Shown here in pieces: positions 1 to 44,585 of a stretch of 44,585 nt of DNA (position 1 is its first letter; each line of letters starts with the position of its first letter). A program made the translations under genes and the position numbers. The DNA is from Clostridia bacterium (GTDB lineage: Bacteria; Bacillota; Clostridia; Oscillospirales; Acutalibacteraceae): contig JAGAMO010000023.1 of NCBI GenBank assembly GCA_017624675.1, positions 1-44,585 on the forward strand, given 5' to 3'. The notes below the pieces were generated by a model. It did no database searches, was not told where the DNA came from, and saw nothing but the letters and a program-made list of their open reading frames with translations.

Positions 1-3000
1 AACATTAGACCTGTAACCGTTGATGGTTCAGGCAATCGAGTTTTGGGTGATAAAATTGCTACTGCAGTAAGTATTCCCAAAAACGATGCAGAACATCCTA
101 CACCTGCTGTTTGGAAAACTGCAACTGTTGATTTATCAATCAAGAATGAATACGACGGTTTGGCAATAACCGTAGAAGCTAGCGCTACTGTTGCTGGTTA
201 TCCATATTTTGATAATGTTGTAGTTAGTAAAGTAGTTAAAACCGAGGATGATGAAGAGCCTGTATTTACCGGCACTTATTTTGAAAACACTTATGAGGAA
301 GAAGAACTTGGCAATACTACCGCCAATTACTTATCGGGAACTAATATTTTCCACCTTGGTACGAAAACTGCTGCTGAGCGTGAGGGTAGAGTATTACAGT
401 TTTATCCTATTACAGGTAAAGATAGTATTGCATCCGGTAGAATAACACACGTAAAACTTTATAATCCCAACTCTCCTAAATTTGCTCCTGTAAGACCAAA
501 GGTTGGTACTACTTATAAAATCACCTTTGATTTTAAAGCACAGGTTAAGGATAATGATATTTACTTTAATATCAGAGGCGTTAAAGATGATGAATTGGCC
601 GATATTCTTGCTACAGCAGTAACAGTAAAGAAAGGCGATCCATACTTTACAGGTAAATATGCTTGGGGTTCAGCTGTTACTTTTGTGACTATCAGCGAAG
701 AACTTTCTGCATTAGCAATTTCTATTGAATCCAGTAAGCAATCAAACGTTAATTATTATCCATATCTTGATAATATAGCTGTTTCTGTTGTTCCAGATGG
801 TAACACAACAATTACATGTCATTATGGTAATTCATCTAAACAGGTTACCTTACCTAATACCACACTTTTTGAGGATATTCCCGTAGAATCTGTAAGTGGT
901 AAGAAGTTCGAAGGTTGGTATTTAGATGCTAATCTCACAATTCCCGCTAAAGAGAATATTTACGGTCATACCGAAGTTTGGGCTAAGTGGAGAGACGGTG
1001 ACGTAATTACTAATACCTATGATGACAATGGTGTATATTACGGCACTGATGAAAATGGATATATAAACAGATATTCCGATGAGGCGCTCACAACTAAGAT
1101 TGATGGTAGCTTAGCATACTCACACTTTGCAAAAGGTTCGGTTGTTGAGGATGAGAAGAGTGGTACCGCAATGCAGTTGCATGATACCGCAATTATAAGT
1201 AACACCAATCCTTCAGTAGTACGTATTTACGATAATACTAAGAGTGATAAGGCATTATATGTACCTCGTCAAAACACAGTTTATAAGATTTCTTTTGATA
1301 TTAAATCTACCGCAATTCTTGATTATGATACACATGTTGCTGTAAAAGCACATAGCAACATAAGCGGTTCATTTGGTAAAGGTGAATTCTTACAATATCT
1401 TTACACTATAAGAGATGGTGTAACCGTAAAGGATTGGACAAAGGTTGAGGGATATATCACTATTCCTGATGCTAAGTACGATTTCTTGGGTATTTCTCTT
1501 GCAACAACCAAAAACAGCGGCAATGTTAGTGGCGCTGAGGTTTGGATTGATAATGTTGTTCTCACCGAGGTAATGGATGTTAATTACATAACCATACATC
1601 CTGAAAATGGTGAAGACGATATCAATATGCCTTTCGTGGCAGGTGAAAATCTTGTTACGATTCCTCAGGTTAAAAAAGATGGTTATGTTTTTGCCGGTTG
1701 GTTTATTGATTCGGCTAAAAAATCAGCCTTTACTTATGATGTAATGCCTAATCATGATATTGAAATCTATGCGAAGTGGATAGAAACCTCTAAAAATGCA
1801 ATTGATTTCTCTACCGGTTTTGAGACTGATGATTTCAATAGTGGTGTAACACCTTATACCAACACAGGTTCTAATAATAAGTATACCAATAATATGTCTA
1901 TTCACGCCGCTGTTTTAACAGATGAGAGTGAGGCATATAACGGCGATAAATATCTACATTTTGCACTTGAAACCAATTCAAGTAAGCAAACAATGGATAT
2001 GGCATCAATCGCTGTTATTAATCCGGATGGCACTAATTTTGAAATTAAATCAGGTGAGCGTTATCGCTTCAAACTTGCTTTACGTTCAGATTATGACTGT
2101 TACATTGTTCCTGTTGTAACCGGTCAGGTTCCAACCGGAAAGCTTAACTTTAATAATTCTACCGAAATTTCAAGAATTTATTATCGTGGCTCAATATATC
2201 ATGCTCCTGATACTTGGGGCGAGATGGAAGTATACTTTACTCCAAGTGTTTCAGGTAAGGTTTCTTTCCTAGTTTACCTTGCAGGTGCAACTTATTTTGA
2301 CATTGATAATGTAAGTATTGAAGTTATGGATAGTAGTGAAGCTTCATTGGTTGAGTTTTATAATGAAGCGGGTTCACGCACCAGTAAGCAACTTGGCGGT
2401 ATAGGTAATTGGTTATTCACACCTGTTCCTGCTGCCAAATCCGGATATGTATTCGATGGATGGTACGATAGCCAAGGTAATCAATATACAAAATCAGTAT
2501 TCCCTGAGGGTGATTTGAAGCTTTACCCACGTTACCGTGAAGCTGAGGATTTATCTAATCCCGAAACCTTTAAGGATGGCACACTTACCATTAACTTTGA
2601 TGGTAATGACGGTGATGCGCAAGCCTACTATCAAAGTGGTAAAAACAGCTTTATCGACAACAAAGATGCTATTTTAGTAACCGATGACCCTGATGGTGCA
2701 CATAGTGGTGGAAACTATCTTATGTTCCACAATGCGGGTCAGTGGACAAAATCTTTGTATCGTCGCTTTAGACTTTATGATGAAAACTCGATTGGCAATC
2801 GCGTATATCTCGAGCCATACTCCGTTTATAGAGTTGGTTTCTGGCTGAAGGTTGATAAAACCAAATCCGCAGTATTGAGATTAGCTACATTTGATAATAC
2901 TGATGGTGTTGTAATCGTAAGTGATCAATCTATTGTATCTCTTACTGAAGCAGAAGCTGAAAGTACCTATGGCGAATGGATTTATTATGAGGGTGATATT

Positions 3001-3564
3001 ACCACAGGTGATGCGATTTCTACTCTTGGTATTATGCTAAGCGGTGGTTTTACAACAGCATCTATTGATGATTTTACAGTAAGAAAACTTACTACAAAGA
3101 CTGTAAGCTTTGAATCAAATGGCGGTTCCGAAGTTAAACCCATTGAAACTCTTGAGGGACAATACATTGTTGCTCCTGAGGAACCCACTAAAGATGGATT
3201 TGTTTTCGCTGGTTGGTACAGTGATGCCGAACTTAAGAACGAATTTGACTTTAATGGTTCATTGATTAATGAGGACATTAAGCTTTACGCTAAGTGGACT
3301 GCAGTTAAGAAACAAGAGTATAAAGAGGTTACTACATATGTTACCGAAGAAGTGACCGAAAAGAATGAGATAACCGATGCTCATCTTGATGATAAGCTTA
3401 ATGTTTCTAAAAATGATACCATAGGTAAAAAACCGGCTGCCGTTGAGCCAGAAAGCAATTCTTGGTTACTTATAGTAATTATTATTGCTGGTGTTTTGGC
3501 TCTTGCTGCCACAAGTGTAGTAATTATAATTGTGCTTAAAAAGCGCAGAAGAAAATTTAATTAA
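1..3564 (+). CDS. Giant surface protein, 3' part: alternating CBM-like modules and InlB/Flg_new repeats, C-terminal TM anchor
   Basis: Reading frame 1 is open from base 1, so the gene starts upstream of the window; 1187 codons are visible. At least four beta-sandwich modules of about 180 residues, each ending in a Y/F-x-D-N-[IV]-x-V-type strand, alternate with four InlB/Listeria-Bacteroides-type repeats (about nt 793-990, 1583-1780, 2341-2535, 3097-3300). These repeats carry the signature G-[YF]-x-F-x-GW-[YF] and end in YAKW or a variant. The beta-sandwich modules look like carbohydrate-binding (CBM4/9-like) folds, which is an inference. The tail has a charged linker, a hydrophobic helix (about nt 3460-3530) and a KKRRRK stop-transfer end, so the protein is anchored with its modules outside. 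No catalytic domain is visible in this part. It is closely related to the N-terminal half of the protein at 8273. The likely role is binding polysaccharide at the cell surface beside the GH16 enzymes. Confidence 0.85.
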   Translation, partial: NIRPVTVDGSGNRVLGDKIATAVSIPKNDAEHPTPAVWKTATVDLSIKNEYDGLAITVEASATVAGYPYFDNVVVSKVVKTEDDEEPVFTGTYFENTYEEEELGNTTANYLSGTNIFHLGTKTAAEREGRVLQFYPITGKDSIASGRITHVKLYNPNSPKFAPVRPKVGTTYKITFDFKAQVKDNDIYFNIRGVKDDELADILATAVTVKKGDPYFTGKYAWGSAVTFVTISEELSALAISIESSKQSNVNYYPYLDNIAVSVVPDGNTTITCHYGNSSKQVTLPNTTLFEDIPVESVSGKKFEGWYLDANLTIPAKENIYGHTEVWAKWRDGDVITNTYDDNGVYYGTDENGYINRYSDEALTTKIDGSLAYSHFAKGSVVEDEKSGTAMQLHDTAIISNTNPSVVRIYDNTKSDKALYVPRQNTVYKISFDIKSTAILDYDTHVAVKAHSNISGSFGKGEFLQYLYTIRDGVTVKDWTKVEGYITIPDAKYDFLGISLATTKNSGNVSGAEVWIDNVVLTEVMDVNYITIHPENGEDDINMPFVAGENLVTIPQVKKDGYVFAGWFIDSAKKSAFTYDVMPNHDIEIYAKWIETSKNAIDFSTGFETDDFNSGVTPYTNTGSNNKYTNNMSIHAAVLTDESEAYNGDKYLHFALETNSSKQTMDMASIAVINPDGTNFEIKSGERYRFKLALRSDYDCYIVPVVTGQVPTGKLNFNNSTEISRIYYRGSIYHAPDTWGEMEVYFTPSVSGKVSFLVYLAGATYFDIDNVSIEVMDSSEASLVEFYNEAGSRTSKQLGGIGNWLFTPVPAAKSGYVFDGWYDSQGNQYTKSVFPEGDLKLYPRYREAEDLSNPETFKDGTLTINFDGNDGDAQAYYQSGKNSFIDNKDAILVTDDPDGAHSGGNYLMFHNAGQWTKSLYRRFRLYDENSIGNRVYLEPYSVYRVGFWLKVDKTKSAVLRLATFDNTDGVVIVSDQSIVSLTEAEAESTYGEWIYYEGDITTGDAISTLGIMLSGGFTTASIDDFTVRKLTTKTVSFESNGGSEVKPIETLEGQYIVAPEEPTKDGFVFAGWYSDAELKNEFDFNGSLINEDIKLYAKWTAVKKQEYKEVTTYVTEEVTEKNEITDAHLDDKLNVSKNDTIGKKPAAVEPESNSWLLIVIIIAGVLALAATSVVIIIVLKKRRRKFN

Positions 3565-3583
3565 TAGGGGGACCTGAATTACG

Positions 3584-6007
3584 ATGAAAAGAATAATATC
3601 GCTCATTTTATGTGCTATTTTAGTTCTTCTTTGCGGCTGTTCTGAGGATGCTCCCGTAAAAACTATTGAGGGAAAAGCGCAATATGTTATTGCGCTTAAC
3701 CCCTCGGTTATGCTACAGGATGGTACTGTATACAGCTTACGTAATAGTGTTGCTAACGCAATGCAAAAAGACGTAAATAAAAAATCTACCTCGTTGTATG
3801 ATTCAACAGCATGGCGTTGGATATACAGAGATAGTGCAGATGTGTATGATTGGAATCAGCGTGAAATCCGTGAACTATCCCTTTGGGTAGACGGAGAGGG
3901 AAAAACTGCTTCAGGTGCTCCTTATGCTTATAAGTTTACTGATGATGGCATTGGTTCTCTCGGTGTTTACGATTCTTCAAAAATGAAGATTAAAGGTTTA
4001 AACAATGCAAAACTCAACAAAAGCGGTGTGCTTTTCTCCTTTACAGGTGAAAAAGAAGAAGCGCTTTGTTATACCGCAAGTGAAGATTGTATGATTGAAT
4101 TTGTTGACCGTGATGCAGGTAATGTATCTATTGTAGATTCAATCGTTGGATTATCTTCAGCATTTGCTAACGGTTCTAAAGACGGAATAGTTTTAAGAAT
4201 CTATAAAAACAATCGTATTTATTGGCAGGAAGTTGTATCTGCTAATACAGTAAATGTTGCATTTCCCACATTTACCGCTCTTGAACTTAAAGCAGGCGAT
4301 AGCGTTATGATATCTGCTCAGGCTACAAAAGATTATAACGGTCTCGCACTTGGTAACTGCGATATTCCACCTGAATATAAAACAGTTAGCATTAAAAAGC
4401 CGGTTACAACTACTGTTGCAGTTGAGAATCCTGAGGATAAGATTACATCCATACCACTTGTGAAGGATAGTATGAGTAACTTTACAATTGTTCATTCCAA
4501 GGATATTACCGCCGAGGAAGAAGCTCATATTGATAATCTTTGCGCTTATTTGGATGAAAAATTCGAGATATATCCTCAAGTGTTAAGTGATAGTGAAGTG
4601 GAAATCGAAGAGGATAGTTATTATCTCTTAATCGGCAAAACAAAATTTGAAGAGTCACAAACTGCTCTTAAAGAGATTGTAAACGGTCGTGCCAACAATG
4701 CTGCCGATTACATCATCCGTCAGCAAAATAATAAGATTGTTCTTGCGGCTGATAACTACTATTCTCTTGGCTATGCAATAGAGTTCTTTATAAATAACTA
4801 TTGTAAGAATAAAAAGTCTGCTATTGAAGTTGGTTTAAATTACGTATCAGCAAACTTTAATGCGGCAAAGGATGTAACACTCGGTGGCATTCCTATTGCT
4901 GATTATACTATTGTATATTCCGCATACGCTTCTTATATGGAAGTAAGCGCTGCTGAATACTTGTTTGACAATATTGTACGTCTTACAGGTAGATTGGTTA
5001 AGATGGTTGATGACAAAACCGCTAAGACTTCTAATGAAATTTTAGTTGGTAATACTAACCGCACATCGTCTAATTATAGTGTTACTGTATCAACCGAACT
5101 TAATGAAAAATATACAATTAATGTAGAAAAAGGAAACACATCTATTTTGAGTGTTAGTAACTCGGCTGTAAACGCAGGTGTTATTGACCTTGTTTCTAAA
5201 ATTAAAAACGGTTCGGTTGAAGCCGGAACATATACCGGAAGTTATGATGGCAGTTATTCTTTAACAAACGGATATAAACTGGCTTGGTCTGAGGACTTCA
5301 GCGGAAATAAGCTCTCTAAAACCTGGAAGTTAAAGGGTGCTGGCGGTTATGAAACCTGCCATGGTGGTACAACCTACAGCCGTATTGAAAACGGTTCTGT
5401 TTCTAATGGTACATTTAATGCAAAGGTAGAACTTATCGGTAACGATAGCTATGGTGTTGATATACAGGCTGCAGGTGCGAATTCAATGTACTTTAAATAC
5501 GGTTATGTTGAAGGTCGTATTAAGATGTCGGAAATTCAAGGATATCTTTCGGGTCTTTGGGTATGTACCTATTCAACCGGTGATACAGGTGAATTCGACA
5601 TTTATGAAAACTCTGGTTTAACCAATTCATTTAGACCTAATCTCCACTTACACGGTGCCGAACATAAGGTATTACTGCAAAATGAAGAGAATAAACAGTT
5701 CGGTACAGCGCCCGTTGTTACTATAGATGAAAACTTTGGTGACAATTACCATAACTTTGGTATGGAATGGACCGACGATTATATTGCTTTTTATATCGAT
5801 GGTAAGCGTTATTATACCTTTGATTGCACCACTTCGGATGATTATGATATTTTTGACCAGTACTCAACAGTTGTATTTAGCGCATTCTCTGACAGAGGTT
5901 ATACTAATCTTCCTGTTGACGATGACCATAAGGTTTCTTACAACTATGTTGACTGGATTAGAGTATGGCAAAAGGATGAACCCGGTTACGGAATTAACAT
6001 TAAATAA
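3584..6007 (+). CDS. GH16 endo-beta-glucanase lipoprotein (laminarinase-like)
   Basis: 807 residues. The N-terminus is a lipoprotein signal with lipobox LCGC, lipidated Cys19. The C-terminal domain, about residues 560-800, is GH16: it opens with a W-S-E-D-F strand, has the catalytic motif EFDIYE (E670, D672, E675; the ExDxxE form), and ends with VDWIRVWQ. By family knowledge such enzymes cut beta-1,3 or beta-1,3-1,4 glucan with retention. The middle, about 290-550, has two alpha/beta segments resembling the non-catalytic N-domain of GH67/GH20 enzymes, including a NEILVGNTNR strand. Residues 30-280 are an unrecognised beta-rich region. It lies 19 bp after the surface protein, with AGGGGG upstream of the ATG. 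The C-terminal 500 residues are paralogous to the end of the protein at 8273. Exact glucan specificity cannot be read from sequence. Confidence 0.87.
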   Translation: MKRIISLILCAILVLLCGCSEDAPVKTIEGKAQYVIALNPSVMLQDGTVYSLRNSVANAMQKDVNKKSTSLYDSTAWRWIYRDSADVYDWNQREIRELSLWVDGEGKTASGAPYAYKFTDDGIGSLGVYDSSKMKIKGLNNAKLNKSGVLFSFTGEKEEALCYTASEDCMIEFVDRDAGNVSIVDSIVGLSSAFANGSKDGIVLRIYKNNRIYWQEVVSANTVNVAFPTFTALELKAGDSVMISAQATKDYNGLALGNCDIPPEYKTVSIKKPVTTTVAVENPEDKITSIPLVKDSMSNFTIVHSKDITAEEEAHIDNLCAYLDEKFEIYPQVLSDSEVEIEEDSYYLLIGKTKFEESQTALKEIVNGRANNAADYIIRQQNNKIVLAADNYYSLGYAIEFFINNYCKNKKSAIEVGLNYVSANFNAAKDVTLGGIPIADYTIVYSAYASYMEVSAAEYLFDNIVRLTGRLVKMVDDKTAKTSNEILVGNTNRTSSNYSVTVSTELNEKYTINVEKGNTSILSVSNSAVNAGVIDLVSKIKNGSVEAGTYTGSYDGSYSLTNGYKLAWSEDFSGNKLSKTWKLKGAGGYETCHGGTTYSRIENGSVSNGTFNAKVELIGNDSYGVDIQAAGANSMYFKYGYVEGRIKMSEIQGYLSGLWVCTYSTGDTGEFDIYENSGLTNSFRPNLHLHGAEHKVLLQNEENKQFGTAPVVTIDENFGDNYHNFGMEWTDDYIAFYIDGKRYYTFDCTTSDDYDIFDQYSTVVFSAFSDRGYTNLPVDDDHKVSYNYVDWIRVWQKDEPGYGINIK

Positions 6008-6012
6008 TTATT

Positions 6013-8256
6013 ATGATTAGTACTAATTACACACAAGAAGCAAAAAAACTTGTAGAACAAATGACCCTTAAGGAAAAGATTGGTCAGCTTTCCCAAACCG
6101 TTGGGGGATACCGTTGTTTTGAAAGAGTCGGTGAAGATTTCATCTTCACCGATGACTTCAAGAAATTTGTGGCTGATTATGGTGGTATTGGCGCCATTAG
6201 TAATATCCTTAGGGCAGATGGTTTTACCAATCACAATTATGGCACGGGAATAGAACTTCGCCATCGTGTAAAGGTGGCGAATGCCCTGCAAAAGTATGTT
6301 ATAGAAAATTCGAGACTGCATATTCCAGTACTTATAGAGGTTGAGGCTAATCACGGACTTCAAGCTCTTGATAGCGAAATGTTTCCAACAGGCATAGGTA
6401 TCGGCGCAACCTTTAATCCCGAACTTTATAGTGAAATAATGCAGTCGGTCGGGAAGGAAATTAGCCTTTCGGGCAATCATATTGGTTTTGTTACTATGCT
6501 TGATATGGCACGAGACCCACGTTGGGGCAGGGTAGAGGAGTTTTTTTCTGAAGACCCATATCTCGCAGCCAGTTTTGCTGAAAGTGGTGTTAAAGGTATA
6601 AAGGCAGGGGGTGCCCTTGCTTGTTGTAAGCATTATTGCGCAACGGGTGATGGAATGGGTGGTATAAATACCGCTGAGGTGAATATCGGTCAGCGTGAAC
6701 TCCACGATATTCATTTACCTGCCGTAAAGAGCGCTATAAAAGCAGGTGCCGACTTTATAATGGCAGCATATAACACCATTGACGGTATACCCTGTCATAT
6801 GAATAAATTCTTACTCCGCAATGTTTTGCGTGATGAGTTGGGTTTTGAGGGAGTTATTCTTTCGGACGGCTTCGGCGTTGGCAGGGCTATAAACCAAATG
6901 GGGTATGATAAGGTGACGGGCAGTGCGGCAGTTCTCAAGGCGGGAGTTGACGTAAGCCTTGCTGATGGTGGTTGGTATCTTAACCTTGTTGAAGCCGTTG
7001 AAAAAGGACTTGTGGAAGAAAGTCTTGTTGATGAAGCTGTCCTTCGTATCCTTATTAAAAAGTTTGAATTAGGACTTTTTGATAATCCTTATGTTGAGGA
7101 TGAGGATGCAGTTTGCCGATATATTGAGTCGGGGGAACAAAAAGAACTTTCTTATAAGGCGGCATCCGAGTCGTTGGTGCTTCTTAAAAACGATAGCATA
7201 CTACCACTTAAAACTAATACAAAGGTGGCTCTTTTTGGTGAGCATGCAGATAATATTTATTATATGCTCGGTGATTATACTGCCTACCAAAGAGAAGACA
7301 ACCACAAAACAATTCGAATGGCTTTTAATGAAACCTTTGATAGTGTGTCTTATGCAAAAGGCTGGGATTTTGAAGGCAGTGAAGATGACTTTAACAATGC
7401 CTTAAACATTGCTGATGGTTCCGATGTTGCAGTGGTAACAGTTGGCGGCAGTTCGGCAAGAGCTATAAATAAAACCATTTTTGATTACAATAACGGCGCT
7501 GCTAAAAGTGTTTCGGGTTTCTTGGATTGCGGCGAAGCATGTGATGCTGCTCAATTAAAGTTGCCCGGCAATCAACTTGAGTTTGTAAGAAAACTTAAGG
7601 AAATGGGTAATAAAGTTGTGGCAGTGCTTATAGGTGGAAGACCTTATGAACTTACTGAGCTTTCAACCCTTGCAGATGCAATTATTGTGGCTTGGTATCC
7701 TGGTTTACAGGGTGCAACGGCTATAACCGATGCAATTGTCGGTCGAGTCAACCCATCGGGTAAACTTGCAGTGTCATTTCCTTATTCCGCTGCAGTTCTT
7801 CCTGCATATTACAATAGTTTTTTACCACCACCAACAAACGGCTATGATACAAATGCTTATTGCGATTTTAAGCAAAGGATTTTATATCCTTTTGGATATG
7901 GTCTTTCCTATTCAAACTTTGAATACCTCAATATGAATGTATCAGAAATAGAAAAAAACACATTTAAGGTTAATGTAACTTTAAAGAACAACTCAAACAT
8001 TGGTGGTAGTGAGGTTGTTCAACTTTATATTCACGGAAAAGGCAATTCCGTAAGGCGAAGATATAGAGAACTTAGAGGCTTTAAAAAGGTTTTTTTAGAG
8101 CCCAAAGCTCAAAAAACAGTAGAATTTACTTTAGGGTACGAAGAATTAAAGGTTTGGTCGGTAAACGAAAAATTCGAACTGGAAAAAGGTACAGTTGAGT
8201 TGTTTGCAGGTTCTAACCCAAATCTTCCCTTAAAGGCAGAAATAAAAATAAAATAA
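6013..8256 (+). CDS. GH3 beta-glucosidase, cytoplasmic
   Basis: 747 residues in standard GH3 order: TIM-barrel domain (about 1-340), alpha/beta sandwich (about 370-630) and C-terminal fibronectin-III-like domain (about 650-747). The barrel contains the K-H substrate motif (ACCKHYCATG) and the nucleophile loop ILSDGFG, with D285 as the predicted nucleophile. PFGYGLSYSNF before the FnIII domain is typical of the family. There is no signal peptide, so it should act inside the cell on imported beta-glucosides or oligosaccharides released by the GH16 enzymes. It begins 5 bp after the GH16 lipoprotein stop. A strong ribosome site is not obvious, so translational coupling is likely. Beta-xylosidase or another exo-activity is possible, since GH3 specificity is broad. 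Confidence 0.88.
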   Translation: MISTNYTQEAKKLVEQMTLKEKIGQLSQTVGGYRCFERVGEDFIFTDDFKKFVADYGGIGAISNILRADGFTNHNYGTGIELRHRVKVANALQKYVIENSRLHIPVLIEVEANHGLQALDSEMFPTGIGIGATFNPELYSEIMQSVGKEISLSGNHIGFVTMLDMARDPRWGRVEEFFSEDPYLAASFAESGVKGIKAGGALACCKHYCATGDGMGGINTAEVNIGQRELHDIHLPAVKSAIKAGADFIMAAYNTIDGIPCHMNKFLLRNVLRDELGFEGVILSDGFGVGRAINQMGYDKVTGSAAVLKAGVDVSLADGGWYLNLVEAVEKGLVEESLVDEAVLRILIKKFELGLFDNPYVEDEDAVCRYIESGEQKELSYKAASESLVLLKNDSILPLKTNTKVALFGEHADNIYYMLGDYTAYQREDNHKTIRMAFNETFDSVSYAKGWDFEGSEDDFNNALNIADGSDVAVVTVGGSSARAINKTIFDYNNGAAKSVSGFLDCGEACDAAQLKLPGNQLEFVRKLKEMGNKVVAVLIGGRPYELTELSTLADAIIVAWYPGLQGATAITDAIVGRVNPSGKLAVSFPYSAAVLPAYYNSFLPPPTNGYDTNAYCDFKQRILYPFGYGLSYSNFEYLNMNVSEIEKNTFKVNVTLKNNSNIGGSEVVQLYIHGKGNSVRRRYRELRGFKKVFLEPKAQKTVEFTLGYEELKVWSVNEKFELEKGTVELFAGSNPNLPLKAEIKIK

Positions 8257-8272
8257 CGAAAGGGTGCAAAAT

Positions 8273-11200
8273 ATGAAAAAACTATTTTCTTTATTACTGT
8301 CTGTAATATTGCTAATTACAGTAGTATTTTGTCCCGCAATAGAAATTCCTGAAGTTTCCGCAGCTCCTTTTAACGTGGAGAACAACAGTGTTATTGAAAA
8401 TACTTTTGACGAAGGTTGGAGTCCTTTAAATGGAAGTAATACACTTCTTAATGTGATAGAGCCATCAAGTGAAGATGCAGCCGGTTCAAATGGAAATGCT
8501 CTTCAATTTAATAAACCAACAACTGTGGCAACACAAGGCAATGATATTCGTCACTACAAGATTTACAACCCCGAAAAGGTTGGTGACGGTTATGTTGCTT
8601 ACAAACCTTCGGTTGCTACTACTTATAAGTTAACATTTAGATACCGTACAAGAAGTATCAACACTTACAATATACAAATAAACGTAAGAGGCGTTGCAAA
8701 CGATACTGTTGGCGATGTTTTGTGTAGAGCAGTTACCGTTAAACCAGATTTAGGTTTAAATAAGTATACAAGTTCTGAAACGCCTGAATTGGATTACAAA
8801 TGGGATACAGCAGTAGCTTATTTTACAACCCCTGAGGCAGCTTTACAGGCCTTAGCTGTTTCTGTTGAATACAGCAGAAGCGATATAGTTAGTACAGGTA
8901 GTAGTTTTAACGTTGCTATTGATGACCTAAAACTTGAAATAGCACCTTCAAACTTTGTTTTGGCTAATACCTTTGAAGAAGATGATGTTACTGTTGATAC
9001 AATAAATTTAGGAGAAGATACAACAGTTTACAAGAATTCTTCTATAGATGTATCTAAGGGTGTATATAATCACACTACAACCAATGCGAGTACTTTAAGA
9101 ACTAACAGAACATTGGCATTTAGAGCCACAAGAAGTTCATCAAATACTAAAAAGGTTCGTTATGAAATTTATGATTATAGCAAAGGATTAGTTGATAACA
9201 AACTTCAAAGCTTTGTGCCTGAGGTTGGCTCTAATTATAGAATAACTTTTGACTATAAAGTGGCAAGGTCTACATCTACTAATATTACATACACTATCAG
9301 ACCGGTTACCGTTGATGATTCTGGCGATAGAGTTTTGGGAAATGCTATTGCAACTGCGGTAAGTATTCCTCAAAATGATACTAATCATCCCACCCCATCC
9401 ACATGGAAAACTGCAACTCTAAACGTTCCGATTACTTCTGCTGTTGACGGATTGGCGCTAACTTTAGAGTCGGGAAGTGATGTTGGAACCTATACAACGC
9501 TCGATAACATTATCGTTCATAAATACGACTCTGATGTAATTGTGAATGATTATGAAGAAACTCTTCTTGGAAAAAAGACAAATGGAACTGTAAAGGCAAC
9601 CACAAAAATTACAGGCGCTAATGTGTATCATTTAGACACAAAATCGACCGCTGCACCTAATACCAGTCGTTTCTTACAGTTCAATTCAATCAAGGGTCAA
9701 ACTGATATAGAAAACGGTAATATTACTTATGTTGAAATTTACAATCCTTATGATACTAATTTTGCAGGATTTAAGCCAACTGCAGGTACGTATTACAAGT
9801 TAAGTTTTGATTTTTATGTGAAATCTACGACCGGTACCGCAACTATTGACTTTAATCTTAGAGGAAAAACAGGTACTGCACTTGGTGATATCATAGTTAA
9901 TGCAGCTAGTATGCCTGCCAAAGTTAGTGAATTCGAGGATTATAAATGGGGATACGCTACAGTCGTATTTAATACTGAAGATACATTGGATTACGAAACT
10001 CTTGCATTAACAGTGGAGTCTTCAACAACTAGCTTCACTTACTATCCTGGTGTTGATAACATTAAGCTTGAGAAGATTGAGGACATTAATGCTGAAACAA
10101 GTGTTACGGTTTATCATGACAGCGAAATCTACGGCAAGGAAAAAGAAACTAAAACTTGGGCAAATCTTACCGAATTGTCTGAGATTACTTTTGAAGATAC
10201 CGAATATGCAAAATTTGAAGGCTTGTATTTTGACAGCGCTTACACAATGCCTGCAAAGGGTGTTGTTTTCGGTGAGACCGTTTTATATGCAAAATGGAAA
10301 GATGTAAGTACATTTATCAACACATACGATGATAATGGTGGTTTGACTAAAACACAATTAAATGGAAATGGTGTTTTGAACTGTAACATAATTGCTGATG
10401 TTGCTCCAAACGAAACCCGTGTAGTTAAGATTAATGGTGTTTTGGGTCAAAATGAAATTGCAAAAGGTAATATTACTCATATAGAAATATACAATCCAAA
10501 TGACGAGAATTTTGCCGCTGAGGAAAAACTCTCAAGTTATTCTCCTTTTGCTAATTCTGTTTATAAGATCACTTTTGACTATTTTGTAAATTCTTTTAAA
10601 GATGCTGATATTTCTTTTGATATCAGAGGTAAAAAAGATGGGACCTTTAGCGATATTTTAGGTACAGCAGTTGTTATACAATCTGGTGATCCTAATTACA
10701 GCAGTGCTACATGGAACCAGGCGGAGGTTTATATTTATACCGGAGATGTAGAATACGATGCTTTGGCATTGTGTTTAGAATCAGCCGGAAAATATAAAGC
10801 AGGTAATTATTATCCATACATTGACAACATAACTGTTAAGTGTGTTAAAGAATATAGGAGTGGTAAAATCACTAGTATTGCTCCCGCCGAAGATAATAAA
10901 AACGGTTTAATGGTTATTAATGATGGAAAATGGTTAGAGGTAGCTGAAAACGATGATGTTAAGGTAAGTTTCAAACTTACTAATCCTAACCAAATTCAAA
11001 ACAGCCGTGTGGTTGCAAATATTGTTGCTGATGATGGTACTTCAAGTGAAGTGACCTTATTCGAATTCTCAGAAAACAAGGGCGAAAGACTTTACAGCAC
11101 AACCTTTAAGGCTCCTATTGCCGGTAAGGTAGTTATTTCGGTCTACAAAAATGATAATACAACGTTATATCAATCGGCAGTTATTTCTGACTTGACCGTT

Positions 11201-13303
11201 TCAAAATACACTCCTTCTATTTTGAAGGGAGATGCAAATCTTGATGAAAATGTAAATGTTGTAGATTTATTCAGCATCAAGAAAAAGGTTGACAATATAA
11301 CCTACACAGTTAACGGCGATTATCTTGTGGCTTCCGACTTTAATAAAAATGGAAACTTAGATGATGACGACTGCGTTAATGTTCGTGATGTACTATTTGA
11401 TAGATTTGAACCCGGCACCATTAATATGGGTATTAATTACGAATTTGCTAATGCTACATCGGGTTCGGCAGAGGGTACTATTAAAATAACCTCTAAAGAT
11501 GCTATAGACAGTAATGTTGAAATTTATTGGGGCAATAACGATAAACCTCTTGATAACTACTATTATATTGGTTCAACCAAGGTTGTAGCAGGTCAAATGA
11601 CTGAGTTTGCAATGGATTCTCATCTTGCTATTCCTGATGGCGCAACACAAATCATCGTAAACGACGGTTTAGGAACAATGGCCTTTGATATTACAAAACG
11701 TTATGATGAAGCATTTAAGCCCGATAAAATCAGTTTGGTTAAGGATTATACCGCAAACAAAAATGAATCAAATATTAAGATTGCTTATGACGGTAGTTTA
11801 TTGTTGAACGCTACTCTTAATGGTTGTTCCGAAACTTATGATTTGATTTGCGAATTCAGAAACAAGCTTTCTGATATTTTGGGCACAAATGTTGAATTGG
11901 TAGTTAACAGTGGTTTAAACAGCAAGCAAAATTATATAGTTGTAAGTGGTTCAACTGATGTGACAACAGGCAGAGATAATAATGATTACCACGGCGATTT
12001 TGCTATTAGTTCAGCTGATAGAAGAATTTCCATCAACGCAGGTAATGATTATGCTTTACAGTTTGCTTTTGATTACTTCCTTGATACCTACTGTGCAAAC
12101 GGTAATACAGCAATTCCAAATGACATAAATTATGTGTCTTCTGATGAGCTTAAAACTATTACACTTGCAGATGTGGATATCAATAATTACACAATCGTAT
12201 ATCCCAAAAATGCTACTGTTTTAGAGGTTGATGCTGCTAAGTATCTTGCGGCTAATATTCTTAAAGCAACTGGCAAGGAGCCTATGAGCATTGTTAACGA
12301 TGCTACTGCTGAAGGTGCTTACGAAATCTTAATTGGTCATACAAACCGTACTGATACAGAGTATGTAACAACTGCTGATACCAAAGCTGACAATAGTTAC
12401 ACAATAACTGTAGAAGCAAACAAAACTATTATTACAGGCGGAACTAACTCTGCTGTAAATGCCAGCGTTATTGATTTTGTAAATAGACTTTCGAGTGGTT
12501 CATTGGCTATAGGCACATATGAAGGCGAATACGATGGAAGATTCTCCCTTACAAACGGTTTCAAGCTAACTTGGTCAGATGAATTCAATGGTACGGCTTT
12601 AAGCACTACTTGGAAACAACTGGATTTAACATACTCGACAGTAGCCGGCGGTAATGTCGAGTGGGATAATAGTAATGCTACAGTTGGAAGCGGTGCATTA
12701 AATGCTACTGTTAGTAAAATTGCAGATACAAATAATACTACAGGTATTTCTCTTGATACAGATACTAACAAATTGGTAAAATATGGTTATTTCGAAGCAA
12801 GAATTAAATCATTTGATGAATTAGGTTTCATCAATGGTTTCTGGGGAACCACTATTGGTGAGAAAGCAAACTTTATAGATGGTGTATCTGGTACATATTA
12901 CGGCGAGTTTGATATTCTTGAAATGTATGAAGATTCTAATGTGGTAAAACCAAACTTGCATAACCATGGTACAGAAGGTGCTGCATCCAAGAATTATCTC
13001 CAAGGTGATAGTCCGGTAGTAACAATAAGACCTTCAATAACAGTTGAAAATATGGGAAGTCAATACCATAATTTTGCTATGCAATGGACGGATGATTACA
13101 TCTATTTCTATCTTGATGGTGTTAAGTATTTCTCATTTGATTGCACTACTTCGCCCGAATACGATGTATTCGACATGGCAACAAGAATCAGATTAACATT
13201 CAGTGCAGGAAAATATATTACTCCTACAGTAGATTCCGATGAGGCATTTGTTGACTGGGTAAGAGTATGGCAAAAAAATGAAGCAGGATATCTTGTTAAA
13301 TAA
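8273..13303 (+). CDS. Very large secreted GH16 glucanase with CBM-like modules and an internal dockerin-like module
   Basis: 1676 codons from the ATG at 8273. A GTG at 8264 is in frame but touches the AAGGG ribosome site, so 8273 is preferred. It has a Sec signal peptide with cleavage near VSA-A (about residue 30). Module order: three CBM-like beta-sandwiches (about 36-606), one InlB/Flg_new repeat (608-676), a fourth CBM-like module (677-863), a beta-sandwich (863-985), a dockerin-like pair of EF-hand repeats (986-1042), an unrecognised beta domain (1043-1155), two GH67N-like alpha/beta segments (1156-1420) and C-terminal GH16 (1425-1675). The GH16 motif is EFDILE with E1545, D1547 and E1550. 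It probably binds and cuts extracellular beta-glucan. The dockerin-like repeats suggest calcium binding and perhaps cohesin docking, but their mid-protein position is unusual. No cohesin or anchor is seen here. Confidence 0.88.
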   Translation: MKKLFSLLLSVILLITVVFCPAIEIPEVSAAPFNVENNSVIENTFDEGWSPLNGSNTLLNVIEPSSEDAAGSNGNALQFNKPTTVATQGNDIRHYKIYNPEKVGDGYVAYKPSVATTYKLTFRYRTRSINTYNIQINVRGVANDTVGDVLCRAVTVKPDLGLNKYTSSETPELDYKWDTAVAYFTTPEAALQALAVSVEYSRSDIVSTGSSFNVAIDDLKLEIAPSNFVLANTFEEDDVTVDTINLGEDTTVYKNSSIDVSKGVYNHTTTNASTLRTNRTLAFRATRSSSNTKKVRYEIYDYSKGLVDNKLQSFVPEVGSNYRITFDYKVARSTSTNITYTIRPVTVDDSGDRVLGNAIATAVSIPQNDTNHPTPSTWKTATLNVPITSAVDGLALTLESGSDVGTYTTLDNIIVHKYDSDVIVNDYEETLLGKKTNGTVKATTKITGANVYHLDTKSTAAPNTSRFLQFNSIKGQTDIENGNITYVEIYNPYDTNFAGFKPTAGTYYKLSFDFYVKSTTGTATIDFNLRGKTGTALGDIIVNAASMPAKVSEFEDYKWGYATVVFNTEDTLDYETLALTVESSTTSFTYYPGVDNIKLEKIEDINAETSVTVYHDSEIYGKEKETKTWANLTELSEITFEDTEYAKFEGLYFDSAYTMPAKGVVFGETVLYAKWKDVSTFINTYDDNGGLTKTQLNGNGVLNCNIIADVAPNETRVVKINGVLGQNEIAKGNITHIEIYNPNDENFAAEEKLSSYSPFANSVYKITFDYFVNSFKDADISFDIRGKKDGTFSDILGTAVVIQSGDPNYSSATWNQAEVYIYTGDVEYDALALCLESAGKYKAGNYYPYIDNITVKCVKEYRSGKITSIAPAEDNKNGLMVINDGKWLEVAENDDVKVSFKLTNPNQIQNSRVVANIVADDGTSSEVTLFEFSENKGERLYSTTFKAPIAGKVVISVYKNDNTTLYQSAVISDLTVSKYTPSILKGDANLDENVNVVDLFSIKKKVDNITYTVNGDYLVASDFNKNGNLDDDDCVNVRDVLFDRFEPGTINMGINYEFANATSGSAEGTIKITSKDAIDSNVEIYWGNNDKPLDNYYYIGSTKVVAGQMTEFAMDSHLAIPDGATQIIVNDGLGTMAFDITKRYDEAFKPDKISLVKDYTANKNESNIKIAYDGSLLLNATLNGCSETYDLICEFRNKLSDILGTNVELVVNSGLNSKQNYIVVSGSTDVTTGRDNNDYHGDFAISSADRRISINAGNDYALQFAFDYFLDTYCANGNTAIPNDINYVSSDELKTITLADVDINNYTIVYPKNATVLEVDAAKYLAANILKATGKEPMSIVNDATAEGAYEILIGHTNRTDTEYVTTADTKADNSYTITVEANKTIITGGTNSAVNASVIDFVNRLSSGSLAIGTYEGEYDGRFSLTNGFKLTWSDEFNGTALSTTWKQLDLTYSTVAGGNVEWDNSNATVGSGALNATVSKIADTNNTTGISLDTDTNKLVKYGYFEARIKSFDELGFINGFWGTTIGEKANFIDGVSGTYYGEFDILEMYEDSNVVKPNLHNHGTEGAASKNYLQGDSPVVTIRPSITVENMGSQYHNFAMQWTDDYIYFYLDGVKYFSFDCTTSPEYDVFDMATRIRLTFSAGKYITPTVDSDEAFVDWVRVWQKNEAGYLVK

Positions 13304-13334
13304 TTTGTTTTACAAAATGTCATAAATTGAATTT

Positions 13335-13364
13335 ACCAAGGCGGTGGCTAACTGCCGCCTTGGT
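13335..13364 (+). terminator. GC-rich intergenic hairpin after the large GH16 gene
   Basis: Arms ACCAAGGCGG and CCGCCTTGGT form a perfect 10-bp stem around a 10-nt loop, 32 bp after the GH16 stop. No T-run follows, so it is not a canonical intrinsic terminator. It could be a weak terminator, an mRNA 3'-end stabiliser or a processing site separating the secreted GH16 transcript from the GH13 gene. Confidence 0.5.
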
Positions 13365-13365
13365 G

Positions 13366-13406
13366 GATTATCCAAATCAATAAGTTTATTTTTGGTTTGG
13401 ATAATC
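13366..13406 (+). promoter_or_regulatory. Inverted repeat upstream of the GH13 gene
   Basis: Arms GATTATCCAAA and TTTGGATAATC are perfectly complementary over 11 bp with a 19-nt AT-rich spacer. It lies directly after the first hairpin and 28 bp before the GH13 start. It may be a second RNA hairpin or a two-site operator. No T-run follows. The GH13 gene has a GAGGT ribosome site just downstream. Confidence 0.4.
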
Positions 13407-13433
13407 TTAAATTGGGGAAAATGAGGTTATAAA

Positions 13434-15032
13434 ATGTTAAGCGAAAAATATAAAGGTTTTTTAAACTGGGTAATATATCAAATATATCCCCGTAGTTTTA
13501 AGGATACTAACGGTGACGGTATAGGTGACCTTGGCGGTATAATTGAAAAGCTAGATTATTTATGTGAGCTTGGAATAAACGCTATTTGGATATGTCCTTG
13601 TTATAAAAGTCCAAATGTAGATAATGGCTATGATATAGCAGATTATTATGATATTATGGACGATTTCGGCACTATGGATGATATGAAAAACCTTATAGGC
13701 GAAGCACATTCACGCGGTATTAAGGTTATTATGGATTTGGTGCCTAACCACACCTCTGCCGAGCATAAGTGGTTTAAGGAGTCAAAAAAATCAAAAGATA
13801 ATCCATACAGTGACTACTACTATTGGTTTGATGAGCCACAAAATGATTGGAAAACCATTTCCGGCGGCAACTCGTGGGAATATTGCGAAGAACGCGGACA
13901 ATACTATTTCCACCATTATGATGCAACTATGCCTGACCTTAACTGGACAAATCCCAAGGTGCGTGAGGGTATAAACGAAGTTGTAGATTTTTGGAGCGGT
14001 CTTGGTGTTGATGGCTTCAGATGTGACGTGATTCATGAAATTTCAAAGGATTTCAAAAATGGCCTTATGTCAATGGGTCCACATATACACGAATACATAA
14101 ACGGCATTTTCGGTAGACCTGAAACCAAGCATCTTTTCACAGTTGGTGAATGTTGGGTATGGAATGCAGCGTCCTTCTTAAATCTTACAAAGGAGGAACG
14201 CAACGAGCTTTCAACCATGTTCCAGTTTGAGCATATTCGTTTTGGTAGAGAAAGTAAATATATTCCCAAACCACAAAGTCTTACTGCACTTCGTGATGTT
14301 TTGCTTCAGTGGCAAGCCTTCACATGCGAAAATGATTTACTTTATACACTTTTTACTGATAATCATGACCAAGCACCCTTTATTTCACGTGCTGGTGATG
14401 TTTCAAAGTATCGTTACGAAATTGCAACCTGTGTGGCAGCAATGCTTTACACACTAAGGGGAATACCCTTTATATATCAGGGCCAAGAGTTTGGTACAAT
14501 TTCTCCGAATTACGAAACCATTGATGAATTCAGGGATTACGAGTCATTTAATTTTTATGAGTTTAACAAAGATGAGCTTGGCGCTGACGAAGTGTTAAGA
14601 CAACTAAATTTCGGCAGCAGAGATAATGCGCGACATCCTATAGCTTGGGATAATAGTGTATATTGCGGCTTTTCGGAAACTGAGCCGTGGATACCGCTTA
14701 ACAGCCATTATAAAACAGTCAATCTTGAAGCTGACCGTAACAGTGATAAATCTGTATTTAATTTTTATAAGTCACTTATAAAAATACGCAAGCAAAGTAA
14801 TGCACTCATTTTGGGCTCTGTAAAGGCGTTATCTGTGGAAGAAGATAAATATTCTCTTATTGAGCGTGAATATGAGGGCGAAAAGATAATTGTTTGCTGT
14901 AATTTTGAGGAAGAAAATGAAATCCAAATTCCTTACACTAATTTAGAGCTGCTTCTTTCTAATTCTAAGTCAAGAGTAGATGACAATTTAAATTATAAAC
15001 CATATGAAATAGCAATTTATAAAGTTGTTTAA
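13434..15032 (+). CDS. GH13 alpha-glucosidase (oligo-1,6-glucosidase type)
   Basis: 532 residues, the usual length of oligo-1,6-glucosidase/exo-alpha-glucosidase enzymes. Conserved GH13 regions are all present: DLVPNHTS, GFRCDV with nucleophile D198, GECW with acid/base E239, and DNHDQ with D312. The early YQIYPRSFKDTNGDGIGDL segment is typical of this subgroup. The VPNHTS reading at conserved region I and the absence of a signal peptide favour intracellular cleavage of alpha-1,6 or alpha-1,4 gluco-oligosaccharides to glucose. A GAGGT ribosome site precedes the ATG. It is the first gene after the double hairpin, so it may start a new transcriptional or processing unit. Sucrose or trehalose-6-phosphate hydrolase cannot be excluded by sequence inspection. 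Confidence 0.9.
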   Translation: MLSEKYKGFLNWVIYQIYPRSFKDTNGDGIGDLGGIIEKLDYLCELGINAIWICPCYKSPNVDNGYDIADYYDIMDDFGTMDDMKNLIGEAHSRGIKVIMDLVPNHTSAEHKWFKESKKSKDNPYSDYYYWFDEPQNDWKTISGGNSWEYCEERGQYYFHHYDATMPDLNWTNPKVREGINEVVDFWSGLGVDGFRCDVIHEISKDFKNGLMSMGPHIHEYINGIFGRPETKHLFTVGECWVWNAASFLNLTKEERNELSTMFQFEHIRFGRESKYIPKPQSLTALRDVLLQWQAFTCENDLLYTLFTDNHDQAPFISRAGDVSKYRYEIATCVAAMLYTLRGIPFIYQGQEFGTISPNYETIDEFRDYESFNFYEFNKDELGADEVLRQLNFGSRDNARHPIAWDNSVYCGFSETEPWIPLNSHYKTVNLEADRNSDKSVFNFYKSLIKIRKQSNALILGSVKALSVEEDKYSLIEREYEGEKIIVCCNFEEENEIQIPYTNLELLLSNSKSRVDDNLNYKPYEIAIYKVV

Positions 15033-15052
15033 TTTTAAAAGACGGTGACACT

Positions 15053-17773
15053 ATGCTAATTGATAAAAATGTGGAAATTCAAGGTAAAAAACTCTGGGAA
15101 GTAGAACCCGGTCCAGTAAAAGAACTCTTGCCACTTTGCCGTAAACTTGCAGCAGAGGGAAGTGTTTTGCTTAAAAACGATGGTGTTTTACCTTTTTCGC
15201 AAGGTAAAAAAGTAGCCCTTTTTGGTAGAACTCAGGAAACTTATATCAAAAGTGGTACAGGTTCTGGCGGACTTGTAAGGGTTGTTAAAGCTCCTTGTAT
15301 CATTGAATCTTTTCGTGAAAATGGCGTTTTTAGCATAGATGAAGAATTGGCCAAGGTTTATGCCGATTGGATTGTAGAAAATCCTTTTGATAATGGTCAC
15401 GGTTGGGCAACAGAGCCTTGGTCACAAAAAGAAATGCCTTTAAGTGATAAACTTGTAAAATCTGCGGCTGAACGTAATGATGTTGCGGTTATTATAATCG
15501 GTAGAACTGCCGGTGAAGATAGGGATAATTCTAATACCGACGGCAGTTATCGTCTATCCCTCGAAGAAGTTGAGATGATAGAAAAGGTTACTGCGAACTT
15601 TAGAGAAACTGTTGTAGTTCTTAATGTAGGTAACATAATAGACTTATCATTTATAGATAAATGTAATATTTCTGCTTTGCTTTATGTATGGCAAGGCGGT
15701 CAGGAAGGTGCAAATGCTCTTGCTGATATGTTAAGCGGTAAGATCAGCCCTTGCGGAAAGCTCCCTGATACACAAACTAAAAAAGCAGACGATTATCCGT
15801 ATTTTGATAATTTTGGCGATAAAAACGAAAGTATTTATGAAGAAGATATTTATGTAGGTTACAGGTATTTTGAAACCTTTGCAAAAGATAAGGTGCGATA
15901 TCCTTTCGGATTCGGTCTTACATACACTCAGTTTGAAACCGACTATACCGCAAAGGAAGAAAACGGTAAAATCACTGTTACTGCATTTGTTAAGAATGTT
16001 GGAAACTTTGCTTCTCGTGAAGTAGTTCAGATTTATTACGGTGCGCCTTGCGGAAAGTTAGGAACTCCCGCAAAACAACTTGCCGCATATAAAAAGACAA
16101 AAAAATTAAAACCTGATGAAACTCAAGTTTTAGAAATTTCTTTTGATATTAAACAAATGGCTTCATACGATGATAGCGGTATTACAGGCAATGAATTTTG
16201 CTATGTTTTAGAGGCAGGAGATTACAAAATTTATTGCGGTACCGATATCAGAAGCAGTGAATGTGTGTTTACATATAACCTGGCAAATACTGTTGTTACA
16301 CAAAAGTTAGAACAAGTTATGCCGCCTGAAAAGGAATTTGAACGTTTCACAGCAACTTTGGATTCTGATGGTAACAGGGTATTAACTAAAGAAATTGCAC
16401 CCCTTAGAAAATTTGACCTTGACAAAAGAATTGAGGAGCGCAGACCCGAAGAAATCGCATTTACAGGCGATAAGGGAATTAAACTTATTGATGTTGCCGA
16501 AGGAAAAAATACTATGAAGGAATTTATTGCTCAAATGAGTGATAATGATTTGGCGGCTATTGTTAACGGCGAGGGTATGAACAGCCCCAAAGTAACGGTT
16601 GGCACTGGCGGTGCTTTTGGAGGAGTTACCGATTCTTTGCTTGATTTGGGAATTCCCGTTTGTTGCGTTACTGACGGTCCTTCAGGTATAAGAATAGGCG
16701 GCGATTTAAAGAGTACATCACTCCCTAACGGATATGTATTTGCATCTTCCTTTGACGATGAACTTGCAGAGCAGATTTTTGAATTAGAGGGAATTGAACT
16801 TTTTGCATACAACGTTGATGCTCTTTTAGGCCCTGGTATGAATATACATCGTCATCCCTTGTGCGGTAGAAATTTTGAATATTTTTCAGAGGACCCGCTA
16901 CTTTCAGGCAAAATTGCAGCAGCTCAAAGCCGCGGTATTGCCAAATCGGGTTGTACAACAACAATTAAACATTTTAGCTGTAACAATCAGGAATTTGCAA
17001 GAACCTCAGTAAACGCTGTAGTATCTGAAAGAGCACTTAGAGAAATATATCTTAAGGGCTATGAAATTGCAGTTAAAGAAGGTAATGCTACTGCTATTAT
17101 GACCTCCTATAACCCAATAAACGGTTACTGGAGTGCCTCTAACTACGACCTTACAACAACGGTGCTTAGAAACGAATGGGGATATAAAGGCTTTGTTATG
17201 ACTGACTGGTGGGCATTGTGTAACTGCAAGGATAAAGCCGGAAGTAAGGAAAATTTAAAGGCTATGGTACGAGCCCATAATGACATTTATATGGTTTGGG
17301 GCTCAGTTGAAGAAAAGCCACATAATCTATTTACCGGTATTGAAGAAGGATATGTTACAAGAGGCGACCTTCAGTACTGTGCTGAAAATTTACTTAATTA
17401 TATTCTTAAATCACCAACCTTCAAAAAATTTGTTCTTGGCGGTTGTGAAAAGCCTGAGTTTGCAGGTGTGGACGAATCAAAACTGGAAACTGTATCAGTT
17501 GTAGAAAACATAGTATCGGGTGAGTGTTATGAATTGGATTTTGACCCCGAGAAGAAGTGTATTTTCGTTTTTGAAACCGAGTGCGCTGCTGATTCACTCG
17601 CTCAGTATTCAGTTACTATGAGGGTAGGGGGATATCACATTATTTCGCTATCAGTTAGTGGTAATGATACAGGTAAAATCATTCGTCAGTATAAATTAAG
17701 CGGAAGAACCCATTCATTTAGTTTTGAGTTTTCCGAGAATATTAAGTTGAAAAAATTTTTCATTAAACAGTAA
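15053..17773 (+). CDS. GH3 beta-glucosidase with inverted (permuted) domain order
   Basis: 906 residues. The alpha/beta sandwich comes first (about 15-285, beginning AAEGSVLLKNDGVLPF), followed by an FnIII-like domain (about 290-410), and the TIM barrel comes last (about 495-790). Catalytic Asp is D718 in VMTDWW, and the KHF motif lies in TTIKHFSCNNQE. This order is the reverse of the GH3 at 6013. It is known for some rumen and clostridial beta-glucosidases such as those of Butyrivibrio and Ruminococcus. No signal peptide is present, so it is probably cytoplasmic. It is separated by 20 bp from the GH13 gene and 18 bp from the GH31 gene, consistent with an operon. Its likely role is removal of terminal beta-glucosyl units from imported oligosaccharides or glycosides. 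Confidence 0.9.
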   Translation: MLIDKNVEIQGKKLWEVEPGPVKELLPLCRKLAAEGSVLLKNDGVLPFSQGKKVALFGRTQETYIKSGTGSGGLVRVVKAPCIIESFRENGVFSIDEELAKVYADWIVENPFDNGHGWATEPWSQKEMPLSDKLVKSAAERNDVAVIIIGRTAGEDRDNSNTDGSYRLSLEEVEMIEKVTANFRETVVVLNVGNIIDLSFIDKCNISALLYVWQGGQEGANALADMLSGKISPCGKLPDTQTKKADDYPYFDNFGDKNESIYEEDIYVGYRYFETFAKDKVRYPFGFGLTYTQFETDYTAKEENGKITVTAFVKNVGNFASREVVQIYYGAPCGKLGTPAKQLAAYKKTKKLKPDETQVLEISFDIKQMASYDDSGITGNEFCYVLEAGDYKIYCGTDIRSSECVFTYNLANTVVTQKLEQVMPPEKEFERFTATLDSDGNRVLTKEIAPLRKFDLDKRIEERRPEEIAFTGDKGIKLIDVAEGKNTMKEFIAQMSDNDLAAIVNGEGMNSPKVTVGTGGAFGGVTDSLLDLGIPVCCVTDGPSGIRIGGDLKSTSLPNGYVFASSFDDELAEQIFELEGIELFAYNVDALLGPGMNIHRHPLCGRNFEYFSEDPLLSGKIAAAQSRGIAKSGCTTTIKHFSCNNQEFARTSVNAVVSERALREIYLKGYEIAVKEGNATAIMTSYNPINGYWSASNYDLTTTVLRNEWGYKGFVMTDWWALCNCKDKAGSKENLKAMVRAHNDIYMVWGSVEEKPHNLFTGIEEGYVTRGDLQYCAENLLNYILKSPTFKKFVLGGCEKPEFAGVDESKLETVSVVENIVSGECYELDFDPEKKCIFVFETECAADSLAQYSVTMRVGGYHIISLSVSGNDTGKIIRQYKLSGRTHSFSFEFSENIKLKKFFIKQ

Positions 17774-17791
17774 GACTAATAGGAGTTATTT

Positions 17792-20221
17792 ATGGAATAT
17801 AATCGTTTCAAATGGCAAACAAACGGTAAGGCAATTGACGAAAATATTGTTGTTTCAAAAAATGCCAGGTTTACCATTTTAACTGATAGACTTATAAGAA
17901 TTGAATATGATTTATCGGGCGAGTTTACCGATAAGGCATCTCAGTTTGCTTTTAACCGCAATTTTCCTAAGACAGAGTTTTCTGTTTTTGAGGATGAGTG
18001 TTTAACTATTGAAACTGAGTATTTAAAATTTAAGTATGTTCCCGATAGTATTTTTAGCGAAGAAACTGTTTCTATTGAGCTAAAAAAATACGGCAACCAA
18101 TGGAAGTGGGGAACAACACCCGAGCAACTCAAAGGTACCGCTTGTACTTTAGACAAAGTTAATGGCGCTACTGAACTTGAAGACGGTGTTTGTTCAAGAA
18201 ACGGATATACCATTGTGGATGATAGTAAAAGTTATCTCTTATCGGAAAACGGTTGGTTTGAGAAAAGAAAAACTGATGTAATCGATGTTTACTTTTTTGG
18301 ATATGGCCATGATTATCTTAGTTGTATTAAAGATTTTTACCGTTTGACAGGTAAACCGCCTATGCTTCCGGATTATGCTTTTGGCAACTGGTGGAGTAGA
18401 TTTTATAGCTACACACAAGAGGAATATTTAAATTTAATGGATAGATTTAAAGATGAAAATATTCCTTTTTCAGTAGCAGTTATTGATATGGATTGGCACA
18501 CTGTTGAAACTCCTAAAGAATGTCTTATGGATGACCCGCGTTGTTGGAACGGTTGGACAGGGTATTCTTGGAATAAAAAGCTATTTCCTGATTATAAGGC
18601 GTTTTTAGCCGATTTAAGAAAAAAAGGGCTTAAAACATCCCTTAATCTGCATCCTTCAAACGGAATTGGTTACCATGAGGATATGTATGAAGAAATGGCA
18701 AAAGCCTGCGGAATTGACCCTGAAAGCCGTAAACTAATTAAATTAGATGTACTTAATCCTGATTTTATGGAAAAGTATTTTGATATTATTCATCATCCTT
18801 ACGAAGCAGATGGTGTGGATTTTTGGTGGATGGATTGGCAACAGGGTAATGACTATTGGTGGGTGCACGATGAAGAACATCCTGAATCTGATTTAGAGGG
18901 AATAACACCTCTCTGGATGTTAAATCATCTACATATCCTTGATATAATGCGTAACGGTAAACGACCAATGTTCTTTTCTCGTTATGCAGGGTTAGGTTCA
19001 CATAGATATCCGGTTGGTTTTTCGGGCGACACAGTAACTACTTGGGAGTCTTTGGACTTTCAACCCTACTTTACAGCTAATGCTTCTAATGCGGGTTATG
19101 GCTGGTGGAGCCACGATATTGGCGGACATATGCTAGGATATCGTGATGACGAATTACAAATCAGATGGCTTCAGTTAGGTGTTTTATCGCCTATAAACCG
19201 TCTACACTCAACCAAAGATATTTTCGCAGGAAAAGAGCCTTGGAATTTAAGAGAAGATTTATGCGAAATATATAAAGAGTGGCTTAGATTTAGACATAAA
19301 CTCTTCCCGTATTTATACACAATGAATTACTGTAATTATAACGATTTGAGACCGTTAATATTACCTATGTATTATTATTATCCTGAATGTGATAGTGCAT
19401 ATAACGTTAAAAATCAGTATTTCTTTGGAAGTGAATTTTTTGTTGCGCCAATAACATCACCTAATAATAAAAACTCAGAACTTGGCAGTGTTGATGTTTG
19501 GTTCCCCGAAGGTTTATGGTTTGATTTCTTTAGCGGACTTTGCTATAAGGGTAATCAGACCTTAAAGGTGCATAGAAATCTTGAAGAATATCCTATATTT
19601 GCTAAAGCTGGAGCAATAATTCCTATGGCAAGTGATGTGGTGGATAATCAGCTTGGCAATAAAAAGGATATGACAATTTATGTTTTTGCGGGTGCCAATA
19701 ACACCTTTAATCTTTACGAAGATAAGGGTGATGGAAACGCTTTTGAAAAGGGCGAATGCGTTATAACCGAATTTGACCTTAAATGGGGTGATAGGGCAGT
19801 ATTTACTGTAAAACCTGCACAAGGTGATACTGCAATAATTCCAGCCTTTAGAAACTGGGATATTAAACTTCGCGGATTTGCCAAAGACATTGAAGTTAAG
19901 GTTATACTGAACGGCAAAGAAATACCTTACAAAACAGCTTACGATTTAAAATCCAATACAACTTCCGTGATTATAGAAAATATGTCTGTAAATAGTGAAA
20001 TTACAATTGAAGTTGTTGGGGAAAAACTTATAACCAATAATGAAGGTGTGGTTGATAGAACATACGATATGCTTCTTCATACTCAAATGGATTATGTTAC
20101 TAAGTCAGCGTTGTGGTATGCTTTCAAAGGAAAGAGTCCACTTCTTTATAAAGCTTGTCCACAAAAGGAAAATAATGAAATTTTAAGTGCTGTTGAGGAA
20201 ATGAGGAGTCTTTATGATTAA
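17792..20221 (+). CDS. GH31 alpha-glycosidase (alpha-glucosidase/alpha-xylosidase family)
   Basis: 809 residues with a beta-sandwich N-domain and a TIM barrel. The nucleophile loop is FWWMDWQQG with D348, and the acid/base candidate is D413 in FSGDTVTTW. The later GWWSHDIGGH segment is a strong GH31 signature. The beta-sheet C-terminal domains follow, and no signal peptide is seen, so it should be intracellular. It would release alpha-linked glucose, xylose or a related sugar. The WMDWQQG loop differs from the common WxDMNE form; I recall it from a GH31 subgroup, but its substrate is not clear. AGGAG precedes the ATG. Its end overlaps the next gene by 8 bp, which implies translational coupling to the Gfo/Idh dehydrogenase. 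Confidence 0.87.
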   Translation: MEYNRFKWQTNGKAIDENIVVSKNARFTILTDRLIRIEYDLSGEFTDKASQFAFNRNFPKTEFSVFEDECLTIETEYLKFKYVPDSIFSEETVSIELKKYGNQWKWGTTPEQLKGTACTLDKVNGATELEDGVCSRNGYTIVDDSKSYLLSENGWFEKRKTDVIDVYFFGYGHDYLSCIKDFYRLTGKPPMLPDYAFGNWWSRFYSYTQEEYLNLMDRFKDENIPFSVAVIDMDWHTVETPKECLMDDPRCWNGWTGYSWNKKLFPDYKAFLADLRKKGLKTSLNLHPSNGIGYHEDMYEEMAKACGIDPESRKLIKLDVLNPDFMEKYFDIIHHPYEADGVDFWWMDWQQGNDYWWVHDEEHPESDLEGITPLWMLNHLHILDIMRNGKRPMFFSRYAGLGSHRYPVGFSGDTVTTWESLDFQPYFTANASNAGYGWWSHDIGGHMLGYRDDELQIRWLQLGVLSPINRLHSTKDIFAGKEPWNLREDLCEIYKEWLRFRHKLFPYLYTMNYCNYNDLRPLILPMYYYYPECDSAYNVKNQYFFGSEFFVAPITSPNNKNSELGSVDVWFPEGLWFDFFSGLCYKGNQTLKVHRNLEEYPIFAKAGAIIPMASDVVDNQLGNKKDMTIYVFAGANNTFNLYEDKGDGNAFEKGECVITEFDLKWGDRAVFTVKPAQGDTAIIPAFRNWDIKLRGFAKDIEVKVILNGKEIPYKTAYDLKSNTTSVIIENMSVNSEITIEVVGEKLITNNEGVVDRTYDMLLHTQMDYVTKSALWYAFKGKSPLLYKACPQKENNEILSAVEEMRSLYD

Positions 20222-21221
20222 ATTAGGTCAAATAGGTATAGGTCATAATCACGGCGAGGCAAAAATGTTAACGGCAAGAAAATTTTCCGAGCTTTTTGAG
20301 GTTGTGGGCTATGCTGAAGAAAGTGAAGAATGGATAAGCAAACGTGGGAATTTACCGTGTTATGAAGGTTTAAAACGATATTCGGTGGATGAGTTAATTG
20401 ACAAATGTGATGCTTTGCTCATAGAAACCGATGTTTGGAATTTGACCGAAATTGCGCAAAAATGTATTGATGCAGGCAAACACGTACATATAGATAAGCC
20501 CGGTAGCGGAACTTTGGAAGAATTTGGAAAAATGCTTGATTCTGCAAAGAAGAAAAATCTTATCGTTCAGCTTGCATATATGTATCGTTATAACCCTGCG
20601 GTACAAAAAACCTTCGAACTTATAAAAGACGGTAAGCTTGGCGAAATTTATTCTATCAACGCTGAAATGAGCACCTTCCACTCACCAAACTATAGGAAAT
20701 GGCTTACCAATTTCGGTGGCGGAATAATGTATATTCTGGGCTGTCACCTTATTGACCTTATTGTTTATATAATGGGCAAGCCGGATAAAATCCATAGTTT
20801 TTTAAAACATACAAAACTTGATGATATTGACACCAATGACAACAATTTAGTTGTTATGGAATATGAGAAAGCATTGGCACGTGTTTTTGTTTCATCGGTT
20901 GAAGTTAATGGTTACGGAAGAAGGCAGTTAGTGGTATCGGGAAGTAAAGGTACGATAAATATTTGCCCTATAGAACAACCGCTTAAAATGACCTATTCCG
21001 ATACTCAAATAGCTAACACGGCTTTTCAGGACCGTAAAGTTATATTGCCGATTGAGGATAATACGGCAACCGGTAGATATGATGAGATGCTAAAGGATTT
21101 TTATAACTATATTATGGGACGAAAAGAAAATCCTTTTACTTATGAGCACGAATATAATGTTCAAGCTGTTTTGGACGAGGTTGTAGGCGGAGTAGAATTC
21201 TATGGCAAGGATATTGGTTAA
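20214..21221 (+). CDS. Gfo/Idh/MocA family NAD(P)-dependent dehydrogenase
   Basis: 335 residues. The N-terminal Rossmann fold (about 1-120) starts KLGQIGIGHNHG and has the family loop HIDKPG, with K95 as the predicted catalytic lysine. The C-terminal alpha/beta sheet domain includes GGGIMYILGCHLIDL, whose His/Asp pair is typical of sugar and inositol dehydrogenases. It probably oxidises or reduces a hydroxyl of a free sugar, glycoside or cyclitol with NAD(P). The start overlaps the GH31 gene by 8 bp and the end overlaps the amidohydrolase by 20 bp, so the three are translationally linked. It could serve as an inositol 2-dehydrogenase (IolG-like) or as a glycoside 3-dehydrogenase; sequence alone does not decide. 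Confidence 0.85.
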   Translation: MIKLGQIGIGHNHGEAKMLTARKFSELFEVVGYAEESEEWISKRGNLPCYEGLKRYSVDELIDKCDALLIETDVWNLTEIAQKCIDAGKHVHIDKPGSGTLEEFGKMLDSAKKKNLIVQLAYMYRYNPAVQKTFELIKDGKLGEIYSINAEMSTFHSPNYRKWLTNFGGGIMYILGCHLIDLIVYIMGKPDKIHSFLKHTKLDDIDTNDNNLVVMEYEKALARVFVSSVEVNGYGRRQLVVSGSKGTINICPIEQPLKMTYSDTQIANTAFQDRKVILPIEDNTATGRYDEMLKDFYNYIMGRKENPFTYEHEYNVQAVLDEVVGGVEFYGKDIG

Positions 21222-22266
21222 AAACGGTCGTGTTTGGGATGGCGAAAAGTTTTTCTTTTCAGATGTTTTAACAAATGATAAGCTGATTGAAAAAATTGAG
21301 CCTAATATCACCGATAATGCGGATTATATTTATGATGCTAAAGGTAAGATTGTTTCGGCAGGACTCGTGGATATCCACGTGCACCTAAAAGGTTTAGCGT
21401 CTCCTTCGTTTGGCGTTGGCGCTGAAATATCAAGCTTTCCGTTTGGCGTAACTGCGGTTAACGATGCGGGAAGTACATATGGTGACCGTGAATTACTTGA
21501 TTATATATCGGTTAAAAATACGGTTTTTGTTTGTGCAAGTATAAGACAAAACCACGCAAATTTCGATGCTGCCGAAAAAGGTCTGGTAAAATACGGAGAT
21601 AAAGCAATCGGTATAAAGGTTTATTTTGACAAAAGTGAATATGTGCGTGATATAACACCGATTAAAGAAATTTGCGCTTATGCAAGGCAAAAGAATTTAA
21701 AAGTTATGGTGCATTGTACGTTATCGCCCACACCAATGGTTGATATTGTTAATGCCTTATCTAAAGGCGATATTTTAACCCATGTTTTTCACGGCGGAGA
21801 TAATTCTTGCCTTGATAACGACTTTGAAGCGCTAAAAGTTGCAAAGGAAAAGGGCGTAATTTTGGATTTGGGGTTAGCGGGTAACGTGCATACCGACTTT
21901 TTGAATTTTGAAAAATCGGTAAAAGCGGGATTTTTGCCCGATGTCATCAGCACTGATATAACCTGCCTTAGCGCATTCAAGCGTGGTGGCAAGTACGGTA
22001 TGACAATGTGTATGAGCATTGCAAAGCGGGTTGGAATGACTGAAGAAGAAATATTTAAAAGGGTAACCTCGTTACCGGCTAAAGCATTAGATAAAGGTTC
22101 TGAATGGGGTTATTTAAAGATTGGCAGAATGGCTGATTTGGCTGTCTTTGATTATACCAACGAGCCATTCGATTTAACCGATAAAGCAGGAAACCAAGTT
22201 AAAAATAACTTGGGATATAAATGTATATTAACCGTTTTAGACGGTCAAATAGTATATATAAATTAA
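21202..22266 (+). CDS. Amidohydrolase-superfamily metalloenzyme (deacetylase/dihydroorotase-like)
   Basis: 354 residues. Metal-binding signatures of the amidohydrolase barrel are visible: VDIHVHL (H59, H61), a likely carboxylated Lys in GIKVYFD, VMVHCT, THVFHGG and a late Asp in VISTDIT. The overall sequence recalls the subgroup often named amidohydrolase/deacetylase, which cleaves esters or amides of small acids; substrate is unknown. It overlaps the dehydrogenase by 20 bp. In this context it could open a lactone or cyclic keto compound, or remove an acyl group from a sugar, but that is inference. The ATG at 21202 follows GGAG at about 21188-21191. The length is normal for the family. Confidence 0.8.
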   Translation: MARILVKNGRVWDGEKFFFSDVLTNDKLIEKIEPNITDNADYIYDAKGKIVSAGLVDIHVHLKGLASPSFGVGAEISSFPFGVTAVNDAGSTYGDRELLDYISVKNTVFVCASIRQNHANFDAAEKGLVKYGDKAIGIKVYFDKSEYVRDITPIKEICAYARQKNLKVMVHCTLSPTPMVDIVNALSKGDILTHVFHGGDNSCLDNDFEALKVAKEKGVILDLGLAGNVHTDFLNFEKSVKAGFLPDVISTDITCLSAFKRGGKYGMTMCMSIAKRVGMTEEEIFKRVTSLPAKALDKGSEWGYLKIGRMADLAVFDYTNEPFDLTDKAGNQVKNNLGYKCILTVLDGQIVYIN

Positions 22267-22279
22267 AGGAGAAATTGTT

Positions 22280-23044
22280 ATGAGTAAAGTTGCGTTGATT
22301 ACAGGTGCTGGTGGATATATTGGCGGTGAAACTGCAGTTACACTTGCAAAACAGGGGATAAAGGTTGCAGTATGTGATATAAACCCAGAGTCTGTCCAAA
22401 AAACAATCAAAAGAATCGAAGAAATTGGCGGCGAGGCTAAAGGTTATGTTTTTGATATAACCGATTCCAAAGATGTTGATAATACTGTTGACAAAATTGT
22501 AAAGGATTTTGGTCGACTTGATATTATGGTTCATATTGCGGGCGGAAGTGCCAGAATTGCGGGACCAAATGCTAAATATGTACCTCTTGTTCAACAAGAA
22601 GATTATGTAATAGACCAAGTTTTGAAGGTGAATTTATACGGTGCATTGTGGGTAAGCCGTGCTGCTGCCAGAGTTATGATTGAGCAAGGTGAAGGCGGTA
22701 AAATTATAAACTTCTCTTCAGCCGTAGCATTTAACGGTCTTGTTGGCTCGGTTGACTATGCGGCTTCTAAGGGTGGTGTTATATCGCTTACTAAGGCATT
22801 GGCAAAAGAACTTGGACCTTATAAAATTAATGTAAACAGTGTAGCCCCTGGAATTGTTATGCGTGCCGATGAAACCGGTGGAGATGAAAGAGCATTCAAT
22901 ACTAATTATCTCGGTATAAAATGCTTGCCTGAAGACCTTGCAAATATGGTTGAATTTTTGGTTTCGGATAAAGCAAAATTTATCACAGGTCAAACCTATG
23001 TGGTAGATGGCGGTCGTGGCTTAGGAATGAAAGGAAGCAAATAA
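22280..23044 (+). CDS. Short-chain dehydrogenase/reductase (SDR)
   Basis: 254 residues, a classical SDR. NAD(P)-binding glycine motif TGAGGYIGG at residues about 8-16, catalytic Y160-x3-K164 in VDYAASKGG with the preceding NFSSA serine, and the C-terminal GQTYVVDGGRG. AAGGAG precedes the ATG with good spacing. By family it oxidises a secondary alcohol or reduces a ketone, such as a sugar acid, polyol or keto-acid intermediate of the cluster. It sits 13 bp after the amidohydrolase and 2 bp before the quinone reductase gene, so all are likely cotranscribed. Substrate unknown. Confidence 0.88.
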   Translation: MSKVALITGAGGYIGGETAVTLAKQGIKVAVCDINPESVQKTIKRIEEIGGEAKGYVFDITDSKDVDNTVDKIVKDFGRLDIMVHIAGGSARIAGPNAKYVPLVQQEDYVIDQVLKVNLYGALWVSRAAARVMIEQGEGGKIINFSSAVAFNGLVGSVDYAASKGGVISLTKALAKELGPYKINVNSVAPGIVMRADETGGDERAFNTNYLGIKCLPEDLANMVEFLVSDKAKFITGQTYVVDGGRGLGMKGSK

Positions 23045-23046
23045 TT

Positions 23047-24021
23047 ATGAAGGCAATGTTAGTTGATGAAAACAAAAACCTTGTTTGGTCGGATGTTGCT
23101 GACCCCGTAATTAAAGCGGATGAGGTTTTAGTTAAAATTCACGCAGCTGCTCTTAACAGAGCTGATTTGTTACAAAGACAAGGTAAATACCCTTCTCCTG
23201 CCGGCTGTCCTGAATGGATGGGTCTTGAAATTGCAGGTGAGGTTGTAGAAGTAGGTGCTGAGGTTGCAAATTGGAAAATAGGGGACAAGGTTTGCGCATT
23301 ACTTGGCGGCGGTGGTTACGCTGAATATGTTGCTGTTAAATACGATATGTTAATGCCTGTACCAAAGGGTCTTACTATGGAAGAGGCATCTGCATTACCT
23401 GAAGCTTATGCAACTTCTTATCTTAACTTGTTTATTGAAGGTCATTTGCAAGAGGGACAAACTGCATTTATCCCTGCGGGTGCAAGTGGCTTGGCAAGTG
23501 TTGCAATTCCTATGGCAAAGGCTTTCGGTGCAAAGGTTATAACTTCTGTTTTATCTGATGAAATTGCTGAAAAAATCAAACCGCTTGGTGCAGATTTGAT
23601 AATTAATTCAAGCACACAATCGGTTGAAGATGTTCTTAAAGCCGAAGAAGAAAACGGCACACCAGTAAGTGTTTCTATGGACTGCCTTTGCGGCGAAACT
23701 CTGGGCAAAAGCTTGCCCTATATGGCAAGAGGCGGTTATTGGATTGTAATCTCTACCTTAGCTGGTATTGAAACAACAGTACAGCTTCGTCCTTTACTTA
23801 CAAAAGGTTTGCATCTTGTAGGCTCTATGCTAAGAAATCGCACGCCTCAGTTTAAGGCATATATCTTAAGCGAACTTGTAAATAAAGTATGGCCTAAAAT
23901 CGAATGTGGCGCAATTAAGCCCTCTATCTATAAGGTTTTACCTATGGCAGATGCAGAAGAAGCACACGCTATATTAGAGCGTGGCGAAAATGTAGGTAAG
24001 GTAGTACTGAAGGTTATATAA
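23047..24021 (+). CDS. Zinc-free MDR oxidoreductase (quinone reductase / PIG3-like)
   Basis: 324 residues of the medium-chain dehydrogenase fold without catalytic zinc ligands. The N-terminal GroES-like domain contains ALNRADLLQRQGKYPSP and GLEIAGEV, characteristic of the quinone oxidoreductase/PIG3 branch. The NADPH-binding domain has the variant motif AGASGLASVA and later LTKGLHLVGSMLRNR. Such enzymes reduce quinones or enones with NADPH. Here an alpha,beta-unsaturated ketone produced by dehydration of a keto sugar would be a plausible target, but nothing proves it. The ATG comes 2 bp after the SDR stop. Its TAA overlaps the ATG of the EamA gene (TAATG), showing coupling. Confidence 0.85.
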   Translation: MKAMLVDENKNLVWSDVADPVIKADEVLVKIHAAALNRADLLQRQGKYPSPAGCPEWMGLEIAGEVVEVGAEVANWKIGDKVCALLGGGGYAEYVAVKYDMLMPVPKGLTMEEASALPEAYATSYLNLFIEGHLQEGQTAFIPAGASGLASVAIPMAKAFGAKVITSVLSDEIAEKIKPLGADLIINSSTQSVEDVLKAEEENGTPVSVSMDCLCGETLGKSLPYMARGGYWIVISTLAGIETTVQLRPLLTKGLHLVGSMLRNRTPQFKAYILSELVNKVWPKIECGAIKPSIYKVLPMADAEEAHAILERGENVGKVVLKVI

Positions 24022-24935
24022 TGAAAAAGAGTTTAAAAACAATTTTGCTATCGTTGCTTGTAATGGCGCTTTGGGGCTCACTTTTCCCAATGGTAAAGCT
24101 CGGTTACAGTGCTTTTGATATTAGTGCAAAGTCTATACCTGATATTTTAATGTTCGCAAGCTATCGTTTTATTATAAGCGGACTTGTTGTATCGGCGTTT
24201 TGCCTTTTTAGAAAAGAAAAAATTGCCACACCCAAATCTAAAAGTATTTTGAATATTGTAATTATGGGATTTTTCTCAATTGTATTGCATTATGCTTTTA
24301 CATATATCGGTCTTAGCACAACCGACAGTTCGAAAACAGCTTTAATTAAGCAATTGGGTGTACTTATTTACGTTTGCTTTGCCTTTTTATTCTTTAAAAA
24401 CGAAAAATTCAGCATACTTAAAATTCTCGGTGCACTTGCTGGTTTTGGCGGAATAATTGCAATAAATTATAACCCAAGTGGTTTAAGTTTTGCGGTTGGC
24501 GATATTTTGATAATCGGTGCATCTATTTGTACTGTTGTTGCGAATGTTATAAGCAAGAAATCGGTGCAGGGAAGTTCTCCTTATTGGATTACGGGTATAT
24601 CACAGTTATTTGGCGGTATAGTACTGTTTATTGCAGCTGTTATTATGGGTGCTGACTTCTTAAACTTTAACCTATCCGCAGCATTAATTTTCACTTATAT
24701 TTGTATTGCTTCTATTTGCTCGTATACCCTTTGGTATTACGTGCTTAAAGGCAACAGCCTTTCAAAAATGTTTATCATTAAGTTTGCCGAGCCACTTTTT
24801 GCCTGTCTCTTTGGTGCAATTATTTTAGGCGAAAACATTTTAAAATGGCAGTATCTTATTGCATTTTTGCTCATTTCGTTTGGTATTGTTTTAGGCAATA
24901 AAAGCGATAAAATTAAAGTTAGTAAGAATGGTTAG
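24021..24935 (+). CDS. EamA/DMT-family membrane transporter
   Basis: 304 residues, almost entirely hydrophobic with about ten predicted membrane helices in two related halves, as in EamA (drug/metabolite transporter) proteins. Recognisable features are an early MALWGSLFPMVKLGYSAF segment and a second-half GEnilkwQ-type helix border (LFGAIILGENIL). It is an inner-membrane protein. The family moves amino acids, sugars, nucleosides or toxic metabolites, often outward. The start overlaps the quinone reductase stop by 1 bp. In this operon it could import the substrate or release an end product. Confidence 0.85.
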   Translation: MKKSLKTILLSLLVMALWGSLFPMVKLGYSAFDISAKSIPDILMFASYRFIISGLVVSAFCLFRKEKIATPKSKSILNIVIMGFFSIVLHYAFTYIGLSTTDSSKTALIKQLGVLIYVCFAFLFFKNEKFSILKILGALAGFGGIIAINYNPSGLSFAVGDILIIGASICTVVANVISKKSVQGSSPYWITGISQLFGGIVLFIAAVIMGADFLNFNLSAALIFTYICIASICSYTLWYYVLKGNSLSKMFIIKFAEPLFACLFGAIILGENILKWQYLIAFLLISFGIVLGNKSDKIKVSKNG

Positions 24936-24949
24936 AGAGGAAGTATAGT

Positions 24950-26353
24950 ATGTTTGATTACAAAGTAAAAATCGGTCTTGTGCCTATGCGACGCAATACT
25001 ACTGATCGACCGAGGGGTGCTAGTTGGAACTGGCATTCTCCCCAAGAGCGCGAAAAAGAGATTGTTTCATACATAAAAAACAATTTCACAGATGATAACG
25101 TAGAGTTTGTTGATACCAAGGGATTAGGTATCGGAAACCTCATTTTTGACAACGCATCTGCTAAACAAGCTATAGAGCGTATGAAAAATGAAAACGTTGA
25201 TGCAGTTGTTATTATTAACTGTAATTTTGGTAATGAAGAAGCGGCAGGAGATATTGCATTGGCTTTGGGTAAGCCTGTATTATTATGGGCTCCGCTTGAT
25301 GAAGAATACAGTGAAGACGGTACAAGAACTACCGATTCACAGTGTGGTATATTTGGTGTGTCACGCCAACTTCAACGCCTACGAATTCCTTTCTCTAATA
25401 TCCCTAGTTGCAAAGTTGATTCTGAAGATTTTACTCTTGGATTTGAAAAATTTATTCGTGTGGCTTGTATGGTTAAAAACTTCAAGGGTATGCGAATTGG
25501 CCAGGTGGGTACCCGTCCTGCACCATTTTATTCAGTTATTTATAATGAAAGCGAACTTTTGGAAAAATTCGGCATTAGGGTTGTAACAGTGAATTTTGCT
25601 ATGGTAGAGCAAAGAATGAAACAAACAGCCGAAAACTGCAAGGAAGAGATTGCAAAGTTTGTTGAGTATTTTAATTCAAACTATACCATGGATGAACAAA
25701 CTCCGGCCTATGTTGAAGGAATGGCAACTATGGCGGTAATGTATAAAAATTTATTTGAAGAGTTTGATTTAGATATTATGGCAGCCGAATGTTGGACAGC
25801 AACACCTATAATGTTTAACGGCTTGGCTCCTTGTGCTGTATTTGGCACATTAAATGATTTAGGATATATGATTGCTTGTGAAAGCGATATACACGCCGCA
25901 ATGACAATGGCATTGTTAAAATCCGCAACTTTAGGTGAAGGAAAACCACTTTTTGGTGAGTTTACTGTAAGACATCCCGAGAAAAAGAACGCCGAACTTT
26001 TGTGGCATTGCGGTCAATTCCCACTTTCACAAAAGGCGGACGATTGCGAAGCTTGCTTGGTAAATCAACGTGAGTGGTTTAGAGCTAAGGATGGCACATA
26101 TACTCTTGCACGTATTGATCAAGAAAGCGGTAATTATATGTTATTGCCCGTTATGTGCAATACAACCGAGGGACCAAAAACCAGTGGTACTTATATTTGG
26201 GCTGAATTTGACGATTTACAAAAAGTTGAAAATCGTGTAATGCAAGGACCTTACATTCATCATTTCATAGAAATTGAAGGAAATTATATGAATGAATTGG
26301 AAGAGTTTTGCAAGTATATCCCAGGTTTGAATTTAGATGTAACAATAAAATAA
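24950..26353 (+). CDS. Sugar isomerase of the L-fucose/L-arabinose isomerase superfamily
   Basis: 467 residues. The sequence fits the COG2407-type fold: an N-terminal alpha/beta region with a substrate-binding VPMRRNTTDRPRG segment, a central VGTRPAPFYSV segment, and a C-terminal domain holding the metal site. Candidate metal ligands are E280 (AAECWT), E311 or D313 (CESDIH) and H353 (LWHCGQF). This matches the Glu/Asp/His triad of FucI/AraA enzymes. It should interconvert an aldose and a ketose using Mn2+ or similar. It is shorter than typical FucI (about 590) and closer to AraA length. GAGAGGAAG precedes the ATG. Its neighbours, a flavin dehydrogenase and aldolase/kinase set, suggest it feeds a ketose into phosphorylation. 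Sugar identity is unknown. Confidence 0.78.
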   Translation: MFDYKVKIGLVPMRRNTTDRPRGASWNWHSPQEREKEIVSYIKNNFTDDNVEFVDTKGLGIGNLIFDNASAKQAIERMKNENVDAVVIINCNFGNEEAAGDIALALGKPVLLWAPLDEEYSEDGTRTTDSQCGIFGVSRQLQRLRIPFSNIPSCKVDSEDFTLGFEKFIRVACMVKNFKGMRIGQVGTRPAPFYSVIYNESELLEKFGIRVVTVNFAMVEQRMKQTAENCKEEIAKFVEYFNSNYTMDEQTPAYVEGMATMAVMYKNLFEEFDLDIMAAECWTATPIMFNGLAPCAVFGTLNDLGYMIACESDIHAAMTMALLKSATLGEGKPLFGEFTVRHPEKKNAELLWHCGQFPLSQKADDCEACLVNQREWFRAKDGTYTLARIDQESGNYMLLPVMCNTTEGPKTSGTYIWAEFDDLQKVENRVMQGPYIHHFIEIEGNYMNELEEFCKYIPGLNLDVTIK

Positions 26354-26372
26354 TTTTAAGGAGAAAAAAATT

Positions 26373-27809
26373 ATGCAGTATCAAATGAATGAATTTTTAT
26401 TCTCAATGATTCTCTCAGAGCTTGAAGATGCAGTAGGTAAAGAAAACTGCTCTACAAGAACCATTGACAAGGCAACACACAGCGTTGACTATTATTGGCT
26501 GTCAAGAATGTGGGCAGACAGAGGCGAGCGTATGCCTGAAGCAGATATTATTGTTTGCCCTAAGGATGCTCAAGAGGTTTCTAAGGTATTAAAAATCGCT
26601 AATTATTATAAAATCCCCGTAACCACATGGGGCGCAGGCGGCGGTTCACAGGGCGGTGCACTTCCTGTATGCGGTGGTATCTTGCTTGATACCAAAAGAA
26701 TGAATCAAATTTATGAAGTAAATACTGAGGCTATGTACATAGAATGCGGTACAGGTGCTATCTATAAGCATATTGAGTGGGCTGCAAATGAGGTTGGAAA
26801 GGCTACAATGCACTATCCTTCTTCGCTTACTTGCTCAACTGTAGGTGGTTTCTTGGCTCACCGTGGTATTGGTGTATGCTCAAATAAATACGGTAAAATT
26901 GATGATATGGTATTGCAAATGGAGGTTGTACTTCCTAACGGTGATATTATTTACACATCTCCTACACCTAAACACGCAGTAGGTCCCGACCTTAACCAAA
27001 TTTTCATTGGCTCAGAGGGTACACTTGGTGTTATAACAAAGGCTCAAATTCGTATTTATGACCAACCCGAAGAAAGAAGATTCAGAGCTTTCTTATTCCA
27101 AAATATGGATATGGCATTTAAGGCTTCTAAAGAGTTATTACAAAAATTCAAGCCTTCGGTTATGCGTCTTTATGATGAGGCTGAAACAGCATCACTCATT
27201 AAAAAGGTTGTAGGTGTTGAGCGTAAGGGTGCCTTTATGAATATCGCTTATGAAGGCGTAACTAAAATGGTTGATGTTGAGGAAGAAATTCTTCTTGAAA
27301 CCTTTGCAAAATATGGAGCCGAAGATTTAGGCTCTGAGTACGGCGAAAAATGGTGGAAGGAAAAGATTACCTTCTTTTATCCCGGACATGCTTTGGATTT
27401 GCCTAAGCTTTACGGTACAATGGATACAATCGCTCCTTACGGTAAGATTGAGAAAATATATTATGCAATGAAGGAAGCAATCGAAACCAAATATCCTTTT
27501 GCTAAGTTCATTGCCCACTTCTCACACTGGTATGAGTGGGGCGCTATGATGTATGACCGCTTTATTATTGAGGAAGAATTTGTTCCGAAGGACCCTGTAG
27601 AAGCATTAAAACTTCATCAAGAAATTTGGACTACAGGTATTCGTGCGGCACTTGAAAACGGCGGTGTGGTAAACGACCACCATGGCGTTGGTATTAAGCT
27701 CGGCAGATATGTTCGTGAACAGTATGGTCCCGCAATGCAAGTGCTTGAAGGTATTAAAGCGAATCTCGACCCCAACGGTATTATGAATCCGTTCAAGTTG
27801 GGACTTTAA
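26373..27809 (+). CDS. FAD-linked 2-hydroxyacid/alditol dehydrogenase (GlcD-like, VAO fold)
   Basis: 478 residues of the vanillyl-alcohol-oxidase fold. The FAD-binding domain (about 50-230) has TTWGAGGGSQGG and FIGSEGTLGVIT, both standard FAD_binding_4 features. The C-terminal cap domain ends LDPNGIMNPFKLGL, as in GlcD and D-lactate dehydrogenases. An active-site HH pair (H436, H437 in NDHHGVG) recalls alkyl-DHAP synthase and related hydroxyacid enzymes. AAGGAG precedes the ATG. It lies 17 bp upstream of the Fe-S protein gene, the usual GlcD-GlcF pairing, and 7.7 kb upstream of the fused ETF. By analogy with LctBCD-type lactate dehydrogenase it may pass electrons from an alpha-hydroxy acid or polyol to ETF. 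The substrate is not known. Confidence 0.87.
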   Translation: MQYQMNEFLFSMILSELEDAVGKENCSTRTIDKATHSVDYYWLSRMWADRGERMPEADIIVCPKDAQEVSKVLKIANYYKIPVTTWGAGGGSQGGALPVCGGILLDTKRMNQIYEVNTEAMYIECGTGAIYKHIEWAANEVGKATMHYPSSLTCSTVGGFLAHRGIGVCSNKYGKIDDMVLQMEVVLPNGDIIYTSPTPKHAVGPDLNQIFIGSEGTLGVITKAQIRIYDQPEERRFRAFLFQNMDMAFKASKELLQKFKPSVMRLYDEAETASLIKKVVGVERKGAFMNIAYEGVTKMVDVEEEILLETFAKYGAEDLGSEYGEKWWKEKITFFYPGHALDLPKLYGTMDTIAPYGKIEKIYYAMKEAIETKYPFAKFIAHFSHWYEWGAMMYDRFIIEEEFVPKDPVEALKLHQEIWTTGIRAALENGGVVNDHHGVGIKLGRYVREQYGPAMQVLEGIKANLDPNGIMNPFKLGL

Positions 27810-27826
27810 TAGGGAGGAAAAATACT

Positions 27827-28912
27827 ATGATTATGTCAGAAAAATGCAAACAACATGTTGATTCCTGCCGTTTTTGTTGGATGTGTCATCATATCTGCCC
27901 TATAGGTAATGCGACAGGTCAGGAAAGAAATACTGCACGTGCCCGTGCGCTCGGTATATCTCTTGTAAACCGTGAGGCTATCGACCTTAATGAAATTATG
28001 GATAATATTTACGAATGTTCTACTTGCGGCGCTTGTGTACACGATTGCACTACCGGTTGGGATCCTGTAATGTTCACAAAGGAAACCAGACTTCAAGCTG
28101 CACTTGATGGTAAACTTCCTGAGTATATCAATACTTTAGTTGCTAACTGCTTAGAAACAGGCAACGCTTATGGTAAGTCTGTTACTTGCGACTGCTTGAC
28201 CGATGCTATAAAGGCACACGCTGACAAGAAAGATACACTTCTTTTCTTAGGTGTAGATGCTAAGTATATGGCATGCGAGCAAGCAAATAAAGCCATAAAG
28301 GTTCTTGACAAAGCAGGTGTAGATTTCACAGTTCTTGAAAACGAACCCGCAAGTGGTGTTCAACTAGATTTCCTTATTGGTGCTGCTAATGAAACAAAGG
28401 CTCAAATGGAAGCTTGTGCCAAGGCATTAGGTGAGTTCAAAACTGTTGTTGTATATGACCCCAACGATGCTAAGGCAATTAAGCAACTTTACAAAGAGTA
28501 TGGCATAGAAGTTAACGCTAATGTTGTTACATACACTTCTTTTGTTGCAGGTCTCTTAAAGGACGGCAAATTAGAGGCTAAGAACACAGGCAAGGCTGTT
28601 GTATTCCAAGACCCATATCAATTGTCTCGTGATTTAGAAGAAACCGAAGAAGCTCGTGAAATTGTTATGTCTTACGCAGTTCTTGGCGAAATGCTTCTTA
28701 ATCGTGCAGAAACAGTTTGGGCAGGTAATATTCTTATGGCTCAATATATGCCCGAAGTTATAAAACTTGTAGCTAAAAGAAGAATTTTCAATGCTACAAG
28801 CATTGGTGCAAATGCAATTGTTACTGCTTCTGTTAGTGAGTATGTATCACTTAAGGCAGTGGCTGAAGACGTAGAAATAATATCATTAGAAGATTTGATT
28901 TTAGGTGAATAA
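27827..28912 (+). CDS. Two-[4Fe-4S] electron-transfer protein (GlcF-like) lacking CCG cysteines
   Basis: 361 residues. Two ferredoxin-type clusters are visible: C14-x2-C17-x2-C20-x3-C24-P and C64-x2-C67-x2-C70-x3-C74. After these, the two domains that carry CCG motifs in GlcF/HdrB-like proteins are present in outline, but their cysteines are replaced: FQDPYQLSR stands where DPCHLGR is usual, and TASVSE where a TxCPSC-type motif is usual. It should carry electrons between the GlcD-like flavoprotein and a further partner. AGGGAGG gives a strong ribosome site, spaced for the ATG at 27827 (a second ATG is at 27833). It ends 2 bp before the aldolase gene. The loss of CCG ligands suggests it is not a heterodisulfide- or quinone-reactive subunit. 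Confidence 0.82.
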   Translation: MIMSEKCKQHVDSCRFCWMCHHICPIGNATGQERNTARARALGISLVNREAIDLNEIMDNIYECSTCGACVHDCTTGWDPVMFTKETRLQAALDGKLPEYINTLVANCLETGNAYGKSVTCDCLTDAIKAHADKKDTLLFLGVDAKYMACEQANKAIKVLDKAGVDFTVLENEPASGVQLDFLIGAANETKAQMEACAKALGEFKTVVVYDPNDAKAIKQLYKEYGIEVNANVVTYTSFVAGLLKDGKLEAKNTGKAVVFQDPYQLSRDLEETEEAREIVMSYAVLGEMLLNRAETVWAGNILMAQYMPEVIKLVAKRRIFNATSIGANAIVTASVSEYVSLKAVAEDVEIISLEDLILGE

Positions 28913-28914
28913 TT

Positions 28915-29754
28915 ATGTTAGTAAATTTAAAGCAAATTATTGGTATGGCTGAAGAGGGCGGATATTGCATCCCTGCTTTTAATGTATATAATGTTGAAAC
29001 TGTTATGGGTATCATTAAAGCCGCTGAAGAAGCTAAGGCTCCCGTTATTATTCAGGTTTATCCTCGTCTTATAAATGAAGAGGTTGGTTATTATTTAGCG
29101 CCAGTTGTTTTGGCGGCTGCAAAAAAAGCAAGTGTTCCTGTTTGTTTCCATCTTGACCATGGCGCAAATGAACTTGAAATTCAAAAGATTTTGTATTGGG
29201 GCGCAACAGGTATTATGTACGATGGTTCTGTTCATTCTTATGAAGAGAACGTCGCTAATACAAAACATATAGTTGATATTTGTAACGCTATTGATATTGG
29301 TGTTGAGGGCGAACTCGGTCATGTTGGCAGTGTTAATGACGATGCTATGGAAGAATATACTGACCCTGCAGAAGCTGCTGATTTTGTAAAGAAAACAGGT
29401 GTATGCTGTCTTGCAGTTCTTATTGGTAATGCACACGGTCATTATAAGAAAACTCCTTGTCTTGATATTGACAGAGTAAAAGCTATCAGAGAAGCAACTG
29501 GCGGTTTACCGCTCGTTCTTCACGGTGGTTCGGGTATTCCTGATGACCAGGTTAAAGCTGCAATTAAAGCAGGTATTCGCAAAATGAATATCGGTACTGA
29601 TGTATGTTGTTCATTTGCAGAGGGTACTCTTGAAACACTTAATGATCCCAACAGAAGTCTTGCGATTGACTTATTTATGAAGAAGCCTATTGACACAGTT
29701 AAAGCATTGGCACTTGAGAAAATTAAGTTAGTTGGTGCTGACGGAAAGGCATAA
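28915..29754 (+). CDS. Class II (zinc) ketose-phosphate aldolase, IolJ/GatY/Fba family
   Basis: 279 residues of the class II fructose-bisphosphate aldolase fold. Catalytic D81 and zinc ligand H82 lie in HLDHGAN. Further expected ligands are in VEGELGHVG, GNAHGHYK and LHGGSG, and the phosphate-binding loop NIGTD follows. These motifs fit aldolases for tagatose-, fructose- or 2-deoxy-5-ketogluconate-phosphate. It would split a phosphorylated ketose into DHAP and an aldehyde. Directly downstream are a PfkB kinase and an IolB-like isomerase, the same trio as in inositol catabolism, so a DKG-phosphate aldolase (IolJ) role is plausible but not proven. It starts 2 bp after the Fe-S gene and ends 2 bp before the kinase, consistent with translational coupling. 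Confidence 0.88.
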   Translation: MLVNLKQIIGMAEEGGYCIPAFNVYNVETVMGIIKAAEEAKAPVIIQVYPRLINEEVGYYLAPVVLAAAKKASVPVCFHLDHGANELEIQKILYWGATGIMYDGSVHSYEENVANTKHIVDICNAIDIGVEGELGHVGSVNDDAMEEYTDPAEAADFVKKTGVCCLAVLIGNAHGHYKKTPCLDIDRVKAIREATGGLPLVLHGGSGIPDDQVKAAIKAGIRKMNIGTDVCCSFAEGTLETLNDPNRSLAIDLFMKKPIDTVKALALEKIKLVGADGKA

Positions 29755-29756
29755 TT

Positions 29757-30668
29757 ATGGCTAAGATAGTAGGAATTGGTGCAAATGTTTTTGACACCCT
29801 TTACAATATCCCTACATACCCAACCGAAGATACTAAAATGAGAGCAACCGCCAGTAAAACTGCTGGCGGTGGCCCTGTTGCAACAGGGCTTGTTGCGGCA
29901 CAAAAGTTGGGGGAGGAAACAGCTTATATTGGTGTTTTATCCGATGATAACGGCGGTAAGTTTTTAAAAGGGGATTTTGAAAAATACGGTGTAGATACCG
30001 ACTTTATTGAAGTGAAATCGGGTTACCGTTCTTTTGCATCAATTTTATGGCTTTGCGCAGATACTGCGACACGCACTTGTGTTTTTGACAAGGGCGATAT
30101 TCCACCTTTGGTGTTAAATAAAATTCAAAAACAGGCTGTTCGTGATGCCGAAATACTTATGGTTGACGGTAACGAAATGGACGCTGCTGTTGAGGGCGCA
30201 AAGATAGCAAAGGATAGCGGTACAAAGGTGCTTTATGACTGTGGCGGTCTTTATGACGGTGTGGAAAAACTTTTGGCGCTTACCGATATTATGATTCCGT
30301 CCGAAGAGTTTTCTTTAGGACATACCGGTTGTAAAACCGCAGAAGAAGCCGCTCGTAAGCTTTATGAGACTTATAGTCCTGAGGTTGTTGTAATTACTCA
30401 GGGCAAAAAAGGCGGAATAATCTATGACGGTAAGGAAATTATTTCTTACCCCATTTATCCCGCAAAGGTTGTTGATTCTAACGGCTCGGGCGATGTGTTC
30501 CATGGTGCGTTTGCGGCGGCGGTTTCAAAGGGATATGACTATCTTAAATGCTGTCATTTTTCAAGCGCTGTATCGGCTCTTAAATGTACCGGCGTTGGCG
30601 CTCGTGAGAGTGTGCCTGATTTTGAAACAACTAAGAAATACTTAAAGGAGAATGGCTATGAGTTATAA
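29757..30668 (+). CDS. PfkB/ribokinase-family sugar kinase
   Basis: 303 residues. The N-terminal substrate domain has the glycine-rich TAGGGPVATGLVAAQKLG segment, and the C-terminal ATP/anion-hole motif is DSNGSGDVFHGAF with D246 as catalytic base. It phosphorylates a sugar or sugar acid using ATP. Position between an aldolase and an IolB-like isomerase suggests 2-deoxy-5-keto-gluconate or a similar keto-aldonate as substrate (IolC role); a ketose-6-phosphate kinase or ketohexokinase role is the alternative. It starts 2 bp after the aldolase stop, and its end overlaps the following ORF, where the AAAGGAG ribosome site of the next gene lies inside this coding sequence. Confidence 0.87.
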   Translation: MAKIVGIGANVFDTLYNIPTYPTEDTKMRATASKTAGGGPVATGLVAAQKLGEETAYIGVLSDDNGGKFLKGDFEKYGVDTDFIEVKSGYRSFASILWLCADTATRTCVFDKGDIPPLVLNKIQKQAVRDAEILMVDGNEMDAAVEGAKIAKDSGTKVLYDCGGLYDGVEKLLALTDIMIPSEEFSLGHTGCKTAEEAARKLYETYSPEVVVITQGKKGGIIYDGKEIISYPIYPAKVVDSNGSGDVFHGAFAAAVSKGYDYLKCCHFSSAVSALKCTGVGARESVPDFETTKKYLKENGYEL

Positions 30669-31458
30669 TTATAAAAAAGCCTATGTTCCGTCAAATGGAT
30701 ATGCACCGATTTGTAAAACTGGTGAATGTAGTCTTAAAAAATTAGAGTTTGGTATAATTGAATTAGATGCAGGACAAACTTTGCCTTTTTATACCGAAGA
30801 TAAAGAATTTGCGTTTATTATGCTTGAAGGTCATTGTAATGTTAAAGTAAATGATGAGGTTTTTGAGAATGTTGGTAACAGAGCTAACGTTTTTGAAAAT
30901 CGCAAGGCTGAAAGTTTTTATATGCCCCGCGAACAAGAACTCACTATTGAGGCTATTGACCATATCAAGATTGCAGTTTGCGGCACTCCTGTTGCGGAGA
31001 AAACTGAGCCTCAGGTACTCCGTGAGGACCACGTAGTATTAAAACTTTTGGGAGAGCCACCCTTCGAAAGAGAGACAAGCTTTATTATAGATGGTAACTC
31101 TAATGCAAAAATTCTTACTATCGGTGAGTCTTATTGCACAGAGGGTAACTGGGCAGGATTCCCACCCCATAAACACGACGAGGACAATATGCCTACAGAG
31201 TGTATTGCTGAAGAAATTTACTACTTCCTTTTTGACCCCAAACAAGGCTTTGCCGTTCAGTGCCTTTATACTGCCGACGGCGAGATAGATGAAGCATATA
31301 GAGTTAAGAATGATGAACTCGTTGAGTTTCCAAGAGGTTATCACGCAACTGTATCCACACCGGGATATCAAACCTATTTACTTTGGCTTATGGCAGGTGA
31401 TTATCAGGGCTTTAACAGAAGTTCTGACCCTGACCACGCGTGGATTGAAAAAAGATAA
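30658..31458 (+). CDS. 5-deoxyglucuronate isomerase family protein (IolB-like)
   Basis: 266 residues from the ATG at 30658. An in-frame ATG at 30652 sits only 1 nt from AAAGGAG, so 30658 is better spaced. It is a bicupin with KduI/IolB signatures: GNWAGFPPHKHD (metal-binding histidines), ECIAEEIYYFLF, QCLYTADGEIDEAYRV, EFPRGYHATVSTPGYQTYLLWLMAG. In IolB, this fold isomerises 5-deoxy-D-glucuronate to 2-deoxy-5-keto-D-gluconate. Its place after aldolase and PfkB kinase supports a uronate-isomerase step feeding those enzymes. However, the window lacks IolD and IolE, so the true substrate may be a different uronate or aldehyde sugar. A hairpin follows its stop. Confidence 0.82.
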   Translation: MSYNYKKAYVPSNGYAPICKTGECSLKKLEFGIIELDAGQTLPFYTEDKEFAFIMLEGHCNVKVNDEVFENVGNRANVFENRKAESFYMPREQELTIEAIDHIKIAVCGTPVAEKTEPQVLREDHVVLKLLGEPPFERETSFIIDGNSNAKILTIGESYCTEGNWAGFPPHKHDEDNMPTECIAEEIYYFLFDPKQGFAVQCLYTADGEIDEAYRVKNDELVEFPRGYHATVSTPGYQTYLLWLMAGDYQGFNRSSDPDHAWIEKR

Positions 31459-31465
31459 AACTAAT

Positions 31466-31499
31466 AATAGAGATATGCTCAAAAGGGCATATCTCTATT
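31466..31499 (+). terminator. Strong hairpin after the IolB-like gene
   Basis: Arms AATAGAGATATGC and GCATATCTCTATT are perfectly complementary (13 bp), and the inner bases extend the stem to an AAAA tetraloop. It begins 7 bp after the IolB-like stop. The following bases (GTACTACTTG) are not a T-run, so termination is probably partial or the hairpin protects the upstream mRNA end. It marks a boundary inside the long gene cluster. Confidence 0.55.
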
Positions 31500-31539
31500 G
31501 TACTACTTGAAATAACGGTTTATATGAGAGTGATTGAAA

Positions 31540-32391
31540 ATGATTACAATAAGAAACGAATATTTAACAGCATCTTTCAACGAAGTGGGTGCAGAACTTA
31601 AGAGTCTTATTTGTGCGGATACCCAGTATATTTGGGAGGGAAAAACTGAAATTTGGGGAGGTTCTTGCCCACTTTTATTCCCAATATGCGGTGGACTAAA
31701 AAACGACAAGTATATTCTTGACGGCAAGGAATATACTCTCGAAAAGCACGGGTATATCCGTTTTAAAACCTTTGAAATTGAAAGCAAAACCGACACAAGT
31801 GTTGTGTTTTTACATAAATCTGACGAAGAAACTAAAAAACATTTTCCTTTTGATTATGAATTAAGAGTTTTTTATATCTTGGAAAACAAAACCTTGAGAA
31901 TAGACTATTCGGTTAAAAATTTGACTGATAGAACAATGTACTTTAATATCGGTTCTCACGAGGGTTATTACACACCCGAGGGAATAGAGGATTATGATGT
32001 TTTATTCCCGCAGGAAGAAACACTTAATTCTTATGTTCTTTATGGAAATCTTTTATCAAATCAACAATTACCTATAATTAAGGAACAATCTTATTTGCCT
32101 CTTTACGATAAGTATTTTACAGTTGACGCATTGGTTTTCAAAGACTTAAAATCTAAGTCGGCAACACTTAGAAACCGAAAAACCGGCAAGGCAGTAAGAG
32201 TTGATTTCCCTGATGATAAATACTTCCTTTTGTGGCACAAACCTAATTCGCCATACATTTGTCTTGAACCGTGGGACGGTATACAGGATATTGTTGGCAG
32301 CAGTTACGATATTACAGAAAAAGAAGGTATAATTTCCTTAGACGCAAAATCAGAGTATAATCATACACACGCAATTACTATTCTTAAATAA
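31540..32391 (+). CDS. Aldose 1-epimerase (galactose-mutarotase-like, LacX type)
   Basis: 283 residues from the ATG at 31540; a TTG at 31534 is also in frame but less likely given the GAGAGTG upstream. The fold is the beta-supersandwich of aldose epimerases. KHGYIR supplies the conserved catalytic His and Arg, GSHEGYY replaces the usual GHPYF-type loop, and CLEPWDG contains the predicted general-base Glu. It interconverts alpha and beta anomers of a free sugar in the cytoplasm, which would speed isomerase and kinase steps of the cluster. It lies immediately downstream of the hairpin at 31466. Its GSHEG loop differs from typical LacX, so the sugar may be unusual. Confidence 0.82.
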   Translation: MITIRNEYLTASFNEVGAELKSLICADTQYIWEGKTEIWGGSCPLLFPICGGLKNDKYILDGKEYTLEKHGYIRFKTFEIESKTDTSVVFLHKSDEETKKHFPFDYELRVFYILENKTLRIDYSVKNLTDRTMYFNIGSHEGYYTPEGIEDYDVLFPQEETLNSYVLYGNLLSNQQLPIIKEQSYLPLYDKYFTVDALVFKDLKSKSATLRNRKTGKAVRVDFPDDKYFLLWHKPNSPYICLEPWDGIQDIVGSSYDITEKEGIISLDAKSEYNHTHAITILK

Positions 32392-32402
32392 AGGTGAATG
32401 AA

Positions 32403-33053
32403 ATGTTAGAAAATTTAAAAAAATTAAATCCCGAAATTGATTTTTATGATGTTACTGATAAGGAATTTGCATCATTTGGTAGAATATTAAAAACTTTTGA
32501 TACAACTGAAATTATCGAAGTTGCCAAAAAAATTTCTAATCCTGATAGTGGTTCTTCCTATGTTCCTTCTTGTGAGGATTTTGAAAAACTCCAGATTGCA
32601 ACCGATATTAAAGATGAGTGCTTTGGCACTTTGCCCACCCAAATTGGTTATTGTTGGGGTCACAATGCTTTAATGAATGCGACCGAGTGGCACTCATGCA
32701 GTGAAGTTAATATTGCAGTAACACCGTTAGTTTTAATTCTCGGTCATATTTGGGATATTGAAAATGGCATGATTGATTCCTCTAAGTTTAAAGCCTTTTA
32801 TCTTCCTGCCGGTACAGTTGTCGAGGTATATGCCACTTCGCTACATTACTGTCCTTGCGAAGTAGAAGATAGCGGATTTGGCTGTGTTGTGGGTTTGCCG
32901 AAGGATACAAACACTAATCTTGAAATTGAGCCTCAGGATAAATTATTATTCCGCAAAAACAAATGGATAATAGCTCATTGTGAAAATGAAGCCCTTATAA
33001 ACAGGGGAATATTTGCTGGAATAACCGGTACTAATTACGAAATTAAATATTAA
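32403..33053 (+). CDS. DUF4867-family protein (cupin-like, function unknown)
   Basis: 216 residues from the ATG at 32403, chosen because AAAGGTG at 32390-32396 is well spaced for it; a GTG at 32394 overlaps that site. The sequence resembles the DUF4867 family, which I recall from sugar-catabolic neighbourhoods. A beta-rich core includes EWHSCSEVNIAV, LILGHIWDIENG, FYLPAGTVVEVYATSLHYCPC and RGIFAGITGTN, which suggests a cupin-type barrel with His and Cys residues that could bind metal. No reaction is known to me. It starts 11 bp after the epimerase, so it may act on the same free sugar, for example as an isomerase, lyase or lactonase. Confidence 0.7.
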   Translation: MLENLKKLNPEIDFYDVTDKEFASFGRILKTFDTTEIIEVAKKISNPDSGSSYVPSCEDFEKLQIATDIKDECFGTLPTQIGYCWGHNALMNATEWHSCSEVNIAVTPLVLILGHIWDIENGMIDSSKFKAFYLPAGTVVEVYATSLHYCPCEVEDSGFGCVVGLPKDTNTNLEIEPQDKLLFRKNKWIIAHCENEALINRGIFAGITGTNYEIKY

Positions 33054-33065
33054 AGGATTATCAAA

Positions 33066-33986
33066 ATGCAGGTCTTTTCAGCAACTTTAAATCAAATGTT
33101 TGTGTTATTCATATTTATGGCGTTGGGTTATTTTTTGAACTATAAAAGTATTTTACCTGAAAATACCACTGCTGTAATTTCAAAGCTTGAAACCAACGTT
33201 TTGGTTCCTTGCCTAGTGTTTAACACATTCTATAAATATTGCACCGTAGAGAATATAAGCCAAAAGTGGTTGTATTTAGTTTATGGAACAGCAATTACAA
33301 TATTATCGATTGTTATTGGTGTATTTTTAGCTAAACTTTTTGCTAAGGATAATTATTTAAAGAAAATATATACATATTCCTTTGCAGTAGCCAATTTCAG
33401 TTTTATGGGTAATGCGGTTGTTCTTGGTATATTTGGCGAAGAAGTTCTTTTCGATTATATGATTTTCACACTTCCGCTTTGTCTATATGTCTATTCATTC
33501 GGCACGGCTTCGCTTATTCCTAATAATAATAACAAATTCTCTTTTAAAGCATTTTTAAACCCAATTTGCATTTCTATGTTGCTTGGTACGCTTGCGGGTC
33601 TTACAAGTTTGCCGTTACCGAAATTCTTAATAACTGCTGTATCTTCTGCGGGAGCATGTATGTCGCCTTTGGCTATGATACTTACAGGATTTGTAGTTGC
33701 AAACTTTAGTATTAAAACATTGGCAAAAGTCAAAAGAATTTATTTGGCTTCTATTTTACGACTTATTATACTTCCATTAATATTTGTGTTTATATTAAAG
33801 CTTATGGATACAAATGACAGCATTGTTATGCTAACTCTTTGCGCTACCGCAATGCCTTTAGGACTTAATACCGTTGTTTTCCCTGCGGCATACGGGGGAG
33901 ATACAACGCCGGGGGCTAGTATGGCACTTATATCTCATTTGATGTCTATAATCACTATTCCGATTATGTTTACTTTGTTTATATAA
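33066..33986 (+). CDS. AEC-family transporter (auxin efflux carrier / malonate permease type)
   Basis: 306 residues with about ten predicted membrane helices. The family is indicated by LNQMFVLFIFMALGYFLNYKSILPENTT at the start, NFSFMGNAVVLGIFGEE in the middle, and the late AMPLGLNTVVFPAAYGGDT. Members include malonate, malate or lactate carriers, and secondary exporters. AAAGGA sits 8 bp before the ATG. In this cluster an organic-acid carrier would fit export of an acid end product such as malonate-derived or hydroxyacid compounds, or uptake of a sugar acid. Direction cannot be read from sequence. Confidence 0.85.
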   Translation: MQVFSATLNQMFVLFIFMALGYFLNYKSILPENTTAVISKLETNVLVPCLVFNTFYKYCTVENISQKWLYLVYGTAITILSIVIGVFLAKLFAKDNYLKKIYTYSFAVANFSFMGNAVVLGIFGEEVLFDYMIFTLPLCLYVYSFGTASLIPNNNNKFSFKAFLNPICISMLLGTLAGLTSLPLPKFLITAVSSAGACMSPLAMILTGFVVANFSIKTLAKVKRIYLASILRLIILPLIFVFILKLMDTNDSIVMLTLCATAMPLGLNTVVFPAAYGGDTTPGASMALISHLMSIITIPIMFTLFI

Positions 33987-33999
33987 AAAGGAGAATTAT

Positions 34000-35469
34000 A
34001 TGAAATATCTTTTAGGCATAGATTTCGGCGGAGGTGCATCTAAGGCAACGCTTATTGATATAAATGGTAACATAGTCGCTGAAAATACTGTTGAATATCC
34101 AACCCTTTATCCCGAAAACGGCGCTTGCGAACAAAATCCGCAAGACTGGATTGATGCACTTTGCGAAAATAGTAATGCGTTGCTTTCAAAGAGCGGTATC
34201 TACAGTGATGATATATTGGCGGTAGCTATTGACTCTGCAACGCATACTTCACTTGTTTGTGATAGACAGTTTAAACCATTAAGAAACGCTATTCATTGGA
34301 CCGATACAAGAAGTCGCAAACAAGCGGATAAATTGCGTGAAGAATTGGGTGAAGAAATTTTTAAAAAGAGTTTCCATAAACCTGATACTATATGGACACT
34401 TCCACAACTTATTTGGCTCAAAGAAAACGAGCCTGAAATTTTTGCAAAAACCAAATACATTTTCTTTGAAAAGGACTATGTAAGATATTACCTTACAGAT
34501 ATTTTTTGTACTGATTATATTGAGGCAGAGGGCAGTATGCTCTTTGACTGTAATAAAATGGAATGGGATACTGAACTTTGCGAATTAGCGGGTATAACTG
34601 TAGATATGCTGCCGCCCATTGTTAAGCCGACTGATATTATTGGTAATGTGACAAAAGGCGCAGCAAAAAGCACAGGACTTAAAGAGGGAACACCCGTTAT
34701 TTGCGGTACAACCGATACCGTTATGGAGGTGTTTGCCTCGGGTTCGGTAAATAAAGGCGATATTACCGTTAAGCTTGCAACGGCGGGCAGAATTTGTGTT
34801 ATTACTGACAAGCCCTATCCTGACAGACATTTAGTAAACTATTCACATATTGCTGACGGTCTTTGGTACCCGGGCACTGCCACGAAATCCTGTGCGGCTT
34901 CATACCGTTGGTATAGAGATACCTTTGGCGGTGAATATAAAGAGCTTGATATGGGTGCAGCAGAGCTTCCTATTGGTTGCGACGGTCTAATTTTCCATCC
35001 GTATTTAAATGGAGAATTAACACCTTATGCTGACCCAATGCTTTGCGGTAGCTTTACGGGTGTTCGTGCCACCCATACAAAAGCACATTTTACCCGTGCC
35101 GTGCTTGAAGGAGTAGCATATTCTTTGCTTGACAGTAAACTGTATCTTGATAGTCTGAATATACCTTATAATACAGTTGCTACTGCAATTGGCGGCGGTA
35201 CAAAGGGCAAGCTTTGGCGTCAAATGATAGCTGATGCTTTGGGAATTGCGCTAAAAACCACCGAAAGTTCGGACTCGTCATTTGGCTCGGCAATGCTTGC
35301 AGGCATTGCTGTAGGCGTATTTAAGGATGCCAAAGATGCGGTTTCAAAATGTGTAAAAGAGGTTGATATTACATATCCAAACAGTGATAATACACCTAAA
35401 TACCGAGAGGTATTTAAAATCTATAAAAAAATTCACGATGCGTTAGCACCGATATACAAAGAGAGATAA
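34000..35469 (+). CDS. FGGY-family carbohydrate kinase (xylulokinase-like)
   Basis: 489 residues, normal length. The N-terminal ATPase fold starts LLGIDFGGGASKATLID, has the AIHWTDTRS substrate region, the central VICGTTDTVMEVFASG phosphate segment, and the C-terminal ATAIGGGTKGKLWRQMIADALG adenosine motif, all typical of xylulokinase-type FGGY enzymes. It would phosphorylate a ketose (xylulose, fuculose or similar) with ATP. AAAAGGAG precedes the ATG. Together with the FucI/AraA-like isomerase it could form an isomerase-kinase pair, parallel to the PfkB route. It ends 1 bp before the ETF fusion gene, so the two are probably translated together. Confidence 0.9.
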   Translation: MKYLLGIDFGGGASKATLIDINGNIVAENTVEYPTLYPENGACEQNPQDWIDALCENSNALLSKSGIYSDDILAVAIDSATHTSLVCDRQFKPLRNAIHWTDTRSRKQADKLREELGEEIFKKSFHKPDTIWTLPQLIWLKENEPEIFAKTKYIFFEKDYVRYYLTDIFCTDYIEAEGSMLFDCNKMEWDTELCELAGITVDMLPPIVKPTDIIGNVTKGAAKSTGLKEGTPVICGTTDTVMEVFASGSVNKGDITVKLATAGRICVITDKPYPDRHLVNYSHIADGLWYPGTATKSCAASYRWYRDTFGGEYKELDMGAAELPIGCDGLIFHPYLNGELTPYADPMLCGSFTGVRATHTKAHFTRAVLEGVAYSLLDSKLYLDSLNIPYNTVATAIGGGTKGKLWRQMIADALGIALKTTESSDSSFGSAMLAGIAVGVFKDAKDAVSKCVKEVDITYPNSDNTPKYREVFKIYKKIHDALAPIYKER

Positions 35470-35470
35470 T

Positions 35471-36853
35471 ATGAGAATATTAGTTTGTATCCGTCAGGGA
35501 CTTGATGGTGAAATTAATCCTTTTGATGCTTGCGCTTATGAAGAAGCATTAAGAGTTAAAGGTGCAGAGGTTACCTTGATTAGTATGGGTCCAATATCGG
35601 TAAAAGATTTTCTTTTAAGACTTACACGCTTAGGCGCTAAAAAGGCAATCTTACTTTGCGATAAGTCGTTTGCAGGTGCCGATACTTTGGCTACTGCTTA
35701 CACATTATCTTTGGCAGTTAAAAAGTTGAATCCTGACCTTATTTTCTGCGGTAGACAAACCTTGGTGGGTGATACCGCTCAAACAGGACCAATGCTTTCT
35801 GTACTCACAGACACAAGCCTAATAACCAATGTTATGAGCATTGATGAAATAGGTGATACGGTAACTTGTACCACTCGTGATAACGGGATCCAAACAGTTA
35901 CAACACCTGCACTTTTGACAATCGAGCGTATTAACAATTTAAGATTGCCGAGCATAATGTCAAAACTCGGCGAAGTCGAAGTATGGTCGGCAGAAGATAT
36001 TGACGCCGACATAGAAAAATGCGGTCTTTCCGGCTCGCCCACAAAGGTAGTGAAGACTTTTGAAAACGAGTCGGGCAAGAGAAAGTGCAAGTATATTACT
36101 GCTGAGGAATTACCCCAAGTAATAACCGAAGCATTAAAAAAGCGTAATGATGAATTAGTGAAAACCGTATCAAACACTCAAAAACTTGATAAAGTATTTA
36201 TTATAGGTGAGGGTCCGAGAACCTTTGCTGAAACAATTAGTGATAATATAACTGTATTATCATTAACAAATGCTAACGATTTAGCCGAAAAAATAACTAA
36301 ACTTAAGCCCAACGCAGTGCTTTGGGGTAGTGACTCGCTTTCTAAAAAGTTATCGGCTCAGGTTGCCGCAAAGTTAAATCTTGGTCTTTGTGCTGATTGC
36401 ACCTTGCTTGAGACTGACGGGGAAGAGTTGTATATGTACCGTCCTACACTTTCAGGTAGTGTTATTGCTAAAATTGTAAGCCGTACAAAACCGGCTATGG
36501 CAACTGTACGCACTACTCAAAACGGCGCTGATATAATGGTTGCGGCAGGTTACGGTGCAAAGGATAGTCTTGATACGGTGCGTGCCTTTGCTGAAAAGTA
36601 TTCGGCTGAAATGATAACTACAAGAAAAGCCGTTGATAATGATATTTTGCCTTATAGTATGCAAGTCGGTTTAACAGGTAAAACGGTAAGCCCATTAGTT
36701 TACATTGCTGTTGGCGTATCAGGTGCTGTGCACCATATTGCCGGTATGCAAAAATCGGGCACTATTATTGCAATAAATTCTGACAAAGATGCTCCAATTT
36801 TTGATTATGCTGATTATGGGATAGTTGCTGATATTGGCAATATTGTTATCTAA
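35471..36853 (+). CDS. Single-chain electron transfer flavoprotein (EtfB-EtfA fusion)
   Basis: 460 residues containing both ETF subunits in one uninterrupted frame. Residues 1 to about 225 are EtfB: MRILVCIRQ, an N-P-F-D-x-x-A-YEEALR segment, GRQTLVGDTAQTGP and RINNLRLPSIM. About 230 to 460 are EtfA, shortened at its N-terminal side, with the FAD domain RKAVDNDILPYSMQVGLTG, YIAVGVSGAVHHIAGM and APIFDYADYGIVAD. ETF carries electrons between flavin dehydrogenases and NAD, quinones or ferredoxin; some clostridial ETFs bifurcate electrons. The natural partner here is the GlcD-like protein at 26373 with the Fe-S protein at 27827. It starts 1 bp after the FGGY kinase stop. Whether it bifurcates cannot be told by eye. 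Confidence 0.88.
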   Translation: MRILVCIRQGLDGEINPFDACAYEEALRVKGAEVTLISMGPISVKDFLLRLTRLGAKKAILLCDKSFAGADTLATAYTLSLAVKKLNPDLIFCGRQTLVGDTAQTGPMLSVLTDTSLITNVMSIDEIGDTVTCTTRDNGIQTVTTPALLTIERINNLRLPSIMSKLGEVEVWSAEDIDADIEKCGLSGSPTKVVKTFENESGKRKCKYITAEELPQVITEALKKRNDELVKTVSNTQKLDKVFIIGEGPRTFAETISDNITVLSLTNANDLAEKITKLKPNAVLWGSDSLSKKLSAQVAAKLNLGLCADCTLLETDGEELYMYRPTLSGSVIAKIVSRTKPAMATVRTTQNGADIMVAAGYGAKDSLDTVRAFAEKYSAEMITTRKAVDNDILPYSMQVGLTGKTVSPLVYIAVGVSGAVHHIAGMQKSGTIIAINSDKDAPIFDYADYGIVADIGNIVI

Positions 36854-36872
36854 AATGAAAGGAACGAGTGAA

Positions 36873-38078
36873 ATGATAAAAGAGCATATAAAAACACCCG
36901 TTTCCTATTCTTGTGATGTCTTGGTTTGCGGTGGCGGTTTCGCTGGTATATCAGCGGCACTTTCAGCTGCAAGACACGGAAAAAAGGTAATTTTGGTAGA
37001 AAAAGAATATCTTCTTGGCGGTCTTGGTACAGCAGGGCTTATCACAATATATCTTCCTTTGTGCGATGGCTTTGGAAAACAAGTTTCTTTTGGAATTGCG
37101 GAGGAATTATTTAGACTTTCTATTTCTTTGGGCGCCGAAGCTGATTATCCCGAAAATTGGCTTGATTCTAACGATGTTACTAAAAGAACAGAAAAAGATA
37201 AGCGTTTTCAGGTAAGATACAATCCGCACATTTTTTCTATACTTGCCGAAAAATTACTTTTGGGAAATGGTGTTGAAATTCTTTACGGAACATATGCTGT
37301 TAGTGTTAATAAAAAGAAAGATAAAATTAATGCTGTAATTGTAGAAAATAAAACGGGTAGACAGGCAATTAAGGTTGACAGTGTGGTTGATGCAACAGGT
37401 GACTGTGACCTAGCACTGTTTTCGGGAGCTCCTACTCAAGTTTTTAAACAAGGTAATGTGTTGGCTGCGTGGTATTATTCATTGGGTTCAGACGGGTATA
37501 ATCTTAATACACTAGGTGTTGCCGATATACCGGAAAATGAAAAGAATGATGAAACTAAGGTTCCGCTTTTAGCAAAAAGAAGATTTTCGGGTCTTGATGG
37601 CAAAGAAATTTCTGAGATGGTACAGTTATCACACAAATCAACCTTAAGTGATATTATTAAAAAACGCGTAGATGATTCTTCTTATTATCCCACAACGATT
37701 CCTTCAATTCCTCAAATTAGAATGACTAGGAGAATTGTTGGAGAATACACCTTAGATAACTGTGAAAATCACAAATTTTTTGAGGATTCTATTGGAATGG
37801 TCTCTGATTGGAGGAAACGAGGGCCAATATATGAAGTGCCATTTTCAACACTATATTCAAAATCAGTTAAAAATTTGATTGTGGCGGGGCGCTGCACTTC
37901 AGTTACGGACAGTATGTGGGATATTATGCGTGTTATTCCATGCTGTGCGGTTACGGGACAAGCGGCAGGTACCGCCGCAGCATTAACTAATGATTTTTCA
38001 AGATTAGATGTTAATCATCTTCAAAGTGTATTAAAACAAGATTGTGTAAAAATACATATTGATGAATTGGAAAATTAA
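36873..38078 (+). CDS. FAD-dependent oxidoreductase (PF12831-like)
   Basis: 401 residues from the ATG at 36873, which has AAAGGAA eight bases upstream. A longer in-frame start at 36825 would overlap the ETF gene by 29 bp and lacks a ribosome site. The Rossmann FAD motif is CDVLVCGGGFAGISAALSAARHGKKVILVEKE, followed by the LLGGLGTAG segment that marks the FAD_oxidored group. The middle carries SVVDATGDCDLA, and near the C-terminus NLIVAGRCTS and TGQAAGTAAAL close the FAD domain. The protein is probably a cytoplasmic flavin dehydrogenase of a sugar-derived compound. It follows the ETF fusion by 19 bp, so it may be a second electron donor to it. No substrate is suggested by sequence. Confidence 0.83.
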   Translation: MIKEHIKTPVSYSCDVLVCGGGFAGISAALSAARHGKKVILVEKEYLLGGLGTAGLITIYLPLCDGFGKQVSFGIAEELFRLSISLGAEADYPENWLDSNDVTKRTEKDKRFQVRYNPHIFSILAEKLLLGNGVEILYGTYAVSVNKKKDKINAVIVENKTGRQAIKVDSVVDATGDCDLALFSGAPTQVFKQGNVLAAWYYSLGSDGYNLNTLGVADIPENEKNDETKVPLLAKRRFSGLDGKEISEMVQLSHKSTLSDIIKKRVDDSSYYPTTIPSIPQIRMTRRIVGEYTLDNCENHKFFEDSIGMVSDWRKRGPIYEVPFSTLYSKSVKNLIVAGRCTSVTDSMWDIMRVIPCCAVTGQAAGTAAALTNDFSRLDVNHLQSVLKQDCVKIHIDELEN

Positions 38079-38108
38079 AAAAGTTTTACAAAGTAAAGGT
38101 GGTCTTAA

Positions 38109-38993
38109 GTGGCTGTTGAAAGATTAAATTCGCAATGTATATCGTGTCTATTAAATAAACATTTAAAAGATTTTCCTGACGGTATGTCATCCTCTAAGAA
38201 AACAAAGTTTATGCAAGGTATACTTAAAATTATCGGTAATGCGAAAATAGGTGTGTCGGCACCTGAAATTGTTGAACAAATCACTGATTTCAAAGAAAAA
38301 AACGGAGTAACAACAGATTTTTCTAAGATTAAAAAATTTTATAACGATTATTTGCTTTCCATGGAAATGGGAATCGAAGAAAAATTGGCGGTATCATGTA
38401 ACCCTTTGAAATTGGCATTACAATATGCCATGGCAGGTAATTATATTGATTACGGTCCAGTGAAAAATGTTGAAGAATCTGTGGTTATGGAAAGCTTGCT
38501 TAATGCAAAAAACATCAAAATCAACGATATGCTTTATGAATGTTTTAAAAGTGAAATTTTAGAGGCTAAAAGCATAGTTTACCTTATTGACAACTGTGGT
38601 GAAATTGTGCTCGATAAGTTGCTTATTAAAGAAATTTTAAAGCTTAACAATAATGTGAAAATTACTGCTGTTGTTCGTGGTAAACCTGTGCTTAACGATT
38701 GTACGTTAGAAGATGCAAAATATGTGGGTTTAGATGAAATTGTTGAGGTTATTGACAATGGCACTGGTATTGCAGGAACAGTTTTAAGTAGAATTACACC
38801 GCAAGTATTAAATGCTATTGAAAATGCAGATATTATAATTTCAAAAGGTCAAGGTAATTTTGAAACTTTACATCATTGTGGTAAAAATATATATTACATC
38901 TTCTTATGTAAGTGTAAAATGTTTGCTGAGCGATTTGGTGTGGATGCGTTCACAGGAATGTTTGTTAATGATAAATGCTTAAAGAATCACTGA
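38109..38993 (+). CDS. DUF89/ARMT1-family damage-control phosphatase
   Basis: 294 residues starting at a GTG with AAAGGTGG seven bases before. The early SQCISCLLNKHL segment carries the cysteine pair of prokaryotic stand-alone DUF89 proteins. The metal and phosphate site is formed by YLIDNCGEIVLD (D161, N162), followed by AVVRGKPVLNDCT and SKGQGNFE. The family hydrolyses harmful or surplus phosphate esters such as sugar phosphates and damaged pantetheine phosphate, using Mn or Co. In this operon a role in clearing phosphorylated side products of the FGGY and PfkB kinases is reasonable inference. It starts 30 bp after the flavoprotein. Confidence 0.8.
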   Translation: MAVERLNSQCISCLLNKHLKDFPDGMSSSKKTKFMQGILKIIGNAKIGVSAPEIVEQITDFKEKNGVTTDFSKIKKFYNDYLLSMEMGIEEKLAVSCNPLKLALQYAMAGNYIDYGPVKNVEESVVMESLLNAKNIKINDMLYECFKSEILEAKSIVYLIDNCGEIVLDKLLIKEILKLNNNVKITAVVRGKPVLNDCTLEDAKYVGLDEIVEVIDNGTGIAGTVLSRITPQVLNAIENADIIISKGQGNFETLHHCGKNIYYIFLCKCKMFAERFGVDAFTGMFVNDKCLKNH

Positions 38994-39040
38994 TTTCTAT
39001 TTTGATTAGGTATTTTTAAAAAATTATATGAGGTTATTTA

Positions 39041-40789
39041 ATGGATATTTTCAATATATTAACGTTAATTGGTGGACTTAGTTTGTTCCTGTTTGGCATG
39101 AACCTTATGGGTGACGCTTTAGAAAGAAGAGCAGGAAGCAAACTTGAAGGTATGATAGGTAGGCTAACCACAGGTAAATTTACAGGTTTACTTACCGGTC
39201 TAGGAGTTACTGCAGTCATTCAAAGTTCTTCGGCTACTACTGTTATGGTAGTGGGTTTTGTAAACTCTAAGTTAATGACTCTTAAACAGGCTATACACGT
39301 TATTATGGGTGCCAATATAGGCACCACTGTTACTGCTTGGATTTTAAGTCTGGGTGGTATTTCGGGCGATAGTATGTTTGTTAAATTGCTAAAGCCCTCT
39401 TCATTTACACCAATTCTTGCCCTTATTGGTATTATTTTGTTAATGTTTACAAAGATCAACAGGAAAAAGGATATTGGTGTCGTTCTTCTTGGCTTTGCAA
39501 CATTAATGTTTGGAATGGAAACAATGACCGATGCTGTTTCAGGACTTAAAGATATTCCTGCATTCCAAGAATTGTTTATAATGTTTAAAAACCCAATCTT
39601 GGGTGTTATTGTCGGCGCACTTCTTACGGCTGTTATTCAGTCAAGCTCGGCATCGGTGGGTATTTTACAAGCATTAGCTGCAACGGGTGCAGTTTCATAC
39701 GCCGCTGCAATACCGATAATAATGGGACAAAATATCGGTACTTGTATTACTGCAATTCTTTCTTCGGTAGGCACCGCTAAAAATGCAAGGCGCGCCGCAT
39801 TTGTACATTTATCTTTTAATGTTATTGGTACAATGGTGTGCCTTGGTGGATTTGCTGTTGTTAAGGCAATTTTTGCTCCCGCACTTTTTAATGAGTCGGC
39901 AACCTTTGCAGGAATTGCAATTGCTCACTCGGTATTTAATATTGTTTGCACTTTGTTGCTTCTTCCAATGTCAGGGCTTTTGGAAAAACTTGCATATAGG
40001 TTTATTCCTGATAATGAACAAATTGAAAAGGCGCCTGAACTTGACGAAAGATTACTTGCAACACCTGCAATCGCCTTGGAATGCGCTCATAAATTGACCT
40101 TTGATATGGCTAAAATCGCTACCGACGCGCTCGTTAACAGTATTAACTGTTTATCCATATACGATAAGTCAAAGGCGGAGATTATTAGGGAAGCGGAAGA
40201 TAAAACCGACCATCTTGAAGATGTAATTGGCAGTTATCTCGTTAAATTAAGCGCAAAGCAACTAAATGAAGGCGAGGGCGCAACCGCATCTATGCTTCTT
40301 AAAGCGATAGGCGATTTTGAACGTATTTCTGACCACGCTGTTAATATTTTAGAGTCGGCCGAAGAAATGGGCGAAAAGAAAATTGTTTTTTCAGATGTTG
40401 CTAAGATGGAAATGGAATCTCTTGCTAATGCCACTTTAGAAATAGTTGATATTTCTTATAATGCATTTATAAACGGTAATGTTGATAATGCAATTCTTGT
40501 TGAACCCTTAGAACAGGTTATAGATAGAATGAAAGAACTTCTCCGCACAAGACATATTGACCGTTTGCGAGTTGGCGATTGTGGTATTGAAATGGGTTTC
40601 GTTTGGAACGACCTTATTACTAATTTAGAAAGAGTTGCCGACCATTGCTCTAATATTGCGGGTTGTGTTATTGATTTAAAAGACCGCAATATGAATCTTC
40701 ATGAATCTCTTAAATTGCTTAAAAGTGATAATGAATTTTATCGAGAAAAATATAACGAATACAGTCAAAAATATTTATCAGTGATATAA
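39041..40789 (+). CDS. Na+/phosphate cotransporter with C-terminal PhoU-like domain
   Basis: 582 residues. The membrane half (about 1-330) has two inverted-repeat QSSSAT/QSSSAS motifs (TAVIQSSSATTVM near residue 60 and TAVIQSSSASVGIL near 200), diagnostic of the NptA/PNaS family. The cytoplasmic half (about 345-565) is helical and PhoU-like, with IGDFERISDHAVNI and NLERVADHCSNIAG. It imports phosphate with sodium, with PhoU probably tuning activity. A GAGGT site precedes the ATG. It is the last gene before the strong terminator at 40843. Position next to a phosphatase and kinases suggests phosphate balance during sugar phosphorylation, or simply an unrelated gene at the operon end. Confidence 0.9.
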   Translation: MDIFNILTLIGGLSLFLFGMNLMGDALERRAGSKLEGMIGRLTTGKFTGLLTGLGVTAVIQSSSATTVMVVGFVNSKLMTLKQAIHVIMGANIGTTVTAWILSLGGISGDSMFVKLLKPSSFTPILALIGIILLMFTKINRKKDIGVVLLGFATLMFGMETMTDAVSGLKDIPAFQELFIMFKNPILGVIVGALLTAVIQSSSASVGILQALAATGAVSYAAAIPIIMGQNIGTCITAILSSVGTAKNARRAAFVHLSFNVIGTMVCLGGFAVVKAIFAPALFNESATFAGIAIAHSVFNIVCTLLLLPMSGLLEKLAYRFIPDNEQIEKAPELDERLLATPAIALECAHKLTFDMAKIATDALVNSINCLSIYDKSKAEIIREAEDKTDHLEDVIGSYLVKLSAKQLNEGEGATASMLLKAIGDFERISDHAVNILESAEEMGEKKIVFSDVAKMEMESLANATLEIVDISYNAFINGNVDNAILVEPLEQVIDRMKELLRTRHIDRLRVGDCGIEMGFVWNDLITNLERVADHCSNIAGCVIDLKDRNMNLHESLKLLKSDNEFYREKYNEYSQKYLSVI

Positions 40790-40842
40790 TTTACGATTTT
40801 GGCTGTGTCTTAATTTGAATACAAGTTTTTTACTTTTCTCTC

Positions 40843-40890
40843 TGAAACAAGAAGGATTGTCTTTATGGCATCCTTCTTGTTTCATTTTAA
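40843..40890 (+). terminator. Intrinsic terminator ending the long gene cluster
   Basis: Arms TGAAACAAGAAGGAT (40843-40857) and ATCCTTCTTGTTTCA (40870-40884) form a perfect 15-bp stem with a 12-nt loop, followed by TTTT. It lies 54 bp after the Na/Pi cotransporter stop and is the clearest transcript end of the first 40 kb. Confidence 0.85.
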
Positions 40891-41163
40891 GAAATACTAA
40901 CTGTTTACACAGCAAAGGTATATGTAAACTGCTTTTCGTGGCCGTTTACCCAGCGGTATTTACGAGTGAAATTCATATGTCGTACTGGACAGAAGATATT
41001 AAAGATATTGTGTATGTAAAATGTATCATTAGAATCAACTATATTTTTAAACTCCAAAATATCTAAAAAGCGATCAATATATCATAAAGTAATATAATTA
41101 TAAGGAAAGCAATCCTTAAATACGATTTTTCCAGTTTATTGCATTTGTGGTAAAAAATATTGA
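40891..41163. other. Intergenic stretch without a supported gene
   Basis: About 270 bases between the terminator and the regulator promoter (458 bp from stop to start). I see no convincing coding frame; a TTG-start frame from 40815 runs through the terminator and has no family features. The visible structure is an inverted repeat at 40903-40929 and a further GTTTAC at about 40944. No tRNA or known riboswitch was recognised. Confidence 0.5.
40903..40929. promoter_or_regulatory. Inverted repeat, possible operator
   Basis: GTTTACA and TGTAAAC are perfect 7-bp inverted half-sites with a 13-nt spacer, about 235 bp upstream of the regulator's predicted promoter. This could be a transcription-factor site or chance in AT-rich DNA. 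Confidence 0.3.
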
Positions 41164-41191
41164 TTGAACTTTTTGTGTAAAGTGGTAAAAT
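41164..41191 (+). promoter_or_regulatory. Sigma-A-type promoter of the regulator gene
   Basis: TTGAAC, 16 bases, then TAAAAT, with an extended -10 TG (TGGTAAAAT). It stands 56 bp upstream of the regulator ATG at 41248. The same -10 and TG arrangement occurs upstream of the binding-protein gene. Confidence 0.55.
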
Positions 41192-41247
41192 AATATTGTA
41201 CTTAGTTGGTTGCGTTATGCTATTTTACTGAGAAATGTGGTGAACAA

Positions 41248-42435
41248 ATGTCATTATATATTTTAATGGAGAACAGCTCATCTTACTTTTTTGAAACAAG
41301 AAGAAAGCAGGAAATTGCAAGCATTAAATCTCTTAACCAAAAAAGAATACCAACCATAGTTTTCGAAAATATAGAAGAAGTTCCAGAAATTTTTACCGAT
41401 TCTAAAGCAGTACTTTTAGTTACAGACGGACTCAATAAAAACAATGAGCATAATGTTAAAATTTGTAATAAAAGCGGTATACCGGTAATTTCGCTCCATG
41501 ATAAAAGCAAAAAGCATTATAAGTATATTTATAGCTCGATTACTGATAATGATGATATTACCGCCTCTATGATTTACCGTTATTTTAAAACTAACGGAAA
41601 AGAAAAAATAGCATTTTTTGGCTTTTATGCAAATTCGGAGTCGGACGTCTCAAAAATCAATGCATTTTACAAGGTTAATTTAGATTTCTCGAGTCAGGAT
41701 ATTTTTCACATTAAAAGTGGTTTTGCTGAATGTATGAACGATTTTTGGGAGCATAGACTTGAATATGATGGCATCTATTTTCCAAATGATTTTATTGCAG
41801 TTGCATTTTTGGATTATTTTAGGAATAATGAGCCATCATATATAGAAGACCGTTTCTTTTTAGGCTTTTCAGATACCATTATTGCAAGGCTCTTCCACAT
41901 AAGTGTTTCAAGCGTTACATACACATCTGAAGCAATAAAATCAGCCGTATTGCAGATTTATAGGTGCCTTACAAACAATAAGAATGATTTTAACTGTGTA
42001 TCCATTGATTTAAAGAACATTCTTATTCCACGAGATTCAACACAAAAGTGTGCATTAACAAATTCTGATTTGATATTTACCCGCGGCAAGAGAAGTGTTT
42101 CAATGAATTTCGAACCTGTTGCTGAGTATATCCATAAATCAGACCCTGCTTTAAAAGATTTATTTATTTTGGAAAATCTATTGCTTGGTTTAAAGACGGT
42201 TGATCTACTGATTATATATATGTTCTTAAAAGGCTATTCAAACAGCACAACAACTCAAAAATTGTATTTAACACCACAGTCTTTAAATACCCACAAAAAC
42301 AATTATTTTAAAAGAACTGGCTGTAAAGACAAGGCGGAGTTTGTTAAATTACTTTCTAAGTATATTTCGCCCAAGCATTTAGAGGAATATTTGCAATATG
42401 TTTCAGATGATATTACCGATTTTTCAAATTATTAA
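41248..42435 (+). CDS. Transcriptional regulator: sugar-binding-protein-like sensor with C-terminal LuxR-like HTH
   Basis: 395 residues from the ATG at 41248, preceded by GTGGTGA; an in-frame TTG at 41206 lacks a site. Residues about 1-280 look like the type-1 periplasmic-binding fold used as the sensor in LacI proteins: KAVLLVTDGL, GIPVISLHD, KEKIAFFGFYANSE, YDGIYFPNDFIAVAFLDYF and FFLGFSDTIIARLF. There is no N-terminal LacI DNA-binding headpiece. Instead, residues about 310-365 form a helix-turn-helix similar to LuxR/GerE (LLIIYMFLKGYSNSTTTQKLYLTPQSLNTHKNNYFKRTGC, with the S-N-T-H-K recognition region). It probably senses a sugar in the cytoplasm and controls the genes on either side. Both the sensor and HTH assignments are by eye and moderately divergent. 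Confidence 0.68.
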   Translation: MSLYILMENSSSYFFETRRKQEIASIKSLNQKRIPTIVFENIEEVPEIFTDSKAVLLVTDGLNKNNEHNVKICNKSGIPVISLHDKSKKHYKYIYSSITDNDDITASMIYRYFKTNGKEKIAFFGFYANSESDVSKINAFYKVNLDFSSQDIFHIKSGFAECMNDFWEHRLEYDGIYFPNDFIAVAFLDYFRNNEPSYIEDRFFLGFSDTIIARLFHISVSSVTYTSEAIKSAVLQIYRCLTNNKNDFNCVSIDLKNILIPRDSTQKCALTNSDLIFTRGKRSVSMNFEPVAEYIHKSDPALKDLFILENLLLGLKTVDLLIIYMFLKGYSNSTTTQKLYLTPQSLNTHKNNYFKRTGCKDKAEFVKLLSKYISPKHLEEYLQYVSDDITDFSNY

Positions 42436-42440
42436 AAACT

Positions 42441-42473
42441 AACGGATAGTTATCGATAACTATCCGTTTTTAT
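42441..42473 (+). terminator. Intrinsic terminator of the regulator gene (perfect 28-bp palindrome)
   Basis: Bases 42441-42468 are a perfect palindrome centred on ATCGAT, with arms AACGGATAGTTATC and its complement. A T-run follows. It lies 5 bp after the regulator stop, the normal place for a terminator. Confidence 0.8.
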
Positions 42474-42539
42474 ATGTTGCAAATAATATATAAACAATTT
42501 GAAAAGTAATTTACTACATTTGTATTTGCAAAAACTTAA

Positions 42540-42568
42540 TTGTTCACTTTTAAGCCTTATGATAAAAT
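42540..42568 (+). promoter_or_regulatory. Promoter of the sugar-binding lipoprotein gene
   Basis: TTGTTC, a 17-base spacer, and TAAAAT with extended TG (TGATAAAAT). A start near 42575 is expected, giving a leader of about 150 bases. Confidence 0.6.
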
Positions 42569-42580
42569 AAATTTGTAAAG

Positions 42581-42604
42581 TTGCACATATTATTTCCTGT
42601 GCAA
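42581..42604. promoter_or_regulatory. Operator-like inverted repeat just downstream of the promoter
   Basis: TTGCACA and TGTGCAA are perfect inverted half-sites 10 bases apart, covering about +7 to +30 of the predicted transcript. A bound regulator here could block transcription. A protein from the neighbouring regulator gene is a natural candidate. Confidence 0.45.
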
Positions 42605-42617
42605 ACGCAATATATTA

Positions 42618-42669
42618 ACGAATTTGTAAAAAAATGGGACATTATTCCTAAAAAACACTGCAAATTCGT
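42618..42669 (+). promoter_or_regulatory. Leader inverted repeat
   Basis: ACGAATTTG and CAAATTCGT are perfect 9-bp complementary arms separated by 34 AT-rich bases in the 5' leader, ending 54 bp before the start codon. It could be an RNA hairpin or a second operator pair. No known riboswitch consensus was recognised. Confidence 0.35.
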
Positions 42670-42723
42670 AAAAAAATTAAGGTGGTCCTTATTATCAAAT
42701 TTAAAACAGAAAGGAAAATTGTT

Positions 42724-44163
42724 ATGACAAAAACTTTAACTCGATTAATGGCGCTCGTATTGTCATTGATTATGTGCTTTTCGTTAGGAGCCTGCGGTGG
42801 AACAGAAAAAACCGGTGGCGCATCATCTGACGTTAAGGAAAGCGAAACATTCAATGATTTAGGCGGTGACATTGATTTCGAAGGCACCGTTTCGGGAGAT
42901 GCAAGCAGTCCTACTGATAGTGGAAACTCCGGCGGTGGATTTGGAAATGAAATTTCACAATCAAGCCGTCAAGATGTTTTTAAGGATATTCCCAAGAAAC
43001 TCAGGGGAACAACCGTTACCTTTGCTCATTGGGGAGATGAAGGCGGTGCTGAGTATGTTAAGGTAGCAAAAGCATTTACAAAGCTTACAGGCATTAATGT
43101 AAAGTGGCAAATATATGACCAAACAACATACGAAGCTGATATTGCTAAACAAATTGTTGCAGGCAAAGGTCCTGACATTATTATCCTCAACGACAAAATT
43201 CCCCAAATATACGAAGTAGCTGCAGAGCTCCCAAAAATATTTAATGTTAACGACGGTTTTTGGGACCCAAGAGTTACTCAGCAAACACAGTTCAAGGGTA
43301 AGAACTATTTTGTAAACTCCTTCTATAGCCCTTATGTACCTACAGCAGGTATAGTTGTATACAACAAAAAGATATTTAACGATAACGGACTTAAATCTCC
43401 GGTTGATTACATAAACGAAGGCAACTGGACTTGGGACACTTTCAAGCAATGTATGCTCGATGCCGATAAGATTGGTTATTACGGCGGCGTATTAGATCCA
43501 TATTTAATGTCACTTACAATGGGACCTGGATTTATGTCTTACGATGCTAAGTCTGGCAAAATGTCCGCTAATAAGAATAACGAGGCTATGCTTAAGTCGC
43601 TCAAGTTCTATGCTGAATGCCGCGAAGAAGGCCTTGTTGGAAATTATTTAATCGCTCAGTATCCTGCAGGCAATATTGCAATGCTCACTACTGATGCTTA
43701 TGCTATTAAGAAAAACGGTTATCTTAAAGATATGTCTGCAAGTGATTTCGGCGCAGTAAGAATGCCCGACAGTTTCGAAGGCAAGGCTTGTAATTACGGC
43801 GGTGTTGGTCTTCGTGCATACGGAATTGCAAAAAATGCAAAGAATCCCGAAGGCGCATATTATTTCCTCCGTTATTTCCTTGATGTTGATAACTGCAATA
43901 AAGATGCAAGCATTTTCGGCAATAAGGAAATGCAAAAGTTCTATACTGAAACTGTTTTGAAAGCATACCGTGAAAACGACCTTAAGATGTCTGTTTTAGG
44001 TGGACCGCTTACTATGATTGACCTCAACTGGACACATAGTGAGATTTTCAAGGAAATGCGTCGTCAGTCTTCAGAGCAGATGGCAGTAGAACTTGAAAAG
44101 ATTATGAATACATTCCAAAATGCAGTCGATGAATCAAATAAGAAATTGGATTCGTATAAATAA
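42724..44163 (+). CDS. ABC-type sugar-binding lipoprotein (extracellular solute-binding protein family 1)
   Basis: 479 residues from the ATG at 42724 (GAAAGGA upstream); an upstream in-frame GTG at 42682 is less likely. A lipoprotein signal ends in lipobox LGAC with lipidated Cys24. A Gly/Ser/Asp-rich tether follows (about 25-80), then the family 1 binding fold: TVTFAHWGDEGGAEYVKVAKAF, KGPDIIILNDKIP, GIVVYNKKIFNDNGL and WTWDTFKQC. It should capture an oligosaccharide or sugar outside the cell and deliver it to an ABC importer whose permeases are not in the window. Regulation is likely through the promoter and operator-like repeats just upstream. The ligand is unknown. Confidence 0.9.
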   Translation: MTKTLTRLMALVLSLIMCFSLGACGGTEKTGGASSDVKESETFNDLGGDIDFEGTVSGDASSPTDSGNSGGGFGNEISQSSRQDVFKDIPKKLRGTTVTFAHWGDEGGAEYVKVAKAFTKLTGINVKWQIYDQTTYEADIAKQIVAGKGPDIIILNDKIPQIYEVAAELPKIFNVNDGFWDPRVTQQTQFKGKNYFVNSFYSPYVPTAGIVVYNKKIFNDNGLKSPVDYINEGNWTWDTFKQCMLDADKIGYYGGVLDPYLMSLTMGPGFMSYDAKSGKMSANKNNEAMLKSLKFYAECREEGLVGNYLIAQYPAGNIAMLTTDAYAIKKNGYLKDMSASDFGAVRMPDSFEGKACNYGGVGLRAYGIAKNAKNPEGAYYFLRYFLDVDNCNKDASIFGNKEMQKFYTETVLKAYRENDLKMSVLGGPLTMIDLNWTHSEIFKEMRRQSSEQMAVELEKIMNTFQNAVDESNKKLDSYK

Positions 44164-44186
44164 TACTCGCAAATAGCGAATTTGGT

Positions 44187-44225
44187 ATTACCATCCTGAG
44201 CGAGAGCGAGGGATGGTAATTTGTT
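44187..44225 (+). terminator. Hairpin between the binding protein and the next gene
   Basis: ATTACCATCC and GGATGGTAAT form a 10-bp stem with a 14-nt loop, followed by TTGTT. The stem starts 23 bp after the binding-protein stop. It is probably a partial terminator or stabiliser that raises the level of the binding protein over downstream genes, as is common for ABC operons. Confidence 0.6.
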
Positions 44226-44250
44226 AAACCTTAAAAAGGAAGGTGTTAGT

Positions 44251-44585
44251 ATGAAAAAAGCATTATCGCTAGTGTTATCAATAACAATTCTGTTATCAAG
44301 TGTACTAACTTCAGTTGTTGTGTCTGCAAACACAGACCCTAACATAAAAACAACTGTAATTGACTTAACACAGGAAGTTACAAATGTATTTGCAACAACA
44401 GGTAGTACAACCGCAACCACCGCAACGGTAGAGGGCGGAAAGCTAAAGGTACATGTTTCGGCTTACGAAAGACAACTGTCGGGCATTACCTCATACTCTT
44501 CTCAAACCTGGTTCCCGAACTATTTGCTTATGGCAGATGGTGCCTTTGATATGCTTACAAACGGCAACAAAGCCATTGTAGAGGT
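44251..44585 (+). CDS. Secreted protein of unknown function, 5' part only
   Basis: The frame opens at ATG 44251 with AAAAAGGAAGG upstream and runs off the window end after 111 codons. It has a clear Sec signal peptide (MKKALSLVLSITILLSSVLT..., cleavage after VSA, about residue 26) and then a Thr-rich beta-strand region (TTGSTTATTATVEGG) with SSQTWFPNYLLMADGAFDMLTNGN. The latter resembles the start of a discoidin/F5-8C-like carbohydrate-binding module, which often reads 'N-A-x-D-G', but the portion is too short to assign. It may be another extracellular glycan-active protein of the locus. Confidence 0.75.
   Translation, partial: MKKALSLVLSITILLSSVLTSVVVSANTDPNIKTTVIDLTQEVTNVFATTGSTTATTATVEGGKLKVHVSAYERQLSGITSYSSQTWFPNYLLMADGAFDMLTNGNKAIVE

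Follow-up and report, generated by a model that had tools for sequence, protein, structure and literature searches.

The window analysed here, a contig of 44,585 nucleotides from a Clostridia bacterium of the Acutalibacteraceae (JAGAMO010000023.1 in assembly GCA_017624675.1), contains a run of same-strand genes that extends from 17792 to 40789, with intergenic gaps of -20 to 75 nt, and that includes an open reading frame in which the two subunits of an electron transfer flavoprotein (ETF) are joined into one chain. The setting first read from the sequence, a sugar operon with kinases and isomerases, holds up well, given that the run is tight and includes FGGY, PfkB and IolB-type genes. The genes that are relevant to the argument are the following:

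24950..26353, forward strand: isomerase-like protein, below the cut-off of the sulfoquinovose isomerase model (106.9 bits; cut-off 700)
26373..27809, forward strand: FAD dehydrogenase (the 'GlcD' of the first reading), placed by profiles, motifs and alignments in an alkyl-DHAP-synthase/YgcU-like branch
27827..28912, forward strand: Fe-S protein with two 4Fe-4S motifs and a degenerate CCG region (profiles, alignment)
28915..29754, forward strand: class II aldolase, with YdjI as the closest solved relative (profiles, solved-structure search)
29757..30668, forward strand: PfkB-family kinase (profiles)
30652..31458, forward strand: IolB/KduI-type isomerase (TIGR04378, 216.2 bits; cut-off 205)
34000..35469, forward strand: FGGY kinase (XylB model, 380.0 bits; cut-off 380.25)
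35471..36853, forward strand: fused EtfB-EtfA of 460 aa, with an ATG start and without an internal stop

The sequence-only reading saw in the last of these genes one uninterrupted frame of 460 residues, with EtfB followed by a shortened EtfA, and all the data agree with this description. The profile search finds two ETF domains rather than one, namely PF01012 (ETF) at residues 3-176 (172.9 bits against a cut-off of 26.7) and PF00766 (the FAD-binding domain of ETF alpha) at residues 352-427 (79.5 bits against 27), which places the protein in the ETF superfamily by its EtfB and EtfA domains alike. Furthermore, residues 5-208 align with the EtfB chain of LctBCD and residues from about 267 to 458 with its EtfA chain, in two stretches, so that both subunits are present, and both halves can be aligned with solved bifurcating ETFs; in the fused chain, the EtfB arm is connected at its end with the beginning of EtfA. 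Most of the compact fused ORFs (55 of 63) are 446-471 aa long, the other 8 reaching up to 552 aa with untrimmed starts, whereas in the split relatives (n=62, also untrimmed) EtfB and EtfA add up to a median of 618.5 aa. A frameshift or an assembly error that merged two genes can be dismissed: the fusion recurs at 62 other distinct full-length loci, and the codon differences between the window and locus L017 (54, 26 and 165 at positions 1, 2 and 3) are biased in the same way in the two halves of the protein, EtfB and EtfA, both with a purifying pattern. In the 1.58 Mb genome, the fused protein yields the single PF00766 match and thus is the only ETF. Its parts and the residues discussed below are as follows:

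35471..36145, forward strand: EtfB part, aa 1-225, which comprises domain III, the anchor and the arm and lacks the protrusion after Q9 (PF01012, alignment with split ETFs)
35663..35665, forward strand: K65, corresponding to the NAD-site arginine (R87 of LctB, in RXFXG); R in 6/63 fused vs 61/62 split ETFs
35768..35782, forward strand: β-FAD motif G100-D-T-A-Q104 (G100 63/63, D101 62/63, T102 63/63, Q104 63/63)
36086..36088, forward strand: C206, a cysteine of the EtfB arm that is peculiar to the compact clade (62/63; Cys in 0/62 split ETFs)
36281..36850, forward strand: shortened EtfA part, aa 271-460, made up of the remainder of domain I and the FAD shuttle domain II, with ~44 aa of linker gone between R347 and A353 (alignments)
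36389..36400, forward strand: C307-A-D-C310, two cysteines around the residue that aligns with LctC D189 (C307 62/63, C310 63/63)
36440..36442, forward strand: R324, aligned with LctC R205, which contacts N5 of the β-FAD (63/63)

How widespread is this compact form? In a sample of the genus, 23 of 61 genomes encode the fused protein at E<1e-100 (three of these, G042, G035 and G046, as contig-end pieces only), three more have a split ETF only and 35 have neither; in a sample of the family, 14 of 200 genomes have it, from 9 of the 135 genera (E<=1e-80). When the cassette dehydrogenase was used for sampling, the counts were 13 of 295 genomes for the order, 27 of 391 for the class and 3 of 398 for the phylum. 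The search for other fused ETFs with the same neighbours, three partial loci being left out, thus brought together 62 distinct full-length loci in addition to the window (63 altogether), mostly with the cassette retained. Among the matches listed (at least 80 loci), the named records of the compact form are metagenome-assembled genomes (MAGs), several of them, going by their titles, from herbivore guts; the form is also found in MAGs labelled Lachnospiraceae and Paenibacillaceae. In the titles and abstract openings of the open-access literature searched, no compact fused ETF is named, and we found no description of a cassette of this ETF-linked kind in that literature.

The fusion itself is not unique, as longer fused ETFs exist in other lineages, such as Sulfolobus. 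Those encoded in MAGs of Thermoplasmata, Anaerolineales and Desulfurellaceae (L079, L087, L093 and L101) resemble the compact form in having EtfB and EtfA in one chain and differ from it in their length of 577-627 aa, in the lysine that occupies the N5-arginine position in all four, and in the absence of any core cassette gene from the DNA examined. In a quick tree built from 27 fused and 4 long-fused rows, 31 rows drawn from the 62 split ETFs and 3 rows from E. coli, in which YgcRQ, L155 and L102 are long branches, these proteins form a group of their own (SH-aLRT 94), and the compact proteins form a clade with a support of 92, rising to 99 for the branch above all its rows except the long-branch L155. 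The tree is formally compatible with a single origin of the compact and the long fusions, which they may share.

The compact ETF is tightly associated with its neighbours. Among the 51 loci with at least 9.5 kb of upstream DNA, same-strand homologues of the FGGY kinase are present in all 51, of the IolB-type protein in 50, of the dehydrogenase and the Fe-S protein in 49 each, of the aldolase and the PfkB kinase in 48 each, and of the isomerase-like protein in 39; the FGGY kinase gene lies directly upstream of the ETF at 50 of 60 loci, and the linkage spans, by row count, 13 families of the class and recurs in the MAGs labelled Lachnospiraceae and Paenibacillaceae. Across the 58 loci with ETF, dehydrogenase and Fe-S protein, the dehydrogenase has a median identity to that of the window of 85% (61-90), and the ETF one of 56.5% (31-85). 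At L050 and L053, no dehydrogenase was seen in the DNA examined. On its 3' side, the ETF gene adjoins a gene for an FAD_oxidored protein (PF12831; 36873-38078), which also follows the ETF in L017 and L207, and in L145, where the stretch holds no ETF, a 40% homologue of this protein comes after the FGGY kinase, at the usual place of the ETF.

Several familiar partners and pathways were considered for this gene set. The IolB-type isomerase, the PfkB kinase and the class II aldolase are reminiscent of the inositol pathway (IolB-IolC-IolJ); the canonical form of that pathway is rejected, as IolD is absent above the cut-off from 24 of 24 genomes, and the sub-cut-off matches in 7 of these are most likely other TPP enzymes. 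The sulfoquinovose pathway, suggested by the isomerase-like gene, is set aside on account of the model score given above and because its product has no solved relative; nor does this protein match any Pfam model. An acyl-CoA dehydrogenase as the partner of the ETF is rejected, none being found in the 10 genomes searched. FeFe-hydrogenase, RnfC_N and POR domains are each found in 10 of 10 genomes, which fits a ferredoxin-based metabolism.

The neighbouring flavoprotein had been labelled GlcD-like, and the pair it forms with the Fe-S protein had been compared to LctBCD-type dehydrogenases. The linkage of both genes to the ETF is real, as the counts above show, whereas the identity as GlcD is not supported. 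GlcD (TIGR00387) is the best NCBIfam name for the dehydrogenase, with 192.7 bits, far under the cut-off of 567.9; a regular-expression search detects in it neither HAGDGNMH nor GEHGIG, the motifs of E. coli GlcD, so that the combination HxGDGNxH plus GEHGIG that marks GlcD and D-2-hydroxyacid dehydrogenases is missing, and it has instead DHHG, as in the alkyl-DHAP-synthase/YgcU branch. Among solved structures, alkyl-DHAP synthases score highest (153 bits), ahead of mitochondrial D-lactate dehydrogenase (124) and LctD (107), which accordingly is not the closest. Of the catalytic residues of alkyl-DHAP synthase, R352, Y508 and R447 in the Dictyostelium numbering of a figure legend in PMC3509576, the first two have counterparts in R265 and Y394 (32/32), and the position of R447 is occupied by proline in 31 of 32 sequences and by threonine in one, the mapping resting on an inferred offset of 3 between chain and protein numbering; the catalytic set of the synthase is thus incomplete. 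Together, motifs and residues support neither a lactate-type enzyme nor an alkyl-DHAP synthase, and LctD/GlcD chemistry is rejected on the motifs. Some indication of the actual chemistry comes from the surroundings of the homologues: in E. coli, YgcU lies a few genes from the FGGY kinase YgcE, plasmids of Roseibium (31%) and Mesorhizobium (42%) pair a homologue with a xylulokinase gene, and in Microbacterium glpK is found one gene on. Such company fits an enzyme that would oxidise a polyol or a sugar acid to a ketose.

The Fe-S protein retains all eight cysteines of its two 4Fe-4S motifs in 30 of 31 sequences, the exception, L146, being readable only in part. By contrast, of the five cysteines of the CCG site, the ETF-linked rows (59, representing 56 distinct proteins) keep none in 31 cases and one in 28, namely the HDPC cysteine in L049, one of the CC pair in L155 and the first of CPxC in the other 26. 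All five are kept in L145 and L146, where the 20-kb stretch has the cassette and shows no ETF; another ETF is encoded elsewhere in the genome of L145, which is therefore not ETF-free, and none in that of L146. The difference between these two and the ETF-linked copies looks as if the electron exit route of the Fe-S partner had changed. The loss is not exclusive to ETF-linked copies: a Mesorhizobium homologue has 0/5 of these cysteines and no ETF within the 25 kb examined. The site is also degenerate in L202 (a 5.4-kb contig on which no ETF is seen), in L204, L205, L206 and L213, where the stretches stop short of the usual place of the ETF, and in L153, where the ETF is on another contig of the genome. 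Among the entries of the PDB, this protein finds mostly chance matches to repeat proteins, plus weak Fe-S ones. At L222 in Mesorhizobium (13452-14576), the place of the Fe-S protein is taken by a protein that aligns with it and lacks the cluster cysteines; its gene adjoins that of the dehydrogenase, with xylB nearby.

Turning to the ETF itself, the motifs DGDTAQVGP, RXFXG and SPT as well as R205 have been tied to activity by mutation (PMC9232219), and the small glycine of the first of these, a motif that we draw from PMC9232219 and PMC12630350, is the residue that, according to the latter, tells β-FAD binders from AMP binders. The compact ETFs have the core of this β-FAD stretch of the bifurcating group 2, with D122, V128 and P130 variable, the three SPT anchor residues (63/63, 61/63 and 63/63) and the N5 arginine of EtfA. 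The NAD-site motif RXFXG, on the other hand, is not maintained (R 6/63, F 56/63, G 63/63), and in RPxFGG the first glycine of the pair is replaced by serine in 26 of 30 sequences and F is kept in 6 of 30. Compared with split relatives, the protein of the window has also lost the EtfB protrusion (~22 residues that would follow Q9), the linker of domains I and II (~44 residues between R347 and A353), two blocks in the first half of EtfA and the C-terminal helix; the protrusion and the linker that characterise group 2 are thus deleted. PMC5691135 assigns control over the rotation of domain II to the linkers and to two elements of EtfB, its protrusion and its arm, and protrusion and linker are linked to a swing of 75-80 degrees there and in PMC9232219; with both deleted, a normal swing of this size in the compact ETF is doubtful.

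What, then, would be the function of such a protein? The reading that seems to accommodate most of these findings, to which we assign a probability of roughly 45%, is that of a bifurcating-type (two-FAD) ETF, minimal in size and made of one chain, that would serve as the dedicated carrier of the dehydrogenase/Fe-S pair of the cassette, with confurcation to NAD(P)+. Under this scenario, the dehydrogenase would take electrons from the secondary alcohol of a polyol, a sugar or a sugar acid and pass them to the α-FAD in domain II and on to the β-FAD, which, as the conserved motifs suggest, would lie between the bases of EtfB and EtfA. At the β-FAD, ferredoxin would contribute a second electron of low potential, probably via the two-cluster Fe-S protein, and confurcation would thereby draw a difficult oxidation towards NAD(P)+, as LctBCD does. 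The keto product would be phosphorylated by the FGGY and/or the PfkB kinase, and the phosphorylated product would be isomerised by the IolB-type enzyme and then cleaved by the aldolase.

The absence of acyl-CoA dehydrogenases makes a sugar-acid or polyol dehydrogenase the best reading of the partner, and the kinase pairings in E. coli ygc, Roseibium and Mesorhizobium point in the same direction. A dedicated carrier of the bifurcating type is supported by the cassette linkage, by the status of the ETF as the only one in its genome, by the CCG loss in 59/59 ETF-linked Fe-S rows, by the signs of a ferredoxin-based metabolism, and by the retention of G100, D101, T102 and Q104, of SPT and of R324, which PMC12630350 and PMC9232219 associate with bifurcating ETFs. 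Against it have to be counted the disappearance of the NAD-site arginine in 57 of 63 sequences, the variability of D122, V128 and P130, the deletion of protrusion and linker, the lack of a fused ferredoxin domain, the spread of CCG loss beyond ETF-linked copies and the two loci at which the dehydrogenase was not seen. Of the ETF-linked sugar-acid or polyol dehydrogenase hinted at by the sequence-only reading, then, the compact ETF tied to an FAD dehydrogenase and an Fe-S protein in a sugar cassette stands, and the LctBCD type is not supported.

The same losses would make sense if the compact ETF were a non-bifurcating shuttle that has kept its fold, and perhaps the nucleotide of the β-site, and that moves electrons singly between the dehydrogenase/Fe-S protein on one side and ferredoxin, or a different acceptor, on the other, NAD(H) taking no part. 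The rarity of the NAD-site arginine, the deletion of protrusion, linker and C-terminal helix, and the altered RPxFGG motif all speak for this possible, if tentative, alternative. In that case, however, relaxation would be expected at the glycine that separates β-FAD from AMP binders (PMC12630350) and at R324, both of which are invariant in 63 of 63 sequences.

The direction of electron flow could also be the reverse, with NADH-driven bifurcation reducing ferredoxin and the flavoenzyme reducing a keto-sugar, to yield a fermentation product and H2. The FeFe-hydrogenase domains of all 10 genomes could use the reduced ferredoxin, and the Ldh-EtfAB complex is active in both directions (PMC9232219); the kinases and the aldolase in the cassette are, however, typical of breakdown, and given that the NAD-site arginine is mostly lost, we consider such a reversal improbable. 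Still less credence is due to the proposal that the ETF serves some other enzyme, for example the FAD_oxidored protein, and that the dehydrogenase makes do with the Fe-S protein: the gene of the former adjoins the ETF in the window and in L017, is near it in L207 and has its homologue at the expected place of the ETF in L145, but none of the other fused-ETF loci listed shows a match to it, against the 49 of 51 with the dehydrogenase.

A bolder version of the confurcating carrier is suggested by the cysteines of the compact clade. Position 307 is threonine in 61 of the 62 split ETFs and a gap in the remaining one, so that C307 is, like C206, clade-specific; C310 is not, being present in 57 of the 62. 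Between the two lies D309, which the LctBCD alignment equates with LctC D189, a residue reported at 11 Å from the β-FAD and, in the B state, at 4.5 or 10 Å (two models) from the α-FAD. L155 is the sole sequence without C206 and C307, and it lacks both; its protrusion is kept and its linker gone. This single sequence suggests that the fusion and the loss of the linker are the older changes and that the two cysteines act together. Extrapolating from these residues, one could imagine an additional metal or thiol redox site between the two flavins, such as an Fe-S cluster or a disulfide switch of C206 and C307, with C310 included, that would take the place of the swing-guiding protrusion and the ferredoxin domain. 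The protein would then be a bifurcation module in one chain, with an internal route of a new kind, within a new anaerobic sugar/polyol pathway; we regard this as speculative and rather unlikely.

Comparison with the known systems brings out the peculiarities of this one. LctBCD (Ldh-EtfAB) of Acetobacterium woodii shares the bifurcating-type ETF sequence, with GDT..Q, SPT and the N5 arginine, and a VAO-family FAD dehydrogenase, whereas here the ETF is fused, compact and devoid of the protrusion, the NAD-site arginine is mostly lost and the Fe-S protein is separate. LctBCD has its ferredoxin domain on EtfA (PMC9232219); the 460-aa protein has no Fer4 match in Pfam, and the alignment with EtfA of LctC starts past that domain, so that no counterpart is present. 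Bcd-EtfAB of Clostridioides difficile has the same EtfA/EtfB fold with its β-FAD and α-FAD residues and differs in being encoded by two genes, in possessing protrusion and linker, and in having an acyl-CoA dehydrogenase as partner (PMC5691135). The glycolate oxidase GlcDEF likewise combines an FAD_binding_4 protein with a two-cluster Fe-S protein; the HCPC/CCG region of E. coli GlcF and the two GlcD motifs are all absent here, and no ETF is among the GlcDEF genes shown.

The E. coli ygc cluster (YgcQ/R, YgcU, YgcE, YgcW, YgcN/O), which presumably includes FixC/FixX-like partners, resembles the cassette in combining an ETF, a YgcU-type FAD dehydrogenase (28% identity to that of the window over 484 aligned columns) and an FGGY kinase; its ETF is split and very divergent, the GDT motif having lost its D and T, and no IolB, PfkB or aldolase gene is among those shown. 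The present locus can be viewed as a richer relative of this cluster, in which every gene is annotated as 'putative', and it suggests that genomes so far represented by MAGs carry a catabolic cassette linked to an ETF. Should the compact ETF prove to be bifurcating, it would constitute a natural minimal ETF, without protrusion and linker, that tests which parts of the swing mechanism are needed.

Some further genes in and around the cassettes deserve mention. A DUF4867 protein (32394-33053 in the window) recurs across many cassettes, often adjoining the FGGY kinase, and a damage-control phosphatase-like protein (38109-38993; 127.8 bits, below the NCBIfam cut-offs), encoded near the end of the run, has homologues in L017 and L018. 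In or near the cassettes of L148, L149, L150, L151 and L153 there are, as judged by eye, pairs of NagA/NagB-like genes, possibly a hint at the substrate. Upstream of the cassette in the window, at 3584-20221, lie large genes that look by eye like those of glycan degradation (GH16-, GH3-, GH13- and GH31-like).
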